Shown here one piece after another: positions 1 through 64,000 of a stretch of DNA of 64,000 nt. The translations under genes were made by a program, and so were the position numbers. Under the pieces are notes generated by a model, which was not told where the DNA came from, did no database searches, and saw only the letters and a program-made list of their open reading frames with translations. The DNA comes from Streptantibioticus cattleyicolor NRRL 8057 = DSM 46488 (GTDB taxonomy: Bacteria > Actinomycetota > Actinomycetes > Streptomycetales > Streptomycetaceae): the NCBI RefSeq assembly GCF_000240165.1, contig NC_017586.1, positions 5,221,228 through 5,285,227 of the forward strand, written 5' to 3'. Each line of letters begins with the position of its first letter. Positions within the stretch are counted from its first letter, which is position 1.

Positions 1-1794
1 ATGGTCTCGTCCACCCACTGGATCGCCTCGCAGTGCGCGATGGCGGTGCTGGAGGAGGGCGGCAACGCCTTCGACGCCGCGGTGGCCGCCGGTTTCGTCC
101 TCCAGGTCGTCGAACCCCACCTCAACGGACCGGCCGGCGAGGTGCCGGTCGTCCTCGCCCCGGCGGGCGGCCCGGTACGGGTGCTGTGCGGCCAGGGACC
201 GGCCCCGGCCGGCGCCACCGTCGAGCACTTCACCACCCTCGGCCTCGACCACGTCCCCGGCACCGGACCGCTGGCCGCCGCCGTCCCCGGCGCCTTCGAC
301 GCCTGGCTGCTCCTGCTGCGCGACCACGGCACCAGGACGCTGCCCGAGGTGCTGCGGTACGCCGTCCACTACGCCGAACACGGCCACCCGGTGACCGAGG
401 CCGAGGCGGCCACCATCGGCGCGGTACGCGAACTGTTCACCACCGAGTGGACCACCTCCGCCGCCGTCCACCTGCCCGGCGGACGGCCGCCCGCCCCCGG
501 CACGCGGCTGCGCAACCCCGCCCTCGCCGCCACCTGGCGCCGGCTGCTCGCCGAGTCCGAGGCGGCCGGCGGCAGCCGGGAACGCCGCATCGACGCCGCC
601 CGCCGCGCCTGGCGCGAGGGGTTCGTCGCCGAGGCCGTCGCCGCCTTCGCCGCCCGCCCCGCCCTGGACACCTCCGGTGAGCGCCACGCCGGCGTGCTCA
701 CCGGCGACGACCTGGCCCGCTGGTCCGCCGGGTACGAGGACCCGGTCACCTTCGACTGGCACGGCTGGACGGTGGCCAAGGCCGGCCCCTGGTCCCAAGG
801 CCCCGTGTTCCTCCAGCAACTCGCCCTGCTCCCCGGCGACTTCGACGCCCTCGAACCCGGCACCGCCGAGTACGTCCACACCCTCGCCGAAGGCGCCAAG
901 CTCGCCCTGGCCGACCGCGACGCCTGGTACGGGGACGCCGCCGAGGTGCCCCTGGCCGACCTGCTCGACCCCGGCTACAACGCCGCCCGCCGCCGGCTCG
1001 TCGGCGACCACGCCTCCCGTGAACTGCGCCCCGGCAGCCCCGGCGGACGCACCCCGGTACTCCCCGCCGCCGTCCGCCCCGGCACCGCGCGGGGGCGGCG
1101 ACCGGACGCCATGAGCGTGGCCGGCGCCGGCGAACCCACCACCGGCACCCCCTGGGCCGGACAGCCGCGGACCGGCCCGGACGGCGCCACCCGGGGCGAC
1201 ACCTGCCACCTCGACGTGGTGGACCGCTGGGGCAACATGGTGGCCGCCACCCCCAGCGGCGGCTGGCTCCAGTCCAACCCGGTCGTCCCGGAACTCGGCT
1301 TCCCGCTCGGCACCCGGCTCCAGATGACCTGGCTGGAGCCGGGGCTCCCGGCCACCCTCACCCCCGGCCGCCGCCCCCGCACCACCTTGACCCCCTCGCT
1401 CGCGCTGCGCGACGGGGAACCCGTGCTCGCCTTCGGCACCCCCGGCGGCGACCAGCAGGACCAGTGGAGCCTGCACTTCTTCCTCGCCGTCGCCCGCCGC
1501 CCCGCGGTACGCGGCGGACCCGACCTGCAAGGCGCCGTCGACGCGCCCGGCTGGCACACCGACAGCCTGGTCAGCTCCTTCCACCCGCGCACCTGGCAGC
1601 CCGGCGCCCTCACCGTGGAGTCCCGGTTCGGCGAACCGGCCGTCGCCGGACTGCGCCGCCGAGGACACCGGGTGACCGTCGGCGGCCCCTGGACCGAGGG
1701 CCGGCTCTGCGCCGTCGCCCGCGACCCCGCCACCGGGACGCTCTACGCGGCGGCCAACCCGCGCGGCATGCAGGGGTACGCGGTCGGGCGGTGA
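1..1794 (+). CDS. Gamma-glutamyltransferase-like protein, 5' end probably cut by window edge
   Basis: This is an N-terminal-nucleophile hydrolase of the gamma-glutamyltransferase family, which cleaves or transfers gamma-glutamyl groups from glutathione-like substrates. The visible protein opens with MVSSTHWIASQ and GGNAFDAAVAAGF, the start of the family fold. Homologues as I remember them carry about 13 more residues, so the true start is probably left of base 1. The small-subunit nucleophile should be Thr401 in DTCHLDVVD; the family usually has TTH, here it is TCH. GTPGGDQQDQW near residue 480 matches the conserved glycine loop. No signal peptide can be judged because the N-terminus is missing. 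It converges on the conflict-system operon with a 19-base gap. Family is confident; substrate is not. Confidence 0.85.
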   Translation: MVSSTHWIASQCAMAVLEEGGNAFDAAVAAGFVLQVVEPHLNGPAGEVPVVLAPAGGPVRVLCGQGPAPAGATVEHFTTLGLDHVPGTGPLAAAVPGAFDAWLLLLRDHGTRTLPEVLRYAVHYAEHGHPVTEAEAATIGAVRELFTTEWTTSAAVHLPGGRPPAPGTRLRNPALAATWRRLLAESEAAGGSRERRIDAARRAWREGFVAEAVAAFAARPALDTSGERHAGVLTGDDLARWSAGYEDPVTFDWHGWTVAKAGPWSQGPVFLQQLALLPGDFDALEPGTAEYVHTLAEGAKLALADRDAWYGDAAEVPLADLLDPGYNAARRRLVGDHASRELRPGSPGGRTPVLPAAVRPGTARGRRPDAMSVAGAGEPTTGTPWAGQPRTGPDGATRGDTCHLDVVDRWGNMVAATPSGGWLQSNPVVPELGFPLGTRLQMTWLEPGLPATLTPGRRPRTTLTPSLALRDGEPVLAFGTPGGDQQDQWSLHFFLAVARRPAVRGGPDLQGAVDAPGWHTDSLVSSFHPRTWQPGALTVESRFGEPAVAGLRRRGHRVTVGGPWTEGRLCAVARDPATGTLYAAANPRGMQGYAVGR

Positions 1795-1813
1795 GGGCGC
1801 GGCGCGCCCCCGG

Positions 1814-4800
1814 TCAGCGGAACCCCTCGGCCAGCAGCAGCGCCAGATCCAGGTAACGCTGCCGGGTCTCGGCCGACAGCAGCCCCGGATCCGGGACGCG
1901 CCGGGCGGCCAGCCCCAGGTCGTAGGGGAGGGTGACCACGGCGTGGCCGCGCCGGGTGTAGTGGCCGGCCAGGTCGCGCGCGGACTCCTCGCTGCCGTGG
2001 TGGCGGGAGACGACGACCACGTCTCCGGGCCCGGGGTACGGCAGCTCCGCCCTGGCCCCGGGCGTGGGCACCAGGACGTACTGCTGGATCCCGGTGGCGG
2101 AACCGGGGAACACCGCGTGGTCGCTGCCCGCGTCGACGATCAGGATCCGGCACCCCTGGCTCGCCGCGTCCAGCGCCCGGGCGTACGCCTCCGGGGTCGT
2201 CCCGGGGCGCCGGGAGACCAGCAGCACCCGCAGCCCGGACGGGTGCGTCACGGCCGACGTCTCCACGTCCCACCAGTTCGAGGAGGCCAGTTCGGACAGG
2301 GACACCGGGGTCCGCGCCGGTCCCCCGAGGGCCGCCGGGTCGTCGGTGAGCAGCAGCACCCCGCCGCCGCGCACCGCGGCCAGGAAGGACGCGAGGACGA
2401 GCGCCACCGTCCGCGTCCCGGCGAACCGGCGACCGCCCACCACGGCGATCCGGTGGCACCCCGCCACCGGGGTGCGGACCTGGTCGGCCTGGCGTTGCAG
2501 CGTCGCCTTGGCCCACGGTGCCCGGCGGCGCGGGAGCCACAGCTCGGCGGGGTCGGGCACGCCGGGCGCCGCCGGGGGCGGGGACGGCTCGGCGGGGGCG
2601 GCGCCGGACGGCTCGCCGAGCTTCCCGACGGCCGGCCGGGGCGGCTTGCGCAACTCCGTACCCGGCCGCTGCGGCGGGCTCGGCGATCCGGCGAACGCGT
2701 CGGCGATCCGGCGCGCCGTGGGCCGGGACCCGGGCACCCCGGAGGCACAGCTCAGCAGCAGGTCACGCAGGTCGATGTCGTCGTCGGCCTGCAACAGCAG
2801 TGCGGCGCGCAGCACTTCGGGGTAGTCGATGTTGCGGGCCTCCCCGGTCGCCATCGCCACCAGGACCCGGCCCAGCGCCGAGACGTCGTCGGCGGCGGTC
2901 GCCGTACGGCCCGACGGACCCGCGCCGCGCCCGTCGATCGCCACGTGCTCCCAGCCGACCAGCCAGGGCCCCGACGCGGTGAGCCGGAAGCGGCTCAGGC
3001 CGAGCGCGCCGTGCACCATGCCCTCCTGGTGACACAGGGCCACCCCTTCCGCCAGCAGCCGGGCCAGGGTGCGGAACGCCGGCCTCGGCCACAGCGCGCC
3101 CGCCTCGGCGCCGATCTCGTCCAGCCCCGTCCCCAGCGGGTCGTCGCCGCCGGCCGCCCGGAACGCGACCCACGGCCGCGCCGCCCCGGTGTCCGCGTCC
3201 ACCAGCACCGGGGCGAAGCGTCCGGCCATCCGGCGCAGCGCCTCCGCCTCCCGTTCCGCCGTGGCGCGTCCGCTGTAGACGTTGCGGTACACCTTGACCA
3301 CCGCCAGGTCGCCGTCCGCGTCCTCGGCGAGGTAGTGGCTGTACTGGAACTCGGCGCTGTCCCGCGCCCGGACGGTGAACGGGCCCACCACCGCCGGGTC
3401 CGAGGTACGCGGCCGTTCCCACCGCCGCCGGGTCCGCCGGCCGGAGGCGGCGGCCAGCAGATCCGCCAGCGAGTCCGGCCACTCGCCGGCCTCCGGCGCC
3501 TGACGCTCCACCGCCACCCCGGCCCCCAGCCGCGCCATCATCCGCTGCCCGGCCAGCGCGAACGGGCGGGCGTGCGCGGGGAGCCGGGCCAGGCCGTCGG
3601 GGTGGGCGAGCCAGGCGGGGAAGTCCGGGGCGTGGCCGGAGAGTTCGGCCAGCCGGGCGGAGACGGCGCGGCCGGTGCCGACCAGTTCGGCCGCGGGGAC
3701 GGTGTCGAGTAGGATCTCCCGGTCGCGTTCGGTGAAGTCGAAGCCGGACTCGCGGGGCGAGACGCCCGCGCCGGACGAATCCGTACGGCGCATCAGCCCG
3801 CCCAGGAACACCTCCGCCAGGTGGGCCGTCTCCACCCGTACCGCCGACTGCACCAGCCGCATCACCGGCACCGACACCGGTGCCACCGCGGCCAGATGGG
3901 CGGCGAGCCGGTACGCCTCCGGCGAGGCCGCGTTGCGGAACCGCAGCACCGGGTCGGCGGCCGGGGCCGCGGCGCCCGCCGCCGGGGACCGGGGCACCAC
4001 GGTCGGCTCCCGGCTCAGCAGCGGCAGCACCGCGCTGCCACCGGGCGAGGCCACCAGCCGTGCCCACCGGGCCACCGCGAGCGGCTCCGGCTCCAGCACC
4101 GGCACCGGCATCCCCTCGAACCGGACGAGTTCGGCCGGGAGCACCGGATCGGTCACCGTCCAGGCGGCGTTGGCCGCACCGCGCTGACGCACCGTCACCC
4201 GCCAGTCGGCCGCCCGGATCCCGGAGGCCGGCCACATCCGGGCGGGCAGCGCGTGCACCACCGCGACCGGGCCGAGCCGCGCCCAGCCGTCGAGCACCGG
4301 CCACATCCGCCCGTCCCGCCACGCCGGGCCCACCCCGTCGCTGACCACCAGCACCAGCGTCTGCCCGGTCGGATCGGCGGGCACGGCCGGGGAGAGCACG
4401 GGCGAGCCGGGCGCGAACGGCCGCCCGCGCAGCACCGGCCCGCCCGCGCACCGGCTGTCCAGGCCGAACACCCGGACCGTACGGAACGCTCCCAACCGCT
4501 CCAGCAGCGCCCGCAGTTCGACGGCGAGCCGGTGCCACAGCAGCATCGACAGCCCGTCGTCCACCACCAGCACCAGGTCGAGCCAGCGTTCCCGGGCCGG
4601 CCGCAGCACCACGTCCGGCAGCCCGGTCTCGGCGAGCGCCGCCGCCGTCGCCGCCTCGTCCAGCTCCCACCCCCGGGTCCGTGGCCGACGCTGCTTGAGC
4701 GGGCGCAGCGACCGGCCGAGCCCCAACTCCGTGCCGCGCAGCGCCTTTTCCTCCGGAACCCGCACCGGCAGCGCCTTCGGCCGGGCCGGACGCGGCGCGG

Positions 4801-5110
4801 CGGGCGGGACGGCGTCCGGGGCCGGCCGCGGGGCACGCACCGCGGGCCCGGAGTGCAGCGCCCCCACCGCCGCGGCCCCCGGCGTCGGTTCCGTCCCCGC
4901 CTCCGCCTCCTCGGGCACCGGCCCGCCGGACGGCGCGGCCCCGGGCACACCGGACCCCGCCACCTGACCGGCCACCGGCCCCACCGCCCGGGCCAGCGGC
5001 GCCGAGGCGTCCGCCGGGAGCCGGCCCGCCAGCCACAACGCGTCCAGCAACTCCACCGAGGACAGCTCCACCCCGCACCGGCCGAGCAGCCGCCGCAGCC
5101 GTTCCGGCAC
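1814..5110 (-). CDS. SAV_2336-type protein: vWA-like, pseudokinase and ParA-like domains
   Basis: A 1,098-residue multidomain protein of the SAV_2336 N-terminal-domain type. Residues about 165-330 resemble a von Willebrand A fold, with VVDDGLSM in place of a MIDAS DxSxS and a second strand ending VVSDG. Residues about 580-850 resemble a protein kinase: the VAIK-like lysine is present (AVVKVY, about residue 605), but the catalytic loop reads VHGALGLSRF, with no HRD aspartate, and no DFG is visible, so it looks catalytically dead. Residues about 885-1098 resemble a ParA/MinD-type domain with a degraded Walker A (GGRRFAGTRT, no GK). Start is GTG, 3 bases after the MoxR stop. It is the last gene of the operon and probably the signalling or effector-docking part of the conflict system. 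Confidence 0.8.
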   Translation of the reverse strand: MPERLRRLLGRCGVELSSVELLDALWLAGRLPADASAPLARAVGPVAGQVAGSGVPGAAPSGGPVPEEAEAGTEPTPGAAAVGALHSGPAVRAPRPAPDAVPPAAPRPARPKALPVRVPEEKALRGTELGLGRSLRPLKQRRPRTRGWELDEAATAAALAETGLPDVVLRPARERWLDLVLVVDDGLSMLLWHRLAVELRALLERLGAFRTVRVFGLDSRCAGGPVLRGRPFAPGSPVLSPAVPADPTGQTLVLVVSDGVGPAWRDGRMWPVLDGWARLGPVAVVHALPARMWPASGIRAADWRVTVRQRGAANAAWTVTDPVLPAELVRFEGMPVPVLEPEPLAVARWARLVASPGGSAVLPLLSREPTVVPRSPAAGAAAPAADPVLRFRNAASPEAYRLAAHLAAVAPVSVPVMRLVQSAVRVETAHLAEVFLGGLMRRTDSSGAGVSPRESGFDFTERDREILLDTVPAAELVGTGRAVSARLAELSGHAPDFPAWLAHPDGLARLPAHARPFALAGQRMMARLGAGVAVERQAPEAGEWPDSLADLLAAASGRRTRRRWERPRTSDPAVVGPFTVRARDSAEFQYSHYLAEDADGDLAVVKVYRNVYSGRATAEREAEALRRMAGRFAPVLVDADTGAARPWVAFRAAGGDDPLGTGLDEIGAEAGALWPRPAFRTLARLLAEGVALCHQEGMVHGALGLSRFRLTASGPWLVGWEHVAIDGRGAGPSGRTATAADDVSALGRVLVAMATGEARNIDYPEVLRAALLLQADDDIDLRDLLLSCASGVPGSRPTARRIADAFAGSPSPPQRPGTELRKPPRPAVGKLGEPSGAAPAEPSPPPAAPGVPDPAELWLPRRRAPWAKATLQRQADQVRTPVAGCHRIAVVGGRRFAGTRTVALVLASFLAAVRGGGVLLLTDDPAALGGPARTPVSLSELASSNWWDVETSAVTHPSGLRVLLVSRRPGTTPEAYARALDAASQGCRILIVDAGSDHAVFPGSATGIQQYVLVPTPGARAELPYPGPGDVVVVSRHHGSEESARDLAGHYTRRGHAVVTLPYDLGLAARRVPDPGLLSAETRQRYLDLALLLAEGFR

Positions 5111-5113
5111 CGG

Positions 5114-6064
5114 CTACACCGTCCCGCCGAGCTTGTGCAGCACGGCGTCGAGCAGCCCGCCCGCGTCCAGCCCGACCCCGCCGGCCCGCAGGAAGACCGC
5201 GTTGAGCAACTGGTCGGTGGCCAGCTCCCGGGAGGCCCGGCGGCTGAGGAACTCCTCCAGCAGGTCGTCCACGCCCGCCAGCGCCTCCTCACCCAGGTGG
5301 GCGGCGACGATCTCGCGCAGCCGCCGCTCGTCCGGGTCGGGCAGGTCGAGCCGTACGCAGCGGCGCAGGAAGGCCGGGGGGAAGTCCCGTTCCCCGTTGC
5401 TGGTGATCACCACCACCGGGAACGCCGAGCAGCGCACCCGGCCGCGCACCACCGGCACCGGCTCCGCGTCCGGGTCGTCCGCCAGCACCTCGACGCGCTC
5501 CTGCTCGCGCGGGAGCCGGGCCAGCTCGGGGATCTCGAACTCGCCCTCCTCGAAGACCGCCAGCAGGTCGTTGGGGAGGTCGACGTCGCCCTTGTCCAAC
5601 TCGTCCACCAGCAGCACCCGGGGGCGCTCGGCCGGCACCAGCGCGGTGCCCAGCGGACCCAGCCGGACGAACGAGCCGATGCCCGGGTCGCCGTCCGGCT
5701 CACCACGGTCGCGGCGCAGCGAGGTCTCCCGCAGCCGGCCGATGGCGTCGTACCGGTAGAGCGCGTCCTGGAGCGTGGAGCGGCTGTTCACCGGCCAGGT
5801 GAGCACCCGGCCCAGGTCCAGTTCGTGGGCGACGGCGTGGGCCAGCGACGACTTGCCGGTGCCGGGGTGGCCGGTGACCAGCAGCGGACGGCGCAGATGG
5901 AGCGCGGCGTTGACCACGTCCGCCTCGCCGGGCCCGATCAGGTACGGCCGGGCCGGCGGCGTCGCCCGGGCCGGGCCGAACCGGCGCCACGGCGGCGGCT
6001 CGGGGAACTCCACCCGGCGCACCCGGCCGTCCCCGGTGAACAGCCGCCAGTCGTCCCGCGCCAT
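5114..6064 (-). CDS. MoxR-family AAA+ ATPase
   Basis: A 316-residue AAA+ ATPase of the MoxR type, chaperone-like enzymes that usually work with a vWA-domain partner. Walker A is GHPGTGKSSL near residue 70. Walker B is LLVDELDKGDVDLPNDLL, followed by EEGEFEIPEL, the usual MoxR segment after Walker B. Sensor 1 is VVITSNGERDFPPAFLRRC, which includes the arginine-finger region. The ATG at 6064 overlaps the stop of the upstream trypsin-VMAP gene as TGATG, so translation is probably coupled. The downstream gene starts 3 bases after this stop and contains the vWA-like domain, the expected partner. All catalytic motifs look intact. Confidence 0.9.
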   Translation of the reverse strand: MARDDWRLFTGDGRVRRVEFPEPPPWRRFGPARATPPARPYLIGPGEADVVNAALHLRRPLLVTGHPGTGKSSLAHAVAHELDLGRVLTWPVNSRSTLQDALYRYDAIGRLRETSLRRDRGEPDGDPGIGSFVRLGPLGTALVPAERPRVLLVDELDKGDVDLPNDLLAVFEEGEFEIPELARLPREQERVEVLADDPDAEPVPVVRGRVRCSAFPVVVITSNGERDFPPAFLRRCVRLDLPDPDERRLREIVAAHLGEEALAGVDDLLEEFLSRRASRELATDQLLNAVFLRAGGVGLDAGGLLDAVLHKLGGTV

Positions 6065-8349
6065 CAGCTCTCCTCCGTCATCGCCACCGGATCCGCCAGC
6101 CGCAGCTCGTCCGGCAGCGGCCGGTCCGGGTTCTCCCACACCAGCGCGGGCCGGGCCGGGCGGCCCGGGTCCGCGTACACGTCCACCCGGAAGTCGCGCA
6201 CCCGTTCCGGCAGCGACTCCAGCGGTCCGGCCGGATCCACCTGGTCCAGCCGGGGCGCGTGCTGGAAGCCGTCGGCCGTGCGGTCCCACAGCACCACCGG
6301 AACGCCGAGGAAGAGGCAGACCTGGAGCATCAGCGCCCGCCCGGCGGCCGGCCCGTGGACCACGACCCGGCCGGTGGCCCGCCGTCCCGTCCGGTACAGC
6401 AGGTCCTTCAACGCCCTTGCGTCGCCCACCCGTTCGTCCACCACCAAGGGCTCCTCGGTACGGTTGCCGGCCCAGCGGCGGCGCAGGTCGGCCGGTCCGG
6501 TGGGGGAGCGGTGGCGCAGCTCCGGGCAGCGCAGCACCACCTGGAACTCGGCGCCGAGCGCACCCGGCGAGAAGAGCCCGGCCAGCGGATCGGAGGCGTC
6601 CGGCTCGCCCCACTCGTCCACCGGCAGCTCCAGCGCGTCGCGGTCCACCACCACCTCGACCAGCGGCGCGGAGGTGTCGTCGACGGCCGCCGCCTGGCGG
6701 ATCAGCTCGGCGATCCGGGCCGGGCGCAGCGGCCGGTCGTCCCCGGTGGAGGCGCGCGACAAGGTGCCGTCCGGCCGCTCCCGCCACACCGTGCAGCGGA
6801 ACTCCTCCGCCGCGTCGCCGGGCCGCCGGGCGAGGCGCACCACCGTGCGGTGGCCGCCCGCCGTCCGCCGGCCGGCCCAGGCCACCGCGTCCGCCCGCCG
6901 TTCGGCGAGCGCCGCCCGGTGGATCCCCAGCCGCCGCGCCACCTGCCGGGACCAGCCGCGCAACGCCTCCCGCTCGGTGCCGGGCAGCGCCGCCGCCACG
7001 TACTCGGCCACCTTGAGCAGCGCCGGGACGCGGGGGCTGCCGTCGGGCACCCGGGCGCCGTCCCCGAGCTGTTCGAGCGCGGCCACCGCGGCGGCCACCC
7101 GCCGCGGGCCCAGCCGGGCCGGACGCACCGGCTCCGGCAGCTCCGGATACTCCAGCGCGCCCCGGGCGGCGGCCGGCAGCAACGCCGGATCGCGCTCGGC
7201 GACCGGGTCCAACAGGGCCAGCAGGCGCCGGTGTTCGCCATAGGACAGCAGCCGGCTGCCGAGCGCCAGCGCGCCCAGGGTGTGCAGCGCGCGCACCGCG
7301 TCCCGGGCCCGTCCGCCCTCCGCCGCGGGCGCCAGCACCTCGGTGAGCGTCGGCAGCGCCCGCGGGTCCTCGGTGAGGACGGCGGCCAGCTCCTCGAAGC
7401 TCGGGGCGGTGCCGTCGTCCGGGGCCGACCGTCCGCACTGCCGGGCCAGCCGCCGTCCGGCGTCCGCGCGGGCCGCCGGATCCGGCAGCAACACCGCGAG
7501 CGGCCCCACCAGTTCGTGGCGTACCGCGCCGCGCTCCTCGGCCGGCCAGGCGTCCGGCGCGTCCGGCGGCAGCAGCGCCCCCGCCCCGCCCTCCGCCAGC
7601 TCCCGGCGCACCGCCTGCCACGGGATGGCCCAGCCGCGGCGGACCACGTGGTCGGCGGAGAACGGGGCGTCGGGAGGCGACAGCCGGGCCACCACCAGAC
7701 CCACCACCGCGCGCTCGGCCGCCGACCACAGCGGGCCGCCGCTGTACCCCGGGCCGATCGCGGCGCCGGAGAGCGTGCCGTCGATGTACCCCACCCGCCC
7801 GTCGACGTCCTTGACGGTGACCTCCACGAGCGTGGCCGGGTGGCCGCCGCCGTGCCAGGCGCGGACCTCCTGCCCGGCGGCCATCACCTGCCACGCGGGC
7901 GGCGGCACCGGCAGCGGCTCGTCGAGTTCGAGCACCGCCAGGTCGCCGTGCCACTCCAGGGCCTCACCGGGCGGGCGGCGCGGCGGGATCCAGTGGGTGA
8001 GCCGGGCCGGACGGTCTCCTCCGGGGCCGGGCGGCACGCCGTCGGGTACGGCGCGGGACGCGGCGGGGCGCGGCGCGGTGGCGACCGCGGCCGTGCACGC
8101 GGCGGCCCTCACCGCCGCCGAGCCGGGGAAGGCCACCCGCAGCCGCACGCCGCCCGGGTGCCCGGTCTCCAACAGCCCTTTGCCGAGCGCGTCGTTGACC
8201 ACGTGGGCACAGGTGAGCAGATGGCGGTCGGTCAGCAGGACGCCGCCGCCCGCCGCCACCCCGTCCCGGGCGCGCAGCACCGAGGCGAACGCGGCCCGGA
8301 CCGGTTCCGCCGCCCCCGTACCCTCCCCGGCGTAGCCGAACCAGCGCAT
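6064..8349 (-). CDS. Trypsin-like serine peptidase fused to a VMAP-C domain
   Basis: A 761-residue protein. Residues 1-235 form a trypsin-like peptidase with a complete triad: His in LLTCAHVV, Asp in DLAVLEL, Ser in GPGYSGGPLW. No signal peptide is visible, so the peptidase is probably cytoplasmic. The middle (about 250-460) is alpha-helical and alanine/leucine-rich, without a clear match. Residues about 470-760 match the VMAP-C (vWA-MoxR-associated protein C-terminal) pattern, including RRLGIHRAAL, the VEVVVDRDALELPVDEW strand segment and FQVVLRCPELR. In ternary conflict systems the VMAP protein bridges the MoxR-vWA module to effectors; here the effector would be the fused peptidase. ATG start lies 1 base after the Trypco1 stop; the end overlaps the MoxR start. 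Confidence 0.85.
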   Translation of the reverse strand: MRWFGYAGEGTGAAEPVRAAFASVLRARDGVAAGGGVLLTDRHLLTCAHVVNDALGKGLLETGHPGGVRLRVAFPGSAAVRAAACTAAVATAPRPAASRAVPDGVPPGPGGDRPARLTHWIPPRRPPGEALEWHGDLAVLELDEPLPVPPPAWQVMAAGQEVRAWHGGGHPATLVEVTVKDVDGRVGYIDGTLSGAAIGPGYSGGPLWSAAERAVVGLVVARLSPPDAPFSADHVVRRGWAIPWQAVRRELAEGGAGALLPPDAPDAWPAEERGAVRHELVGPLAVLLPDPAARADAGRRLARQCGRSAPDDGTAPSFEELAAVLTEDPRALPTLTEVLAPAAEGGRARDAVRALHTLGALALGSRLLSYGEHRRLLALLDPVAERDPALLPAAARGALEYPELPEPVRPARLGPRRVAAAVAALEQLGDGARVPDGSPRVPALLKVAEYVAAALPGTEREALRGWSRQVARRLGIHRAALAERRADAVAWAGRRTAGGHRTVVRLARRPGDAAEEFRCTVWRERPDGTLSRASTGDDRPLRPARIAELIRQAAAVDDTSAPLVEVVVDRDALELPVDEWGEPDASDPLAGLFSPGALGAEFQVVLRCPELRHRSPTGPADLRRRWAGNRTEEPLVVDERVGDARALKDLLYRTGRRATGRVVVHGPAAGRALMLQVCLFLGVPVVLWDRTADGFQHAPRLDQVDPAGPLESLPERVRDFRVDVYADPGRPARPALVWENPDRPLPDELRLADPVAMTEES

Positions 8350-8350
8350 C

Positions 8351-8719
8351 TCACTCCGACTGCGGCTCGATCTGCCAGGTCGCCGAGACGGTCATGCTGG
8401 CCTGCCCGGCCGCGCCGACGATGCCGAGCTTGAGGTCCTGTCCGATCTGCACGCCGAACTGCACGGTGATCTCGCTCGGCGGGTCCGCGGTGGCCGTCAC
8501 CGAGTCGTGGACCTGCTGGAGCAGCGGTCCCAGCGGGGTCAGCGCCCGCCGCAGCGCGTCGGAGGCGAACGCCGCCACTCCCGCCGACCCGTGCCCCACC
8601 GGCGCCGAACCCGCGATCCCGGCGGGCAGATCGGGGGTCACCGGCGGCTCGCCGACCGGGGCGAGTTCGAGCCGTACTGCGGTGTCCGGGGCGAGGTGGA
8701 TCTCGGCGTACTGCGGCAC
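8351..8719 (-). CDS. Trypsin-co-occurring domain (Trypco1, CU044_2847-type) protein
   Basis: A 122-residue protein matching the Trypco1/CU044_2847 family, known mainly for occurring beside trypsin-like conflict proteins. It starts PQYAEIHLAP, has a middle amphipathic stretch, and ends in alternating beta strands ITVQFGVQIGQDLKLGIVG and ASMTVSATWQI, typical of the family. The GTG at 8719 is chosen because the family begins at this strand; the frame stays open upstream but reads as arginine-rich junk. No strong ribosome site is visible (only a G run directly before the GTG), so the start is uncertain by a few codons. It is first in the operon and probably binds or regulates the peptidase encoded next. 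Confidence 0.8.
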   Translation of the reverse strand: MPQYAEIHLAPDTAVRLELAPVGEPPVTPDLPAGIAGSAPVGHGSAGVAAFASDALRRALTPLGPLLQQVHDSVTATADPPSEITVQFGVQIGQDLKLGIVGAAGQASMTVSATWQIEPQSE

Positions 8720-8952
8720 GCCCCCATTGTGCCGGGCACGCCCGGCGCGGACCGGGTGTTTTCCGCCATCCACGACGGGTTTTCGGCCGCGCCCGGGCCG
8801 GCCGGGCAACCTCCGTCCGCAATGCGGTGGTTCGTCGCCCCGCACCCCTCGGGCGACGGTCGCACGGCGTGACCGCACGGTGACCGCCATGGGCAGCGGG
8901 GCCCCGGGCGGATAGGGTCCGATCGGCGCGACACGTCCATGGGGAGTGCAAG

Positions 8953-10134
8953 ATGGCAGTAAATCGCGAGCGGGTCCCGGCGGACGCCCCGGCCCGGCGG
9001 CCCGCTGACGTGCTGATCGCGGCCGACAAGTTCAAGGGGTCGCTCACCGCCGTGGAGGTGGCCGACCACGTGGCGGCCGGGCTGCGTCGCGTCGTGCCCG
9101 GGCTGCGGGTGGAGTCGCTGCCGGTGGCCGACGGCGGGGACGGAACGGTGGACGCGGCGGTCGCCGCCGGCTTCCAGCGCCGTACCGCCCGGGTGACCGG
9201 CCCGCTGGGCGAACCGGTCACCGCCGGGTACGCGCTGCGCGGGCGGACCGCGGTGGTGGAGATGGCCGAGGCGTCCGGGCTGCGGCTGCTGCCCCAAGGC
9301 GTCTTCGCACCGCTGACCGCGAGCACCTACGGCACCGGTGAGCTGCTGCGGGCGGTGCTGGACGCCGGGGCGCGCACCATCGTGCTGGGGGTCGGCGGCA
9401 GCGCCACCACCGACGGCGGGGCGGGGATGCTCACCGCACTCGGCGCCCGGCTGTTGGACGCCGGCGGCGACCCGGTGGCCCCCGGCGGCGCCGCGCTGGC
9501 CGCCCTCGCCACGGCCGACTTCGGCGGGCTCGACCCGCGGCTCGCCGAGACCACCGTCGTCCTCGCCAGCGACGTCGACAACCCGCTGCGCGGACCCAAG
9601 GGCGCCCCCGCGGTCTACGGCCCGCAGAAGGGCGCCACCCCGGCCGACGTGGCGACGCTCGACGTCGCCCTCGGTAGTTACGTCCACGTGCTCGGCGCCG
9701 CCCTCGGCCCGGCCGCCGCCGAGGCCGCCGAGTCGCCCGGCGCCGGTGCGGCCGGGGGCATCGGGTACGGCGCCATGGTCGGGCTGGGCGCCGTCTTCCG
9801 CCCCGGGGTGGAGGTGATGTTCGAGCTGCTGGGGTTCGCCGACGCGCTCGCCCGCGCCGACTTCGTGATCACCGGCGAGGGCTCGCTGGACGAGCAGACC
9901 CTGCACGGCAAGGCCCCCGCCGGGGTCGCCCAGGCCGCCCGGGCCCGCGGGGTCGACGTCGTCGCCGTCTGCGGCCGGCTCGCCCTGCCCCCGGCCGCGC
10001 TCACCGCCGCCGGGATCTCGCGCGCCTACCCCCTCACCGACCTCGAACCCGACCCCGTCCGCTGCATCGCCGAGGCCGCCCCCCTGCTCTCCCGCACGGC
10101 GGAACGCATCGCGCGGGACTTCCTGGCCGGCTGA
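8953..10134 (+). CDS. Glycerate kinase
   Basis: A 393-residue ATP-dependent glycerate kinase of the GlxK/GarK family, phosphorylating D-glycerate to a phosphoglycerate for glycolysis. Family signatures are VLIAADKFKGSLTA at residue 20, VADGGDGT at about 60, GVGGSATTDGGAGM at about 155, and ITGEGSLDEQT near 305. The length fits the family, with about 20 extra disordered residues before the first strand. GGGGAGTGCAAG precedes the ATG. It is monocistronic: divergent from the conflict operon and closed by the strong hairpin at 10147-10189. Confidence 0.93.
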   Translation: MAVNRERVPADAPARRPADVLIAADKFKGSLTAVEVADHVAAGLRRVVPGLRVESLPVADGGDGTVDAAVAAGFQRRTARVTGPLGEPVTAGYALRGRTAVVEMAEASGLRLLPQGVFAPLTASTYGTGELLRAVLDAGARTIVLGVGGSATTDGGAGMLTALGARLLDAGGDPVAPGGAALAALATADFGGLDPRLAETTVVLASDVDNPLRGPKGAPAVYGPQKGATPADVATLDVALGSYVHVLGAALGPAAAEAAESPGAGAAGGIGYGAMVGLGAVFRPGVEVMFELLGFADALARADFVITGEGSLDEQTLHGKAPAGVAQAARARGVDVVAVCGRLALPPAALTAAGISRAYPLTDLEPDPVRCIAEAAPLLSRTAERIARDFLAG

Positions 10135-10146
10135 CCGGGACGCGAA

Positions 10147-10189
10147 ACGGCGGGCGGGGCGGAGCCGAACGCTCCGCCCCGCCCGCCGT
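10147..10189. terminator. Bidirectional terminator hairpin
   Basis: A perfect 19-base-pair stem (arms 10147-10165 and 10171-10189) with the 5-base loop CGAAC. It sits between the convergent glycerate kinase and pssA genes. There is no U-run, as is common in streptomycetes. It can serve both strands. Confidence 0.9.
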
Positions 10190-10212
10190 CGTAATCCGGC
10201 GCGCTCGGCGTC

Positions 10213-11109
10213 TCAGGGGACCTCGACCTCGGGGACGTGCTCGGCCGCCGCCCGCGCCTCCCGGCGGTTGCCGCGGATGGCGTTGACCCGGCGGCAGGTG
10301 GCGAAGAGCGGAATGACCGCGGCCATGACCACCTGGAGCGCGGCACCGGCCTGGAGGAGCAGCTGGGCACCGGGGGAGCCGGCCGCCCAGGCCGCCAGGC
10401 ACCCCATCGAGATGAAGATCCACAACAGCGTGGCCACCGCGAGCCGCCCCCGCGGCTTGGGGTACTCCACCCGGCTGACCATCATCCACGCCACCCCGAC
10501 GATGATCGCCAGGGTCGGCAGGAACGGCAGCTGGAGCAGGACCGCGGAGACCACGGTGAGCGCCCCCATCGGCGAGGGCATGCCCTGGAAGATGCCGTCC
10601 CGCACCGTGGTGCAGGAGAATCTCGCCAGCCGTAGCACCACCGCGAGCACCACCACGATCGCGGCCACCGCCGACACGTGCTGATGGCCGTCGTCGGCGA
10701 CCATGCCCCACACGATCACGAAGTAGGCCGGGGCGAGCCCGAAGCTGATCAGGTCGGAGAGGTTGTCCAGCTCCGCCCCCATCGCCGAGCTGCGCAGCTT
10801 GCGCGCCACCAGGCCGTCGAACAGGTCGAAGACCGAGGCGAGCAGCATCAGCATCACGGCGGTGGCGGCGCTGTGCCGGGCCATCCCGCCGTCGCTGTTG
10901 CCCATCAGGTGCGGGACGAGGATGTCGGTGGTGGTGAAGTACACCGCCATGAACCCGCAGGTGGCGTTGCCGAGCGTGAGCGTGTCCGCTATCGACAGCC
11001 GGGTCGACAGCGGCATGTCCCCGTCGTCGTCCTCGTCGATCTCCGGGACCCAGGAACCGGCCGGGGGAGCCCCCACCGGGTAGGGGGAGTCGGGATCAAT
11101 CACGGTCAA
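10213..11109 (-). CDS. pssA: CDP-diacylglycerol-serine O-phosphatidyltransferase
   Basis: Makes phosphatidylserine from CDP-diacylglycerol and serine at the membrane, the substrate of the adjacent decarboxylase. The CDP-alcohol phosphotransferase motif is complete: DG(x2)AR(x8)G(x3)D(x3)D, read as DGLVAR...GAELDNLSD near residues 105-125. About seven or eight hydrophobic segments follow or surround it. The TTG at 11109 is preferred because GGGGTGA lies about 7 bases before it; a GTG two codons later is the alternative. The gene overlaps the end of psd by 14 bases, so the two are co-transcribed and probably translationally coupled. Confidence 0.93.
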   Translation of the reverse strand: MTVIDPDSPYPVGAPPAGSWVPEIDEDDDGDMPLSTRLSIADTLTLGNATCGFMAVYFTTTDILVPHLMGNSDGGMARHSAATAVMLMLLASVFDLFDGLVARKLRSSAMGAELDNLSDLISFGLAPAYFVIVWGMVADDGHQHVSAVAAIVVVLAVVLRLARFSCTTVRDGIFQGMPSPMGALTVVSAVLLQLPFLPTLAIIVGVAWMMVSRVEYPKPRGRLAVATLLWIFISMGCLAAWAAGSPGAQLLLQAGAALQVVMAAVIPLFATCRRVNAIRGNRREARAAAEHVPEVEVP

Positions 11110-11743
11110 GGCGAGTCACCCCAGCCTGTGTGGCCTGGCCCACCTCGACGGCGGCCTCGATCCCCTCCGGCAGGTAGACGTCGACCCGCGAGCCGAACCG
11201 GATCAGCCCGATCCGCTCACCCTGCGCGATCTTGGTGCCACTGGCGATGTACGGCACGATCCGCCGCGCCACCGCGCCCGCGATCTGCACCACCTCTATG
11301 TCGCCGAGCTCGGTGTCGAAGTGCCAGACGACCCGCTCGTTGTGCTCGCTCTCCTTGTTGAACGCCGGAACGAACCCGCCGGGCAGATGTTCGACGGAGG
11401 TCACCGTGCCGGCCAGCGGGGCGCGGTTGACATGGACGTTCAGCGGGCTCATGAAGATGGCGACGCGGGTGCGTCCGTCCTTCCACGGCATGATGCTCTG
11501 TACCACGCCGTCGGCGGGGGACAGAACGCGACCGTGAGCGATCTCACGCTCCGGGTCGCGGAAGAACCACAGCATGCTCGCCGCGAGGGCGGTGGTCGGG
11601 ACGGCCGCAGCCGCCCAGCGCCCGGAGCGCCGGGCGCGGGACAGACTGACCGCTGCGGCGGCGACGGTCGGGAGGAGCCACGGCGACGCTCCACGCGCGA
11701 GGCGTACCCGGCCGCGTTGTGCAGAGGATGGGCTGTGGGGCAT
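11096..11743 (-). CDS. psd: Phosphatidylserine decarboxylase
   Basis: A 215-residue Psd of the short (archaeal/actinobacterial) type, converting phosphatidylserine to phosphatidylethanolamine. The N-terminus has one or two hydrophobic segments for membrane anchoring. SPADGVV and FMSPLNVHVNRAP are family signatures. The self-cleavage site that generates the pyruvoyl cofactor is Gly-Ser in IRFGSRVDVYLP near residue 184. The ATG at 11743 has AAGGT 7 bases upstream; the open frame extends further but that part has no homology. Upstream gene of a psd-pssA operon. Confidence 0.93.
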   Translation of the reverse strand: MPHSPSSAQRGRVRLARGASPWLLPTVAAAAVSLSRARRSGRWAAAAVPTTALAASMLWFFRDPEREIAHGRVLSPADGVVQSIMPWKDGRTRVAIFMSPLNVHVNRAPLAGTVTSVEHLPGGFVPAFNKESEHNERVVWHFDTELGDIEVVQIAGAVARRIVPYIASGTKIAQGERIGLIRFGSRVDVYLPEGIEAAVEVGQATQAGVTRLDRD

Positions 11744-11885
11744 GGATGACCTTCGTAGCGGAGGGTGCCGCAAGGAAAAATGGGGACGGCGGCATTCCCG
11801 ATGGTATCGGTTGCGGCCAGCAACTCGGCAAGCTCAAGGGCGAGTCGATGGCCGAAGACCGATGGCTGGATGTGATCTTCTTCGC

Positions 11886-11916
11886 GGATAAATCACCCAT
11901 GGGTGGACATTTATCC
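11886..11916. terminator. Hairpin spanning the methylsuccinyl-CoA dehydrogenase stop codon
   Basis: GGATAAAT (11886-11893) and ATTTATCC (11909-11916) are perfect complements. They enclose CACCCATGGGTG (11894-11905), itself a 12-base palindrome. The TAA stop of the dehydrogenase lies inside the right arm. It is unusually A+T-rich for this genome. It probably ends the minus-strand ethylmalonyl-CoA operon; termination was not tested. Confidence 0.6.
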
Positions 11917-13122
11917 CTGGATTCGGTACTCCTCCAGCAAACGCCTGCCGATGATCATTTTCTGAATCTCGGCGGTGCCTTCACCGATCAGCAGCATCGG
12001 TGCCTCCCGGTACAGCCGCTCGATCTCGTACTCCTTGGAGAAGCCGTAACCGCCGTGGATGCGGAACGAGTCCTCCACCACCTCCTTACAGAACTCCGCG
12101 GCCAGGTACTTGGCCATCCCCGCTTCCAGGTCGTTGCGCTGCCCGGAATCCTTCTTCCGGGCAGCGTTGATCATCATCTGGTGGGCCGCCTCCACCTTGG
12201 TGGCCATCTCGGCGAGCTTGAACTGGATCGCCTGGTGGCCGGCGATCGCCTTGCCGAAGGTGTGCCGCTGCTGGGCGTAGGCGATCCCCAGCTCGAAGGC
12301 GCGCCGGGCCACCCCGCAGCCCCGGGCGGCCACGTTGACCCGGCCCACCTCGACGCCGTCCATCATCTGGTAGAAGCCGCGCCCGGTGGCCCCGCCCAGC
12401 ACCCGGTCGGCCGGGACGCGCACGTCCTCCAGGACCAACTCGGTGGTGTCGACGCCCTTGTACCCCATCTTGTCGATCTTCCCCGGCACGGTGAGCCCCG
12501 GCACCTTGGGGTTGGGCCCGAAGCCGGGCTCCTTCTCGATGAGGAAGGTCGTCATCGACTTGTGCGGCGCGGTGCCCTCGGGGTGGCCCTCGTCGGTACG
12601 GCACAACACCGCCACCAGGTTGGCCGACCCGCCGTTGGTCAGCCACATCTTCTGGCCGTTGAGCAGGTAGCCGTCACCGTCCCGCACACCCTTGGTGCGG
12701 ATCGCCGACACGTCCGAGCCGAGCCCCGGCTCCGACATCGAGAAGGCGCCCCGGATGTCACCGGTCGCCATCTTCGGCAGGAAATACGCCTTCTGCTCGT
12801 CGGTACCGTGCTGCTTGAGCATGTACGCCACGATGAAATGCGTATTGATGATGCCCGAGACGCTCATCCAGCCACGGGCGATCTCCTCCACGCACAGCGC
12901 GTAGGTGAGCAGGGATTCCCCGAGGCCGCCGTACTCCTCGGGGATCATCAGCCCGAAGACGCCCAGTTCCTTCAGGCCCTCGACGATCCGCGTGGGGTAC
13001 TCGTCGCGGTGTTCCAGCCCGCCCGCGACCGGCAGGATCTCCTTGTCCACGAAGTCCCGCACCGTGGACAGGATCTCTTGCTGGACCTCGGTCAGACCCT
13101 CGGTCTGCTGCAGGCGGCTCAT
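11911..13122 (-). CDS. mcd: Acyl-CoA dehydrogenase, probable methylsuccinyl-CoA dehydrogenase
   Basis: A 403-residue flavin acyl-CoA dehydrogenase. The N-terminal helices are followed by FGLMIPEEYGGLG and the FAD-binding AFSMSEPGLGSDVSAIR and MWLTNGG segments. The catalytic glutamate should be in IGEGTAEIQ near residue 385. FAD-domain motif RHTFGKAI is present. Its place after the MaoC hydratase, the ethylmalonyl-CoA mutase and ccr points to oxidation of methylsuccinyl-CoA to mesaconyl-CoA rather than general beta-oxidation. The ATG abuts the stop of the hydratase with no gap. A TAA stop, rare in such DNA, lies within the hairpin at 11886-11916. Confidence 0.85.
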   Translation of the reverse strand: MSRLQQTEGLTEVQQEILSTVRDFVDKEILPVAGGLEHRDEYPTRIVEGLKELGVFGLMIPEEYGGLGESLLTYALCVEEIARGWMSVSGIINTHFIVAYMLKQHGTDEQKAYFLPKMATGDIRGAFSMSEPGLGSDVSAIRTKGVRDGDGYLLNGQKMWLTNGGSANLVAVLCRTDEGHPEGTAPHKSMTTFLIEKEPGFGPNPKVPGLTVPGKIDKMGYKGVDTTELVLEDVRVPADRVLGGATGRGFYQMMDGVEVGRVNVAARGCGVARRAFELGIAYAQQRHTFGKAIAGHQAIQFKLAEMATKVEAAHQMMINAARKKDSGQRNDLEAGMAKYLAAEFCKEVVEDSFRIHGGYGFSKEYEIERLYREAPMLLIGEGTAEIQKMIIGRRLLEEYRIQG

Positions 13123-13632
13123 CTACTCGTTCTCCTGAAGCTCCGGGCGGCCGGGCTGCTCGCCGCCGCGGTCCTTGACGTACGTCGCGGTGGGCACCAT
13201 CACCTTGCGGCGGAAGACGCACACCAGCGTCCCGTCCTGCTTGTACCCCTTGGTCTCCACGTAGACGATGCCGCGGTCGTTCTTCGACCGCGACTCCCAC
13301 TTGTCCAGCACCGTGGTCTCGCCGTAGATCGTGTCCCCGTGGAACGTCGGCGCCACGTGCCGCAGCGACTCGATCTCCAGGTTGGCGATGGCCTTGCCGG
13401 ACACGTCCGGCACCGACATGCCGAGCAGCAGCGAGTAGACGTAGTTGCCCACCACCACGTTGCGCCCGAAGTCGGTCGTGTGCTCCGCGTAGTTGGCGTC
13501 CATATGGAGCGGGTGGTGGTTCATGGTGAGCAGACAGAAGAGGTGGTCGTCGTACTCCGTGACCGTCTTGCCCGGCCAGTGCCGGTAGACGTCACCGACG
13601 GTGAACTCCTCGTAAGTGCGCCCGAACTGCAT
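13123..13632 (-). CDS. mch: MaoC-family dehydratase, probable mesaconyl-CoA hydratase
   Basis: A 169-residue hot-dog-fold hydratase. The MaoC active-site segment is visible around residues 25-75: a TVTEYDDHLF strand, NHHPLHMDANYAEHTTDFG carrying the catalytic Asp/His region, then VVVGNYVYSLLLGMSV. In the ethylmalonyl-CoA pathway it would hydrate mesaconyl-CoA to beta-methylmalyl-CoA. Length fits the actinobacterial version, which is about half of the proteobacterial enzyme. It starts 6 bases after the mutase stop. The lyase that would use its product is not beside it. Confidence 0.83.
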   Translation of the reverse strand: MQFGRTYEEFTVGDVYRHWPGKTVTEYDDHLFCLLTMNHHPLHMDANYAEHTTDFGRNVVVGNYVYSLLLGMSVPDVSGKAIANLEIESLRHVAPTFHGDTIYGETTVLDKWESRSKNDRGIVYVETKGYKQDGTLVCVFRRKVMVPTATYVKDRGGEQPGRPELQENE

Positions 13633-13638
13633 GGCGAC

Positions 13639-15636
13639 TCAGACCTCCAACCTGTTCGCGCGGCCGATCTCGTCCACGATGCGGCCGATCATCTCGGTGA
13701 TCCCGAAGTCCTTCGGGGTGAAGACGGCGGCGACCCCGGCGTCCAGCAGTGCCCGGGCGTCCGCGCTCGGGATGATGCCACCGACGATCACCGGTATGTC
13801 ACCCATCTCGGCCGCCCGCAGCCGCCGCAGCACCTCGGGGACCAGCTCCAGATGGGACCCGGACAGGATCGACAGCCCCACGCAGTGCACGTCCTCGGCC
13901 ACCGCCGCCGCCACGATCTGCTCCGGGGTGAGCCGGATGCCCTGGTAGACCACCTCGAAGCCGGCGTCCCTGGCCCGCACCGCGATCTGCTCGGCGCCGT
14001 TGGAGTGGCCGTCCAGCCCCGGCTTGCCGACCAGCAGCCGCAGCTTGCCGACGCCCAGGCGTTCGGCGGTGCGGGCCACCTTCGCCCGCACCTCGGCCAG
14101 CGGCCCCGCCGCCTCGGCCGGCACCGCCACCGGCGCCCCGCCCACCCCGGTCGGCGCCCGGTACTCGCCGAACACCTCGCGCAGCGCGAACGCCCACTCC
14201 CCGGTGGTCACCCCGGCCCGGGCGCACTCCACGGTGGGCTCCATCAGGTTGGCGTCGGTGGCCGCCGCCGCCTTCAGCGCCTCCAACGCGGTCTTGGCAC
14301 GCGGCTCGTCCCGTTCCCGCCGCCACCCCTGGAGCGCCTCGACGACCCGGGCCTCGGTGGCCGGATCCACGCTCTGCACCGCGGTGTCCAGATCGGCGGT
14401 GAGCGGGTTGGGCTCGGTGGCCTCGAAGCAGTTGACCCCGACCACCTTCTCCTCGCCGGACTCGATCCGGGCCCGGCGTGCCGCGTGCGAGGCGACCAGC
14501 TGCGACTTCAGATACCCCGACTCCACCGCGGCGACCGCCCCGCCCATCTCCTGGACGCGCCCGATCTCGGCGGTGGCGGCCTCGGCGATCTCCGTCACCT
14601 TGGCCTCGACCACCTCGCTGCCGCGGAAGAGGTCGTCGTACTCCAGCAGGTCGCTCTCGTGCGCCAGCACCTGCTGGATGCGCAGGGACCACTGCTGGTC
14701 CCAGGGGCGCGGCAGACCCAGCGCCTCGTTCCACGCGGGCAGCTGCACGGCACGCGCGCGGGCGTCCTTGCCCAAGGTGACGGCCAGCATCTCCAGCACG
14801 ATGCGCTGGACGTTGTTCTCCGGCTGCGCCTCGGTCAGCCCGAGGGAGTTGACCTGCACCCCGTAGCGGAAGCGGCGCTGCCGGGGGTCCTCGACGCCGT
14901 ACCGCTCACGGGTGATGGTGTCCCACAGCCGGGCGAACGCCCGCATCTTGCACATCTCCTCGACGAACCGGACCCCGGCGTTGACGAAGAACGAGATCCG
15001 GCCCACCACGTCGCCGAAGCGCTCCGGCGGCACCTGGCCGCCGTCCCGCACCGCGTCCAGCACGGCGATCGCGGTGCACAGCGCGTAGGCGACCTCCTGC
15101 ACCGGCGTCGCCCCGGCCTCCTGCAGGTGGTAGCTGCAGATGTTGATCGGGTTCCACTTCGGGATCCGCTCGACGGTGTAGGCGATCATGTCGGTGGTCA
15201 GCCGCAGCGACGGACCGGGCGGGAAGACATGGGTGCCGCGGGAGAGGTACTCCTTGATGATGTCGTTCTGCGTGGTGCCCTGCAACGCCGCGATGTCGGC
15301 GCCCTGTTCCTCGGCGACCACCTGGTAGAGGGCGAGCAGCCACATCGCGGTGGCGTTGATGGTCATCGAGGTGTTCATCCGGTCCAGCGGGATGCCCCGG
15401 AACAGGGTGCGCATATCACCCAGGTGCGAGACCGGGACCCCGACCCGGCCGACCTCGCCGCGGGCGAGGACGTGGTCGGGGTCGTAGCCGGTCTGCGTCG
15501 GCAGGTCGAACGCCACCGAGAGCCCGGTCTGCCCCTTGGCCAGGTTGCGCCGGTACAACGCGTTGGACTCCTCGGCCGAGGAGTGCCCCGCGTAGGTGCG
15601 CATCAGCCACGGGCGATCCTTCTGACGCACCGTCAT
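13639..15636 (-). CDS. ecm: Ethylmalonyl-CoA mutase (B12-dependent)
   Basis: A 665-residue acyl-CoA mutase that converts ethylmalonyl-CoA to methylsuccinyl-CoA. The N-terminal barrel carries RPWLMRTYAGHSSAEESN, GLSVAFDLPTQTGYD and the TMTINATAMW-like SMTINATAMWLLALYQ segment. The C-terminal cobalamin domain has the base-off motif DxHxxG as LDGHSNG, His near residue 542, and GLSILSGSH further on. The pairing with ccr supports ethylmalonyl- over methylmalonyl-CoA as substrate. The ATG at 15636 overlaps the ccr stop as TGATG; the frame is open further upstream only as antisense-like noise inside ccr. Confidence 0.93.
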   Translation of the reverse strand: MTVRQKDRPWLMRTYAGHSSAEESNALYRRNLAKGQTGLSVAFDLPTQTGYDPDHVLARGEVGRVGVPVSHLGDMRTLFRGIPLDRMNTSMTINATAMWLLALYQVVAEEQGADIAALQGTTQNDIIKEYLSRGTHVFPPGPSLRLTTDMIAYTVERIPKWNPINICSYHLQEAGATPVQEVAYALCTAIAVLDAVRDGGQVPPERFGDVVGRISFFVNAGVRFVEEMCKMRAFARLWDTITRERYGVEDPRQRRFRYGVQVNSLGLTEAQPENNVQRIVLEMLAVTLGKDARARAVQLPAWNEALGLPRPWDQQWSLRIQQVLAHESDLLEYDDLFRGSEVVEAKVTEIAEAATAEIGRVQEMGGAVAAVESGYLKSQLVASHAARRARIESGEEKVVGVNCFEATEPNPLTADLDTAVQSVDPATEARVVEALQGWRRERDEPRAKTALEALKAAAATDANLMEPTVECARAGVTTGEWAFALREVFGEYRAPTGVGGAPVAVPAEAAGPLAEVRAKVARTAERLGVGKLRLLVGKPGLDGHSNGAEQIAVRARDAGFEVVYQGIRLTPEQIVAAAVAEDVHCVGLSILSGSHLELVPEVLRRLRAAEMGDIPVIVGGIIPSADARALLDAGVAAVFTPKDFGITEMIGRIVDEIGRANRLEV

Positions 15637-16988
15637 CACAGGTTCCGGAAGCGGTTGATGGCGTCGATGTGCTTGGCGCGTGTCTCGTGGTCGCGGACGC
15701 CCATGCCTTCTTCGGGGGCGAGGCACAGGACGCCGACCTTGCCCTGGTGGACGTTGCGGTGGACGTCGTGGGCGGCCTGGCCGGTGTCTTCCAGGCGGTA
15801 GGTCCTGGAGAGGGTGGGGTGGATCTTGCCCTTGGCGATGAGGCGGTTGGCTTCCCAGGCTTCGCGGTAGTTGGCGAAGTGGGAGCCGATGATGCGCTTG
15901 AGGGACATCCACAGGTAGCGGTTGTCGTATTCGTGGTTGTAGCCGGAGGTGGAGGCGCAGGTGACGATGGTGCCGCCCTTGCGGGTGACGTAGACCGAGG
16001 CGCCGAAGGTCTCGCGGCCGGGGTGTTCGAAGACGATGTCGACGTCCTCGCCGCCGGTCAGTTCGCGGATGCGCTTGCCGAAGCGCTTCCACTCCCTGGG
16101 GTCCTGGGTGTGTTCGTCCTTCCAGAAACGGTAGTCCTCGGCGGTGCGGTCGATGACGGCTTCGGCGCCCATGGCGCGGCAGATGTCGGCCTTGGCGGGG
16201 GAGGAGACCACGCAGATGGGGGTGGCGCCGCCGGCCAGGGCGAACTGGGTGGCGTAGGAGCCCAGGCCGCCGCTGGCGCCCCAGATCAGGACGTTGTCGC
16301 CCTGCTTCATGGCGGCGCCGTTGCGGGAGACCAGCTGGCGGTAGGCGGTGGAGTTGACCAGGCCGGGGGCGGCGGCCTCCTCCCAGGTCAGATGCTTCGG
16401 CTTGGGCATCAGCTGGTTGGACTTCACCAGCGCGATCTCGGCCAGACCGCCGAAGTTGGTCTCGAACCCCCAGATCCGCTGCTCGGGGTCGAGCATCGTG
16501 TCGTCATGCCCGTCGGCCGACTCCAGCTCCACCGACAGACAGTGCGCCACCACCTCGTCCCCGGGTTTCCAGGCGTTCACCCCGGGACCGGTACGCAGCA
16601 CCACCCCGGCCAGATCGGAACCGATGACGTGGTAGGGCAGGTCGTGGCGCTTGGTCAGCTCCGACAGCCTGCCGTAGCGCTCCAGGAAGGAGAAGGTGGA
16701 CACCGGCTCGAAGATCGAGGTCCACACCGAGTTGTAGTTGACGGAGCTGGCCATGACGGCCACCAGGGCCTCGCCCGGGCCGAGTTCGGGCACCGGCACC
16801 TCGTCGAGGTGGAGCGACTTGCGCGGGTCCTTGTCGCGGGTGGACAACCCGGCGAACATCTCCGTCTCGTCCTTGTGCACGGTGACCGCGCGGTACGACT
16901 CCGGCAGCGGCAGGGCGGCGAAGGCGGCGCTGTCGACCGAACCGTTTGATTCCGTCGACGCCGTGATCGCGTCGAGAATGTCCTTCAT
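15636..16988 (-). CDS. ccr: Crotonyl-CoA carboxylase/reductase
   Basis: A 450-residue MDR-family reductive carboxylase that makes (2S)-ethylmalonyl-CoA from crotonyl-CoA, CO2 and NADPH. It feeds both acetate assimilation and polyketide extender units. Family-diagnostic stretches include MFAGLSTRDKDPRKS, VMASSVNYNSVW, FETNFGGLAEIALV, GLVNSTAYRQLVS, the NADPH loop WGASGGLGSYATQFA near residue 240, and the CO2-pocket phenylalanine/histidine region IVFEHPGRETFG. The ATG at 16988 has GGAGG 7 bases upstream. First gene of the operon ccr-ecm-mch-mcd. Confidence 0.96.
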   Translation of the reverse strand: MKDILDAITASTESNGSVDSAAFAALPLPESYRAVTVHKDETEMFAGLSTRDKDPRKSLHLDEVPVPELGPGEALVAVMASSVNYNSVWTSIFEPVSTFSFLERYGRLSELTKRHDLPYHVIGSDLAGVVLRTGPGVNAWKPGDEVVAHCLSVELESADGHDDTMLDPEQRIWGFETNFGGLAEIALVKSNQLMPKPKHLTWEEAAAPGLVNSTAYRQLVSRNGAAMKQGDNVLIWGASGGLGSYATQFALAGGATPICVVSSPAKADICRAMGAEAVIDRTAEDYRFWKDEHTQDPREWKRFGKRIRELTGGEDVDIVFEHPGRETFGASVYVTRKGGTIVTCASTSGYNHEYDNRYLWMSLKRIIGSHFANYREAWEANRLIAKGKIHPTLSRTYRLEDTGQAAHDVHRNVHQGKVGVLCLAPEEGMGVRDHETRAKHIDAINRFRNL

Positions 16989-17201
16989 TGGGGGCCTCCG
17001 GCGAAGCGTCACGAGACGCTTGAGGGAACGCTGGGGTCATGGGGTTGCCGTCGGTTCGGCGGTACTGCGGCCCGTGGCGGTCGCACGGGTGGTGCACGGC
17101 GCGCGGTGGCGCGGAAAGCCTGGTGACGCAGGCACGCCCGGGCTTGAGGGACACGGCGGCACACGGCGCTGACGTCGGGGCCGCCCGCCCGGACAGCCAT
17201 T

Positions 17202-17243
17202 ACGTTATGGCACGCGGTGTCACTCGTAAAGTCACTGCGTGCC
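17202..17243 (-). promoter_or_regulatory. Putative ccr promoter with embedded palindrome
   Basis: Imperfect inverted repeat GGCACGCGGTG (17209-17219) / CACTGCGTGCC (17233-17243), 10 of 11 pairs, with a 13-base spacer. On the minus strand TTTACG (17230-17225) and TAACGT (17207-17202) are separated by 17 bases, a plausible -35/-10 pair whose -35 lies in the repeat's spacer. This would give a leader of about 200 bases before ccr. The repeat is a candidate operator; the binding protein is unknown (the neighbouring TetR is one candidate). Confidence 0.4.
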
Positions 17244-17323
17244 AACATTTTGCGTCACTCGTCACACCGGCCGGTGACGGGCGTTCCCGAGCACCGCGAA
17301 ACGGGCGGACCGGGGCACGCGAA

Positions 17324-17352
17324 ACGGCCGCACCCGGTGCGGATGCGGCCGT
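17324..17352 (-). terminator. Hairpin downstream of the TetR gene
   Basis: ACGGCCGCA (17324-17332) and TGCGGCCGT (17344-17352) form a 9-base-pair stem with an 11-base loop that can itself pair. It lies about 85 bases after the TetR stop and before the ccr promoter. The remaining sequence between 16989 and 17435 shows no coding signal. Confidence 0.55.
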
Positions 17353-17435
17353 ACGGAAAGCGGTAAGTGCCCTGGCCGGGGCAGGGGTTGGGGTCAGCCG
17401 GGCCGGGCCGGGGTCACCCGGCGTGGAGGGCGGGG

Positions 17436-18224
17436 TCAGCCGGCGCGGAGCACCTTTTCGATGGCCCGCATCAGCTCGGCGGGCGAGGCGTCGGTGCGGG
17501 CCACCGCGACGACCACCTCGCTGTCGCTGTCGCTGGCGCCGGGGGGCGCGAAGGGCGCGGGGACCCGTCGCGCGGCCTCCTCGCGCACGCCGCGGCCCAT
17601 GCCCATCCCGGTGCCGAAGGTCTCCCGGATCACGTCGAAGGCGTGGTTGAGCTGGGCCTCCACGTCCCCCTTGCCGTCGGCGCGCAGCCAGCGCCGCAGG
17701 ACGTGGTTGTGGGCGGCCACCACGGCGGAGGCGGCCACCTCGGCCAGCAGCGGGTCGTCGTCCCCGTCCCGGTGCGCGGACTCGTCGAAATGGCCCAGCA
17801 GATAACGGGTGAAGAGCCGGTCGTAACGGGCCACCGAGGCGATCTCGTGCTCCCGCAGCGCCGGCACCTCACGGGTGAGCTTGTAGCGCTCCACCGACAC
17901 CTCGGGCGACTCCGCGTACATCCGCAGCACCTCGGTGATACCGCGGCACACGGTGTCCAGCGGGTGCTCGGCCGGGTCCGCGCTGTCCAGCACGGCCTGC
18001 ACCCGTACCAGGGTGTCGTCGTGATCGGGGAAGATCGCCTCTTCCTTGGAGCGGAAATGGCGGAAGAAGGTCCGCCGGGCCACCCCCGCCGCGGCGGCGA
18101 TCTCGTCAACCGTGGTCGCCTCGTACCCCTTTGTACTGAAAAGGCGCATCGCGGCGGTCGCGAGTTCCTGGCGCACGCGGTGCCGCTGTGCGGTGGTACG
18201 GGGGGTGCTGCGCGGCTGGGACAT
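17436..18224 (-). CDS. TetR-family transcriptional regulator
   Basis: A 262-residue regulator. The N-terminal helix-turn-helix is clear at residues about 25-70: LFSTKGYEATTVDEIAAAAG then VARRTFFRHFRSKEEAIF. The rest is an all-helical ligand domain without a recognised ligand; the last 50 residues are charged and probably flexible before a final short helix. The ATG at 18224 is used because homology begins there; an ATG six codons earlier (18242, behind a weak GGGGCG) is possible. Located directly upstream of ccr and downstream of the 3-hydroxyacyl-CoA dehydrogenase on the same strand, so it may sense an acyl-CoA of this pathway; that is inference. Confidence 0.88.
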   Translation of the reverse strand: MSQPRSTPRTTAQRHRVRQELATAAMRLFSTKGYEATTVDEIAAAAGVARRTFFRHFRSKEEAIFPDHDDTLVRVQAVLDSADPAEHPLDTVCRGITEVLRMYAESPEVSVERYKLTREVPALREHEIASVARYDRLFTRYLLGHFDESAHRDGDDDPLLAEVAASAVVAAHNHVLRRWLRADGKGDVEAQLNHAFDVIRETFGTGMGMGRGVREEAARRVPAPFAPPGASDSDSEVVVAVARTDASPAELMRAIEKVLRAG

Positions 18225-18336
18225 GGTGGGAACGTACTGCATTTCGCCGCCCCGTGCGGCGGGACCCCCCGTGGCCGGGGCCCGTACCCGGGACCGTGAC
18301 AGCCCCGGGAAGACCCCGGCCCACCCCCGGTGCTCC

Positions 18337-20151
18337 TCAGGCCCTGGCATATTCGCGGAAGCCCCGGCCGGTCTTACGGCCGAGGCACCCCGCGGAGACC
18401 AGGTTCTCCAGCAGCGGGGCGGGAGCCAGCCCCGGGTCGCGGAATTCGCGGTGCAGCACTTGCTCGATGGCCAGCGAGACGTCCAGCCCCACCACGTCGA
18501 GGAGTTCGAACGGGCCCATCGGGTAGCCGCCGCCGAGCTTCATCGCGGTGTCGATGTCCTCGACGGTGGCGTAGTTCTCCTGCACCATCTTCACCGCGTT
18601 GTTCAGATACGGGAAGAGCAGCGCGTTGACGATGAAACCGGCCCGGTCGCCGCAGTCCACCGGGTGCTTGCCGATCACCCGGCACACCTCGTGCACGGTG
18701 GCCCGCACCTCGGGCGCGGTGAGCACGGTACGCACCACCTCGACCAGCTTCATGGCCGGCGCCGGGTTGAAGAAGTGCATCCCGATCACGTCCTGCGGGC
18801 GCGTGGTGGCCGCCGCGATCTCCACCACCGGCAGCGACGAGGTGGTGGTCGCCAGCACCGCGCCGGGGCGGCACACCTTGTCCAACGTGGCGAACAGCTC
18901 CCTCTTCACCCCGATCTCCTCGGCGATCGCCTCCACCGCGAGGTCCACCGGGGCGAAGGCGTCCAGCGTGCCGGACGGGGTGATCCGGGCCAGCGCGGCG
19001 TCCCGCTGCTCGGCGGTGATCCGGCCCTTGTCCGCCGCCCGCCCCAGCGACTTGGCGATCCGGGCCACCGCCGCCTCCGCCTTGGCCGCGCCGCGTGCCG
19101 CCAGCACCACCTCGTACCCGGCCTTGGCGAAGACCTCCGCGATGCCGCAGGCCATGGTGCCCGAACCGGCCACGCCCACGGTGCGCACCGCACGGCCGCC
19201 GTCCGTCGCCGTGCCCAGGGCCGGGGTCTCGGCGTCGGCCACCACGACCTGGCTGCCCGGCGCCTGGTAGGTGTAGAAGCCACGGCCGGCCTTGCGCCCG
19301 GTGAGCCCGGCCGCCGCCAGATGGCCGAGGATGGGCGCGGGGGCGTGCAGCCGGTCGTGCGAGGCGGCGTACATCGCCTCCAGCACGGTGCGCGCGGTGT
19401 CGATGCCGACCAGGTCGAGCAGGGCCAACGGGCCCATCGGCAGCCCGCAGCCGAGCCGCATCGCCGCGTCGATGTCCTCCCGGGTGGCGTACCGCGACTC
19501 GTACATCGCCGCCGCCTGGTTGAGGTAGCCGAAGAGCAGCCCGTCCGCGATGAAACCGGGGCGGTCGCCCACCGGCACCGGCTCCTTGCCCAACTCCCGC
19601 ACGAGCGCGGTGACCGAGGCGGTGGCCTCCGGCGAGGTGAGCACCGTGGAGACCACCTCGACCAGCTTCATCGCCTGGGCCGGAGCGAAGAAGTGCAGGC
19701 CGATCACCCGCTCCGGATGGTGGGTGGCGGCGGCCAGCCGGGTCACCGACAAGGCGTTGGTGCCGGTGGCCAGAATCGTGCGGGCGTCCACGATCTCGTC
19801 GAGCGCGGTGAAGACCTCACGCTTGAGTTCGTAGTCCTCCGGCACCACCTCGATCACCAGGTCGGCGCCGGCCGCCGCGGACAGCTCCCGGTAGGTGCGC
19901 AGCCGGGCCAGGACGGCGTCCCGCCCGGCGGGGTCGAGCCGGCCGCGCTCCACGGCCCGCCCGGTGGAGCGTTCGAGCGCGGCCACGGCCGCGGTGGCCG
20001 CCCGTTCGCTCACGTCGATGCCGACGACCTCGTGCCCGGCCCTGGCCAGCACCTCGGCGATGCCGGAACCCATGGTGCCGAGCCCCACCACGGCCACGGT
20101 GCGCGGCACGGCGGGGGAGGGGAGGGGAGAAGGGGTGGACGGACGGTCCAT
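18337..20151 (-). CDS. Tandem-fused 3-hydroxyacyl-CoA dehydrogenase
   Basis: A 604-residue protein made of two head-to-tail 3-hydroxyacyl-CoA dehydrogenase units, each with a Rossmann domain and C-terminal helical domain. Copy 1 has VAVVGLGTMGSGIAEVLA near residue 18 and HFFAPAQAMKLVEVV near 154. Copy 2 has VGVAGSGTMACGIAEVFA near 323 and HFFNPAPAMKLVEVV near 460. The usual HFFNP asparagine is alanine in copy 1, so the copies may differ in activity. It would interconvert acetoacetyl- and 3-hydroxybutyryl-CoA, upstream of crotonyl-CoA and ccr. The ATG at 20151 has TGGAG about 8 bases upstream. Confidence 0.9.
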   Translation of the reverse strand: MDRPSTPSPLPSPAVPRTVAVVGLGTMGSGIAEVLARAGHEVVGIDVSERAATAAVAALERSTGRAVERGRLDPAGRDAVLARLRTYRELSAAAGADLVIEVVPEDYELKREVFTALDEIVDARTILATGTNALSVTRLAAATHHPERVIGLHFFAPAQAMKLVEVVSTVLTSPEATASVTALVRELGKEPVPVGDRPGFIADGLLFGYLNQAAAMYESRYATREDIDAAMRLGCGLPMGPLALLDLVGIDTARTVLEAMYAASHDRLHAPAPILGHLAAAGLTGRKAGRGFYTYQAPGSQVVVADAETPALGTATDGGRAVRTVGVAGSGTMACGIAEVFAKAGYEVVLAARGAAKAEAAVARIAKSLGRAADKGRITAEQRDAALARITPSGTLDAFAPVDLAVEAIAEEIGVKRELFATLDKVCRPGAVLATTTSSLPVVEIAAATTRPQDVIGMHFFNPAPAMKLVEVVRTVLTAPEVRATVHEVCRVIGKHPVDCGDRAGFIVNALLFPYLNNAVKMVQENYATVEDIDTAMKLGGGYPMGPFELLDVVGLDVSLAIEQVLHREFRDPGLAPAPLLENLVSAGCLGRKTGRGFREYARA

Positions 20152-20664
20152 CGCGGAACTCCAGGGGGTGTGCCCCGGACACCGGGGCGTGACGACTGAA
20201 GGGGTGGCCGCGGGCGCGCCCGGCGGACACGCCCGTGGGCGGAGGAGTTGCGTCAGGGCACCGGAGGGCACGGACGTGCCCGCCGGTGTGGTCGCGACCC
20301 TGTCCCGGGGCCGCCTACCGCGATGCCGAACCGACGGATGCCACTTGGCTGATGTGGTCGCGGCCGTCCCAACCCCCGTGCGACGCACGGGCGTTGCGAT
20401 GCCGTGGTACCTGGTGCCGCGCCGTTGCGGCGGTGCCGGACGGAACGCTCCCGCCCGGCGGTCGCGCACGGCCGCTGCGTCACCAGGCCGCCGTGCGCCG
20501 GGTGCCGTACGACCGCGGTCGGCGGCGGACGAGCACCCGCGGCCGAGAGTACTCGGCGGTAACCGCGACCGCCAGAGCCGTGCGCAGGTGATTTGCGTCG
20601 CGTTCAGATGAGCGCCTGGTTTTCGGTCATCCGGTCCCGGTCCCGGCCCCGGCGCGGCCCGCCG
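20152..20664. other. Intergenic, no gene recognised
   Basis: 513 bases between the fused dehydrogenase start and the small minus-strand gene. Open frames exist on both strands but read as arginine/proline-rich GC artefacts, and none has a ribosome site or family match. It should contain the dehydrogenase promoter, which I could not place. Confidence 0.5.
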
Positions 20665-20844
20665 TCACGGCAACGAGAGCTGGACGGGTCCCGGGCCGGC
20701 CTGCGCCGGACGGGCCCGCGGCGCGGTACGGCGGGCGGGACCGCCGAAGAGGGCGAGGGGGCCGGGGCGTGTGGCGTCCGGCCCGGTCTGCCCTCGGCGG
20801 GCGGCGGGCGCGGTGCCGCCGATCTCCAGGTTGTCCCAGCGCAT
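20665..20844 (-). pseudogene. 59-codon gene resembling a radical-SAM (Rv2578c-type) gene with its middle deleted
   Basis: A 59-residue reading frame begins MRWDNLEIGG behind a strong AAGGAG (6 bases before the ATG) and ends in PVQLSLP. From memory, streptomycete Rv2578c-family radical SAM proteins (about 350-400 residues) begin MRWDNL, soon reach an LFG segment, and end in QLTLL-like tails. Here a LALFGG segment is followed at once by a basic proline-rich tail. The CxxxCxxC iron-sulfur core is completely absent. The frame is intact, so it could be a clean internal deletion that leaves a small peptide, or a coincidental short gene. Divergent from an SRPBCC gene. Confidence 0.45.
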
Positions 20845-20883
20845 GATGGCTCCTTGGTCGCCGGTACCCCCTCGGCTCCAAAA

Positions 20884-20910
20884 TAGAACACTTGAGCGAT
20901 TTTTGTTCGA
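20884..20910. promoter_or_regulatory. Inverted repeat in divergent promoter region
   Basis: TAGAACA (20884-20890) and TGTTCGA (20904-20910) are complementary at 6 of 7 positions, spaced by 13 bases. They lie in the most A+T-rich patch of the 20845-21077 spacer between the small minus-strand gene and the SRPBCC gene. It could be an operator for either gene. The half-sites resemble SOS-box halves but the spacing is wrong. Confidence 0.3.
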
Positions 20911-21077
20911 GGGGGCCGGGCGCGCGGGACGGGTGGCGCCGGTGAGCGGGGCGCCGACCGGCGGTCACCCCCGATTTGGGCGGTCGCGCTCGCGGTGGTT
21001 GGCTTGCCGCGGGTCGTCCCGGCTCGGCTCCGGGACCCCGTAGCCCCTGACCCAGGAGAACACCGGAGGACGGACAG

Positions 21078-21521
21078 ATGGCGCAGGTAGAGGCGACCAC
21101 CGAGCGGATCGTCGCGGCCACCCCCGAGGCGGCGTTCGGCACTCTCGCCGATTACGCCCACGCCCGGCGGGAGCTGCTGCCGGAGCAGTTCAGCGAGTAC
21201 GAGGTCCGGGAGGGCGGCGCGGGCGCCGGCACCCTGGTGCACTGGAAGCTCCAGGCCACCAGCAAGCGCATCCGCGACTGCCTGTTCGAGGTGAGCGAAC
21301 CCACCCCGGGCCAGCTCGTCGAACGCGACCGCAACTCCACCATGGTCACCACCTGGACCGTCACCCCGGCCGGCGAGGGCAAGGCCAAGATCGCCGTCCG
21401 CACCACCTGGACCGGCGCCGGCGGCATCGGCGGCTTCTTCGAGCGCCTCTTCGCCCCCAAGGGCCTCAACCGCATTCACGACGCCGTCCTCGCCAACCTG
21501 GCCGAGCGCCTGACCAAGTGA
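21078..21521 (+). CDS. SRPBCC-family protein
   Basis: A 147-residue START/Bet v1-like (SRPBCC) fold protein with the usual order: an N-terminal strand (VEATTERIVAATPEAAFGTL), a helix, a six-strand sheet including TLVHWKLQAT and RDCLFEV, and a long C-terminal helix (GLNRIHDAVLANLAERL). Such proteins bind hydrophobic ligands in a cavity; no ligand can be named. GGAGGACGGACAG precedes the ATG. Divergent from the small remnant-like gene. Confidence 0.85.
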   Translation: MAQVEATTERIVAATPEAAFGTLADYAHARRELLPEQFSEYEVREGGAGAGTLVHWKLQATSKRIRDCLFEVSEPTPGQLVERDRNSTMVTTWTVTPAGEGKAKIAVRTTWTGAGGIGGFFERLFAPKGLNRIHDAVLANLAERLTK

Positions 21522-21908
21522 GCGTCGCTGCCCGTTGAACCTCTCGCGGTGCGGGTCGGTTCCGACGCCGGGGGCTCGGTGGGCGTGCCCTCGGGCGTGG
21601 GGAGGCGGGGCGGGGGCCGACGCCGGGGGCGGGGCGTCGCGGGTGGTGGGCGAAGGGTTCGGTGGGGGCGGCGGCTTCCGGGGCCGACGCGCGACGTTCA
21701 CCGGTTCGGGTGGTTTCCGTCGGGTGGCGGGTGTGCGCCCGGCGTGCGTCGCCCACCGCGAAAGCCGCTGATGAAGCCCCAAGTTCCCCGGTTTACCGGG
21801 GAGTTGGACGCCCTTTGTCACCCCGGACGATGAAACGTCTCGGTTGCTCATCCTTGTCGCGTAATGCGAGAAATGGCCCGCGTACGACGGCGAGGGGAGC
21901 AGCAGCAC
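21522..21908 (+). other. Intergenic with one hairpin upstream of MFS gene
   Basis: No convincing gene; plus-strand frames here are glycine/arginine-rich noise. A hairpin is present at 21779-21807: CCAAGTTCCCCGG pairs with CCGGGGAGTTGG around a TTTA loop with one bulge. It lies 100 bases before the MFS start and may be a leader structure or a terminator of the SRPBCC transcript. Confidence 0.45.
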
Positions 21909-24533
21909 ATGGGCGGAACCGCACTGGCCGGCCTGCCCGAGCCGGCCGGGGGATCGCCGGAGGACCGGCCACGGCCGACGGCCGCACCGGGCCCGCGGCG
22001 ACCCGGCGCCCTCGTCGAGCCGCCGGCCACCCCGGCGGCACCCCCGCGAAGCGCCACCGCGCCCGACACCACACCCGCGCACCCCGCGGACCCGCCCACC
22101 GCCCTCGAACACCCCACCGCCCCGCCCCTGCTCGCCCCCCGCGAGAGCGCGAACGGGCCGGACGAGGAGGACGGCCGCGGCGGACCGGACCGCCCGGGCG
22201 ACCGCGCCGACCACCACACCCCCGACACCCCGGCGAACACCCGGCCGCGGACGGCAGCCGCCCCGCTCAGCGACCGACGCGTGCACCTGGTCTTCGCCGG
22301 GCTGATGCTCGCCCTGCTGCTCGCGGCGCTGGAACAGACCATCGTGGTGACCGCCCTGCCCAAGATCGTCGGCGATCTGCACGGGCTCGGCCGGATGTCC
22401 TGGGCGCTCACCGCGTACCTGCTGGCCTCCACGATCGTGCTGCCGGTCTACGGCCGGCTCGGTGACCTGTTCGGCCGCAAACCCGTCTTCCAGTTCGCCA
22501 TCCTCGCCTTCGTGGCCGGATCCGCGCTGGCCGGCTGGTCGCACACCATGGACCAGCTGATCGCCTTCCGCGCCGTCCAGGGCGTCGGCGGCGGCGGACT
22601 GGTGGTCGGCGTGCAGGCGATCATGGCCGACATCCTGCCGCCCCGCCGCCGCGGGCGTTACCTCGGTCTGATCCACGCCGACGCCGGCCTGGCCGCGGTC
22701 GCCGGACCACTGCTCGGCGGAGTCCTCACCGACCACCTCTCCTGGCGCTGGTGCTTCTACCTCGACGTCCCCCTCGGCCTGATCACCTTCGCCGTCGTCA
22801 CCGCCGTGCTGCGCCTGCCACGCCCCACCACGCGCCCCCGGCCGGACGTGCCGGGCGCGCTGCTGCTGTCCGTGGCGTCGACCAGCGTGGTGCTGCTGAC
22901 CAGTTGGGGCGGCACCCGGTACCCGTGGCACTCCCGGATCGTGATCGCTCTCGCCGCCGCGGCGGCCGGCTCGCTCCTGCTCTTCCTCGTCGCCGAACGG
23001 TTCGCGGCCCAACCGCTCATGCCACCGCGGCTGTTCCGGAACGGCGTCTTCGTCGTCTCGGCCATCGTGGCCGCCGTCACCGGGGTGGCGCTGTGGGGCA
23101 CCGCCGGCTACCTGCCGGGCTTTCTCCAGATGGTCGACGGGGCGTCGGCCACCGGCTCCGGGCTGCTGATGCTGCCGATGAAGGGCGGCCTGATGGTCGC
23201 CTCGATCGCGTCGGGCCTGCTCGTCAGCCGCACCGGACGCTACAAGGTCCACCCGGTGCTCGGCTGCGCCCTCGCCGCGACCGGGCTGTGGCTGCTGTCC
23301 GGGTTCGGCACCGGCACCGCCCGCCCGGTCTACAGCGCCTGGCTGATCGTCTTCGGCCTCGGCGTCGGACTCACCCTGCCGGTGCTGGTGCTCGCCGTGC
23401 AGAACGCGGTCGACCCCGTCGACCTCGGCGCGGCCACCTCGGCTCTCGACTACTTCCGGCACATCGGCGGATCGGTCGGCGCCGCCGTCATCGGCGCCCT
23501 CTTCACCCACCGGCTCGCCGCCCGCCTCGCCGCCGGACCGCCCGCCACCGACGCGCCGCCGCCCGACCCGGACTCCCTCACCCCGCGGCTGGTGCACGCC
23601 ATACCGCCCGCGCTGCGCACCGCGTACGTGCACGCCTACGCCACCGCGATGCCGCGCATCTTCCTCTACCTCGTGCCCGTTGTCGTCGTCGGCCTGCTGG
23701 CCGCCTTCCTCCTGAAGGAGAAACCCCTGCTGATGCAAGCCCAGCCCCTCATCCCGGAGGCACGGAACGGCGGCGCGGGCGTGCCCGTCTGCGGCACGGT
23801 CCAGCACTCCGACGGCACGATCGTGGCCCGCGCCGCCCTCACCCTCATCGACTCCGCCGGCCGCCAGATCGGCCGGGGCGCCACCGGCGACGACGGCCGC
23901 TACGCGCTGAGCACCCCGGGCAACGGCTCCTTCGTGCTGATCGCCGCCGCCGGCGGGCACCAGCCCCAGGCGGTCACCGTCACGGTCGGCGAACGCCCGG
24001 TGGAACTCGACATCGTCCTCGGCGGCGCCGGACGCCTCGCCGGTGCCGTCCTCACCGCGGACGGCACCCCGGTGCGGGAGGCCGTGGTCACCCTCACCGA
24101 CGTCCGCGGCGAAGTGGTCGCCACCACCCGGACCGGGCCGGACGGCTGCTACGTCCTCACCGACCTGGTGGCCGGCGAATACACCCTGGCGGCGAGCGCC
24201 CCCGCCTACCGCCCGGCCGCCCTCCCGGTCTCCGTCCAGGCGGCCCGCGAGACCCGGCAGGACGTCGAACTGGCCGGCGGCGCCGTGCTGCGCGGCGTGG
24301 TCCGCGCCTCCGGCGGCCGTCCCGTCGAGGAGGCCCGCGTCACGCTGCTGGACGCGGCCGGCAACGTGGTGGACACCGTCACCACCGGGGCCGACGGCGT
24401 CTTCCGCTTCGTCGACCTCGCGGCCGGCTCCTACACCGTGATCGCCTCCGGCTACCCCCCGGTGGCCACCGTCCTCCAGGTGGCGGGCGGCGGACGCACC
24501 GAACGGGACCTGCAACTCGGCCACGAGGACTGA
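21909..24533 (+). CDS. DHA2-type MFS transporter fused to three carboxypeptidase-regulatory-like repeats
   Basis: An 874-residue protein. Residues 1-115 are proline/alanine-rich and disordered. Residues about 118-620 form a 14-helix EmrB/QacA-type (DHA2) drug:H+ antiporter: LALLLAALEQTIVVTALPKI in helix 1, GRLGDLFGRKPVF (motif A), and FRAVQGVGGGGL (motif B region). Residues about 630-874 carry three beta-sandwich repeats of about 80 residues, each with a GxVxxxDGTPV start, a D/TGxDGxY/F turn and a L..GxYT/V end (VCGTVQHSDGT, LAGAVLTADGT, LRGVVRASGGR). The repeats follow the last helix, probably on one membrane face. The ATG at 21909 has GAGGGGAG 9 bases upstream; an in-frame ATG at 21864 lacks a site. 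Confidence 0.88.
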   Translation: MGGTALAGLPEPAGGSPEDRPRPTAAPGPRRPGALVEPPATPAAPPRSATAPDTTPAHPADPPTALEHPTAPPLLAPRESANGPDEEDGRGGPDRPGDRADHHTPDTPANTRPRTAAAPLSDRRVHLVFAGLMLALLLAALEQTIVVTALPKIVGDLHGLGRMSWALTAYLLASTIVLPVYGRLGDLFGRKPVFQFAILAFVAGSALAGWSHTMDQLIAFRAVQGVGGGGLVVGVQAIMADILPPRRRGRYLGLIHADAGLAAVAGPLLGGVLTDHLSWRWCFYLDVPLGLITFAVVTAVLRLPRPTTRPRPDVPGALLLSVASTSVVLLTSWGGTRYPWHSRIVIALAAAAAGSLLLFLVAERFAAQPLMPPRLFRNGVFVVSAIVAAVTGVALWGTAGYLPGFLQMVDGASATGSGLLMLPMKGGLMVASIASGLLVSRTGRYKVHPVLGCALAATGLWLLSGFGTGTARPVYSAWLIVFGLGVGLTLPVLVLAVQNAVDPVDLGAATSALDYFRHIGGSVGAAVIGALFTHRLAARLAAGPPATDAPPPDPDSLTPRLVHAIPPALRTAYVHAYATAMPRIFLYLVPVVVVGLLAAFLLKEKPLLMQAQPLIPEARNGGAGVPVCGTVQHSDGTIVARAALTLIDSAGRQIGRGATGDDGRYALSTPGNGSFVLIAAAGGHQPQAVTVTVGERPVELDIVLGGAGRLAGAVLTADGTPVREAVVTLTDVRGEVVATTRTGPDGCYVLTDLVAGEYTLAASAPAYRPAALPVSVQAARETRQDVELAGGAVLRGVVRASGGRPVEEARVTLLDAAGNVVDTVTTGADGVFRFVDLAAGSYTVIASGYPPVATVLQVAGGGRTERDLQLGHED

Positions 24534-24610
24534 ACCGCGCGCCCCGGCCGGCCCCCGCCGTCCGGCCGGGCCCACCGCGCCGACCCGCGGCCCACCACCG
24601 ACGGTGTCGC

Positions 24611-26257
24611 TCAGCTGCCGTGCGGACCCGGGCGGCACGGCGTACCGCGCGGCAACCGGTAGCGCGCCCCGATGCGGTACGTACCCGCGCCCCGCGCCCG
24701 CAGCCGGGTCCACTCGCCGTCCTGCTCCAGACAGCCCCGGCCGCCCAGCACCTCCAGCCACGGCGACCACGCCACCCGCACCAGCACCGGCCCGGCCGCC
24801 GGGACGTCCACCGACAACTCGCCGGCCCCGGCCCGGACCACCTTGGACGGCGCCGCCGCCATCGGCACCGGATCGGTGAGCCGGAACACCCGCCAGTGGT
24901 CGTCCCGCCACACCTGCCGCAGCCACGGCTGCCCCTGCTCCACCAGGTGAGCCTCGGCCACCGAGGCGTTGTCCAACTCGGTGTCGGGCAGCACCACGTA
25001 GCCGACCGCCCAGCGGCGCAGCCAGTCGTGGTAGGCGCCGGCGGTCAGCCCGTCCTGGTAGAACAACGGGTTGCGCTCCACGTCCGCCTGGCGGTTCCAG
25101 CCCCGGGCCAGGTTCACGTACGGCGCCAGCCCCGCCGCCTCCCAGTGGGTGCGCGCCGGGACCACCTCCACCCGGCCGCGGTCGGCGCCGAGCCGGTCCA
25201 ACTCGGCCACCAGCGGCCGGGCGTACGACGGCCAGCCGTTCGCCGGCCGGGTGGCGATCAGGTCCTGCACCGGCTTGACGACCTGCCAGACCGCCGCCAC
25301 CGCGAACGCCAGGCAGAGCGCGACCAACCGCCGGGTGCCGCCCGCCCGTCCCGGCTCGGCCACCGCGGCGAGCAGCAGCGCCCCGCCGAACAGCAGCGCC
25401 AGCCGCGACACGTTGCTGCCCACCGGCGACGGGATCGCCAGCGTCAGCACGACCCCGACCACGTAGACCAGCGCACCGGTGCGCACCGGACGCCACGACC
25501 TCGGCGCCCACAGCGCCAGCGGCCCGGCCACCAGCACCGGCAGCAGCGCCCCGCCCACCGAGAACGGCTGCACCCCGTAGAAGGGGAAGAACACCGTGGT
25601 GGCGGCCACCACCAGCACCGGCCCGGCGGCCATCACACACCCGGCCCTCCGGCGCCCGGTGAGGAACATCGCCGCGGCCACCACTTCCACGAAGAGACCG
25701 GCCACCGGGCTGCACAGCGTGGCCAGCGCACCGAGCACCGCCGCCGCGCCCCCGCGCACCATCCGGTTGCCCCACGACTCGTACCCCGCCACCGTGGCCG
25801 CGAGGGCGAACATCACCCCGATCGCGAACGTCACCCGGCCCGAGGCCGAATCGCACCACAGCGCGAACGCCCCCCACAACGCGGACGGCAACGGCCGCCG
25901 CACCCCGGCCCGCACCAGCAGCCGCGCGAAGAGCCCGGCGGAGAGCGTTCCGGCGATCACCGCGGTGGTGCGCACCCCGAGCGCGGCCATCAGATAGGGC
26001 GTGAGCACGCTGTACGACGCCGGGTGCATGCCGCCGTACCAGGACAGGTTGTAGGCCGAGTCCGGGTTGCGGTCGGCGAACGCCGTCCACGCGTACTGGG
26101 CCGCCAGGTCCCCGCCCTCGTTGGCCAGGAAGACCGCCCACAGCACGTGCAGGGCGCCGGCCAGCAGCAGGGCGGCCACGACCGGGTCGCGCAGCCATCG
26201 CACGGCGGGGCGGCGGAACAGGAGTACGGCACGGGGAGCCGGTTCGAGCGTACTCAT
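24611..26257 (-). CDS. Multipass membrane protein, glycosyltransferase-like
   Basis: A 548-residue protein with about ten hydrophobic segments in residues 20-330, then a soluble C-terminal part of about 210 residues. The first extracellular-type loop has NEGGDLAAQYAW followed by YNLSWYGGMHPASYS, which resembles the acidic first loop of GT-C membrane glycosyltransferases. I do not recognise a named family, so function is left open. The C-terminal domain has EVVPARTHWEAAGLAPYV and YVVLPDTELDN, typical of the tail of such integral membrane proteins. The ATG at 26257 has GGGGAG about 8 bases upstream. Convergent with the MFS gene. Confidence 0.75.
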   Translation of the reverse strand: MSTLEPAPRAVLLFRRPAVRWLRDPVVAALLLAGALHVLWAVFLANEGGDLAAQYAWTAFADRNPDSAYNLSWYGGMHPASYSVLTPYLMAALGVRTTAVIAGTLSAGLFARLLVRAGVRRPLPSALWGAFALWCDSASGRVTFAIGVMFALAATVAGYESWGNRMVRGGAAAVLGALATLCSPVAGLFVEVVAAAMFLTGRRRAGCVMAAGPVLVVAATTVFFPFYGVQPFSVGGALLPVLVAGPLALWAPRSWRPVRTGALVYVVGVVLTLAIPSPVGSNVSRLALLFGGALLLAAVAEPGRAGGTRRLVALCLAFAVAAVWQVVKPVQDLIATRPANGWPSYARPLVAELDRLGADRGRVEVVPARTHWEAAGLAPYVNLARGWNRQADVERNPLFYQDGLTAGAYHDWLRRWAVGYVVLPDTELDNASVAEAHLVEQGQPWLRQVWRDDHWRVFRLTDPVPMAAAPSKVVRAGAGELSVDVPAAGPVLVRVAWSPWLEVLGGRGCLEQDGEWTRLRARGAGTYRIGARYRLPRGTPCRPGPHGS

Positions 26258-26483
26258 GGTGATTGCTCCCCGTGTTTCCCAGATGCCGTGCGCAGGACGG
26301 GACGCTAACACGTGGTGCACGGTGTGACGCCGTGCGGGTGGTGTGCGCGGGCGTGCGCTGGATTCCCGCTTTGTGCCTCGCGGTGACGCCCCCGCGTCGT
26401 ACCGTGGTTGCGGCGTCGCAGATCTTGCCCCGGGCCTGGCCCGGTCGGCAGGCGGCCCGACAGTGGAAGGAGCCCCGCGCACC

Positions 26484-28913
26484 ATGGACGCAAACGTGCC
26501 GCCCGAACCCTCCGCCGCGGTCTCCGGACGGATTCCGCTGGCCGTGGTCGTCGTGGACGGCGACGGGCTGGTCTCCCACTGGAGCAGCGGTGCCCGCCGG
26601 CTGCTCGGGGTGAGCCGGGAGGAGGCCGTCGGCAGCCCGGTCCTCGATCTGCTGCCGGTCGGCGGGGCCTTCCGCGACGAGCCGGACGCGCCCGGTGACG
26701 CCGACGACCTCGACGCCGGGCCGGTGCTGGAGACGTCGATCGGCGCCCGCGCGCCCTACCCCACGGCGGGCCGCGCCCACCTCTCCGACGCGCGGTGCGG
26801 ACCGGTGGACGTCCTGTGGTGGGCCTACCCGCTCGTCGGCCCCGGGCCGGAACGGACCCTGCTGCTGATCACCGACACCGCCCGGGTGCCGGTCGGGGAG
26901 GCCGGGGACGGGCTGCGGGAGCGGGTCTACCCCGGCTTCGCCCACCACACCGAGTTCCCCGACGCCGACGAGCTCTCCCGCCGGCTGCCCGACATCCTCC
27001 CCAACATGGGCCCGGCCGGCAGCGCCCGGATCGTCTCCCAGGTGCTGGAACTGGGCTACCCGGTGCTGGAGATCAGCCACCACGACCGGGTCCCCGTCAC
27101 CCCCGACTGGGGTGTGCCCCGCTACCTCCTGCGACGCGGCCGTCCCCAAGGGACCCGGCGGACGGACGCCGCCCGCCCGCAGCCGCACGTGCCCCCGCCC
27201 GCCGGGCCGGACGCCCCGGACCTGGAGTACGCGGCGGTCCGGGAACGCCTGGAGTTCCTCAACGAGGTCTCCGGACGCATCGGCACCTCCCTCGACCTGG
27301 AACGCACCATCCGCGAGGTGACCAGCGCGGCGGTGCCCCGGTTCGCCGACTTCGCCGGCACCCACCTGCGCGCCCAGGTGCTCGCCGGCGAGGGGTTCCC
27401 GGACGGCCCGCCGGACGTCACCACCGTCTGGCACCGCGTCTGGGTCGACCACAACGACGAACCCGGACGCTGGGACGACACCGTGCCGGTGGGCGAGGCC
27501 ATCGCCTTCCCCGAACACACCCCGTTCTTCCAGTGCATGGTCACCGGCGAACCGGTGCTCATCCCGCGCATCAGCGACGAACTGGGTGACCGCATCTCGG
27601 CCCAGTTCGAGAAACGGGACCTGCGTCCGCTGATCAACGGGCGCTCCATCCTCGTGGTGCCGCTCAAGGCGCGCAACGTGGTGCTCGGCTTCATGGTGCT
27701 GCTGCGCCGCGGCGACCGGGAGCCCTTCAACGACATGGACCGCACCACCGGCGCCGAACTCGCCGCCCGCGCCGGGCTGGTGCTCGACAACGCCCGGATG
27801 TACACCTACCAGGAGAACGTCGCCGAGACGCTCCAGGACCGGATGCTGCCGCGCATCAGCCCGCGCATGCCCGGCTGCGACGTGGCCACCCGCTACCTGC
27901 CCGGCACCCGCCTGGGCAGGGTGGGCGGCGACTGGTTCGACACGATCCGGCTGCCCGGCTCCCGGGTGGCGCTGGTGGTCGGCGACGTGATGGGCCACGG
28001 GCTCAACTCGGCGGCGATGATGGGCCAGTTGCGCACCGCCGTGCAGACCATGGCCTCGCTCGACCTCCCGCCCGCCCAGCTCCTGCGCAACCTCGACGAC
28101 CTGGCGCAGCGGCTCGGCGACACCTACCTGGCGACGTGCCTGTACGCGGTCTACGACCCGATCGGCTCGGAGCTGCTGCTGGCCAACGCCGGGCACATCC
28201 CGCCGGTGCTGGTCCGCGCCGAGGACGGCTGCAGCGAGCTGCTGACCCTGCCGACCGGGGCGCCGATAGGGGTCGGCGGGGTGCCGTTCGAAACGGTGGC
28301 GGTGCCGGTGGCGCCGGGAGACCGGCTGCTGCTGTGCACCGACGGGCTGGTCGAGGTGCGCGGCCAGGACATCGGGGTGGGCCTCGCCGCGCTGTGCGAG
28401 AGCGCCGCGCACCCGGCGGCCTCGATGGACGACGCCTGCGACGCGATCGTGCGCGCCCTGAACCCGGTCGGCGGACGCAAGGACGACGTGGCGCTGCTGA
28501 TGGCCCGGCTCAACGGCATCCCGCCCTCCGACGTGGCCGCCTGGCGGCTGGAGCCCCGGCCCGAGGAGGCCGCCCGCGCCCGCTCGCTGACCCGCCGGAC
28601 GCTGTGCGGCTGGGGGCTCGACGAGGCGATCGACACCGCCGAACTGCTGGTCGGCGAGGTGGTGGCCAACGCCGTGCGGCACGCGGACACCAGCCAGGTG
28701 GAGCTGCGTCTGGTGCGCGCCGACAGGCTGCTGTGCGAGGTGACCGACGACGACCACACGCTGCCGACGCTGTTGAGCTGCGGCACGGCCGACGAGTACG
28801 GACGCGGTCTGCGTGTGGTCGACAGACTGGCCCACAAGTGGGGTACGAGCCGGCGGGGCCGGGGCAAGACCGTCTGGTTCGAGCAGCCGTTGCCGCGCGC
28901 TTCCCGTGGCTGA
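26484..28913 (+). CDS. SpoIIE-type protein phosphatase with PAS, GAF and HATPase domains
   Basis: An 809-residue signalling protein. Residues 12-110 look like a PAS domain (IPLAVVVVDGDGLVSHWSS). Residues about 250-440 are GAF-like, with an N-terminal helix LEFLNEVSGRIGTSLDLERT. Residues about 450-660 are a PP2C/SpoIIE phosphatase with metal-binding GGDWFD, VGDVMGHG and CTDGLVE plus KDDVALL, all intact. Residues about 690-809 are an anti-sigma-type histidine-kinase-like ATPase with N-box GEVVANAVRHAD and GRGLRVVDRLAHKWG. Such proteins regulate partner-switching (anti-anti-sigma factors), possibly including the SigB-type system at the right of the window. The ATG at 26484 follows GGAAGGAG. Confidence 0.92.
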   Translation: MDANVPPEPSAAVSGRIPLAVVVVDGDGLVSHWSSGARRLLGVSREEAVGSPVLDLLPVGGAFRDEPDAPGDADDLDAGPVLETSIGARAPYPTAGRAHLSDARCGPVDVLWWAYPLVGPGPERTLLLITDTARVPVGEAGDGLRERVYPGFAHHTEFPDADELSRRLPDILPNMGPAGSARIVSQVLELGYPVLEISHHDRVPVTPDWGVPRYLLRRGRPQGTRRTDAARPQPHVPPPAGPDAPDLEYAAVRERLEFLNEVSGRIGTSLDLERTIREVTSAAVPRFADFAGTHLRAQVLAGEGFPDGPPDVTTVWHRVWVDHNDEPGRWDDTVPVGEAIAFPEHTPFFQCMVTGEPVLIPRISDELGDRISAQFEKRDLRPLINGRSILVVPLKARNVVLGFMVLLRRGDREPFNDMDRTTGAELAARAGLVLDNARMYTYQENVAETLQDRMLPRISPRMPGCDVATRYLPGTRLGRVGGDWFDTIRLPGSRVALVVGDVMGHGLNSAAMMGQLRTAVQTMASLDLPPAQLLRNLDDLAQRLGDTYLATCLYAVYDPIGSELLLANAGHIPPVLVRAEDGCSELLTLPTGAPIGVGGVPFETVAVPVAPGDRLLLCTDGLVEVRGQDIGVGLAALCESAAHPAASMDDACDAIVRALNPVGGRKDDVALLMARLNGIPPSDVAAWRLEPRPEEAARARSLTRRTLCGWGLDEAIDTAELLVGEVVANAVRHADTSQVELRLVRADRLLCEVTDDDHTLPTLLSCGTADEYGRGLRVVDRLAHKWGTSRRGRGKTVWFEQPLPRASRG

Positions 28914-29048
28914 CCCGGCGGCTCCGGCAGGCAGGTTGGGCGGTCCCGGATCGAACACCTGGCAAATGATTGAATGAGGTACTTGTCGAGCTCCAACTGG
29001 GGGGAGTAGCAAGGGAATTGACGTGAAGTGCGAGCCAGTGGAGTGCGA

Positions 29049-29771
29049 ATGAGCGTGTCCAGCCGATACCGCGAGGCGTGGGAGAGCTACTGGCGGGACA
29101 CCTCGGACGAGCCCGGCGCGGCGGTCTTCGACTGCGACGCCGAGATGAGCGCCAAGCAGCACATGAACCTGTTCTCCCCGTTCGCCGACCCCGATCTGCC
29201 GGTGGTGGACCTCGGCTGCGGCACCGGCACCCAGACCCGGTACCTGGCCACCTGCTTCAGGCGCGCCGTCGGTGTCGACCTCTCGCACGCCGCGGTGGCC
29301 CACGCCCGGCGGGCCGACCCCGCCGGGGTCGCCGAGTTCCGCCAGCTCAACGCCGCGGACCCGGCCGCGGTGCGGGACCTGCACGACGCGCTGGGGGACG
29401 CCAACGTCTACCTGCGCGCGGTGATCCACCAGAGCGAGGCCGAGGCGCGCCCGGCGGTGGCGAGGGCCGTCGCCACGCTGCTGGGCAGGCGCGGGCGGGG
29501 GTTCGTGGCCGAGCTGCTCCCGCGGGCGAAAGAAGTGCTGCGCGAGGCGGCGCAGGGCCCGGGCGGCCCGCCGCCCAAGGTCGCGAGCGTGATCGAGCAC
29601 GGCCTCACCCCGGCGGAGGCGGGCGACGCGGAGGTGCCGCGGCTGCTGACCGAGGCCGGGCTGACGATCCTGGCGCGCGGCGAGACCGACCTGGTGATGA
29701 CCGAACACCGGGCGGACGGCACCCGGATCGACCTTCCGGCCCAATGGTTCGTCGTGGGATGTGAGAACTGA
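29049..29771 (+). CDS. Class I SAM-dependent methyltransferase
   Basis: A 240-residue methyltransferase. Motif I is VVDLGCGTGTQTRYLA near residue 58, followed by an acidic loop VGVDLSHAAVAHARRA that would hold the SAM ribose. Residues after 120 contain LRAVIHQSEAEARPAVARAV, a helical cap. No substrate can be inferred. The ATG at 29049 has TGGAG 7 bases upstream; a GTG seven codons earlier (29028) is less likely. Follows the SpoIIE gene by 135 bases on the same strand and may be separately transcribed. Confidence 0.85.
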   Translation: MSVSSRYREAWESYWRDTSDEPGAAVFDCDAEMSAKQHMNLFSPFADPDLPVVDLGCGTGTQTRYLATCFRRAVGVDLSHAAVAHARRADPAGVAEFRQLNAADPAAVRDLHDALGDANVYLRAVIHQSEAEARPAVARAVATLLGRRGRGFVAELLPRAKEVLREAAQGPGGPPPKVASVIEHGLTPAEAGDAEVPRLLTEAGLTILARGETDLVMTEHRADGTRIDLPAQWFVVGCEN

Positions 29772-29816
29772 TCGCATGGGCCCGAGTGTGGGACCCCGCA
29801 AGAGATCGCACCAGCC

Positions 29817-29859
29817 CTGTGGATAACTCCCCGGACTAGACCAATCGAGTTATCCACAG
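29817..29859. promoter_or_regulatory. Inverted pair of DnaA boxes
   Basis: CTGTGGATAACTC (29817-29829) and GAGTTATCCACAG (29847-29859) are a perfect 13-base inverted repeat with a 17-base spacer. Each arm contains TTATCCACA, the classical DnaA-box consensus. The right arm ends 40 bases before the D-aminopeptidase ATG, in the expected promoter position, so DnaA could repress or activate the operon or be titrated here. Confidence 0.7.
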
Positions 29860-29899
29860 CCCTGGCGGGGAACTTGACCGCCGCGTAGCGTTCGGTGCC

Positions 29900-30733
29900 A
29901 TGAAGATCCTCATCAGCGCGGACATGGAGGGCGCCACCGGCGTCACCTGGCCTGCCGACGTGCTGCCGGGCACCGAGCAGTGGCAGCGCTGCCGCCGGAT
30001 GTTCACCTCCGACGTCAACGCGGCGATCGCCGGGTTCTTCGCGGGTGGCGCCGACGAGGTGCTGGTGAACGAGGCGCACTGGACCATGCGCAACCTCCTG
30101 CTGGAGGAGCTGGACGAGCGCGCCGAGATGATCACCGGTCGCCACAAGGACCTCTCCATGGTCGAGGGGATACAACGCGGCGACGTGGACGGGGTGGCCT
30201 TCCTCGGCTACCACACCGGCGCCGGCACCGAAGGCGTGCTGGCCCACACCTACCTCGCCAACTCCATCACCGGCGTCTGGGTCGACGGCGAACCGGCCGG
30301 TGAGGGACGGCTCAACGCGCTGGTGGCCGCCGAGTACGGGGTCCCCGTGGTGCTGGTCACCGGAGACGACCGCACCGCGCTCGACGCCCGGGGCTACGCA
30401 CCGCGGGCCCGCACGGTCGCGGTCAAGGACTACGTCTCGCGGTACGCCGCGGTGTGCCGCCCGCCGGCCCGCACGGCCGCCGACATCACCACGGCCGCCA
30501 AGGAGGCCGCGGCGCTCGCCGTCCGCCAGGAACCGGCCCAAGCCGGACCGTTCACGGTGGAGATCGAGTTCGACGCCGCCCACCTCACCGGTGCCGCGGC
30601 CGTCGTGCCGAGCGTGGAGCGGTGCGGCGAACGGCGGGTGCGCTACACCGCCGACACCATGTACGAGGGAATCCGGTGCTTCAAGGCCGTGACCACGGTC
30701 GTTTCGGCAGCGGTGGAGGAGACCTATGGCTGA
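29900..30733 (+). CDS. M55-family D-aminopeptidase (DppA-like)
   Basis: A 277-residue zinc peptidase of family M55, removing D-amino acids from peptides such as D-Ala-D-Ala. The SxDxEG zinc motif is at the N-terminus (ISADMEGATG, Asp8 and Glu10). Other metal or catalytic positions are His in VNEAHWTMRN near residue 60, His in LGYHTGAG near 104, and Glu in PAGEGRLNA near 134. Length matches Bacillus DppA. No ribosome site precedes the ATG, so translation may be leaderless. First gene of a four-gene peptidase operon, downstream of the DnaA-box palindrome. Confidence 0.92.
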   Translation: MKILISADMEGATGVTWPADVLPGTEQWQRCRRMFTSDVNAAIAGFFAGGADEVLVNEAHWTMRNLLLEELDERAEMITGRHKDLSMVEGIQRGDVDGVAFLGYHTGAGTEGVLAHTYLANSITGVWVDGEPAGEGRLNALVAAEYGVPVVLVTGDDRTALDARGYAPRARTVAVKDYVSRYAAVCRPPARTAADITTAAKEAAALAVRQEPAQAGPFTVEIEFDAAHLTGAAAVVPSVERCGERRVRYTADTMYEGIRCFKAVTTVVSAAVEETYG

Positions 30734-32156
30734 GACACCACTGACCCCGACGGTTACGGCCGCCTCCCGCCCCGGCGCCCCGGGCCCCGCCGACGGCCAC
30801 ACCCTGCGGCGCCCGTCCCCGCACCCCGGGCCCGACGAGGCCGCCCTGGCCGAGGTGGTCCGCTTCACCTCCGAGCTGATCAGGATCGACACCAGCAACC
30901 GCGGCGCCGGCGACTGCGTGGAACGCCCCGCCGCGGAGTATGTCGCCGAACACCTCGCCGACGCCGGGATCGAGCCGCTGGTGCTGGAGTCGGTACCCGG
31001 CCGGGCCAACGTGGTCGCCCGGATCCCCGGCACCGACCCGCTCGCCGGGGCGCTGCTGGTCCACGGCCACCTCGACGTCGTCCCGGCCGAGCCGGCCGAC
31101 TGGAGCGTCCACCCGTTCTCCGGGGAGGTGCGCGACGGGGTGGTGTGGGGCCGCGGGGCCATCGACATGAAGAACATGGACGCGATGGTCCTGGCCACCG
31201 TGCGGGCCTGGGCCAGGCAGGGCCGCCGGCCCCGCCGCGACCTGGTGCTGGCCTTCACCGCCGACGAGGAGGACTCGGCCGCCTACGGCTCCGACTTCCT
31301 GGTCCGCGAACACGCCGCCCTCTTCGAAGGGTGCACCGAGGGCATCAGCGAATCCGGCGCCTTCACCTTCCACGCCGGACCGGGCATGCGGCTCTACCCG
31401 GTCGCCGCGGGGGAGCGCGGCACCGCCTGGCTCGAACTCACGGCCACCGGAAAGGCCGGCCACGGCTCCAAGGTCGACCGGGACAACGCCGTCGCCAAGC
31501 TCGCCGCCGCGATCGCCCGCATCGGCGAGCACCGCTGGCCGGTCCGGCTCACCCCCACCGTCCGCGCCGCCCTGACCGAACTCGCCGCGCTGCACGGCCT
31601 GCCGGCCCGGCTGGACACCGATTCGCCCGAGGAACTCGCCCGGCGCGTCGACGAGTTGCTCGCCGCGCTCGGCCCGGCCGCCGACCTCGTCGCACCCACC
31701 GTGCGCAACAGCGCCAACCCGACCATGTTCTCCGCCGGATACAAGATCAACGTCATCCCCGGCAGCGCGACGGCGCACGTCGACGGGCGCGTCGTGCCGG
31801 GAGGCGAGGCGGAGTTCGAAGCCACCCTCGACCGGCTCACCGGGGACGAGGTCGGCTGGAAGTACCACCACCGCGAGGTGCCGTTGCGGGCCCCGGTCGA
31901 CTCGCCCACGTTCGCCGCGATGCGCGAGGCGCTGGAGCACTTCGACCCGGAGGGCCACGTCGTGCCGTACTGCATGTCGGGCGGCACCGACGCCAAGCAG
32001 TTCTCCCGGCTGGGCATCACCGGCTACGGCTTCTCCCCGCTGAAGCTGCCACCCGGCTTCGACTACCAGGCGCTCTTCCACGGCGTGGACGAACGGGTGC
32101 CGGTCGAGGCCCTCCACTTCGGGGTGAGAGTCCTCGACCGTTTCCTGACCCGCTGA
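30726..32156 (+). CDS. M20-family metallopeptidase
   Basis: A 476-residue cytoplasmic peptidase of the M20/M25/M40 clan, cleaving dipeptides or acylated amino acids with two zinc ions. The first metal histidine and base are in LVHGHLDVVPAEPADW near residue 112, then WGRGAIDMKNMDA near 142, the catalytic Glu in FTADEEDSAAYGS near 180, and a dimerisation domain to about residue 380. The first 30 residues are disordered. The ATG overlaps the end of the M55 gene by 8 bases, so it is translationally coupled to it. Confidence 0.92.
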   Translation: MAETPLTPTVTAASRPGAPGPADGHTLRRPSPHPGPDEAALAEVVRFTSELIRIDTSNRGAGDCVERPAAEYVAEHLADAGIEPLVLESVPGRANVVARIPGTDPLAGALLVHGHLDVVPAEPADWSVHPFSGEVRDGVVWGRGAIDMKNMDAMVLATVRAWARQGRRPRRDLVLAFTADEEDSAAYGSDFLVREHAALFEGCTEGISESGAFTFHAGPGMRLYPVAAGERGTAWLELTATGKAGHGSKVDRDNAVAKLAAAIARIGEHRWPVRLTPTVRAALTELAALHGLPARLDTDSPEELARRVDELLAALGPAADLVAPTVRNSANPTMFSAGYKINVIPGSATAHVDGRVVPGGEAEFEATLDRLTGDEVGWKYHHREVPLRAPVDSPTFAAMREALEHFDPEGHVVPYCMSGGTDAKQFSRLGITGYGFSPLKLPPGFDYQALFHGVDERVPVEALHFGVRVLDRFLTR

Positions 32157-32216
32157 ACGACCAGTGCCGAGCCGACGAGCAGCACCGCCCGCCCCGGGCC
32201 GGAAGGAGAGCCGCAG

Positions 32217-34226
32217 ATGACCGCCCGCACCGCCCCCTACGGCAGTTGGCAGTCCCCGATCGACGCCGCGACCGCCGCATCCCACGACGGCGGGCCGGAG
32301 TTCGTGGGGTTCGTCGGCGACGACGTGTGGTGGACCGAGCCACGCCCGGCCGAGGCGGGCCGGCGCGCCCTGATCCGGCGGCGGGCGGCCGGCACCCCGG
32401 GCAACGGATCCGGCGCCACCGAGGAGTCCGTGCTCCCCCCGCCGTGGAACCTCCGCAGCCGTGTCATCGAGTACGGCGGCGCCCCCTGGGCCGGAGCCGA
32501 CCGCCCCGAGGGTCCGCTGATCGTCTTCGTGAACTTCGCCGACCAGCGGCTGTACGCCTACGAGCCGGACACGCCCGGAGCCGAGCCGTATCCGCTGACC
32601 CCGGTCGGCGAGGTCGGCGGCGGGCTGCGCTGGGCGGAGCCGCAGCCGCACCTGGACCGCGGTGAGGTGTGGTGCGTCCTGGAGGAGTTCACCGGCCCCG
32701 GCCCCGGTGACGTGCGCCGGGTGATCGCCGCGGTGCCGCTGGACGGATCGGCGGCCGGTGACCGCGCGGCGGTGCGCGAACTCACCGAGGACACCCACCG
32801 GTTCGTCACCGGTCCGCGACTGTCCCCGGACGGCCGGCTCGCCGCCTGGATCGCCTGGGACCACCCGCGCATGCCGTGGGACGGCACCGAGGTGCTGCTC
32901 GCCGAGGTCACCCCGGCCGGGTTCAAGGGCACCCGCACCCTGATCGGCGGGCCCGAGGAGTCGGTGGCCCAGGTGGAGTGGGCCCCGGACGGCACGCTGT
33001 TGGCCGCCACCGACCGGGACGGCTGGTGGAACCTGCACCGGGTCGACCCGCACAGCGGTGACGCGGTCAACCTCTGTCCGCGCCAGGAGGAGTTCGCGGG
33101 CCCGGCCTGGCGGATCGGGATGCGCTGGTTCGCCCCGCTGGCCGGCGGGCTCGTCGCCGTGGTGCACGGCCGCGGTTCGCAGCGCCTGGGCATCCTGGAC
33201 CCGGCCAGTGGGGAACTCGCCGAGGCCCCGGGCCCGTGGACGGAGTGGGCGGCCACGCTCACGGTGCACGACACCCGGGTGGTGGGCGTCGCCGCCACCG
33301 CCACCACCGGCCGCGAGGTCGTGGAGCTCGACACCTGCACCGGCCACCCCAGGGTGATCGGCGCCGCCCACCACGACGTCGTCGACCCGGCGTTCCTCCC
33401 CGAGCCGGTGGAGCGCACCTTCACCGGCCCCGGCGGCCGGGACATCCACGCGCACGTCCACCCGCCCCGCAACCCCGAACACACCGCGCCCGAGGGCGAG
33501 TTGCCGCCCTACGTGATCTGGGTGCACGGCGGGCCGACGAGCCGGTCACCGCTCGTGGTCGACCTGGAGATCGCCTACTTCACCTCCCGGGGCATCGGGG
33601 TCGCCGAGGTCAACTACGGGGGCTCCACCGGTTACGGACGTGAATACCGCAACCGGTTGCGGGAGCAGTGGGGCGTGGTGGACGTCGAGGACGCCGCCGC
33701 GGTGGCCGAGGCGCTGGCCGCCGAGGGGACGGCCGACCCCGGGCGGCTGGCGATCCGCGGCGGCAGCGCCGGAGGGTGGACCACCGGCGCCGCGCTGACC
33801 TCGGTGGACACCTTCGCCTGCGGCACCATCCTGTACCCCATCCTGGACCTGACCGGCTGGTCGGCCGGGGGCGAGACGCACGACTTCGAGTCCCACTACC
33901 TGGAGTCGCTGGTCGGACCCATCGCCGAGGTGCCCGAGCGCTATCGGGAACGGTCGCCGGTGACCCGCACCGACCGGCTCCGCGTACCCTTCCTGCTGCT
34001 TCAGGGGCTGGACGACGTGATCTGCCCGCCGGTGCAGGCGGAGCGGTTCCTCTCCCGGCTCGCCGGACGCGGGATCCCGCACGCCTACCTCACCTTCGAG
34101 GGCGAGGGCCACGGTTTCCGGCGCCTGGAGACCATGGTGACCTGCCTGGAGGCCGAACTCTCCCTCTACGCCCAGGTCTTCGGCTTCTCCGCGCCCGACG
34201 TCCCCGAGCTGGAGCTGACGACATGA
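32217..34226 (+). CDS. S9-family (prolyl-oligopeptidase-type) peptidase
   Basis: A 669-residue peptidase with an N-terminal seven-bladed propeller-like part (residues 1-400, with DGRLAAWIAWDHPRMPWDG and similar blades) and a C-terminal alpha/beta-hydrolase domain. The triad is Ser near 517 in RGGSAGGW, Asp near 598 in QGLDDVICPP, and His near 631 in GEGHGF. IWVHGGPTSRS is the oxyanion loop. Acts on short peptides. GGAAGGAG precedes the ATG, 60 bases after the M20 gene. Confidence 0.9.
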   Translation: MTARTAPYGSWQSPIDAATAASHDGGPEFVGFVGDDVWWTEPRPAEAGRRALIRRRAAGTPGNGSGATEESVLPPPWNLRSRVIEYGGAPWAGADRPEGPLIVFVNFADQRLYAYEPDTPGAEPYPLTPVGEVGGGLRWAEPQPHLDRGEVWCVLEEFTGPGPGDVRRVIAAVPLDGSAAGDRAAVRELTEDTHRFVTGPRLSPDGRLAAWIAWDHPRMPWDGTEVLLAEVTPAGFKGTRTLIGGPEESVAQVEWAPDGTLLAATDRDGWWNLHRVDPHSGDAVNLCPRQEEFAGPAWRIGMRWFAPLAGGLVAVVHGRGSQRLGILDPASGELAEAPGPWTEWAATLTVHDTRVVGVAATATTGREVVELDTCTGHPRVIGAAHHDVVDPAFLPEPVERTFTGPGGRDIHAHVHPPRNPEHTAPEGELPPYVIWVHGGPTSRSPLVVDLEIAYFTSRGIGVAEVNYGGSTGYGREYRNRLREQWGVVDVEDAAAVAEALAAEGTADPGRLAIRGGSAGGWTTGAALTSVDTFACGTILYPILDLTGWSAGGETHDFESHYLESLVGPIAEVPERYRERSPVTRTDRLRVPFLLLQGLDDVICPPVQAERFLSRLAGRGIPHAYLTFEGEGHGFRRLETMVTCLEAELSLYAQVFGFSAPDVPELELTT

Positions 34227-35155
34227 CGGCGAGGGAGCTGGCCCGGCCGCGCAGACTGCGCCCCGGCGACCGGGTGGCCGTGGTCGCCACCAGCGGACCC
34301 GTGGTCCCCGAACGCCTCGACGCCGGGCTCGACGTGCTGCGCGGCTGGGACCTCGACCCGGTGCTCGCGCCCCACGCCCGCGGCACCGACCCGGTGCTGC
34401 CGTACCTCGCCGCGGACGACGCCGCCCGCGCCCGCGACTTCCAGCAGGCGTGGTGCGACCCGTCGGTGGCGGCGGTGCTGTGCGCACGCGGCGGCTTCGG
34501 GGCGCAGCGCGTGATCGACCTGCTCGACTGGGAGGCGCTGCGGGCGGCCGGGCCCAAGGTGCTGGTCGGCTTCAGCGATGTCACCCCGCTCCAGCGCGCG
34601 GTGGGGCACCGGCTCGGGCTCGCCTCGCTGTACGGGCCGGTGGTCGCGGGGGAGGTCTTCGTCAAGGACGACCCCACCCAGGAGCATCTGCGGCGCACCC
34701 TGTTCGCCCCGGAGACCGCCCGGGTGCTCACCTGCGCGGGGGCGCGGACGCTGGTGCCGGGTACGGCGCGCGGGGTCACCGTGGGCGGTTGCTGCGCGCT
34801 GCTGGCAGCGTCGATCGGGACCCCGGAGGCCGAGCCGGCGCCGGACGGCGGCATCCTGGTCCTGGAGGACGTGGGCGAGCGGCCGTACCGCCTCGACCGC
34901 ATCCTCACCCAACTGCTGCGGTCCGGCTGGCTGGACGGGGTCGCCGGCGTCGTCCTGGGTTCCTGGCGGGACTGCGGGCCCTACGACGCGGTGCGGGACG
35001 TGCTGCTCGACCGGCTCGGCGGGCTGGGCGTGCCCGTCGTGGAGGAGTTGGGGTTCGGCCACGGCGACTCCAGCCTGACCGTGCCGCTCGGGCTGCCGGC
35101 GGTGCTGGACGCCGACGCGGCCACGTTGACGATGGAGATACCGGCGCTGAGCTGA
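34223..35155 (+). CDS. S66-family LD-carboxypeptidase
   Basis: A 310-residue LdcA-type enzyme that removes the terminal D-alanine from murein tetrapeptides during wall recycling. The serine nucleophile is in VGFSDVTPL near residue 117, Glu in EDVGERPYR near 216, and His in FGHGDSS near 280, the S66 triad. N-terminal GDRVAVVATSGPVVPERL is typical. The ATG overlaps the S9 stop by 4 bases (ATGA). The operon therefore combines an LD-carboxypeptidase with a D-aminopeptidase and two general peptidases, fitting degradation of D-amino-acid peptides from peptidoglycan. Confidence 0.93.
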   Translation: MTARELARPRRLRPGDRVAVVATSGPVVPERLDAGLDVLRGWDLDPVLAPHARGTDPVLPYLAADDAARARDFQQAWCDPSVAAVLCARGGFGAQRVIDLLDWEALRAAGPKVLVGFSDVTPLQRAVGHRLGLASLYGPVVAGEVFVKDDPTQEHLRRTLFAPETARVLTCAGARTLVPGTARGVTVGGCCALLAASIGTPEAEPAPDGGILVLEDVGERPYRLDRILTQLLRSGWLDGVAGVVLGSWRDCGPYDAVRDVLLDRLGGLGVPVVEELGFGHGDSSLTVPLGLPAVLDADAATLTMEIPALS

Positions 35156-35160
35156 CGGGT

Positions 35161-35179
35161 GCCGGGCAGGCGGCCCGGC
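35161..35179. terminator. Short hairpin after the peptidase operon
   Basis: GCCGGGC (35161-35167) and GCCCGGC (35173-35179) form a 7-base-pair stem with a 5-base loop. It lies just after the LD-carboxypeptidase stop, between convergent genes. Confidence 0.5.
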
Positions 35180-35216
35180 GAGACGGCGGCGCCGGTGCGA
35201 GGCCCGGCAGCCCTGC

Positions 35217-36053
35217 TCAGTCCGCCGCCGTCTCCACGGCGGCGTCCACGGGGCGGGCGTCCACGTCGCCGGTGTCCTCCTGCACGTCGGGGCGCTTGAC
35301 CGCCAGGTAGGCGACGAGGAGCACGAACAGGACGAGTCCTCCCACGGTGACCGTGCCCGCCCCGAGGCCGATCCCTCCGCCTCCCTCCCCCTGGTCGTGG
35401 AGGGGCTTGAGGAGCCAGTCGGCCACCGAGGCGCCCAGTGGCCGCGTGAGGACGTACGCCGACCAGAAGGCGGTGACGGGATGTAGGCGCCCGCGGCGAT
35501 GAAGGATCCACGGGATCACGATGGCGATGCCGAACAGCGCGATCGAGCCCACGAAGCCGAGGCCCAGCGTGCCGGCCGTGAAGTCGCCCGTCGCGGTGCC
35601 CAGGGCGAAGCTGCACATGACGGTCGTCCAGTAGAACCGCTCGCGTCGCCGCGTGGTGATGCTGTGAACCGAGAGCGTCCCTTCCGACCGGTACCAGAGC
35701 GCGAGGACGGCAGCGGTGGCAGCGGCGTAGCCGGCGACCACGATCGGCAGTGGCACACCGACGACGTAGGACACCACGTCGGCCGCGATCGTTCCGACGA
35801 CGCCGACCCCGAGGATCGCGGTCCAGTAGGGGATCGCCCGGTAGCGGGGTGACCGGAACTGCCACACCAGCGTCGCCGCGAAGGCGATGACGGTGAGGAT
35901 CAGGAGGATCCAGTGGCCGCCCGCGGCCATGTAGTCCGAGGCCGACTCCCCGAGGCCGGTCGTGAGCAACTTGACGGCCCAGAACATGGCGGTCAGCGCC
36001 GGCACCTTGGGGTAAGGGGCGCCGACACGGCGCTGAAGGTCGACACCGGTCAC
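35217..36053 (-). CDS. COG4705-type multipass membrane protein
   Basis: A 278-residue membrane protein with seven or eight hydrophobic segments and a short charged C-terminus (QEDTGDVDARPVD). It has the duplicated COG4705 pattern: a KLLTTGLGESASDY segment near residue 35 and its repeat ALGTATGDFTAG near 155. Function unknown in the family. The GTG at 36053 has GGGGAG 5 bases upstream and removes a less likely N-terminal extension. Divergent from the two-component system, with tandem palindromes in between, so the two-component system may control it. Confidence 0.82.
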   Translation of the reverse strand: MTGVDLQRRVGAPYPKVPALTAMFWAVKLLTTGLGESASDYMAAGGHWILLILTVIAFAATLVWQFRSPRYRAIPYWTAILGVGVVGTIAADVVSYVVGVPLPIVVAGYAAATAAVLALWYRSEGTLSVHSITTRRRERFYWTTVMCSFALGTATGDFTAGTLGLGFVGSIALFGIAIVIPWILHRRGRLHPVTAFWSAYVLTRPLGASVADWLLKPLHDQGEGGGGIGLGAGTVTVGGLVLFVLLVAYLAVKRPDVQEDTGDVDARPVDAAVETAAD

Positions 36054-36205
36054 AACTGCTCCCCGGCACATATAAACCCGTTGCCGCCGGGCACAGGTGG
36101 GCTCGTCAACTTCCGTGCATCTACCACTGTTGGTCCCTCGAACCGGGGCGACCAGCCGTTCTGGCGCCTCGTCGGGAACGTTAGGTTCGACCGCGCTTCG
36201 ATCGG

Positions 36206-36254
36206 TCGTACCGCGGGACGATCTCCGCACCGGCCGGTGGTACCGCGGTACCAC
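36206..36254. promoter_or_regulatory. Two CCGCGG-centred palindromes between divergent genes
   Basis: GTGGTACCGCGGTACCAC (36237-36254) is a perfect 18-base palindrome. TCGTACCGCGGGACGA (36206-36221) is the same type with two mismatched pairs. Their centres are 32 bases apart, three helical turns. A further TCGTACGA lies at 36259-36266. They sit 20-80 bases before the sensor-kinase start and 150-200 bases before the COG4705 gene, and are likely operators, most simply for the adjacent response regulator. Confidence 0.6.
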
Positions 36255-36286
36255 CCGGCTCGTACGACCGCGTGCATCATGGACGG

Positions 36287-37570
36287 ATGGCATCCGTGAC
36301 CGTGGACGACGGTGTGGGCATGGGACCGCTGGTCGCCTGGCTGGGACAGGTCAGCCGCCGGTTGCGGCACGTCGACCGCGCGCGTCCGTGGGCGCTGGAC
36401 ACCGCGGTGGTGGTGCTGGTCTTCCTGGTGTTGTGCGTACCGGACCTGGTACGGGGAAGCGTCGTCTACTGCGACGACTCACGCTGGCGGCAGGTGGTGT
36501 TCGCGCAGTGCTCCAGGGCGGGCATTCTGGCCTTTCATGCCGGACTGCTGCTCCCCTTGTTCTGGTGGCGCCGGAGACCTGGCGTGGCCTTCGGTGCCGT
36601 CATGGCCGTGTTCCTGCTCCAGTGGTCGCGGAATGTCGTGCTGCGGGCGGACGTCGCCCTTTGCGTCGCACTGTTCAGCGTGGCTCTGCACGGGCGACCG
36701 CGGGAACTGCCGGTGGTGTGCGCGGCGTTGACGGGCGGAATGGTGCTCGTCGCGCTGCGTGTCTCAGGGGTCGTGCCCGTCTGGCACGCGCTGTTCTTCC
36801 TGCTGAGCACGGCGACCGCGCCCCTCGCGCTCGGCCTGGCGGTACGGATCCGCAGGGCCCAGCTCGCCGGGCTGCGGGAGCGGGCGGTCCAGTTGGAGAT
36901 CGAGCGGGACCAGCGCAGCAGACTGGCCGCCGCCACCGAACGGGCCCGGGTGGCACGGGAGATGCACGACATCGTCGGCCACAACCTGTCGGTCGTCATC
37001 ACCCTCGCCGACGCCGGGTCCTACGCCACCGACCTCGATCCGGCCCGCGGCAAGGAAGCGCTGCAACTCATCGCGGACACCGGCCGTCAGGCGCTCGGTG
37101 AGTTGCGACGCGTCCTCGGCGTGCTGCGCGAGGACGGCCCGCGCCGCGAGCCCGAGCTGAGTCCGCAGCCCGGCATCAGGGACATCGAGACGCTGTGCGC
37201 CGGCTTGCGCGCGGCGGAACTGGACGTCGTCCACCGGACTGCCGGTGACGTGGACGCCCTGGATCGCGGAGTCCAGTTGACCGTGTACCGCATCGCGCAG
37301 GAAGCCCTCACCAACACCCTGAAACACGCCGGCCCCAAGGCCCGGGTCGATCTCGCGATCCTGGTCGAGGAGACCCGGCTGACGGTCCGGGTCCAGGACA
37401 CGGGCGGTCCGGGCCGGCCCGGACCGCCCAACGAGGAAGGACACGGCCTGGTGGGCATGAGGGAACGAGCCGCGCTCTACGGCGGGAACGTCAGCGCGGG
37501 CCGCACGGCCGACGGGGGCTGGCAGATGGAGGCCGTCCTCGACCTCGCGCCGCGGGACGGTGGCCGGTGA
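36287..37570 (+). CDS. NarL-type sensor histidine kinase
   Basis: A 427-residue membrane sensor. Residues about 25-190 hold five or six hydrophobic segments with short loops. A coiled linker (LRERAVQLEIERDQRSRLAA) follows. The HisKA_3 phosphoacceptor is His227 in REMHDIVGHNLSVV. The ATPase domain has an N-box (EALTNTLKHAG) and GHGLVGMRERAALYGG. There is no large extracytoplasmic domain, so it senses within or at the membrane. Start is ATG 36287 or GTG 36272; neither has a good ribosome site. Overlaps the response-regulator start by 4 bases. Confidence 0.9.
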   Translation: MASVTVDDGVGMGPLVAWLGQVSRRLRHVDRARPWALDTAVVVLVFLVLCVPDLVRGSVVYCDDSRWRQVVFAQCSRAGILAFHAGLLLPLFWWRRRPGVAFGAVMAVFLLQWSRNVVLRADVALCVALFSVALHGRPRELPVVCAALTGGMVLVALRVSGVVPVWHALFFLLSTATAPLALGLAVRIRRAQLAGLRERAVQLEIERDQRSRLAAATERARVAREMHDIVGHNLSVVITLADAGSYATDLDPARGKEALQLIADTGRQALGELRRVLGVLREDGPRREPELSPQPGIRDIETLCAGLRAAELDVVHRTAGDVDALDRGVQLTVYRIAQEALTNTLKHAGPKARVDLAILVEETRLTVRVQDTGGPGRPGPPNEEGHGLVGMRERAALYGGNVSAGRTADGGWQMEAVLDLAPRDGGR

Positions 37571-38235
37571 CCACCGTGCTCGTCGTGGACGACCAGCCCT
37601 TGCAGAGGTACGGCTTCCGCGTCCTGCTGGAGTCGGTTCCCGGCACCGACGTCGTCGGCGAGTCGGCGCACGGGGCGGAGGCGGTCCGCATGGCCGCCGA
37701 ACTGCGCCCCGACGTCGTGCTGATGGACATCCGCATGCCAGGGATGGACGGCATCGAGGCCACCCGCCACATCGTCGCCGCCGGCAACCGTTCGCGCGTC
37801 CTGGTGCTCACCACCTTCGACCTCGACGAATACGTCTACGCCGCTCTTAGGGCCGGTGCCAGCGGCTTCCTGCTGAAGGACGCGCGACCCGAGGAACTCC
37901 TGGCCGGCATCCGCGCCGTGGCCGTGGGCGACGCCGTGATCGCCCCCGCGCTCACCCGCCGCCTCCTGGACGCGTACATCGAGCCCGCCGCGCGCCACCT
38001 GAGCGACCCGGCCGAGAACCCGAGACTGAGCGCCCTCACCGGCCGGGAACTCGAAATCCTGGGCGCGATCGCCAAGGGCTGGACCAACAGTGAGATCGCG
38101 GCCCACTTCGTCCTGTCCGAATCCACCGTGAAGACCCACGTCGGCCGCGTCCTGGCCAAGATCGGAGCCCGGGACCGCGTACAGGCCGTCATCTTCGCCT
38201 ACGACATCGGACTCGTCCGGCCCCGTCCCGAATGA
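37567..38235 (+). CDS. NarL/FixJ-family response regulator
   Basis: A 222-residue regulator paired with the upstream kinase. Receiver domain: acidic pair Asp8-Asp9, phosphoacceptor Asp54 in LMDIRMPGMDG, Thr in LVLTTFD near 82, Lys in FLLKDA near 104. The C-terminal LuxR-type helix-turn-helix is LTGRELEILGAIAKGWTNSE with the recognition region LSESTVKTHVGRVLAKIG. All switch residues are intact. GTG start within the kinase stop (GTGA). Probably binds the CCGCGG palindromes upstream. Confidence 0.94.
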   Translation: MTTVLVVDDQPLQRYGFRVLLESVPGTDVVGESAHGAEAVRMAAELRPDVVLMDIRMPGMDGIEATRHIVAAGNRSRVLVLTTFDLDEYVYAALRAGASGFLLKDARPEELLAGIRAVAVGDAVIAPALTRRLLDAYIEPAARHLSDPAENPRLSALTGRELEILGAIAKGWTNSEIAAHFVLSESTVKTHVGRVLAKIGARDRVQAVIFAYDIGLVRPRPE

Positions 38236-38332
38236 GCCGACGCCGCGGGCAGCGCGACGCACCGCCGCGTCCGGGCGCCCCGGCGGAGCCGTCCCCGCCA
38301 CGCGTTCCCCGCCATCCGGACCACATCCGTCC

Positions 38333-38382
38333 CGACAACGTTGGCACGGACCCTTGGGCAACGTGCGTCCCGGGGCTAATCT
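38333..38382 (+). promoter_or_regulatory. LacI-type operator and leaderless promoter of the GH47 gene
   Basis: CGACAACGTTGGCA (38333-38346) fits TGNCAACGTTGNCA with one mismatch, a LacI-family operator shape. Seven bases later TTGGGC (38354-38359), a 17-base spacer and TAATCT (38377-38382) make a good -35/-10 pair. The GH47 ATG begins 7 bases after the -10, so the transcript is expected to start at the ATG. The same operator motif occurs before the GH92 gene at 43395. Confidence 0.65.
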
Positions 38383-38389
38383 CCGCGCC

Positions 38390-39874
38390 ATGAGACACGA
38401 CTCCCGCTCGTTTCCCATCCCTTCGGAACCGGGTCGGCGGCCGGCCCGGCGGACGCTGCTGGGGGCTGCCGGCGCGGTGGCCGCGGCGGCGCTGACCCCG
38501 TGGCCGGCGTCGGCGGCAGACCGCACGGCCGACGCCTCGGACCCGGGTCCCGCCCGGACCACCGCGCTGCCCCCGGACCACCGCGTCGCCGCCGAGATCC
38601 GCAGCGAGTTCCTGCACGGCTGGCGCGGCTACACGCAGGTCGCGTGGGGGTACGACGAGGTACGGCCGGTCAGCGGGGGGCGCAACGACTTCTTCGCGCC
38701 GGGCAGGACGTTCGGGCTCTCCATCGTGGAGGCGCTGGACACGCTGTACGTGATGGGCGAGGACGCGGAGGTGGCCCGCGGCTGCGACTGGATCGAGGCC
38801 CATTTCGACCCGGCGCAAGACGCCGACGTGCACGTCTTCGAGGCGGTCATCCGGCTGGTGGGCGGCCTGCTCGCCGGGTACCTGGCGACCGGGCGCAAGC
38901 GGCTGCTGGACCGGTGCCGGGAGTTCACCGACCGGTTGCTGCCCGCGTTCGCCTCGCCCACCGGGATCCCGTACACCCACGTCAACCTGCGCACCGGGGC
39001 GGTGAGCGGCAGCAGCGTGCCGCTGGCCGAAGTGGGCACCAACGTCATGGAGTTCGGGCTGCTCACCCGGCTCACCGGCGACCGGCGTTACCTCGACGCC
39101 TCGATGCGGGCGTACCGGGCGGCGATGGCGCGGCGCACCTCGCTGGGGCTGCTCGGCACCTCGATCGACGCGGAGACCGGACGCTGGACCGATCCGGCGT
39201 CGGTGGCGCCCAACCCGCCGGTGGACTCGTTCTACGAGTACCTGTGGGGCGGCTGGGCGCTCCTCGGCGACCGGCGGCTGCGCGACTGGTACCGGTCGCT
39301 GACCTCGGCCATCCTCAAGCACCAGGCCGACACCGGCACCGGACACCTGTGGTTCCGCCAGGTGGACCCGGCCACCGGACGGCAGCTCGGCACCAGCCAG
39401 TCCGAACTCGCCTCGTTCTACGCCGGACTGCTCGGCAAGGGCGGCGACCCGCGGCACGCCCGCGCCTACTACGAGTCGTGGACCGCCGTCCTCGACCGTT
39501 ACCCGGTGCTCCCCGAGGGCATCGACTACCGCACCCTCGCCGCCACCGACACGGGCAACCAGCTCCGCCCGGAGTACGTCAACTCCTCCTTCGACCTGTG
39601 GCGGCTCACCCGGGACCCGTACTACAAGCGCACGGCGTACCGGTACTTCACCGGCATGCGCGACCACCTCAGGGTGCCCGGCGGCTACACCATCGCCGCG
39701 GACGTGACCGCCTCGCCGATGCGGCTGGGCGACCTGACCCCGGCGTACTGGTTCGCCGAGAACCCCAAGTACCTGTACCTGATCTTCGCCGACAGCCCCC
39801 GGTTCGACTACCGCACCGGGGTGCTCTCCACCGAGGGCAAGATTCTCAAGGGGCTGCGCCGGCCGGGTCGTTGA
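38390..39874 (+). CDS. GH47-like (class I alpha-mannosidase) secreted glycosidase
   Basis: A 494-residue protein with a Tat signal: RRPARRTLLGAAG followed by a hydrophobic stretch ending WPASAAD near residue 44. The mature part resembles GH47 alpha-1,2-mannosidases: WGYDEVRPVSGG, the FGLSIVEALDTLYVMG segment that matches the family's I/VEALDTLWIM, LRPEYVNSSFDLWRLT near residue 400 (the E-S-x-x-Y/DLWR region), and a terminal VLSTEGKIL. GH47 enzymes trim alpha-1,2-mannose from high-mannose glycans. Leaderless ATG start inside a clear promoter. Its 3' end overlaps the convergent NADAR gene by 29 bases. Confidence 0.78.
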   Translation: MRHDSRSFPIPSEPGRRPARRTLLGAAGAVAAAALTPWPASAADRTADASDPGPARTTALPPDHRVAAEIRSEFLHGWRGYTQVAWGYDEVRPVSGGRNDFFAPGRTFGLSIVEALDTLYVMGEDAEVARGCDWIEAHFDPAQDADVHVFEAVIRLVGGLLAGYLATGRKRLLDRCREFTDRLLPAFASPTGIPYTHVNLRTGAVSGSSVPLAEVGTNVMEFGLLTRLTGDRRYLDASMRAYRAAMARRTSLGLLGTSIDAETGRWTDPASVAPNPPVDSFYEYLWGGWALLGDRRLRDWYRSLTSAILKHQADTGTGHLWFRQVDPATGRQLGTSQSELASFYAGLLGKGGDPRHARAYYESWTAVLDRYPVLPEGIDYRTLAATDTGNQLRPEYVNSSFDLWRLTRDPYYKRTAYRYFTGMRDHLRVPGGYTIAADVTASPMRLGDLTPAYWFAENPKYLYLIFADSPRFDYRTGVLSTEGKILKGLRRPGR

Positions 39875-40457
39875 CGGCGGGACCGGCCGCGAGCCGCGCC
39901 CGGGCCTCCATCAGGGCGAAGCCCAGCAGGTTGAGCCCGGGCCAGCGGGCCGGATCGGCGGCGCGCTCGTCGTCCGCCGTGACGCCCGTGCCCCAGACGC
40001 GGTCCAGCGGGCTGGCCTCCACCAGCACCCGCGAACCGGTGCCCAGCAGGAACGCGCGCAGCGCCGGATCCTGACCGAACTTCGCGAGGTTGCCGGCCAC
40101 CACCAGCTCCCAGCGGTGCCGCACCCACCGTTCCTCGTCGAAGCCGCGCACCTGGCGGCCGAGCGTCTTGGCCTCGCCGGGATGCCCGGCCGCCAGCACG
40201 CGGGCCGCCGTCTCCGCGTCCCCGGACAGCCGTGCCTTGCCGGCCATCATCCAGTGCTCGGCGGTGGCGTACCGCACGCCCTCCACCGTGAACGGCGACG
40301 GCCACCACTGGCTCAGGCAGCCCGGCCCCACACCGCCGTCCCGCCGGGGCCGGTGGCCCCAGAACATCAGATACCTCGGCCGCGCCCCGCGCGCGACCAG
40401 CGCCGCAAGCTCCGCCCGGTCGCGGACCGCCGCGCAGTCCCCCGTGATCTCCCGCAT
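39846..40457 (-). CDS. NADAR-family protein
   Basis: A 203-residue protein of the NADAR (DUF1768) family, N-glycosidases acting on ribosylated or ADP-ribosylated substrates. Family segments: YLMFWGHRP near residue 30, LSQWWPSPFTVEGVRYATAE near 45, HWMMAGKARLSGD near 66, and VWGTGVTADDERAADP near 160 with the catalytic-region tryptophan and aspartates. No NUDIX or RibA/RibD fusion. The ATG at 40457 has GGGAGG upstream. Overlaps GH47 tail-to-tail. Confidence 0.9.
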   Translation of the reverse strand: MREITGDCAAVRDRAELAALVARGARPRYLMFWGHRPRRDGGVGPGCLSQWWPSPFTVEGVRYATAEHWMMAGKARLSGDAETAARVLAAGHPGEAKTLGRQVRGFDEERWVRHRWELVVAGNLAKFGQDPALRAFLLGTGSRVLVEASPLDRVWGTGVTADDERAADPARWPGLNLLGFALMEARARLAAGPAVNDPAGAAP

Positions 40458-40577
40458 GCTCCGATCCTCCCAGAGGGGTACGACACCCCGCCCCCGGATT
40501 TCCCCCGGCCCCGGAACGCCGCCCCGCACGGCCGTCGTTCGGCACCGCTTCCGCCGTCCCAAACGCCCGCCTGGTAA

Positions 40578-40608
40578 AGACCGCGCCAAAACGGTCTCAC
40601 TGGCGCGG
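40578..40608 (+). promoter_or_regulatory. Overlapping inverted repeats upstream of DUF5107 gene
   Basis: AGACCG (40578-40583) pairs with CGGTCT (40592-40597), and CCGCGCCA (40581-40588) pairs perfectly with TGGCGCGG (40601-40608). The interlocked repeats lie 100-130 bases before the DUF5107 start, a plausible operator position. The rest of the 40458-40706 spacer shows no gene. Confidence 0.35.
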
Positions 40609-40706
40609 CGGCAATGCGTCAAGGGGTCGATCTGTCGATGGAAAGACCTGTTCACCACCGGCCCGGACCGGGTTCGATGGGGCATCGGCAAGAGAGAGGG
40701 GCGGTC

Positions 40707-42731
40707 TTGGCCACCACCGTGCGTCGTACCAGCATCACCCTGTCCGCCGCGCCCGTCGGCCCGGACAACCCGCTTCCGGCGCTGGGCACCCCCGACGAGG
40801 TGCACCGGCTCGACGAACGCGAACGCGCCGCGCTCCCGGCCGACATGGCCCGGCAGATCGGCTACGCCCCGCTGCGTTCGGTGCTGCCGGTCCGGATCCG
40901 GGACGGTTACGGCCGCGACCGCGCGCCCGTCGCCGTGGACGCGCTGCGCATCGAGAACGACCGGGTGGCCGCCACCGTCCTGCCCGGCTACGGCGGCCGG
41001 GTCCACTCGCTGACGCACAAGGCGACCGGACGCGAACTGCTCCACCGCAACCCCGTGTTGCAGCCCGCCAACTTCGGCCTCGCCGACGCCTGGTTCGCCG
41101 GCGGCATCGAATGGAACATCGGCGCCACCGGACACACCACGCTCACCTGCGCCCCGCTGCACGCCGCCCGCGTGGTGGCCCCCGACGGCGGCGAGATGCT
41201 GCGGCTGTGGGAGTGGGAACGCCTGCGGGACGTGCCCTTCCAGGTCGACCTGTGGCTGCCGCACGGCTGCGACTTCCTGCTGGTGGGGGTGCGGATCCGC
41301 AACCCCCACCCGTACCCGGTGCCGGTCTACTGGTGGTCCAACACCGCCGTCGCGCAGACCCCGGGCACCCGGGTGCTGGTGCCGGCCGACCACGCCTGGC
41401 ACTTCGGGTACGAACGCGCTTTGCGCCGCATCCCGGTACCGCGGTGGAACGGCGCCGACCGCACCTACGCCACCCGTACCGGACACGCCGCCGACTTCTT
41501 CTACGACGTGCCGGCCACCGCGCGCCCGTGGATCGCCGCCCTCGGCGAGGACGGCCACGGACTGGTGCAGACCTCCACCGCCGAACTGCGCGGACGCAAG
41601 CTCTTCGTCTGGGGGAACGGCACCGGCGGGCAGCGCTGGCAGCGGTGGCTGAGCGGACCGGACGGCGGCGACTACCTGGAGATCCAGGCCGGACTCGCCC
41701 GCACCCAGCTCGAACACGTACCGCTGGACGCCGGCGCCGAGGTGTCGTGGCTGGAGGCGTACGGCCCGCTGGAGGCCGACCCGGCCGTGGTGCACGGCGA
41801 CGACTGGACGCGGGCGCGGACGGCGGTGGCCGAACGGCTCGACGCCGTACTGCCGGACGAGTGGCTGCGGGCCGCCGCCGCGGAGTGGTCCCGGTGCGCG
41901 GACACCGAGCCCAAGGAGATGCTGGCGGCCGGCTCCGGCTGGGGCGCCCTGGAGGTGCAGCGCGGCGGATACGAGCTGCCCGGGACGCCGTTCGGCGCGG
42001 CGAGTCTCGGCGCGAGCCAGCGCCCGTGGCTGGAGCTGCTGCACACCGGGGAGTTCCCGGACCGCCCCGGCCCGTTGATCCCGCTCGACCACTCGCTGGT
42101 CGCCCCGCACTGGCGCGACCTGCTGGAGGCGGCGCCCTCCGGCTGCGCGGCCGACTACCACCTGGGGGTGGCCCAGTGGTACGCGGGCGACCGGGCCCAG
42201 GCGGTACGCAGCTGGGAACGGTCGCTGCGGCACGCGGTCACCCCCTGGGCGCTGCGGTGCCTGGCGGTGGCCGACGCGGAGGCGGGCGAGCCGCGACGGG
42301 CCGCCGAACGGTACGCCGAGGCCTTCGCCCACGCCGCCGGCTCCGACGCCGACCCCGACCTCACCACGGCCGCCCTCACCGCGCTCGCCCGCGAGGCGGT
42401 GCCCGCCCTCCTGGCCGTGGGACGGGCCGACGAGGCCGCCGCGATACTGGAACAGTTGCCCGACGAGGTACGCTCCCGGGGGCGCTTCCGCCTGCTGACG
42501 GCGCGCACGTCGCTGGCCCGCGGGGACGCCCCGGCGGCCCGCGCCCTCTTCGACGCCGGTTTCGAGGTGGCCGACCTGCGGGAGGGCGACGAAGTGCTCG
42601 CCGAGACCTGGTTCGCGATCGCCGAACGCCTCGTGGCCGGCGACGGCCCGGTGACCGAGGAGACGCGCCGCCGGGCCAGGACCGAGCATCCGCTGCCGCC
42701 CCGCTACGACTTCCGCATGCGCCCCGCCTGA
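40707..42731 (+). CDS. DUF5107-domain protein with TPR-like C-terminus
   Basis: A 674-residue protein. Residues about 70-340 are DUF5107, a galactose-mutarotase-like beta fold, with IENDRVAATVLPGYGGRVHSL, GIEWNIGATGHTTLTC and the tryptophan-rich YWWSNTAVAQTPGTRVLVPA. Residues about 480-670 are helical repeats (ADYHLGVAQWYAGDRAQAV, then alternating alanine-rich helices) like TPRs. Such proteins are found in carbohydrate-use loci; catalytic activity is not established. Homologues begin ATTVRRTS, which fits the TTG at 40707 behind GAGAGGGG. Placed between the GH47 and GH92 genes. Confidence 0.83.
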   Translation: MATTVRRTSITLSAAPVGPDNPLPALGTPDEVHRLDERERAALPADMARQIGYAPLRSVLPVRIRDGYGRDRAPVAVDALRIENDRVAATVLPGYGGRVHSLTHKATGRELLHRNPVLQPANFGLADAWFAGGIEWNIGATGHTTLTCAPLHAARVVAPDGGEMLRLWEWERLRDVPFQVDLWLPHGCDFLLVGVRIRNPHPYPVPVYWWSNTAVAQTPGTRVLVPADHAWHFGYERALRRIPVPRWNGADRTYATRTGHAADFFYDVPATARPWIAALGEDGHGLVQTSTAELRGRKLFVWGNGTGGQRWQRWLSGPDGGDYLEIQAGLARTQLEHVPLDAGAEVSWLEAYGPLEADPAVVHGDDWTRARTAVAERLDAVLPDEWLRAAAAEWSRCADTEPKEMLAAGSGWGALEVQRGGYELPGTPFGAASLGASQRPWLELLHTGEFPDRPGPLIPLDHSLVAPHWRDLLEAAPSGCAADYHLGVAQWYAGDRAQAVRSWERSLRHAVTPWALRCLAVADAEAGEPRRAAERYAEAFAHAAGSDADPDLTTAALTALAREAVPALLAVGRADEAAAILEQLPDEVRSRGRFRLLTARTSLARGDAPAARALFDAGFEVADLREGDEVLAETWFAIAERLVAGDGPVTEETRRRARTEHPLPPRYDFRMRPA

Positions 42732-43256
42732 GCGTTCCGGCGTGCGTCGGCCGCCCCACCACCGCGCCCATGCCGTCCCGGCGGGAAGCGCCTCCGGCCG
42801 GCGGGGCGTCCCGCCGTGTGCGGTTCCGCGCGATCGCGCCGCGCCGCCGCGTCATACCGTCCCGGCGGGCCTCCCGGGGCGTTCCGGGACGTGCCGGTCG
42901 TCCCGTCTCGCCCTGTCCCGGCGGGAAGTGCCGCCGGGGCAGCGGGCGTTCCGCCGTGCGTCGCTGGGGCGTGATCGTGCTGTGTCGCCGTGCCGTGTCG
43001 TCCCGGCGGGGAAGTCTCCCGGGGGGCTGGGCGTTGCGGGGTTCGTCGGTCATCCCGCGCCACCCCGCCTCGGCCCGGGAGCCCCGCCGGGCCGGCGTTC
43101 CGCCGCGGTCGGTTCCGCGGGACCGTGTCCGCGCTGCCGGGGCCGACGGGAAGCCCCGCCCGACCGCCGGGGCGTTCCGGCGCCCCTCGTCCCGTCGCGC
43201 CCCGCGCCGCCCCGCCCCGCCCCGGCCGGGAGCCCCGCCCGACCACCGGGCGTTCC
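42731..43256. repeat. Degenerate tandem repeat array, about eight units of 65-85 bases
   Basis: The core GGCGTTCCG (with small changes) recurs at about 42731, 42808, 42878, 42944, 43029, 43094, 43171 and 43248. Each core is preceded by a TCCCGGCGGGAAG-like segment and a CCGCCGG-rich link (clear at 42776, 42860, 42916, 43001, 43145, 43222). The array fills most of the 812-base gap between the DUF5107 and GH92 genes. Open frames cross it on both strands but read as repetitive arginine/glycine/proline text with no ribosome site, so I treat it as non-coding. Confidence 0.65.
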
Positions 43257-43350
43257 GGCGCCCTCCGCCGGGTTCGCCCGCAGGGCCACACCGCGTCACC
43301 CCTCCGGGTATCCGGAGCCCGCTGACTGGACGGGGGCGGTGTGCGGAGTG

Positions 43351-43408
43351 TTGACAGGGGGTCAGGGGATGGCCGAACCTGGCAAACGACCTTCTGGCAA
43401 CGTTGTCA
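43351..43408 (+). promoter_or_regulatory. GH92 promoter element and LacI-type operator
   Basis: TTGACA (43351-43356) is a consensus -35; no strong -10 is visible at the expected distance. TGGCAACGTTGTCA (43395-43408) is a perfect TGNCAACGTTGNCA pattern with the central CG typical of LacI-family operators, in a position to block elongation or promoter clearance. The motif is nearly identical to the one before GH47. Confidence 0.62.
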
Positions 43409-43543
43409 CGAGCGCTGTCGCCGGGCCGGCGGTTGCGCCGGGGGCCGGTGTCGTCGGCTGTGCCGTGTGAACTCCGCATGCCGGCACGGCGACCGTACGT
43501 CAGGCACGTCATCCGTGAAGTCCCGACCGCATGGAGGCACGTG

Positions 43544-46500
43544 ATGGCAAGATTCCGGCGCCGAAACGGGGCGCCAAGACCCGGGGCACGACTCGCCGGC
43601 GCCGTCGGTTTGAGCCTGGCCCTGCTGCCGTTCCAGGCTCTGGCCGGCGGCGTCGGCACCGCCGCCGCGGTGGCACCGCCACCTCTGGTGGGTGACCCCG
43701 CCTCGCTGGTCAACCCGCTGATCGGCACCTCGGGCGAGGTGGACACCTTCCCCGGCCCCGACATGCCGTTCGGGATGCTCCAGTGGGGCCCCGACACCAC
43801 GCCGCACCGGCCGGACGGCGGCGGGTACGAGTACAAGGACGGCAAGATCTCCGGCTTCAGCCTCACCCACGTCTCCGGACCGGGCTGTCCGGCCGGCGGT
43901 GACGTGCCGATCCTGCCCACCAGCGGACCCCTCACCGGTTCGCTCAGCGACACCGCCGCCCCCTTCGGCCACGCCGCCGAGCACACCGGCATCGGCTACT
44001 ACGGGGTCACCGACACCACCGGCGTCACCACCGAGCTGACCACCGCCACCCGCTCCGGCCTGGGCCGCTTCACCTTCCCCGCCGGAAAGGACGGCAACCT
44101 GCTGCTCAAACTGAGCGGCGGCGCCACCCGCGTCGACGGCACCCGCGCCCGGATCGTCAACGACCACGAGATCACCGGAGCCGTGAACAGCGGTCACTTC
44201 TGCGGTGCCGCCAACACCTACACCCTGCACTTCGACATCAAGTTCGACCGGCCGTTCCGGGCCAAGGGCACCTGGGTGGGCGGCACCGTCAACCCCGGGG
44301 CCACCTCGCTGCGGCAGGGCCGCCCCCGCCAGCAGGAACGCACGGCCCAACGCGCCGTCGCCGGGCCGCACTTGACGCTCCCCGACCGCCCGCAGCCCAC
44401 CGTCCACGGCGCCCCCGCCCCTCGCACCATCTCACCGCCGGTCACCGGCGCCAACGGGGTGTACGTCAGCTTCGACACCGTGAAGTCCCGTACCGTCACC
44501 GCGGCCGTCGGGATCTCGTACACCACGGACGCGGCGGCGGGGCTCAACCTGGCGAAGGAGATCCGCGGGTTCGACTTCGCGAAGGTGCGCAAGGCGAACC
44601 ACGACGCGTGGAACGCGGTGCTGCGCCGGGTGCGGATCGGCGGCGGAAGCCACGACCAGCAGGTGAAGTTCTACACCGCGCTCTACCACGCGCTGCTGCA
44701 CCCCAACGTCTTCTCCGACGTGGACGGCGGCTACGCGGGCATGGACGGCCAGGTGCACAAGGTGTCCAGGGGCCAGCAGGCGCAGTACGCCACCTACTCG
44801 GGGTGGGACACCTACCGTTCGCAGACCCAGTTGATGGCGCTGGTGGCGCCGAGGACGGCGAGCGACGTGGTCACCTCCGAACTCAACGGGTTCGACCAGA
44901 CCGGGCTGCTGCCCAAGTGGGCCCACAACAACGGGGAGAGCTACGTGATGGCGGGCGACCCCGGCGCCGCCATCATCGCCGACGCCTACGCCTTCGGGGC
45001 CCGGGACTTCAACGCCCGGCACGCCCTGGACGCCATGGTCTACCAGGCCACCAAGCCCAACAACGACCGCCCCGGCGAGGCCGTCCGGGACGCCATGGGC
45101 TACCTGCCGATCGACGGCAGGAACTGGGGCTGCTGCAACTTCTACGGGCCGGTCTCCACCCAGCTCGAATACGACAGCGCCGACCACGCGCTCGCTGCGA
45201 TGGCCAGGTCGCTCGGGCACAAGGACGTGTACACCCGGTTCGCCACCCGGGCACAGGACTGGCAGAACGTCTTCAACCCGCAGACCGGATACCTCCAGGC
45301 GAAGCTGGCGGACGGGGAGTTCGCCCCCGGCTTCGCGCCGGGCACCTCCAACGGCTTCATCGAAGGCACCTCGGCCCAGTACACCCCCATGGTGCCCTTC
45401 AACCTCAAGGCGCTGATCGCGGCCCGTGGCGGTCCCGGGGCGTACAGCGCCTACCTCGACGGCCTGCTGTCGAACATCGCCCACCCCACCGGCGTCAACG
45501 CCGACCTGAGCAACGAACCCAGCCTGGAGATCCCCTGGGAGTACGACTACCTGGGCAAGCCGTGGAAGACCCAGGCGGCCGTGCGCCAGGCGCAGCTCCA
45601 GCTGTACTTCAACGCGCCCGTCGGGTCGTTCGGCAACGACGACCTCGGGGCGATGAGTTCCTGGTACGTCTTCTCCGAACTCGGGATGTATCCGCAGGTG
45701 CCGGGGGAGGACACCCTGGTGCTCGGCAGCCCGGGCTTCCCGCGTGCCGAGGTCGCCCTGCAAGGCGGCCGTACGCTGCGGATCAACGCCCCGCAGGCCG
45801 CCGACGACGCGCCCTACGTCCACCGGCTCACCGTCAACGGCCGCACCTGGGACCGTCCTTGGCTCAGCTACGCGTCGCTGCGCGGCGGCGCCACCCTGGA
45901 CTACACCCTCGGCACCCGGCCGGACACCTCGTGGGCCGCGGCGCCGAGGTCCGCTCCGCCGTCCGACGCCACCGGGCAGCACGACGTGCTCGCCGCGGCC
46001 GGGCCCTCCGGGGTCGGGCTGGTGGTCGCCCCCGGGGCGAGCGGCACCGGCAGGCTGACGCTGACCGACATCGGTCCCCGGGCGGTCACCGTGCGCTGGC
46101 AGGCGCACCCCCCGGCCGGGGTGAGCGTGGACGCGGCCTCCGGCACGGTGCGGGTGCCGGCCGGCGGCAGCGCGGACGTGCCGGTGAAGGTGACGGCCGG
46201 CCACGACGAGGGGGTCTACCCGGTGCCGTTCACGCTGACCACCGACTCCGGGGCGGACCTGGGCCCGGCGGTGCTGCGCGTGGTGGTGGCCGGCCCCGGC
46301 GAGCTGTGGCCGTACTACACCGGTGAGGGCGTCTACCCCGACGGCGCGCGCTTCACCGGCGGCTTCGACGGCGGCGGCTGGGCCTACTCGCAGGACGCGC
46401 TGAAGGCCTCCGGGGTGACCTCGGGGAGCAAGCTGACGGTGAACGGCATCGGCTACACCTGGCCGACGGTGGCCTCCGGGCGGCTGGACAACATCGCGGC

Positions 46501-46876
46501 GGCCGGGCAGACGATCCCGGCGAACGGCCCGGCGGGCGCCACCCGGCTCGGTCTGCTGGGCGCGGGCACCAGCACCCCGACCACCGGCGCCGCGGGAGAG
46601 CTGACCATCACCTACACCGACGGCAGCACCGGCAAGGCCCCGGTGGTCTTCTCCGACTGGACGCTCAACGCCGGCCGTTCCAAGCCGGCCGCCGGCAACA
46701 CCGTCGCGGTGACCACGCCGTACCGCAACACCGGCGACGGCAGCCAGGACAAGGTGACCACCGACGTCTTCGCGGTCGAGGTGCCGCTGGCCGCGGGCAA
46801 GCAGGTCGCCTCGCTGACCCTGCCGGCCGCGGCCTCGGGGACGATCCACCTGTTCGCCGTCGGCTACGGCGGCTGA
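43544..46876 (+). CDS. GH92 alpha-mannosidase, secreted, with extra C-terminal domains
   Basis: A 1,110-residue secreted exo-alpha-mannosidase. Signal peptide: basic start MARFRRRNG, hydrophobic core to about residue 40. GH92 signatures: VNPLIGTSGEVDTFPGPDMP, FGMLQWGPDT, FSLTHVSGPGC, YSGWDTYRSQ, NGFIEGTSAQYTPMVPFN, the catalytic glutamate in LSNEPSLEIPWEYDY near residue 665, and the calcium/catalytic aspartates in GNDDLGAMSSWYVFSELGMYPQ near 700. Residues about 250-305 hold a proline/arginine-rich insertion (RQQERTAQRA) in the N-terminal domain. After residue 800 come a beta-sandwich like NEW3 and an NPCBM-like domain (WPYYTGEG, FAVEVPLAAG). The ATG has GGAGG 7 bases upstream. Confidence 0.92.
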   Translation: MARFRRRNGAPRPGARLAGAVGLSLALLPFQALAGGVGTAAAVAPPPLVGDPASLVNPLIGTSGEVDTFPGPDMPFGMLQWGPDTTPHRPDGGGYEYKDGKISGFSLTHVSGPGCPAGGDVPILPTSGPLTGSLSDTAAPFGHAAEHTGIGYYGVTDTTGVTTELTTATRSGLGRFTFPAGKDGNLLLKLSGGATRVDGTRARIVNDHEITGAVNSGHFCGAANTYTLHFDIKFDRPFRAKGTWVGGTVNPGATSLRQGRPRQQERTAQRAVAGPHLTLPDRPQPTVHGAPAPRTISPPVTGANGVYVSFDTVKSRTVTAAVGISYTTDAAAGLNLAKEIRGFDFAKVRKANHDAWNAVLRRVRIGGGSHDQQVKFYTALYHALLHPNVFSDVDGGYAGMDGQVHKVSRGQQAQYATYSGWDTYRSQTQLMALVAPRTASDVVTSELNGFDQTGLLPKWAHNNGESYVMAGDPGAAIIADAYAFGARDFNARHALDAMVYQATKPNNDRPGEAVRDAMGYLPIDGRNWGCCNFYGPVSTQLEYDSADHALAAMARSLGHKDVYTRFATRAQDWQNVFNPQTGYLQAKLADGEFAPGFAPGTSNGFIEGTSAQYTPMVPFNLKALIAARGGPGAYSAYLDGLLSNIAHPTGVNADLSNEPSLEIPWEYDYLGKPWKTQAAVRQAQLQLYFNAPVGSFGNDDLGAMSSWYVFSELGMYPQVPGEDTLVLGSPGFPRAEVALQGGRTLRINAPQAADDAPYVHRLTVNGRTWDRPWLSYASLRGGATLDYTLGTRPDTSWAAAPRSAPPSDATGQHDVLAAAGPSGVGLVVAPGASGTGRLTLTDIGPRAVTVRWQAHPPAGVSVDAASGTVRVPAGGSADVPVKVTAGHDEGVYPVPFTLTTDSGADLGPAVLRVVVAGPGELWPYYTGEGVYPDGARFTGGFDGGGWAYSQDALKASGVTSGSKLTVNGIGYTWPTVASGRLDNIAAAGQTIPANGPAGATRLGLLGAGTSTPTTGAAGELTITYTDGSTGKAPVVFSDWTLNAGRSKPAAGNTVAVTTPYRNTGDGSQDKVTTDVFAVEVPLAAGKQVASLTLPAAASGTIHLFAVGYGG

Positions 46877-46882
46877 CATGAC

Positions 46883-46928
46883 GCGACGTGTACGACCGGG
46901 AGTGACCGCTTCCGGTTGTACACGTCGC
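46883..46928 (+). terminator. Terminator after GH92
   Basis: Arms 46883-46899 and 46912-46928 pair at 16 of 17 positions around a 12-base loop, starting 7 bases after the GH92 stop. Confidence 0.85.
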
Positions 46929-47060
46929 ATGGCCGTCAGGTGGACGGAATGAATAGGCGCGTGCATGACAAGTGAACAATCGCCGCCGACGGGCAATAGT
47001 CGCGTCCGGAGGCTTCTGCGCCGCCGTGGGGTGCGCTTACCTCTGCGTAGCACTCGTGGC

Positions 47061-47072
47061 TACCCGCGAGTA
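47061..47072 (+). promoter_or_regulatory. Imperfect palindrome upstream of SGNH gene
   Basis: TACCCGCGAGTA, 44 bases before the start codon, is a near-palindrome of the TACTSGCGAGTA type that I associate loosely with TetR-type fatty-acid regulators in streptomycetes. Weak evidence. Confidence 0.25.
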
Positions 47073-47115
47073 CGCCGACCCCCCACTCTTCCGCACACCC
47101 CGTGGAGGACCTCCC

Positions 47116-47910
47116 GTGCGCAGACCATCCCTGCTCGCCGCGTTCGTCTCCGCCGCCGCCGCACTCGCCTTCGGGCTCGGGGCCGCCCCGGCCGCCTCCG
47201 CCGCCGGCCAGAACTACGTGGCGCTGGGCGACTCCTACTCCGCAGGCGTCGGCTCCACCAGCGACTACCTCGACTCCTGCGACCGCAGTACGGCGGCCTA
47301 CCCCTACCTGTACAGCCAGTCGCACGCGCTCGACTCGTTCAGCTTCCAGGCGTGCACCGGCGCCACCGCCCCCGACATCGAGAACAACCAGCTCGGCGCC
47401 CTCAACTCCGCGACCACGCTGGTCAGTCTCACCGACGGCGGCAACGACGTGGGCTTCTCCACCGTCATGACCGACTGCGTGCTCTACTCCGACAGCACCT
47501 GCCTGAACGCCATCAACTCCGCCGAGGACAAGGCGCGCAACCAGCTCCCCGGCATCCTCGACACCCTCTACGGCGACATCCGCTCCGCCGCCCCGGGCGC
47601 CCACGTGGTGGTGGTCGGCTACCCCGAGTTCTACGACCTGGCCAACTCCAGCGGCTGCGTGGGGCTCGACAACACCAAGCGCACCGCGCTCGACGACGCC
47701 GCCGACGTGCTCGACGGGGTGATCTCCGACGCCGTCTCCCGCCAGTCCGGCTTCACCTTCACCGATGTGCGCGGCGGCTTCTCCGGCCACGAGCTGTGCG
47801 ACTCCAGCGCGTGGCTGCACTCGCTGAGCTGGCCGGTCTCCGACTCGTACCACCCGACCGCGAGCGGCCAGTCGGGGGCCTACCTGCCGGCCTTCGAGGC
47901 GGGTGTCTGA
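47116..47910 (+). CDS. Secreted SGNH-hydrolase lipase/esterase
   Basis: A 264-residue secreted lipase or esterase. Signal peptide of about 33 residues (RRPSLLAAFVSAAAALAFGL then APAASAAG). Block I is ALGDSYSAGVG (serine nucleophile near residue 44), the GGND oxyanion block is SLTDGGNDVGFS, and the catalytic histidine is in SDSYHPTASGQ near the C-terminus. Six cysteines likely make three disulfides, as in the Streptomyces lipases. The GTG at 47116 follows GGAGG by 7 bases; the frame upstream of it has no signal-peptide logic. Confidence 0.92.
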   Translation: MRRPSLLAAFVSAAAALAFGLGAAPAASAAGQNYVALGDSYSAGVGSTSDYLDSCDRSTAAYPYLYSQSHALDSFSFQACTGATAPDIENNQLGALNSATTLVSLTDGGNDVGFSTVMTDCVLYSDSTCLNAINSAEDKARNQLPGILDTLYGDIRSAAPGAHVVVVGYPEFYDLANSSGCVGLDNTKRTALDDAADVLDGVISDAVSRQSGFTFTDVRGGFSGHELCDSSAWLHSLSWPVSDSYHPTASGQSGAYLPAFEAGV

Positions 47911-47926
47911 CGGTTCACCCGAACGG

Positions 47927-47962
47927 CGGGCCCCGGAGGGGAATGATCACTTCCGGGGCCCG
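47927..47962 (+). terminator. Hairpin between SGNH and reductase genes
   Basis: CGGGCCCCGGA (47927-47937) and TCCGGGGCCCG (47952-47962) form an 11-base-pair stem with a 14-base loop. It ends 12 bases before the next ATG, so it can act as terminator of the SGNH gene and also lower readthrough into the reductase. Confidence 0.75.
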
Positions 47963-47974
47963 GTTGGGCTGGAT

Positions 47975-48910
47975 ATGAAGGCAATCGTCATGCATTCCTA
48001 CGGCGGCCCGGACCACCTGGAGCTCGCCGACGTGCCGGAGCCCAAGGTCGGGCCGGACACGGTGCTGGTACGCACCCGGGCGGCCGGGGTCAACCCGGTG
48101 GACTGGAAGATCGGCGCCGGCCACCTCGACGCGATGCTCAACGTGTACTTCCCGTTCACCCCCGGCTGGGACCTGGCCGGGGAGGTGGTCGCCACCGGCC
48201 CCGGCGTCACCGAGTTCGCCCCCGGCGACGAGGTCTTCGGCTACGTGCGCCAGGACTACGTCCAGCACGGCACCTACGCCGAACTGGCCGCGGCCCCGGT
48301 GCGCACGCTGGCCCGCAAGCCCGCCTCGCTCGACTGGCGGCAGGCCGCCGCGCTCCCGCTCGCCGGGCTCACCGCCTACCAGTCGCTGCGCGAGGCGGGC
48401 GCCCCCGGCAAGGGCGAGACCGTGCTGGTGCACGCCGCCGCCGGAGGGGTCGGCACCTTCGCGGTGCAGATCGCGGTGGCCGCCGGCGCCCGGGTGATCG
48501 GCACCGCGGGCGAACGCAACCACGACTTCCTGCGCTCCCTCGGGGCCGAACCGGTGACCTACGGCGACGGCCTCACCGACCGGATCCGCGCGCTCGCCCC
48601 GGACGGGGTGGACGCCGCGGTCGACTTCGTCGGCGGCGACGCGGTGGCCGTCTCCCGCGCCGTCCTCGCCCCCGGCAGCGCCGCCCGGCTGGTCTCCGTG
48701 GTGGACGGCGCCGGCGTCACCGCGGCGGGCGGACGCTACCTGTGGGTGCGCCCGGACGCCACCGATCTGGCCGCCCTCGGCGACCTGGCCGACCAGGGCA
48801 AGCTCACGGTGCCCATCGAACGCGCCGTGCCGCTGGAGCGGACCGCCGAGGCCTGGGAACTGAGCGCCTCCGGCCACGTACGCGGCAAGATCGTGCTCAC
48901 CGTGTCCTGA
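47975..48910 (+). CDS. NADP-dependent quinone-oxidoreductase-like MDR enzyme
   Basis: A 311-residue medium-chain reductase lacking the zinc ligands of alcohol dehydrogenases. N-terminal MKAIVMHSYGGPDHLEL, AAGVNPVDWKIGAGHL and GWDLAGEVV are typical. The cofactor-binding loop is VLVHAAAGGVGTFAVQIA near residue 155. Likely reduces quinones or enones with NADPH. No ribosome site precedes the ATG at 47975. Monocistronic between two hairpins. Confidence 0.88.
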   Translation: MKAIVMHSYGGPDHLELADVPEPKVGPDTVLVRTRAAGVNPVDWKIGAGHLDAMLNVYFPFTPGWDLAGEVVATGPGVTEFAPGDEVFGYVRQDYVQHGTYAELAAAPVRTLARKPASLDWRQAAALPLAGLTAYQSLREAGAPGKGETVLVHAAAGGVGTFAVQIAVAAGARVIGTAGERNHDFLRSLGAEPVTYGDGLTDRIRALAPDGVDAAVDFVGGDAVAVSRAVLAPGSAARLVSVVDGAGVTAAGGRYLWVRPDATDLAALGDLADQGKLTVPIERAVPLERTAEAWELSASGHVRGKIVLTVS

Positions 48911-48929
48911 CCCTGCGGGGTCACCGGGA

Positions 48930-48978
48930 CGGCGGCCATGCGCGGCGAGACTTTACGGTCCGCCGCGCATGGCCGCCG
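48930..48978 (+). terminator. Terminator after the reductase gene
   Basis: Perfect 18-base-pair stem (48930-48947 with 48961-48978) and 13-base loop, 20 bases after the stop codon. Confidence 0.88.
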
Positions 48979-48991
48979 CCTCCTCGGGTAC
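48967..48991 (+). promoter_or_regulatory. SigB-type promoter of the SseB-like gene
   Basis: GCAT (48967-48970), 15 bases, then GGGTAC (48986-48991), matching the streptomycete SigB consensus GNNT-N15-GGGTAC. It lies 63 bases before the SseB-like ATG, in the correct orientation; the -35 falls in the arm of the preceding terminator. Confidence 0.5.
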
Positions 48992-49054
48992 GCGGCCCCA
49001 CCAGTGGCCGGCGGGCGCCGGCCACGGTGACCCCTGACCCGAGGAGGAGACCTC

Positions 49055-49465
49055 ATGACCGACCACATCCCCGGCGGCGACCCCAGCGTCGTGCAGAACG
49101 CGCTCCACCAGCTCGCCGCCGACCGGGAGGACGTCGTCGCCCTCGGCACCCTGGCCGCCAGCGACGTGCTGCTGCCGGTGCCGGACAACGTGCCCAGCCC
49201 CAACGGCTCGGAACCGCAGGAGATCACCCTGCCGGTCTTCGAGCAGAGCGACGGGGTACGCCTGGTGCCGGTGTTCACCTCCGAGGAGCGGATGGCGCTC
49301 GCCCTGCCGCAGGTGCACAGCTACCGCACGGTCCCGCTGGCCGTGCTCGGCCGCGGCTGGCCCGCCGACGACCTCGCGCTCTCCATCGACGCCGGTTCGC
49401 CCGACACGCTGACCGTCCAGGGCCAGGGGGTGCGGGCGCTGGCCACGCTCACCGAGGGCGGCTGA
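49055..49465 (+). CDS. SseB-family protein
   Basis: A 136-residue protein resembling the SseB N-terminal domain: an ALHQLAADREDVVALGTLAA helix-strand, then LPVPD, EITLPVFEQSDGVRLVPVFTSEERM and a C-terminal LPLAV-like strand pair. Role unknown in actinobacteria; SseB proteins are linked to stress and serine-sensitivity phenotypes elsewhere. GAGGAGGAGA precedes the ATG. A SigB-type promoter lies upstream. Ends 1 base from the convergent PAP2-kinase gene. Confidence 0.78.
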   Translation: MTDHIPGGDPSVVQNALHQLAADREDVVALGTLAASDVLLPVPDNVPSPNGSEPQEITLPVFEQSDGVRLVPVFTSEERMALALPQVHSYRTVPLAVLGRGWPADDLALSIDAGSPDTLTVQGQGVRALATLTEGG

Positions 49466-49466
49466 A

Positions 49467-50945
49467 CTACGCCGGACGGTAGACCACCACGGCCCCCGCG
49501 GCCTTCCGGATGGTCAGCTCGGCCGGCGCGGGCGCCACCTCGCCGTCGTACGCGAGGTGGGTGCCCGCCGCCAGGCCGCCCACCCGCAGGCTGCGCAGCC
49601 TGCGGGCCGAGTACACCGGCGTCCGCGCCAGCCCCCCGGTCAGCGCCGCCGCCAGCAGCCGGGTACGGGCGAACCGGCCGCCGTCCACCACTCGCACGTC
49701 CAGCAGCCCGTCGGCGAGGTCGGCGCGGCGCGACGGTACCAGCCCGGCGCCCCGCCGGTACGCGCAGTTGCCGACGAAGAGCAGCCACACCCGGCGCTGC
49801 CGTCCGCCCACCACCACCGGCAGCGGACGCGCCGTACGCAGCACGTGCACCGCCGCCAGCACGCTCGCCGGCCAGCTCCCCAGCCGCCGCGACCAGCGCT
49901 CCCTGATCCGCACCAGCTCCGGGTAGGCACCCAGGCTGAAGGTGTTGACGAACGGGACGTGCCGTCCGTCCGGGCCGCTGAACCAGGCCAGGTCCATCGC
50001 GGTGGCCGAGCCCTCCCGCACCGCCCGAGCGGTCTCCTCCGCGGTCTCCGTGCCCAGGTCGAGGGCGAGGTGGTTGCGGGTGCCGCCGGGGAAGACGGCC
50101 AGCGGGACGTGGTGCCGGGCGGCGATCCCGGCCGCGGTGTTCACGGTGCCGTCGCCGCCGTGCACGCCCAGCGCGCCGCCGCGTTCCGCCGCCTGCCGGG
50201 ACGCCTTCTCCAGCAGTTCGCGCAGGTCGTCGTCCTCGGTGGCCTCGACGACCTCGGCCCGCGGCAGCAGCTCGGCGAGGCGGACGGCCGCCGGGGCCAG
50301 CAGCGACGGGGTGCCCGAGGCGCTGTTGACCACCACGGTCAGCCCCTCGCCGTCCGGCAGCGCGGGCGCGGCCGGCGCCGGGTGCCCCGGCGAGGCCGCC
50401 CGCTCCTCGGCCGGGGCGGCGACCGGCACCACCGCGCGCAGCAGCAGCGCCGCGGCGGTGCCCACCGCCGCCCCGGCCAGCACGTCACTGGGGTAGTGCA
50501 CCCCGGTGTAGATCCGGGAGAAGGCCACGGACGCGGCGACGGGGATCACCACCGGCGCCCAGCGCGACGCCTGGAGGGCCACCCCGGTGGCGAAGGCCGC
50601 CGCGGAGGCCGCGTGCCCGGACGGGAACGACGTGGTGAACGGCTGCCGGGCCAGCCGGCGCAGCACCGGCACCTCGTCCAGCACCGGCCGCGCCCGCCGC
50701 ACACTGCGCTTGCCCACGGTGTTGACCACCAGCGACGCCAGCGCCAGCGATCCCACCCCGCGCAACGCCGCGCGCCGCCCGCGCCGTCCGCCGGCCACGG
50801 CGAGCGCGCCGGCCCCCGCCAGCCACAGCACCCCGTGGTCGGCGGCCCGGCTCAGCCGAGGGAGCACCGGCTCCGCCCCCGGCCACCGGCGGGTCGCCAC
50901 CTGAAGGAAGAGCGCGCGGTCCCAGGCGCCGATTCGGTGTCCCAT
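49467..50945 (-). CDS. Bifunctional PAP2 phosphatase / diacylglycerol kinase-family protein
   Basis: A 492-residue fusion. Residues 1-195 are a PAP2-type membrane phosphatase with its three motifs intact: KRSVRRARP, PSGHAAS and SRIYTGVHYPSD, between about five hydrophobic segments. Residues about 205-490 are a diacylglycerol/sphingosine kinase-like domain with VVVNSASGT and the nucleotide loop GVHGGDGTVN near 270, plus FPGGTRNHLAL. The two activities oppose each other (dephosphorylation and phosphorylation of lipid head groups), which suggests lipid turnover control. A GAAT-N15-GGGTAG element (50979-50955) ends 9 bases before the ATG. Probably follows ChaB in the stress operon. Confidence 0.93.
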   Translation of the reverse strand: MGHRIGAWDRALFLQVATRRWPGAEPVLPRLSRAADHGVLWLAGAGALAVAGGRRGRRAALRGVGSLALASLVVNTVGKRSVRRARPVLDEVPVLRRLARQPFTTSFPSGHAASAAAFATGVALQASRWAPVVIPVAASVAFSRIYTGVHYPSDVLAGAAVGTAAALLLRAVVPVAAPAEERAASPGHPAPAAPALPDGEGLTVVVNSASGTPSLLAPAAVRLAELLPRAEVVEATEDDDLRELLEKASRQAAERGGALGVHGGDGTVNTAAGIAARHHVPLAVFPGGTRNHLALDLGTETAEETARAVREGSATAMDLAWFSGPDGRHVPFVNTFSLGAYPELVRIRERWSRRLGSWPASVLAAVHVLRTARPLPVVVGGRQRRVWLLFVGNCAYRRGAGLVPSRRADLADGLLDVRVVDGGRFARTRLLAAALTGGLARTPVYSARRLRSLRVGGLAAGTHLAYDGEVAPAPAELTIRKAAGAVVVYRPA

Positions 50946-51066
50946 GCGCCGCGTCTACCCGCCGGTCGTCGCAGCATTCCTGACGGAGCGTCAGGTGATG
51001 TCGTGTCAGCACATCGATGCCGCCGCACGGACGAGTGTCGTGCGGCGGCACCGTGAACGGGGGGCC

Positions 51067-51468
51067 TCAGCGGCGGGCCCGCTCCGTGGAACGGTCGTTG
51101 GCCTTGCGGATGGCGTCGACCAGCTCGGACTTGGACATCCGCGAGCGGCCCTCCACGCCCAGGCGCTTGGCCACGTCGTACAGATGCTCCTTGCTCGCCC
51201 CGGTGTCGACGCCCTGGGCCGACTCGCCCCCGCTGCCGCGCGGACGGCGGGACCGCTCGTCGGACGGCCCCTTACGGCCGCCCTCCTTGCGCTCCCAGTG
51301 GTCGCCGACCTTCTCGTAGGTGTGCTTCAGCGCACCGTAGGCCACCCGGTGGGCGCGCTCGCCCTCGCCGTACTCGCGCACGGCCGAGTCATGGGCCTTG
51401 ATCCAGGTCCGCTGTGCCTTGCTCTCCGAACGGCGGATGGTGTCCGGTAGTTCTTCCCGTCCCGGCAT
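51067..51468 (-). CDS. ChaB-family protein with Rho-N-like C-terminus
   Basis: A 133-residue protein. Residues 1-65 match ChaB (GREELPDTIRRS, AQRTWIKAHDSAVREYG, HRVAYGALKHTYEKVGDHW). A basic serine/glycine linker follows, and residues about 95-130 form a Rho N-terminal/SAP-like helix pair (LYDVAKRLGV, MSKSELVDAIRKAN) that may bind nucleic acid. GGAGGTGACAGCG precedes the ATG at 51468. Third or fourth gene of the hemerythrin-DUF2795-CBS-ChaB run (gap 42 bases). Confidence 0.87.
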   Translation of the reverse strand: MPGREELPDTIRRSESKAQRTWIKAHDSAVREYGEGERAHRVAYGALKHTYEKVGDHWERKEGGRKGPSDERSRRPRGSGGESAQGVDTGASKEHLYDVAKRLGVEGRSRMSKSELVDAIRKANDRSTERARR

Positions 51469-51510
51469 CGCTGTCACCTCCAGGTTCGCGGGACCGCCGG
51501 CGCCGGGCCG

Positions 51511-51939
51511 TCAGCGGTCGGGGTCGGCGGCGCTGATGTCGGCCAGCGCGGAGCCGGGCTCCTGCTCGCGGGCGAGGTCACCCAGGCTGACCATGCCCAC
51601 CGGCCGGCCGTCCTCGACCACCGGCAGCCGACGCACCGCGTGCTCCCGCATCAGCCGCGCCGCCTGCTCGGCCGAGTCCCTGGGGCCGATGACCACCGGG
51701 TCGGGGGTGCAGACCGAACCGGCGCTCAGCCCGCTCGGGTCCACCCCGTCCGCGACCGCCCGGACGGTGATGTCCCGGTCGGTGACCACCCCCAGCACCG
51801 TGTCGTCACCGGCCACCACCACGTCGCCGATGTCCTGCTCGCGCATGAGCCGGGCAACCTCCACCAGGGAAGCCTGCGGGCGCACGGCGGTCACACCACC
51901 GGTCATCACGTCCTTCACCAGCGTTGCCATGTCGGTCAT
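51511..51939 (-). CDS. Tandem CBS-domain protein (Hrp1-like)
   Basis: A 142-residue protein of two CBS motifs: VKDVMTGGVTAVRPQASLVE...LGVVTDRDITVRAVA and PVVIGPRDSAEQAARLMREH...GMVSLGDLAREQ. It is similar in size and layout to mycobacterial hypoxic response protein Hrp1 (Rv2626c). Such proteins bind adenosyl ligands and form dimers. GAGGAGGTC precedes the ATG. 60 bases after DUF2795 and 42 before ChaB, same strand. Confidence 0.9.
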   Translation of the reverse strand: MTDMATLVKDVMTGGVTAVRPQASLVEVARLMREQDIGDVVVAGDDTVLGVVTDRDITVRAVADGVDPSGLSAGSVCTPDPVVIGPRDSAEQAARLMREHAVRRLPVVEDGRPVGMVSLGDLAREQEPGSALADISAADPDR

Positions 51940-51999
51940 GACCTCCTCGGGTCATCCGTTCGTCGTCGTCGGGTCGTTGCTGCATCGCACGCCGCGTGT

Positions 52000-52365
52000 T
52001 CAGCGACGCAGCGCCTGGGTGACCTGCTGCACGTTCTGGTACGTGGTCTCCGGCGGCAGCCCGCTCACCAGCTCGGTGAGGGCGTCCGGGGCGTGCGCGC
52101 TCTCCAGGTCGCGCAGCAGCGTGCGGCGCTTGGCGGGGAACGCCTTGCGGCCCAGATGACGGGCGAGCTCGAAGCGGAGCGACTCCAGGTCCGGTGCCCC
52201 CGCCGAAACCGGCCCGGTGGTCACCGCCGGGTCGTCGTCCGCCCCCGGCTCCGGGTCGTGCCACTCCTCCACCCGGGTCGGGCGGCCGGAGCGGATCAGC
52301 CCCTGCAACTCGTGCTTCATCACGTCGTCCTTGTGGACGCTGAGCCGGTCGCTGCCTCGCTGCAT
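52000..52365 (-). CDS. DUF2795-domain protein
   Basis: A 121-residue protein matching DUF2795: basic N-terminus RLSVHKDDVMKHELQGLIR, an acidic linker, then a compact helical domain LESLRFELARHLGRKAFPAKRR... ending in TTYQNVQQVTQAL. Function unknown; common in streptomycete stress-gene clusters. GGGAGGAAACACC precedes the ATG. 74 bases downstream of the hemerythrin gene and probably co-transcribed with it. Confidence 0.82.
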   Translation of the reverse strand: MQRGSDRLSVHKDDVMKHELQGLIRSGRPTRVEEWHDPEPGADDDPAVTTGPVSAGAPDLESLRFELARHLGRKAFPAKRRTLLRDLESAHAPDALTELVSGLPPETTYQNVQQVTQALRR

Positions 52366-52439
52366 GGTGTTTCCTCCCGGCTTGCGGTATTCGCTGCCTT
52401 GCGCCTTTCCCGGCCCGCGCCAGGCATTCCTGCCACCGG

Positions 52440-53021
52440 TCAGCTCGTGCCCATCACCTTGCGCACCGCGTCCCGGGTGCGGTCCATCACCGCCGCCACC
52501 GGGCCGACCAGCATGTTCTTCGCCGCCGACTCGGTACCCGGATGCGGATGGGTGGGCGCCACCGTCTCCGCCGCCCGTACCGCCTTGGCCATCGCCTGCA
52601 ACCGGGCCGGGTCGCCGGCCTCCCGCAGCCGGGGGAACTCGTAGGTCTCCTCCGCCTCCGCGTGCGCCAGCACGTCGTCCTTGAAGGCGGTGAACCTGGT
52701 GACGAAGTCCGGCGAGTCCGGGTCGGCGTCCTCCAGCGCGCTCAGCGTGTGCTTGGCCGCCGCCTCCTCCTTCAGCCGGGCGGAGACCACCTGGTCGCCG
52801 CCGGCCACCGCGCGCCGGGCGTAGGGGTGGACCACTTCCTCCTCGGCGGTCTCGTGCACCGCCAGCAGGTGGACCAGCCGGCCGAACGCCGCCGCGCGCT
52901 CCTTGCCGGTGCGGGCCAGCACCTCGTCCATCAGGCGGCGGACCTCCTCGTGCTGCGACTTCAGCAGCAGCACCACGTCATTGCTCTCCGGCTGCTCTCC
53001 GACGGTGGGGTGCTCCGTCAT
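52440..53021 (-). CDS. Hemerythrin HHE-domain protein
   Basis: A 193-residue four-helix protein with the iron-ligand pattern of HHE hemerythrins: LLLKSQHEEVRRLMDEVL (His), HLLAVHETAEEEVVHPYAR (His, Glu), KHTLSALE (His) and DVLAHAEAEETYEFPRL (His, Glu). It would bind a di-iron centre and O2 or reactive nitrogen/oxygen species. C-terminal 40 residues are flexible. GGGAGGAAGG precedes the ATG at 53021. First gene of the stress operon and directly downstream of a SigB-type promoter. Confidence 0.9.
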   Translation of the reverse strand: MTEHPTVGEQPESNDVVLLLKSQHEEVRRLMDEVLARTGKERAAAFGRLVHLLAVHETAEEEVVHPYARRAVAGGDQVVSARLKEEAAAKHTLSALEDADPDSPDFVTRFTAFKDDVLAHAEAEETYEFPRLREAGDPARLQAMAKAVRAAETVAPTHPHPGTESAAKNMLVGPVAAVMDRTRDAVRKVMGTS

Positions 53022-53063
53022 CGTCGTCCTTCCTCCCGGTTCGTAACGTCTCGGGTGCGGCGG

Positions 53064-53088
53064 GTACCCGTACCGGCGGCGGCGACAC
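53064..53088 (-). promoter_or_regulatory. SigB-type promoter of the hemerythrin operon
   Basis: On the minus strand GTGT (53088-53085), 15 bases, GGGTAC (53069-53064). It matches GNNT-N15-GGGTAC and ends 42 bases before the ATG. The spacer begins CGCCGCCGC, as in the promoter of the Vms1-like gene. Confidence 0.65.
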
Positions 53089-53184
53089 CACGACACATCC
53101 GGTCGCCCGGCGCGGGTTTGGGCCGGCGGTGGACGGGGACCCGGGCGGCATCCGATGGGCTGATCGGAGTGGGAATGAGGGAAA

Positions 53185-53215
53185 GTGGGCGCGGGTCCTC
53201 ACGGCCCGCGCCCAC
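53185..53215. other. Hairpin in the promoter region of the GNAT gene
   Basis: GTGGGCGCGGG (53185-53195) and CCCGCGCCCAC (53205-53215) form an 11-base-pair stem with a 9-base loop, between divergent genes where a terminator is not expected. It ends 26 bases before the GNAT start. Confidence 0.5.
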
Positions 53216-53241
53216 CTCATGCCCGGCATTACGATCACCGG

Positions 53242-53775
53242 GTGACCGCTGACTTCCTCGCCCGCGGCGAACGCGTCGCCATCCGCCGCCTCGCCCGCAC
53301 CGACCGCGCCGAGTTCACCCGGCTGGCCAGGCAGAACGCCGAACAGCACCGCCCGTGGCTGTTCCCGCCCACCACCGACGAGGAGTTCGACACCTACTAC
53401 GCCCGGCTCCAGGAACCGGTCCGGGACGGGTTCGCCATCTGCCTCGCCGACACCGGTGAACTCGCCGGCTACGTGACCATCAACAACATCGTGCACGGCG
53501 CCTTCCGCTGCGGCGCCCTGGGGTACGGCGGCTTCCTGCCCGGCCGGGGACTGGTCACCGAGGGCGTCGCGCTGGTGGTGCGGTACGCCTTCGAGCAGTT
53601 GGGGCTGCACCGGCTGGAGGTCAACATCCAGCCGGACAACGACCGTTCACTCGCGCTGGTGCGACGGCTCGGCATGCGCCGCGAGGGGTACTCGCCCGAC
53701 TTCCTCTTCATCGACGGCGCCTGGCGCGACCACGAACGCTGGGCGATCACCGCGGAGATGCTGGAGCGGGGGTGA
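53242..53775 (+). CDS. RimJ/RimL-type GNAT N-acetyltransferase
   Basis: A 177-residue acetyltransferase. VAIRRLARTDRAEFTRLARQ begins the fold; the acetyl-CoA loop is GYGGFLPGRGLVTEGVAL near residue 95, followed by LHRLEVNIQPDNDRSLALVRRLGMRREGY, the standard RimL helix-strand. Likely acetylates a protein N-terminus or small amine. The GTG at 53242 has no ribosome site; TACGAT 6 bases before it could be a -10, so translation may be leaderless. Convergent with the Vms1-like gene (13-base gap). Confidence 0.88.
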   Translation: MTADFLARGERVAIRRLARTDRAEFTRLARQNAEQHRPWLFPPTTDEEFDTYYARLQEPVRDGFAICLADTGELAGYVTINNIVHGAFRCGALGYGGFLPGRGLVTEGVALVVRYAFEQLGLHRLEVNIQPDNDRSLALVRRLGMRREGYSPDFLFIDGAWRDHERWAITAEMLERG

Positions 53776-53788
53776 CCCGCCGGCCCGC

Positions 53789-54919
53789 CTACCGCGCCGG
53801 CTCGGCCCAGCGCAGCAGCGCGCCCAGCCCGCCGGCCGGCGCCTCGGCCCCGTCCACCCGCAGCACCTCCGCCCCGGTGGCGGCGGCCGAACGCAGCAGC
53901 GCGTCGTCGGCCCGGGCCGGGGCGGGCCGGACCGCGCCCAGGTACGCGCTGTCGGTACGGCGGTCGGAGACCTGGTCGGGGTCGGTGCCCACCCACACCT
54001 CACGGGCCACGTCGGAGCCGTCGGGGTCGATCAGCAGCGCCGCGATGCGGTGTTCCCGGGCCGCCTCGACGAGCGCGGGGACCCCCTCGGCCGCCGCGGC
54101 CGGTCCGGCGCCGGTGGCCTTGGCCCGTTCGGCGCGGTAGCGCTCCAGCACGTCCAGGGTGTGTTCGCGCACCCGGTCGTGGCGCACCCGGTCCACGTCG
54201 TGGTCGAGCCGGCCGCGGTCGCCGGAGCCGGCCGCGCGGGAGCCGTGCTCGGACTCGGTGGTCACCGCCCGCACCGGTCCCGGGAGCCGCATCCGCACCT
54301 CGTGCCGGATGCGCGGATCGCCGGCGAGCACCACGACATCGGCACCGCACCGCCGCCACAGCCGGCTCAACTCCTCGGCGACCACGGTGGCGTTGCGTTC
54401 CCAGGTCTCCTCCACCGACCGGTCGAAGTGGTGCTCGGACCAGTCGGCGCTCGCCGTGCGGTGCACCGGCCACCGCTCGCCGGACACCTCACCCGCCGCG
54501 TGGGCGCCGGTGCCGGAACGCAACCAGAAGTCGGCGCCGGTGCGGTCCACCCGGGCCAGCAGGCAGGTCGGCTCCCGGGCCGCCAGCTCCACCAGCGGGG
54601 TCAGCCGGGGCAGCGCCGAGAAGTCCACCAGATCGGTGGCCGGCGCCCGCGCCAGCGGTACGTCCAGCACCACCTGGCCGGCGGTGGCGTACACCACGCG
54701 CCCGGCGGGTGAGCCGCCCGGCGCCGGGGTGGTCAGCGCCCGGTGGACCGCCTCCCGGGTCTCCCGGTCCGCGCCGTGCGCCTCCAGCTCGTCGCGGGCC
54801 GCGCGGGCCGCCAGCTCCCGTCGGGCGGCGGTGTCCTCGGCGGGCCGTCCGGTGGCGACGCAGACCGTGGCCCACGGGCCGGGACGGTCCAGCAGCGGGG
54901 CGGCGAAATCCAGCTCCAT
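53789..54919 (-). CDS. Vms1/baeRF2-family protein (Rv2629-like)
   Basis: A 376-residue protein of the bacterial eRF1-like (baeRF2) group related to Vms1/Ankzf1 peptidyl-tRNA hydrolases and to mycobacterial dormancy protein Rv2629. Segments: PWATVCVATGRPAEDTAARRE at residue 14, VVYATAGQVVLDVPLA near 78, CLLARVDRTGADFWLR near 115, VVAEELSRLWRRCGADVVVLAGDPRI near 180, and IAALLIDPDGSDVAREVWVG near 290. It may act on stalled ribosomes or tRNAs under stress. AGGAGG precedes the ATG at 54919. A SigB-type promoter is 40 bases upstream. Confidence 0.85.
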   Translation of the reverse strand: MELDFAAPLLDRPGPWATVCVATGRPAEDTAARRELAARAARDELEAHGADRETREAVHRALTTPAPGGSPAGRVVYATAGQVVLDVPLARAPATDLVDFSALPRLTPLVELAAREPTCLLARVDRTGADFWLRSGTGAHAAGEVSGERWPVHRTASADWSEHHFDRSVEETWERNATVVAEELSRLWRRCGADVVVLAGDPRIRHEVRMRLPGPVRAVTTESEHGSRAAGSGDRGRLDHDVDRVRHDRVREHTLDVLERYRAERAKATGAGPAAAAEGVPALVEAAREHRIAALLIDPDGSDVAREVWVGTDPDQVSDRRTDSAYLGAVRPAPARADDALLRSAAATGAEVLRVDGAEAPAGGLGALLRWAEPAR

Positions 54920-54937
54920 CGTTGCCTCCTGATCGCC

Positions 54938-54983
54938 GTATGGATGACCACGGCGCGGGTACCCGACGTTGCGGCGGCGACAC
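54938..54983. promoter_or_regulatory. Divergent SigB-type promoters sharing a GGGTACCC -10
   Basis: Minus strand: GTGT (54983-54980), 15 bases, GGGTAC (54964-54959), for the Vms1-like gene. Plus strand: GTAT (54938-54941), 15 bases, GGGTAC (54957-54962), for the DUF6158 gene. The two -10 elements overlap in the palindrome GGGTACCC (54957-54964). Confidence 0.65.
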
Positions 54984-55007
54984 GGATGACGCGGAGAAGG
55001 AGCGACC

Positions 55008-55250
55008 ATGGCCGAGCACGACAGCGGTGTGCCCGCCGAGCGGCTGGACGACCGGGTGCTGCTGCGGGAGCTGGAGGCGATCCACCGGACGCGGCACGAG
55101 ACGCTGCTGCACGGTTCGGCGGAGGCGCTGGCCACGCACACCGCGCGCATGCGGGAACTGGAGGCCGAGTATCTGCGCCGGCACCCCGCGCGGGTCCCCG
55201 CGGCCGGCCGCACCCGGGCCGGCGCCCGCGCCCGGGCCACCGAGGAGTAA
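55008..55250 (+). CDS. DUF6158-type small protein
   Basis: An 80-residue protein matching DUF6158: GVPAERLDDRVLLRELEAIH, then TRHETLLHGSAEALATHTAR and MRELEAEYLRRHP, mostly helical, with a basic alanine-rich tail. Function unknown; commonly stress-associated in actinobacteria. AAGGAGCGACC precedes the ATG. It is driven by the plus-strand half of the divergent SigB-type promoter and closed by a strong hairpin. Confidence 0.82.
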   Translation: MAEHDSGVPAERLDDRVLLRELEAIHRTRHETLLHGSAEALATHTARMRELEAEYLRRHPARVPAAGRTRAGARARATEE

Positions 55251-55269
55251 CGGCCCCGGATGGAACGCC

Positions 55270-55313
55270 CGAGCCCCGGCCGGCGCCTCCGAGGGCGCGC
55301 CGGCCGGGGCTCG
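55270..55313. terminator. Bidirectional terminator
   Basis: Perfect 17-base-pair stem (55270-55286 with 55297-55313), 10-base loop, between convergent DUF6158 and enolase-superfamily genes. Confidence 0.9.
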
Positions 55314-55320
55314 CCGCGTC

Positions 55321-56481
55321 TCACACCACCCGGTACCGCGCCACGTCCGCCTCCTTCAGCGTCAGCCCCAGCCCCGGTTCACCGGAGGCGCCCGGGGTGA
55401 CCGTCCCGCCGGTGGGGTCGAGCACCCCGTCGAAGAAGAGCGACTCGACGCGCACGTGGTCGTGGAACCACTCCAGATGCCGGGCGTTGGGCACGGCGGC
55501 GGCCACGTGGGCGTGGGCGTGCGGGGCGCGGTGGCCGGAGACGTCCAGGCAGTGCGCCCGGGCCAGCGCCGCCGCGCGCAGCCACTCGGTCACGCCACCG
55601 CACCGGGTCACGTCCACCTGGAGGCAGTCGACCGCGCCGGCCTGCGTCAGCCGGGCGAAGTACGGCAGGTCGTAGCCGTACTCACCGGCCGCCACGTCGC
55701 AGTCGAGGGCGTCGCGCACCACCCGCAGCCCGGCCAGGTCGTCGGCGGGTACCGGCTCCTCGAACCAGCTCACCCCGTAGTCGGCGAGCACCCGGCCGAC
55801 CCGTACCGCCTGCTTGCGCGCGTAGGCGCCGCCCGCGTCCACGAACAACTCGGCGCCGGAGCCGATCATCTCCCGGGCGTGCCGGGCCCGGGCCAGGTCC
55901 CGTGCCGGATCGCCGCCCCGGTCCTGACCGATCTGGATCTTCACCCGCCCGATGCCGTGGCCGCGCACCCACCCCTCCAGCTGGGTCGCCAGCCGCACGT
56001 CCGGATACGTGGTGAACCCCCCGCTGCCGTACACCGGGACCTCGGCCACCGCCGACCCCAGCAGCGTGGCCAGCGGCAGCCCCAGCAGCCGTGCCTTCAG
56101 GTCCCACAACGCCAGGTCCACCGCCGACAGGGCGCACGCGACCAGCCCCGGGCGCCCGGCGTCGCGCACCGCGCGGCACATCGCCTCGTGCGCCGCCGGC
56201 ACCTCCAGCGCCCCGCGCCCGATCACCTCGCCGGCCAGCAGCTCGTGCACCACCGCGCTCGTGGTGCCCGGCGCGTACGTCCAGCCCAGCCCGCTCACCT
56301 CGCCGCTGTACGCCCGCACCAGCACCACGCTGGTGGTGTCCCCGGCGGGGGAGTCGGTGGGCACCGCGTACGCCGACGCCTCCAGCCGCTCGACCACCGG
56401 CCCGCCGTCCGGCTCCGGCCACAGCCGCCCGTCGACCCGCCGCACCCGCCCGGCCCCGCCGCCTCCGTCCGTGCCTCGCAT
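55321..56481 (-). CDS. Enolase-superfamily (mandelate racemase-like) enzyme, probable acid-sugar dehydratase
   Basis: A 386-residue enzyme with an N-terminal capping domain and C-terminal barrel. Barrel motifs: VKIQIGQDRGG near residue 178 (family KxK base site, second Lys replaced by Gln), metal ligands Asp in LFVDAGGAY near 215, Glu in SWFEEPVP near 240 and Glu in AAGEYGYD near 266, and a His-rich SGHRAPHAHAH near 315 that supplies the other base. Likely dehydrates a sugar acid. Last gene of the oxidation operon; the ATG has GGGAGG upstream, 12 bases after the GMC stop. The Lys-to-Gln change makes the exact reaction uncertain. Confidence 0.85.
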   Translation of the reverse strand: MRGTDGGGGAGRVRRVDGRLWPEPDGGPVVERLEASAYAVPTDSPAGDTTSVVLVRAYSGEVSGLGWTYAPGTTSAVVHELLAGEVIGRGALEVPAAHEAMCRAVRDAGRPGLVACALSAVDLALWDLKARLLGLPLATLLGSAVAEVPVYGSGGFTTYPDVRLATQLEGWVRGHGIGRVKIQIGQDRGGDPARDLARARHAREMIGSGAELFVDAGGAYARKQAVRVGRVLADYGVSWFEEPVPADDLAGLRVVRDALDCDVAAGEYGYDLPYFARLTQAGAVDCLQVDVTRCGGVTEWLRAAALARAHCLDVSGHRAPHAHAHVAAAVPNARHLEWFHDHVRVESLFFDGVLDPTGGTVTPGASGEPGLGLTLKEADVARYRVV

Positions 56482-56493
56482 CCTGGGTCCTCC

Positions 56494-58212
56494 CTACGCC
56501 CGCACGCCGCGCCGGGCGCCTTCGATCAGCCGCTGCGCGGCGCGGTCGGCGAGCGCCATGATGGTCAGCGCCGGGTTGGCGCTGCCCTGGGTCGGCAGCA
56601 CGCTGCCGTCGGTGATGTACAGGTTGGGCACGGCGTGGGTGCGCAGCCAGGGGTCGACCACCCCGTCCTCGGGGCGGGCCGACATCCGGCAGCCGCCGAC
56701 CAGATGGGCGTAGCGCTCGATGGTCATCACCTCCGACGCCCCGGCGGCCCGCAGGATGTCCTCCATCACCCGGGTGGCGGCGGCCATCAACTGGTCGTCG
56801 TTGTCGCAGTGGCTGTGCGAGAACTCGGCGACCGGCAGCCCGTGGCGGTCGGTCTGGTCGGCGAGCGTGACCCGGTTGTCCGCCTGCGGCAGGAACTCGC
56901 AGAGCGCGCCGAGGGTGGCCCAGTGCGTGTAGTCGGCCATGTAGCGGCGCAGGTCGTCGCCCCAGTGGCCCTGCGCGGCGACGTGCTCGGCCCAGGTGAT
57001 CGGCAGCGGCGAGATGGTCTGCACGGAGAAGCCGCGCCGGTACGGCTTGGCCGGATCGGTCTCGTAGAACGCCTCGGTGGAGGTCTCCGGCGGCGGCGCC
57101 TTGTACATGCGCACCGTCTCCTCGAACCGCCCGGCGGTCTGCGGCGCCCCCTGCACCATCACGTACCGGCCCACCTGGTCGTGGTCGTTGCAAAGACCGT
57201 CGGGGAAGCGGGAGTTGGCCGAGTTCAGCAGCAGCCGCGGGGTCTCGATGGAGTATCCGGCCACCGCGACCATCCGGGCCCGCTGGACGTACTCCCGGCC
57301 GTGGTCGATGTAGCGCACCCCGGTGGCGTAGCGGCCCTGCGCGTCGGTCTCGATCGCGGTCACCATGGAGTGCGCCCGGATCTCGGCGCCGTGCGCCAGC
57401 GCGTCGGGGACGTGGGTGATCAGCGGCGACGCCTTGGCGTTGACCTTGCAGCCCTGGAGGCAGAAGCCGCGGTAGATGCAGTGCGGCCGGTTGCCGAACC
57501 GCCCGTTGGTGATGGCCACCGGACCCACCCGGGCCTCGATGCCCAGCTCCGCGCAACCGCGCAGCATGATCTCCCCGTTGCCGCTCACCGGGTGCGGCGC
57601 GTACGGGTACGGGTGCGGGTCGCCCCACGGCCAGTACTGCCCGGCCACCGGCAGCTCGCGCTCCAGCCGCACGTAGTACGGCGCCAGGTCCTCGTAGGCG
57701 ATGGGCCAGTCGGCGCCCACCCCGTCCTGGCTGCGGGTGCGGAAGTCGGAGGGGTGGAAACGCGGCGCGAACCCGGCGAAGTGCACCATCGAACCGCCCA
57801 CGCCGCGGCCGGAGTTGTTGGCCCCCAGCGGTACCGGGTTGGCGCCGCTGATCACCCGAGGCTCGTTCCAGTACAGATGGTGCGAGCCGGCCTCGTCGCT
57901 GACCCAGTCGTGCTCGATGTCCCAGAACGGCCCGGCCTCCAGACAGACCACCCGCCACCCGGCGTGCGCCAGCCGCTGGGTGACGGTGGCGCCGCCCGCC
58001 CCGCAGCCGATCACCACGATGTCGACCTCGTCGTCCGGGTCGAACCGCCGCATCGACTCCAGCAGCCGCCGGTCGAACCGCCGGTCGTCGTCGGGCAGCA
58101 GCCACGCCGAGGCGTTGCGCTCCCGGACGTCCGCCTGCGACCGGGCGGTCTCGCGCAGCGTGTCGACGGCCGGGCGCAGCCACCCGGTCCCGCGGGTCCG
58201 TCCCTGCTTCAC
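56494..58212 (-). CDS. GMC-family FAD oxidoreductase
   Basis: A 572-residue flavoprotein of the glucose-methanol-choline family. The FAD loop is VVIGCGAGGATVTQRLAHAG near residue 60, with LEAGP at the end of the strand. C-terminal active-site segment: HLVGGCRMS near 510, then LYITDGSVLPTQGSANPALTIMALADRAA. CIYRGFCLQGCKVNAKAS is typical of gluconate-dehydrogenase-type large subunits. It probably oxidises a sugar or polyol together with the subunit-3 protein upstream. The GTG at 58212 overlaps that gene's stop by 4 bases (GTGA) and follows GGGAGGA. No signal peptide. Confidence 0.92.
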   Translation of the reverse strand: MKQGRTRGTGWLRPAVDTLRETARSQADVRERNASAWLLPDDDRRFDRRLLESMRRFDPDDEVDIVVIGCGAGGATVTQRLAHAGWRVVCLEAGPFWDIEHDWVSDEAGSHHLYWNEPRVISGANPVPLGANNSGRGVGGSMVHFAGFAPRFHPSDFRTRSQDGVGADWPIAYEDLAPYYVRLERELPVAGQYWPWGDPHPYPYAPHPVSGNGEIMLRGCAELGIEARVGPVAITNGRFGNRPHCIYRGFCLQGCKVNAKASPLITHVPDALAHGAEIRAHSMVTAIETDAQGRYATGVRYIDHGREYVQRARMVAVAGYSIETPRLLLNSANSRFPDGLCNDHDQVGRYVMVQGAPQTAGRFEETVRMYKAPPPETSTEAFYETDPAKPYRRGFSVQTISPLPITWAEHVAAQGHWGDDLRRYMADYTHWATLGALCEFLPQADNRVTLADQTDRHGLPVAEFSHSHCDNDDQLMAAATRVMEDILRAAGASEVMTIERYAHLVGGCRMSARPEDGVVDPWLRTHAVPNLYITDGSVLPTQGSANPALTIMALADRAAQRLIEGARRGVRA

Positions 58213-58808
58213 CGCGGCTCCTCCCACGGCTCGCGTGCCCCCAGGCCCAGCCGCAGATAGCCGCGCGGATAGGCGGGGCCGCCGAAGCCGATCTCGTCCC
58301 AGGCGTGCGGATGCGCGTAGTAGGCCGCGCACAGGTAACGCGTCCACAGCGACCACACATGGCTCGCCGGCATGCCGTACCACTCGTGGGAGCCCAGCTC
58401 CTTGACGTGGGTCAGCAGCCGGTGCTGGTCGCCGTAGCCGATCGCGGCGAAGCCGGTGCCCTCGTGGCGCAGGCGCGCGTCCTCGTCGAGCCCGGCCAGC
58501 GAACGCCGCCAGGCGTCGCCGTCCTCGGGCATGTCCCGGTACCGCCAGCCGTCGATCTGGCCCTCGGCGAGCCGCTGGTCGACCAGTTCCAGCACCGGCA
58601 CCGGGCAGTCGTCGGGCAGGTCCAGCAGGTGGCCGGCGAGCGGGCGGGCCACCGCCACCTCGGGCGGGGTGAAGAACCGGGCGTCCGGCTGGGGGCCGAG
58701 CCGGGCCAGCACCACCCCGGCGGTCACCCGGTCCCAGTGGTCGGCCTGGTCCACCACCGAGCCGCCGCGCGCGGGGCGCCGTCGGCGCCGCGGGATGTCG
58801 TCGGCCAT
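58209..58808 (-). CDS. Gluconate 2-dehydrogenase subunit 3-family protein
   Basis: A 199-residue small subunit. The family pattern is visible: FFTPPEVAVARPLAGHLL near residue 45, VLELVDQRLAEGQIDGW near 72, and a C-terminal WSLWTRYLCAAYYAHPHAWDEIGFGGPAYPRGY region, read in pieces. In homologous dehydrogenases subunit 3 helps assemble or export the flavoprotein; here the basic N-terminus (RRRRRPARGG) lacks a hydrophobic core, so export is doubtful. Coupled to the GMC gene by a 4-base overlap. Confidence 0.88.
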   Translation of the reverse strand: MADDIPRRRRRPARGGSVVDQADHWDRVTAGVVLARLGPQPDARFFTPPEVAVARPLAGHLLDLPDDCPVPVLELVDQRLAEGQIDGWRYRDMPEDGDAWRRSLAGLDEDARLRHEGTGFAAIGYGDQHRLLTHVKELGSHEWYGMPASHVWSLWTRYLCAAYYAHPHAWDEIGFGGPAYPRGYLRLGLGAREPWEEPR

Positions 58809-58809
58809 C

Positions 58810-59331
58810 TCAGCGCTCCCGCCGCAGCACCGAGGCGAGCAGCCCCATCCCGCCGACCATGGACATCAGCAGCGGCGCGAACAGCGGCGGCCCCATCTCC
58901 ACGTTGTAGCGGGCCATCCGCCAGCCGCCGGGCTTCTGCGCGATGCCCCGCACATGCAGATAGGTGCCCTGCAGACCATTGGCCGCGATCGCCGCCGACG
59001 CCAGCGGCAACGCGGTGTGCGCCGCCCGCTCGCTGCGGAACGCCGCCACCCCGGCCGCCACCCCCACCGGACCGAGCAGCACCGGCCACCACATCACGCG
59101 GTTGCCGAACCCGGCCCGGTCGTGCTCCAGGTAGATCTCCGCCGCCGTGATCGCCGACCCGGCCGCGGTCAGCAGCGCCAACGACCGCTCCAGCCGCCCG
59201 TGGCGCACGTCCTCGGCGGCCCGCAGCGCGAACCGCGCGGCCCGTGCCTTCGTCCGCGTGGCGCCGGGGGAGCGGACCAGCCGGGCCGCCAGCCCCGGCA
59301 GCCGCGCGGCGGACGCGGCCCGGCTACTCAC
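58810..59331 (-). CDS. Four-helix membrane protein
   Basis: A 173-residue protein with four hydrophobic segments: ALLTAAGSAITAAEIYLEH near 58, MWWPVLLGPVGVAAGVAA near 83, ALPLASAAIAANGLQGTYL near 110, and LFAPLLMSMVGGMGLLASVL near 150. I do not recognise the family. The GTG at 59331 follows GAGGG, 8 bases after the stop of the ThDP enzyme, and its stop is 1 base from the subunit-3 start. It may anchor the dehydrogenase or carry electrons onward; that is inference from position only. Confidence 0.75.
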   Translation of the reverse strand: MSSRAASAARLPGLAARLVRSPGATRTKARAARFALRAAEDVRHGRLERSLALLTAAGSAITAAEIYLEHDRAGFGNRVMWWPVLLGPVGVAAGVAAFRSERAAHTALPLASAAIAANGLQGTYLHVRGIAQKPGGWRMARYNVEMGPPLFAPLLMSMVGGMGLLASVLRRER

Positions 59332-59339
59332 CGCCGCCC

Positions 59340-61145
59340 TCAACCCTGCTCACCCGCCTTTTTGCGGCCCGGCAGGAACTCCTGGACCTTCGCCTTCAGC
59401 CCCTGCTTGACCATGTCGCCCCGGTCGGCGTCGCCCTTGAGGATGGCGGCGGCGGTGGCCTCCATCTGGTCCCAGGTGGCGTGCGGCGGGATCGGCGGCA
59501 CCGCCGGATCGGTGAGGAACTCCAGCACCACCGGCCCGTCGGCGTCGAGCGCGTGCTGCCAGGCGGAGACCACGCCCTCGGGCTTCTCCACCCGGATCCC
59601 GGTCAGCCCCAGCGACTCGGCGAAGGCCGCGTAGTGCACGTCCGGGATCGACTGCGACGGCAGGAACTGCGGCGAACCGCTCATCGACCGCATCTCCCAG
59701 GTCACCTGGTTGAGGTCCTGGTTGTTCCACACCGCCACGATCAGCCGCGGATCGCTCCACTCGCCGCGGTACTTGGCGACGGTGATCAGCTCCGCCATCC
59801 CGTTCATCTGCATCGCGCCGTCCCCGACCAGCGCGATCGCCGGCCGGTCCGGATGGGCGAACTTCGCCCCGATCGCGTACGGCACCCCGCTGCCCATGGT
59901 CGCCAGCGTCCCCGACAGCGAACCGCGCATCCGGCCGCGCATCCGCACATGGCGCGCGTACCAGTTGGCCACCGAACCGGAGTCGCAGGTGAGCACGGCG
60001 TCCTCGGGCAGCAGCGGATCGAGGGCGTGGGCGACCAGTTCGGGGTTGATCGGGTCGGCCGACTGCTCGGCCCGCCGCGCCATCACCCCGTGCCACTTCT
60101 CCACGCCCGCGATCACGCCCTCCTGCCAGCCGCGGTCCGTCTTCCGCTCCAGCTTGGGCAGCAGCCGCAGCAGCGTGGCTCGCGCGTCGCCGACCAGGTT
60201 GACCTCGTACGGGTAGCGCATCCCCACCATGTGCGGATCGAGGTCGATCTGCACCCCGCGCGCGCTGCCGTAGTCCGGCATGAACTGCGCGTACGGGAAG
60301 CTCGACCCGATGGTCAGCAGCGTGTCGCAGTCCCGCATCAGCTCGTAGGAGGGACGGGAGCCCAGCAGCCCCACCGGGCCGGTGACGTACGGGAGTTCGT
60401 CGCTGAGCACGTCCTTGCCGAGCAGCGCCTTGGCCACCCCGGCGCCCAGGATGTCGGCCGCCTGCTCCACCTCCGCGCGGGCCCCGGCGGCGCCCTGGCC
60501 CACCAGGATCGCCACCTTCTCGCCGGCGTTGAGCACCTCGGCGGCCCGGTCCACCGCGTCCGCGTCCGGCAGCGGCGACCAGCCGGACAGGCCCATGCTG
60601 GACGGCACCATCTTGAAGGCGTGGGTGGGCGGGGAGTACTCCAGCTCCTGCACGTCCGCCGGGATGATCACCGCGGTCGGGCAGCGCCGGGAGTACGCGG
60701 TGCGGATCGCCCGGTCCAGCACGTTGGGCAGCTGCTCGGGGACGTTGACGGTCTCCACGAACTCGGCGGCCACGTCCTTGTAGAGCGTGTGCAGGTCGAC
60801 CTCCTGCTGGTACGAGCCGCCCATCGCGCTGCGGTTGGTCTGCCCGACGATCGCCACCACCGGGACGTGGTCGAGCTTGGCGTCGTACAACCCGTTGAGC
60901 AGGTGGATCGCCCCCGGCCCCGAGGTCGCCGCGCAGACCGCGACCTTGCCGGTGAACTTGGCGTACCCCACCGCCTCGAACGCCGCCATCTCCTCGTGCC
61001 GCGCCTGGATGAACCGCGGATCGTCACCGGCCCGGGCCCACGCGGCCAGCAGCCCGTTGATGCCATCACCCGGATAGGCGAACACATGGGTGATGCCCCA
61101 CTCCCGCAGCCGGGCGAGGACGTAGTCGGACACCTTGGTACTCAT
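59340..61145 (-). CDS. Thiamine-diphosphate enzyme, pyruvate-oxidase-like
   Basis: A 601-residue ThDP enzyme of the pyruvate oxidase/acetolactate synthase group. The cofactor-activating glutamate is in ARHEEMAAFEAVGYAKFTG near residue 50; TSGPGAIHLLNGL follows. The ThDP-binding site is the GDG-to-NN motif: VGDGAMQMNGMAEL near 430 and IVAVWNNQDLN 25 residues on. Residues about 185-330 are the central domain. Probably decarboxylates pyruvate or another 2-keto acid. The ATG at 61145 has AAGGAG 6 bases upstream. First gene of the minus-strand operon, behind a SigB-like promoter. Confidence 0.9.
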   Translation of the reverse strand: MSTKVSDYVLARLREWGITHVFAYPGDGINGLLAAWARAGDDPRFIQARHEEMAAFEAVGYAKFTGKVAVCAATSGPGAIHLLNGLYDAKLDHVPVVAIVGQTNRSAMGGSYQQEVDLHTLYKDVAAEFVETVNVPEQLPNVLDRAIRTAYSRRCPTAVIIPADVQELEYSPPTHAFKMVPSSMGLSGWSPLPDADAVDRAAEVLNAGEKVAILVGQGAAGARAEVEQAADILGAGVAKALLGKDVLSDELPYVTGPVGLLGSRPSYELMRDCDTLLTIGSSFPYAQFMPDYGSARGVQIDLDPHMVGMRYPYEVNLVGDARATLLRLLPKLERKTDRGWQEGVIAGVEKWHGVMARRAEQSADPINPELVAHALDPLLPEDAVLTCDSGSVANWYARHVRMRGRMRGSLSGTLATMGSGVPYAIGAKFAHPDRPAIALVGDGAMQMNGMAELITVAKYRGEWSDPRLIVAVWNNQDLNQVTWEMRSMSGSPQFLPSQSIPDVHYAAFAESLGLTGIRVEKPEGVVSAWQHALDADGPVVLEFLTDPAVPPIPPHATWDQMEATAAAILKGDADRGDMVKQGLKAKVQEFLPGRKKAGEQG

Positions 61146-61192
61146 CAGCGGCTCCTTCGCACGGTGGACGGGGCCCGGATCCACGCTCGCGG

Positions 61193-61217
61193 GTATCCGC
61201 CGACCGGCGGCGGAAAC
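61193..61217 (-). promoter_or_regulatory. SigB-like promoter of the ThDP-enzyme operon
   Basis: On the minus strand GTTT (61217-61214), 15 bases, GGATAC (61198-61193), one mismatch from GTTT-N15-GGGTAC. It ends 47 bases before the ATG. Confidence 0.5.
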
Positions 61218-61358
61218 CTGTTGGGCTTACTGTCGGAGAGAAGGCAACGCACGCCGGGCCGCACCGGCCACCCGAGCGAAGGAGTACCGCCCGGCGCACC
61301 ACGCAGACCGGTGCCCGGCCGGGCCGGGCACAGGACCAACGCATCCGTAAAGCGGAAT

Positions 61359-61383
61359 GTTTGGGGGCCTTGGGCCCGGGCAC
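61359..61383 (+). promoter_or_regulatory. SigB-like promoter of the sigma factor gene
   Basis: GTTT (61359-61362), 15 bases, GGGCAC (61378-61383), one mismatch from consensus, about 225 bases before the sigma-factor ATG. It would allow self-activation. The rest of the 464-base spacer 61146-61609 shows no gene. Confidence 0.42.
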
Positions 61384-61609
61384 GCGAACCTCCGTGCTTC
61401 GGACCGGAGGCACGCCCGTCGGGGCAGGTCACGCCTGCTCCGGCCGCGCGAGGGCACACCGGTCCGGGCGCCCGGATCCGGACGCAGGGCAGGCGCGGGA
61501 GAACGGCTCCAGGAGGGCCGGTCCCCCCGCCGAACGGTGGCCCAGCGGTCACAACACAACCCAACCCGCGCGGCATCGAGACTCCACCCAGCCAGGAGCC
61601 GAGGTCACC

Positions 61610-62494
61610 ATGCGTCGTACCCCCGATTCCCACCCGGCCGGCCCCGCCAGGACCCGCAAGCGCCCGGCAGCCGCCACAGCCACCGCCACCGCCGCCCGTC
61701 ACCCCGCCCGGCCGCACCGCGCCCGGCGCACCTCCCACCCGCACGACGACGCCCCCGACACCACCGACGCCTTCCGCCGGATAGCCACCCTGCCGGACGG
61801 CCCGGAACGGGACCGGCTGCGCAAGGAGGTGGTGGCGGCGTGGATACCCATGGCCGAACGCCTCGCCACCCGGTTCCGCAACCGCGGCGAGGCCGTCGAG
61901 GACCTCAAGCAGGTGGCCGCGCTCGGCCTGGTCAAGGCCGTCGACCGGTACGACCCGGAACGCGGCACCGCGTTCGCCAGCTTCGCGGTGCCCACCGTGG
62001 TCGGTGAGGTCAAACGCCACTTCCGCGACCACCTGTGGGGGCTGCACGTACCCCGCCGGGTGCAGGAACTGCGCAACCGGGTCCGTACCGCCCGCAACGA
62101 CCTGACCCAGTCCATCGACGGACGCGGCCCCACCGTCGCCGAGATCGCCGAACACGCCGGGCTCAGCGAGGAGGAGGTGCTCCTCGGCCTGGAGGCGATC
62201 GACAGCTTCTCCACCATGTCGCTCGACGCCGAACTGCCCGGCTCCGACGGCTACACGCTGGTCGACACCCTCGGCCTGCCCGACCCCGGCATGGACGCCG
62301 TGGTCGACCGGGAATCGGTCAAACCCCGGCTGCGGCAACTACCCGAACGCGAACGCACCATCTTGTACCTGCGGTTCTTCGACGACATGACGCAAAGCCA
62401 GATAGCCCGCATCATGGGCATCTCGCAAATGCACGTCTCCCGGCTGATCAACCGAACCTGCGCCCGGCTGCGCGCCGAGATCCTGGCCGAGTGA
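61610..62494 (+). CDS. SigB/SigF/SigG-family RNA polymerase sigma factor
   Basis: A 294-residue group 3 sigma factor. The first 45 residues are basic, proline/alanine-rich and disordered. Region 2 contains MAERLATRFRNRGEAVEDLKQ, the VAALGLVKAVDRYDPERGTAFAS core-binding and -10 contacts, and VPTVVGEVKRHFRDHLW. Region 3 is VPRRVQELRNRVRTARNDL. Region 4 has LPERERTILYLRFFDDMTQS and the helix-turn-helix IARIMGISQMHVSRLINR. The family directs stress and developmental genes from GNNT...GGGTAC promoters and is usually held by an anti-sigma factor; none is beside it. The ATG at 61610 follows GAGG. Candidate regulator of the genes at 49-61 kb. Confidence 0.93.
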   Translation: MRRTPDSHPAGPARTRKRPAAATATATAARHPARPHRARRTSHPHDDAPDTTDAFRRIATLPDGPERDRLRKEVVAAWIPMAERLATRFRNRGEAVEDLKQVAALGLVKAVDRYDPERGTAFASFAVPTVVGEVKRHFRDHLWGLHVPRRVQELRNRVRTARNDLTQSIDGRGPTVAEIAEHAGLSEEEVLLGLEAIDSFSTMSLDAELPGSDGYTLVDTLGLPDPGMDAVVDRESVKPRLRQLPERERTILYLRFFDDMTQSQIARIMGISQMHVSRLINRTCARLRAEILAE

Positions 62495-62539
62495 GAGGCC
62501 CCGCGCCCGTGCCGGGCCCGGCACCACCGGAGGTGGCCG

Positions 62540-63724
62540 ATGCGGTGGACCCCTGGCACCCCGGCCGCCCCCACCGATCCCGGGCTGCCGGTCCCGCCGT
62601 GGCTCGCCGAACGGCTGGCCGGCGCCGCGGGGCGGGCCCGGGCGGTGCCGGTCGGCGGCGCCCGCCTGGTACGTGAGGCGGCGGCCGGCTACTGGGAGCG
62701 GCGCGGACTGCCCACCACCCCGGAACGGGTGCTGCTCGCCCCCGGGCCCGGCCCGCTGCTGCTGGCGCTGCTCGCGGTGGCCGGCGGCGACCTGGTGGTG
62801 GCCCGCCCGCACCCCGCCTGGTACCCCGGGCCGGCCGCGCTGCTGGGCCGCCGGGTCCACCCGGTGTCCGCCCCGGCCGAATGCGGCGGCGTCCCCGACC
62901 CGGTGGCGCTGCTGGAGACGGTGCGCCGGGCCCGCGCCGAGGGCGGCCGGCCCCGGCTGGTGATGCTCACCGTCGCCGACGACCCCACCGGCACCGTCGT
63001 CCCGCCCGAACTGGTGCGCGAGGTGTGCGAGGCGGTCACCGACGCCGGACTGCTCGCGGTCTCCGACGAGACCTACCGCGACCTGCCGCACGACCCGCAC
63101 ACCGTGCTGCTCAGCCCCGCCGAGGCGCTGCACGGCCGCACCCTGGTCCTCACCGACCTCGCGGGCGCGCTGCTGCCGCCCGGCTGGCCCGCCGCCGTGC
63201 TGCGTTTCCCGCTCGAAGGGCCGGCCGCCGCCCTGGCCGAGCCGGTCCGCGCGGCGCTCGCCGCGCAGCGCGCCCACCCGGCCGCCCCGGTCGCCGAAGC
63301 CGCCCGCTACGCCCTGGCGGAACCGGCCACGGTACGGGAGCACACCGCCGCCGCGGCCCGGCTGCACGCCACGGTGGCCCGCGCCGCGCACCGCGTGGTC
63401 ACCGAAGCCGGGGCGCTCTGCCCGCCGCCCGGGGCCGGCTTCCACCTCTACCCCGACCTCGGCGCGCTGCGCCCGGCCCTCGCGCCGCGCGGCGTCACCG
63501 GCGCCGCCGCCCTGGAGACCCGGCTGCCCGGTGCGCACGGCGGCCACCACTTCGGCGACGACCCGGCCGGACTGCGGGTCCGGCTGGACGTCCCCGCGCT
63601 GTACGGCGGTACGGACGGCGAACGCGCCGCCGCGCTGGCCGCCGCCGACCCGCCGCGGCTCCCGCATGTCGCCGAGGCGTTGACCCGGCTCCGCGCAGCC
63701 TTCGCCGAACTGACGACAGGGTGA
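62540..63724 (+). CDS. Aminotransferase class I/II-fold protein without PLP lysine
   Basis: A 394-residue protein with the fold-type I aminotransferase layout: PERVLLAPGPGPLLLALLAV near residue 62, the substrate-loop DDPTGTVVPPELV near 147 (family NPNNPTG), AVSDETYRDL near 178 with the conserved Asp and Tyr, and the carboxylate-binding arginine in LRVRLDVPALYG near 355. At the Schiff-base position the sequence is LVLTDLAGALLPPGWPAAVL instead of SFSK...GWR, and I find no lysine anywhere in the protein. It therefore cannot form the usual internal aldimine. GGAGG lies 6 bases before the ATG, 45 bases after the sigma-factor gene. Confidence 0.85.
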   Translation: MRWTPGTPAAPTDPGLPVPPWLAERLAGAAGRARAVPVGGARLVREAAAGYWERRGLPTTPERVLLAPGPGPLLLALLAVAGGDLVVARPHPAWYPGPAALLGRRVHPVSAPAECGGVPDPVALLETVRRARAEGGRPRLVMLTVADDPTGTVVPPELVREVCEAVTDAGLLAVSDETYRDLPHDPHTVLLSPAEALHGRTLVLTDLAGALLPPGWPAAVLRFPLEGPAAALAEPVRAALAAQRAHPAAPVAEAARYALAEPATVREHTAAAARLHATVARAAHRVVTEAGALCPPPGAGFHLYPDLGALRPALAPRGVTGAAALETRLPGAHGGHHFGDDPAGLRVRLDVPALYGGTDGERAAALAAADPPRLPHVAEALTRLRAAFAELTTG

Positions 63725-63775
63725 TTTACGGTCGTCGGGGCGCCCCCACATCCGCCCCGGACGATTGGAGCCGTG

Positions 63776-64000
63776 ATGACCGATCAGGCCGACCCCCGGA
63801 CCGAGCAGGGCGGATACACCACGGCACGGAACCGGCCCCGGCCCCTGGGGGAGCGGCGCCAGTGGCCGAGATCCTTCGCCGGCCGCCTCACCGGCCCGCT
63901 CCCCGGTTTCCTGGAGCTGGCCCAGGCCGGCCGGCCGGTCTTCCGGCCGCGCGCCGACCCCGCCCAGGTCGCCGCCCTGCCGTACGACCCCGCCCCGCTG
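63776..64000 (+). CDS. Unrecognised protein, 3' end cut by window edge
   Basis: The first 75 codons of a gene: TDQADPRTEQGG, a basic segment RPRPLGERRQWPRSFAGRL, then PLPGFLELAQAGRPVFRPRA. TTGGAG lies 5 bases before the ATG (a GTG one codon earlier is possible). No hydrophobic segment so far and no family recognised. Codon use is typical of the window, so it is probably a real gene. Confidence 0.7.
   Translation, partial: MTDQADPRTEQGGYTTARNRPRPLGERRQWPRSFAGRLTGPLPGFLELAQAGRPVFRPRADPAQVAALPYDPAPL

Follow-up and report, generated by a model that had tools for sequence, protein, structure and literature searches.

Several described systems resemble parts of the locus analyzed here. In Streptomyces coelicolor, the SigB-family sigma factors (SigB, F, G, H, I, K, L, M and N) form a network of paralogs whose promoters have GNNT or GTTT −35 elements, GGGNAN −10 elements and a spacing of 14–16 nt (PMC8346170). 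The promoters described below are alike in these respects, and the sigma factor encoded here belongs to the SigB/SigF/SigG family; by position and phylogenetic tree it is SigK-like. Among the promoters quoted from that study, we recognized none belonging to Balon, DUF6158, DUF2795, SseB-like or ThDP genes. Another example is sigma-8 (sav_741) of S. avermitilis (PMC5402319), also a SigB homolog without an adjacent rsbA-type anti-sigma gene and with promoters of similar consensus; likewise, no anti-sigma gene was present among the genes annotated around the sigma factor of our locus. Sigma-8 is autoregulated, a likeness to the sigma factor here, whose gene has a promoter of the GTTT flavor, but an AraC-family regulator adjoins sigma-8 and its reported consensus is far looser (PMC5402319).

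A different kind of similarity is seen in the dormancy locus of Mycobacterium tuberculosis, where, as in the present locus, an Hrp1-like CBS protein (Hrp1, Rv2626c) and a Balon-family factor (Rv2629) are encoded close together. The mycobacterial Hrp1 and Balon genes are induced by hypoxia as part of the DosR regulon. In contrast, the promoters in our locus are of the SigB type. The proximity of a mycobacterial Balon copy to Hrp1 has been reported, together with a general occurrence of Balon genes in stress operons, possibly with alternative sigma factors (PMC10901736); the words Streptomyces and promoter are absent from the main text of that paper.

Bidirectional promoters with a symmetrical −10 element, in which pseudo-symmetry permits two mutually exclusive polymerase orientations, are described in two reports (PMC10268837, PMC12825309). 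They were studied in E. coli and Salmonella, whereas the similar element found here is a SigB-type −10 (GGGTACCC) that belongs to two stress genes and occurs genus-wide.

In a 64 kb stretch of DNA (the window), we identified what is quite likely a conserved stress and dormancy island of the SigB family, probably of a SigK-like type. What stands out most in it is the conserved promoter, of the alternative-sigma kind, that precedes a Balon-type hibernation gene. SigB-type promoters are already known in Streptomyces, but the literature searched yielded no link between the SigB-type network and such a hibernation gene. Pfam and NCBIfam searches of the window detected SseB-like, ChaB/Rho_N, two-CBS, DUF2795, hemerythrin, GNAT, baeRF_family2 and DUF6158 proteins, a ThDP enzyme and a SigB/SigF/SigG-type sigma factor. 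The features discussed below were as follows.

48967–48991, plus strand: predicted SigB-type promoter GCATG-N14-GGGTAC of the SseB-like gene; exact match, 63 nt before the ATG at 49055
49055–49465, plus strand: gene for a protein with an SseB N-terminal domain (Pfam PF07179, E 1.2e-15)
51067–51468, minus strand: gene for a ChaB and Rho_N domain protein (Pfam), last of a likely operon by gene order and short gaps
51511–51939, minus strand: two-CBS-domain protein; best PDB match Hrp1 (Rv2626c), E 4.7e-23
52000–52365, minus strand: DUF2795 protein gene (Pfam), first after the conserved promoter in Streptomyces
52440–53021, minus strand: hemerythrin (HHE) protein gene (Pfam PF01814, E 1.2e-16), first after the promoter here
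53064–53088, minus strand: predicted SigB-type promoter GTGTC-N14-GGGTAC of the HHE-DUF2795-CBS-ChaB operon; exact match, 42 nt before the hemerythrin ATG
53789–54919, minus strand: homolog of the Balon/Rv2629-family hibernation factor ("Vms1-like", baeRF_family2; NF052289 E 9.7e-74, PDB 8v9k chain z E 1.3e-32)
54938–54962, plus strand: predicted SigB-type promoter GTATG-N14-GGGTAC of the DUF6158 gene; exact match, 45 nt before an ATG that is uncertain as the true start
54957–54964, no strand: palindrome GGGTACCC, the −10 common to both divergent promoters; present in 80/80 named loci
54959–54983, minus strand: predicted SigB-type promoter GTGTC-N14-GGGTACCCG of the Balon-like gene; exact match, 39 nt before the gene start
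55008–55250, plus strand: DUF6158 gene, 80 aa (Pfam PF19655, E 4.1e-30), a predicted helical hairpin with a basic tail (model mean pLDDT 79)
59340–61145, minus strand: ThDP-dependent enzyme (pyruvate oxidase-like; NCBIfam NF006129, E 7e-295), first gene of its operon, adjoining the sigma gene in Streptomyces
61193–61217, minus strand: predicted promoter AGGTTTCC..GGATAC of the ThDP operon; one mismatch
61359–61383, plus strand: predicted promoter GTTTG-N14-GGGCAC of the sigma gene; one mismatch, 226 nt before the ATG at 61610
61394–61414, plus strand: 21-nt dyad GTGCTTCGGACCGGAGGCACG of the sigma-gene leader, conserved and separated from the −10 by 10 nt
61610–62494, plus strand: sigma factor of the SigB/SigF/SigG family (NCBIfam TIGR02980, 283 bits versus a cutoff of 234), SigK-like by position and tree

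A preliminary description of this DNA had listed six promoter-like sites with 15-base spacers around the sigma gene, and a motif search recovered all of them where they had been placed: four exact GNNT-N15-GGGTAC sites upstream of the SseB-like, hemerythrin, Vms1-like and DUF6158 genes, and one-mismatch forms before the ThDP operon (GTTT-N15-GGATAC) and the sigma gene (GTTT-N15-GGGCAC). The exact motif occurred 7 times in the 64 kb window compared with 1.22 times expected from shuffled sequences, and none of 100 shuffles reached 7. Three further exact matches lay in coding DNA (8318, minus strand; 24681, minus strand; and 49235, plus strand, inside the SseB-like gene); these three are absent from the preliminary description. 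Sampling 800 kb of this genome, with 654 called genes and 84% coding sequence, also gave 7 exact matches; just one of them preceded a gene by no more than 200 nt, so that 4 upstream exact sites in 6 kb here compare with 1 per 654 genes in the sample. Among the first 30 matches on contig C1, 12 were in non-coding DNA, which makes up ∼16% of the sequence, and 7 preceded a gene by no more than 250 nt (binomial P about 0.001 for this enrichment). The whole genome had 162 matches versus 114 for a control, the pattern read backwards. With the 800 kb sample and the whole-genome counts as a basis, and at a rate of 7 per about 1150 genes (an estimated gene number), the probability of four promoters was about 3e-7 among 10 genes and about 2e-4 among the 48 genes of the window. 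This count by location, which the preliminary description had proposed, revealed an enrichment upstream of genes and contradicted an equal frequency in coding DNA. It could be argued that a consensus as loose and G+C-rich as this one is matched by chance, as coding DNA also contains the motif (three occurrences in the window), but both the density and the conservation statistics oppose such an explanation, the conservation data already contradict it, and we give it almost no credence.

Judged by the features of SigB-type promoters (a GNNT −35, a GGGTAY −10 and a 14–16 nt spacer), the set comprised four exact sites and two variants, and the sites were both upstream of genes and conserved above their flanks. 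Two flavors could be distinguished: GTGT or GCAT combined with GGGTAC, and, at the sigma and ThDP genes, GTTT combined with GGGCAN or GG(A/T)(T/G)AC. Genes in the loci of relatives were called with a simple GC-frame script, whose starts in the region of this window agree with those used here. In column profiles, the promoter core was near 100% conserved in relatives and the flanks 40–60%. Common ancestry of close relatives might produce conserved blocks in the absence of selected promoters, and the 80 named loci are indeed from related species (their Balon proteins are about 76–92% identical to the query). However, shared descent does not readily account for the difference between core and flanking non-coding columns, for SseB and Balon sites kept at only 50–60% protein identity, or for DUF6158 sites retained in other families of the class; this alternative is very improbable. 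Base-by-base conservation and fixed 15-nt spacers strongly support five of the six sites as SigB-type promoters. In the mechanism that we propose, RNA polymerase with a SigB-type sigma factor would recognize the GTGT or GCAT ... GGGTAC promoters with their 15-nt spacers and would switch on the SseB-like protein, the hemerythrin-DUF2795-CBS-ChaB operon, and the divergent Balon/Rv2629-type hibernation factor and DUF6158, and the SigK-like sigma gene and the divergent ThDP enzyme would use the second flavor (GTTT with GGGCAN or GG(A/T)(T/G)AC). We infer recognition by SigB-type sigma factors and use of the local sigma factor, and the stress triggers only from gene content.

The gene previously called Vms1-like is, by its database matches, a homolog of the Balon/Rv2629-type ribosome hibernation factors. 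Residues 11–373 of the protein match 8v9k chain z, a full-length similarity to Rv2629. Its NCBIfam NF052289 score (248.7 bits) is below the equivalog cutoff of 320, and we therefore designate it a homolog and not a confirmed equivalog. Neither a GGQ nor an NIKS string is present in the protein, which presumably has a ribosome-hibernation role in this organism. A single-protein query of contigs retrieved no relatives, and an alignment query retrieved 367. GTGT-N15-GGGTAC was found in 23/30 loci of the family search (own copies included), and the GNNT form of the promoter preceded the Balon gene in all 80 named Streptomyces loci, 42–56 nt from the ATG and with a spacer of 15 in 78 of them. GGGTACCCGC was invariant in these loci, in all of which CCGC follows the −10. 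The downstream flank alone served as the control for this promoter, because the upstream flank encodes DUF6158 and is conserved as well.

The promoters of the Balon-like and DUF6158 genes are opposed and overlap at the −10, and in the window both strands match the motif exactly. GGGTACCC was present at the Balon promoter in every locus of the family set with a divergent DUF6158 gene; DUF2795 promoters and most SseB promoters had GGGTACGCG instead. The two promoters plausibly look like a single bidirectional promoter and, since they overlap on one palindromic −10, only one polymerase could bind at a time. On sequence grounds, the DUF6158 side is weaker than the other five promoters. The −35 on this strand was weak and non-conserved in relatives, and a strict site was detected in 16/54 Streptomyces loci; with such a −35, bidirectional firing in Streptomyces is plausible but unproven. 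In other families of the class, strict SigB-type sites preceded DUF6158 in 7/10 loci.

Alternatively, a separate regulator could bind GGGTACCC as its palindromic operator, with no shared −10. Invariance of an 8-bp palindrome in 80/80 loci is stronger than that of most promoter elements, and the poor conservation of the −35 on the DUF6158 strand would fit an operator as well. However, GTGT occurs as a −35 at exactly 15 nt in 78/80 loci, the DUF2795 and SseB promoters carry the same GGGTAC without the palindrome, and DUF6158 genes of other families have ordinary GCAT/GGAT-N15-GGGTAC sites. We consider an operator unlikely and prefer the bidirectional promoter.

The distance between this putative bidirectional promoter and DUF6158 also showed a pattern. 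The first ATG was exactly 9 nt from the −10 in 61/80 Streptomyces loci and in three loci of other families, and four of the other-family loci had an ATG 9–10 nt after the −10, a leaderless geometry. A leaderless start was rejected as a general rule for DUF6158, as 13 named loci start about 38–44 nt away.

The site that the preliminary description had listed before the hemerythrin gene is the counterpart of the DUF2795-CBS operon promoter. GTGTC-N14-GGGTACGCGG was found at DUF2795 in about 75/81 loci, and all 74 clustered DUF2795 genes had a strict site of some form. Of the genomes examined, this was the sole one with hemerythrin between the promoter and the operon (74 bp separate it from DUF2795 in the window). 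Given this placement, the HHE-DUF2795-CBS-ChaB genes are most likely transcribed from the promoter at 53064, and they likely form one operon as suggested by their order and short gaps. Hemerythrin orthologs mostly lacked the promoter, which fits the assignment of the site to the DUF2795 operon. We also considered whether this hemerythrin is a PA2171-type ribosome-binding persister protein, and rejected this assignment (NCBIfam NF053874, 47.9 bits versus a cutoff of 190).

Promoters of the second flavor were also conserved. Within 350 nt upstream of the sigma gene, a search anchored on GTTT found GGGCA[GCTA] or GGGAAT at exactly 15 nt in 62/64 Streptomyces loci. The ThDP promoter of relatives had the −35 AGGTTTTCC together with GGTGACTCG (−10 GGTGAC) in 34/42 loci; the site in the window (AGGTTTCC, GGATAC) occupies the same position and shares the GTTT −35, with a different −10. 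When GGGTAY was demanded, the sigma and ThDP promoters appeared non-conserved (0/64 and 0/40), a result that was discarded after GTTT anchoring had yielded the GGGCAN and GGTGAC forms. In addition, a 21-nt dyad, GTGCTTCGGACNGGAGGCACG, followed the sigma −10 by 10–11 nt in 60/61 loci in which both were found. It could be a 5′-end RNA hairpin or an operator, and its arms vary too little among loci to tell these apart; an Rfam search of 48–64 kb of the window gave no hit at E up to 1.

Which sigma factor uses these promoters is a separate question. At least seven SigB-type paralogs are present in this genome, and wide cross-recognition and promoter sharing have been reported among the nine SigB homologs of S. 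coelicolor (PMC8346170). In two-plasmid tests, SigK and other SigB homologs recognized GCAT..GGGTAT, GTTT..GGGCAC and GTTT..GGGTAC promoters; the GTTT flavor was tied to SigF/SigH/SigN and the GNNT flavor to SigB/SigL/SigM, and SigK recognized both (PMC8346170). The SseB-like promoter is informative in this regard. GCATG-N14-GGGTA[CT] was found in 27/29 family relatives, and one more had a single mismatch. This promoter was conserved as a strict site in at least eight genomes whose best match to the sigma factor was only about 55% identical, so the local sigma factor cannot be its only user. It is conceivable that the promoters are real but are served by other SigB-family factors (SigB-, SigH- or SigM-like), with the neighboring sigma gene a co-regulated target and not a driver. 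The paralogs, their cross-recognition and the persistence of the SseB promoter where a close copy of this sigma factor is missing all favor such an arrangement, as does the GTTT flavor of the sigma gene itself (SigF/SigH/SigN) next to structural genes of the GNNT flavor (SigB/SigL/SigM; PMC8346170). On the other hand, the sigma gene lies in the island in 64/80 loci, a recurrence that only coincidence would explain for a gene without a role there, and SigK is reported to act on both flavors (PMC8346170). We regard service by other sigma factors as a serious contender that falls somewhat short of an even chance; participation of the local sigma factor is probable but unproven. Considering the paralogs, their cross-recognition and the SseB data, the regulon is best described as a SigB-family network.

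The sigma, ThDP, DUF2795, CBS and Balon/DUF6158 genes formed a recurrent island in Streptomyces. Within 10 kb of Balon in the 80 named loci, we found sigma in 64, ThDP in 42, DUF2795 in 74, CBS in 68 and DUF6158 in 54, as well as DJ-1/PfpI in 79, catalase in 29 and PAP2/DAGK in 33; the SseB and hemerythrin genes were outside the island in these loci. This recurring clustering supports the local general-stress regulon that had been predicted from the window, in so far as these genes co-occur, but not the adjacent sigma factor as its driver. If correct, the SigB-family island would give filamentous soil bacteria a conserved regulatory means of silencing ribosomes under stress, DUF6158 and DUF2795 would be core members of the stress response, and the Balon/DUF6158 promoter would be a natural bidirectional alternative-sigma promoter conserved in many species. 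A more speculative joint reading, which as a whole we would sooner doubt than back, places Balon-type hibernation under the SigB-family network via a bidirectional promoter with a palindromic −10, at which Balon and DUF6158 would compete for polymerase. In this reading, hibernation would involve DUF6158 as a partner or modulator whose mRNA lacks a leader in many species, and control of the sigK-like gene itself would act via its promoter-locked 21-nt leader dyad.

The neighborhood of the sigma gene provided additional information on its identity. The TIGR02980 score is above the curated cutoff, placing the protein in the family, and in a FastTree phylogeny (no support values used) it grouped with the Streptomyces sigma factor encoded between ThDP and gas-vesicle genes, apart from its own paralogs. 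A gene of the GvpL/GvpF family was located near the sigma locus, and in the named loci gas-vesicle genes lie beyond the island. The gas-vesicle operon of S. coelicolor is SCO6499-SCO6508 (PMC2687793), and the position of the sigma gene near such an operon fits SigK (SCO6520), which this sigma factor probably resembles. Heat induction is reported both for the gas-vesicle operon and for SCO6515, whose annotation is that of a protease gene (PMC2687793), consistent with a stress role.

Exact matches to GNNT-N15-GGGTAC, the SigB-type promoter motif, were identified approximately 40–60 nt upstream of two further hemerythrin paralogues on contig C1 of S. cattleyicolor's own genome (L023, 1501–1525; L026, 1501–1525, the latter placed within an opposite-strand gene by our own gene caller). 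These sites suggest that membership of the regulon recurs among hemerythrins. A hemerythrin gene also occurred near DUF6158 at two loci of another family (L327 and L336), in which DUF6158 had a strict SigB-type site. Its ATG lay 9 nt past the -10 element, which suggests that the DUF6158 mRNA is leaderless at both loci.

The ThDP genes possessed an upstream element, GTTTTC..GGGTGACTCG, which was strongly conserved in the named Streptomyces loci (L187–L266) and whose -10 deviates from the SigB consensus. Two other genes of the region are as follows:

62540–63724, aminotransferase class I/II gene, adjoining the sigma gene
51067–51468 (-), gene whose product joins a ChaB domain and a Rho N-terminal domain, in the likely HHE-DUF2795-CBS-ChaB operon

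The aminotransferase gene was kept within the island, the recurrent Streptomyces gene cluster that includes the SigK-like sigma gene, at 54 of the 80 loci, and no conserved SigB-type promoter was detected for it there. In other families, a distant homolog of the hibernation factor Balon was present within about 1.5 kb of DUF2795 (L352, L353 and L362); thus, this pairing may predate Streptomyces.

The sigma gene leader contained a 21-nt dyad, GTGCTTCGGACCGGAGGCACG (61394–61414), almost unchanging across leaders of SigK-like sigma genes and at a fixed distance, 10–11 nt past the -10. It may represent an RNA hairpin or an operator. An exact GNNT-N15-GGGTAC was also observed within the SseB-like coding sequence (49235–49259), in the orientation of the gene, and is probably a chance match.

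Follow-up and report, generated by a model that had tools for sequence, protein, structure and literature searches.

A lysine-free aminotransferase-fold family of Streptomycetaceae: candidate PLP-independent pseudoenzymes linked to a NAPE-PLD-like hydrolase gene

What can a protein with the fold of an aminotransferase do when its chain contains no lysine at all? The question is raised by a gene in the window, by which we mean the whole stretch of 64,000 nucleotides analysed here, that lies between a sigma-factor gene and the start of a gene for a NAPE-PLD-like hydrolase (Table 1). A sequence-only reading had described its product as 394 residues free of lysine, and translation of the gene, which is 81% GC, bears out both the length and the composition.

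Table 1. Features of the locus, with positions in the window
Feature	Position	Strand	Basis
SigB/F/G-type sigma factor gene; adjacent in the window genome, not a conserved neighbour	61610..62494	+	
Ribosome-binding-site-like stretch with GGAGGTGG, right before the ATG	62525..62537	+	sequence read directly
Lys-less aminotransferase-fold protein (putative pseudoenzyme), 394 aa	62540..63724	+	translation, Pfam, alignment, tree, predicted structure
Codon of residue 71, Gly here; Lys in 100% of Lys+ relatives (PLP-phosphate loop)	62750..62752	+	
Asp148 codon; replaces the invariant Asn of NPTG	62981..62983	+	family comparison
Asp176 codon; Asp that pairs with the PLP pyridine N in aminotransferases, 100% kept in the Lys- clade	63065..63067	+	
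Gly209 codon; replaces the Schiff-base Lys	63164..63166	+	alignment, family comparison
Pro217 codon; replaces the phosphate-binding Arg	63188..63190	+	family comparison
Arg346 codon; substrate-carboxylate Arg position, kept (97%)	63575..63577	+	family comparison
NAPE-PLD-like metallo-beta-lactamase-fold hydrolase gene, start; 337 aa, ends at 64789 past the window	63776..64000	+	

Fold and cofactor site

Pfam returned Aminotran_1_2 as the sole match to the protein (E=7e-13), and the structure predicted for it, with 42 members of the family in the input alignment, reached a mean AlphaFold pLDDT of 93.8. In Foldseek the prediction matched aspartate and prephenate aminotransferases along almost all of its length (TM 0.77); its best PDB match was the prephenate aminotransferase 6f77 (VIA Z 40.2, 348 residues, 2.5 A), with a Z of 38.8 against the Thermus aspartate aminotransferase (AspAT) 1bjw. 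As modelled, the protein has a full-length class I/II aminotransferase fold (fold type I). It shares with that class (PF00155; 1bjw, 6f77) the complete fold, the pyridine-side Asp176 and the C-terminal Arg346, but is without the Schiff-base Lys, the Asn of NPTG, the phosphate Arg, the Ser-Lys loop and the stacking Trp.

The products of an initial set of 80 Streptomyces/Streptomycetaceae loci, 53-66% identical to the window protein, lacked the Schiff lysine without exception (80/80) and had 0-2 lysines each in total. A wider set of 185 near-full-length homologues comprised 140 members without this lysine (Lys-) and 36 with it (Lys+), the remainder being identical copies; the 36 are 35 family members and one distant outgroup, L182. 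Upon alignment, the motifs VNGAAK and CSGFAK of the Thermus and Phormidium AspATs fall on LTDLAG of the window protein, placing Gly209 at the position of the Schiff-base lysine. This lysine is present in 35 of the 35 Lys+ family relatives and in 0 of the 140 Lys- members, in which the site is Gly in 118 and otherwise Ala, Glu, Ser, Pro or Val, never His. Together with Lys209, the residues Ser70, Lys71, Trp92, Asn148, Tyr179, Arg217 and Tyr302 are found in approximately 100% of Lys+ proteins and are replaced in Lys- proteins, typically by Asp at 148, Trp at 179, Pro at 217 and His at 302; the PLP-contact roles given to these positions are those established for AspAT. The window protein retains Tyr179, which is Trp in most Lys- relatives, and its phosphate loop reads Pro70-Gly71 with Pro217 where Lys+ relatives have Ser (97%), Lys (100%) and Arg (100%). 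Asp176, Glu177 and Arg346 are unchanged between the two groups, and conservation within the Lys- clade stands at 100% for Asp176 and Glu177, 97% for Asp148 and Arg346, and 91% for His302.

The sequence-only reading was correct in reporting the loss of the lysine and the persistence of SDETY and of the C-terminal Arg (R346 in LRVRL), but understated the extent of the loss, as the Asn, the phosphate Arg, the Ser-Lys loop, the stacking Trp and mostly the Tyr have been replaced as well. Its view that this cannot be a normal PLP enzyme is supported by the replacement of the Schiff lysine and most PLP contacts across the clade. Because both the Schiff lysine and the phosphate cup are gone, PLP or PMP would not be held, and on the alignment we regard the family as almost certainly PLP-independent. 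Insertions, often Pro-rich, occur exactly at the old Schiff-lysine loop in L167 and L206, where they are long, and in L187.

Ancestry and constraint

In a careful maximum-likelihood tree of 61 rows the Lys- proteins form one clade (100/100), which is nested within the Lys+ proteins and has a Lys+ clade as its sister. The Lys- clade spans nine GTDB Streptomycetaceae genera (g1, g6, g7, g8, g9, g12, g13, g16 and g17), and the fetched members from genera g2, g3, g4, g5 and g14 are Lys+. The sequences show that the Schiff Lys, the NPTG Asn, the Tyr/Trp ring contacts and the phosphate cup were lost once, in the Streptomycetaceae, from an ancestor whose PLP site was complete, and that the fold, the pyridine-side Asp and the C-terminal Arg were kept. 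The earliest-branching members, L234 and L235 of genus g8, have PDDPTGT and Ser/Ala at the lysine site, yet GGWR/SGWR, and since they are without the Lys, Asn and Tyr and still keep the phosphate Arg, the first three were lost before the latter. An early-branching genus that preserves the order of cofactor-site loss makes the change from enzyme to pseudoenzyme open to stepwise study. The loss is ancient and fixed in orthologues, with all 140 Lys- members from the nine genera in agreement; these homologues, along with a dN/dS of approximately 0.2, rule out a sequencing error or recent decay. A plasmid homologue from Streptomyces clavuligerus proved to be a Lys+ enzyme.

By the Nei-Gojobori method, the values of which are rough at such GC, the median dN/dS of the pseudoenzyme gene was 0.21 (25 pairs) and 0.18 (15 pairs); the downstream gene and the sigma gene each gave 0.11, and two neighbouring genes 0.17 and 0.23. 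The gene is under purifying selection, with a constraint like that of its neighbours. Within the Lys- clade the phosphate-side and lysine positions are among the more variable (conservation ranks 183-337 of 370) and the ring/carboxylate-side positions among the most conserved (ranks 11-51 of 370); Trp94, Asp148, Thr178 and His302 are conserved cleft residues that are absent from Lys+ proteins. As a set, the active-site positions exceed the remainder of the protein in conservation only to a modest degree (p=0.03). From this pocket argument, which is built on alignment and conservation, we infer a cleft that would no longer hold phosphate yet would still be in use.

The lysine count, drawn from the window and the fetched loci, calls for a simpler reading. 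Lysine makes up 1.46% of residues in the window, giving approximately 5.7 expected per 394 residues, and other low-lysine proteins are found here, a 669-aa window protein with one and a 305-aa protein approximately 10 kb away with none. Lys+ relatives mostly have 2-5 lysines, including the PLP-binding K71 and K209, and Lys- members mostly 0, 1 or 2. Zero lysines are mostly explained by the loss of the PLP site in a low-lysine, GC-rich lineage, and the suggestion of selection against lysine modification was not upheld, as the low count was inherited from the Lys+ relatives.

The Lys+ actinobacterial sisters are PLP enzymes of equal length and approximately 43-46% identity. They differ in having intact PDNPTGT, SDEIYRD and TGLSK-LALGGWR motifs, in their biosynthetic or other settings and in never lying beside the NAPE-PLD-like gene. 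At L165 the Lys+ gene stands beside a KamA-type radical SAM gene, a VinK-type acyltransferase gene (also seen at L168) and an ACP-sized ORF, and at L161 and L145 beside AMP-ligase genes. A setting like that of L165 is known from incednine synthesis, where the beta-glutamate decarboxylase IdnL3 occurs with the aminomutase IdnL4 (PMC11284099), and by gene order such Lys+ sisters may be IdnL3 orthologues. The polyketide-type loci L165, L164, L168 and L166, with genes for a KamA-like aminomutase and a PLP enzyme, look like beta-amino-acid macrolactam starter cassettes.

The downstream hydrolase gene

The downstream protein matches Pfam Lactamase_B_2 (E=1.6e-46) and human NAPE-PLD 4qn9 (E=3.5e-60), and its HxHxDH metal motif is intact, as HNHYDH. 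Of the 135 Lys- loci that extend far enough, 126 have its gene directly 3' of the pseudoenzyme gene, and it is present at none of the 36 Lys+ loci. The two genes overlap by 4 bp (ATGA) in 34 of 70 Streptomyces loci. Across 297 family genomes the hydrolase is confined to the same nine genera as the pseudoenzyme; both genes occur in 167, the pseudoenzyme only in 31 and the hydrolase only in 2, counts in which any family match outside five Lys+ genera was scored as pseudoenzyme (198 holders), so that a few of these may be Lys+ copies. The hydrolase is found without a recognisable pseudoenzyme in at least three genomes (G097, G237 and G252). G097 carries a Lys+ gene elsewhere, and at its locus, as at that of G237 (L214 and L215), no recognisable pseudoenzyme adjoins the NAPE-PLD-like gene.

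In most of the hydrolase-less loci examined the flanking VTT/DedA, second Lactamase_B_2 and phosphodiesterase-like genes stay in place, as after a clean deletion, and the pseudoenzyme of such loci has a dN/dS of 0.18 (5 pairs). Because 31 genomes keep the pseudoenzyme alone with a like dN/dS, the hydrolase cannot be its sole reason for being kept; the two genes are linked, but the pseudoenzyme has a function beyond serving the hydrolase. An intact pseudoenzyme gene is accompanied at L229:3922-4386 by a partial NAPE-PLD-like remnant, which attests a recent loss of that gene. In the window genome, iron-uptake genes for an imelysin-domain (EfeO-type) protein and a Dyp-peroxidase (EfeB-type) follow the NAPE-PLD-like gene just past the end of the window (L087:10188-12622).

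Proposed role and alternatives

We propose that the old active site has been rebuilt into a cleft of Trp94, Asp148, Asp176, Thr178, Trp/Tyr179, His302 and Arg346/Arg348 that would bind a different, non-phosphorylated ligand. This ligand may be a metabolite connected with the NAPE-PLD-like hydrolase, either a small amine or a lipid headgroup, and the pseudoenzyme would act as a binding, carrier or regulatory partner of the hydrolase pathway and not as a transaminase. Taken as a whole, a PLP-independent pseudo-aminotransferase that would bind another ligand or a protein and be a partner in the hydrolase pathway, with a probable link to amine/lipid metabolism, is, from the comparative evidence, the best explanation, and we give it a probability of roughly one half. 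The role itself, that of a partner to the hydrolase in amine/lipid metabolism through binding or regulation, is a tentative working hypothesis that could well be wrong. It is more speculative that a single early conversion in the Streptomycetaceae made the fold a PLP-free receptor of, or enzyme for, an amine/lipid-headgroup metabolite, and that it makes up with the hydrolase a pathway or signalling pair for lipid amides absent from the literature searched. The earlier idea of a ligand sensor or regulator persists here insofar as the protein may bind a ligand or regulate, and is given up as regards the sigma factor. A literature search with the terms tried returned no paper on the present family. 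Antizyme inhibitor is a relative of a PLP enzyme that acts without PLP by binding something else, although it is a separate system with the ornithine decarboxylase fold (fold type III). MocR regulators may use an aminotransferase fold for ligand sensing, as may apply to the pseudoenzyme, but they carry a GntR helix-turn-helix and bind PLP, and Pfam finds no helix-turn-helix in the pseudoenzyme.

Retention of the gene even without the hydrolase, and conservation of the polar residues Asp176, Glu177, Asp148 and His302 of the old active site, would also suit a PLP-free enzyme whose cleft (Asp148, Asp176, Glu177, His302, Arg346/348) catalyses a new cofactor-independent reaction; however, no catalytic motif is recognisable and no precedent was found in the literature searched, and we consider this unlikely. 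A pure protein partner, serving the hydrolase as a subunit or chaperone and binding no ligand itself, would account for the adjacency in 126/135 loci, the ATGA overlap in 34/70 and the shared nine genera, but is rendered decidedly unlikely by the equal constraint that follows clean hydrolase loss in 31 genomes and by pocket positions that stay conserved. Fold type I active sites sit at dimer interfaces, an arrangement that would allow the pseudoenzyme to pair, as the inactive subunit, with a Lys-bearing paralogue in a heterodimer. The precedent is LCB1/SPTLC1, the Lys-less subunit of serine palmitoyltransferase and partner of LCB2 (PMC3794620), which is likewise of fold type I, has lost its PLP lysine and is retained under selection. 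The partner of LCB1, however, is an active Lys+ paralogue, whereas the window genome has no Lys+ family member, its next homologues being 25-32% identical (E 2e-9 or worse), and most clade genomes have one match only, making such a pairing quite improbable.

In ColD-type dehydratases a His stands in place of the Lys, and PMP or PLP might similarly still be used non-covalently with another residue replacing the lysine, as Asp176 and Arg346 are kept and the earliest branch retains the phosphate Arg. We judge this highly improbable: site 209 is never His, the phosphate cup (Ser70, Lys71, Arg217) is gone, and L167 and L206 have long insertions in the old lysine loop. Least credible is a regulatory or sensory role toward the neighbouring sigma factor, the suggestion of the sequence-only reading. 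The 45-bp gap that it gave (62495-62539) is correct and the genes share a strand; a promoter/terminator consensus scan found nothing, including no terminator-like site in the stretch scanned, as is expected for such scans at 74% GC. Of 139 Lys- loci, 69 have a related sigma gene upstream in the same orientation; it is within 1.5 kb in 44, within 300 bp in 2 and within 150 bp in 0, and other genes, commonly that of a secreted-type protein, usually intervene. The closest relatives of the window (L175-L177) have no sigma gene within approximately 5 kb, and Pfam detects the aminotransferase domain only. The window alone has the sigma gene directly adjacent; it is the NAPE-PLD-like gene downstream that is conserved as a neighbour.

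Automatic annotation would file this family as PLP-dependent enzymes, the name borne by the one annotated Lys+ relative, and database labels that make such proteins B6-dependent are probably wrong. The family is widespread in Streptomyces, the most studied antibiotic-producing genus, and the linked NAPE-PLD-like gene gives a practical way into a lipid-amide pathway that bacteria may possess.

On the upstream side, the secreted-type protein encoded between the sigma and pseudoenzyme genes in most Streptomyces is variable (L024:4386-5027, L022:4565-5725) and without a Pfam match; it has a conserved C-terminal AGEGGAFTxSVPxLAAGG segment and a membrane tail, with low-complexity KQQGDGQS repeats in L022. 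Further upstream in the window (56494-58808), a GMC-type oxidoreductase gene has a 4-bp overlap with a 199-aa gene, resembling a flavin dehydrogenase with its small subunit.
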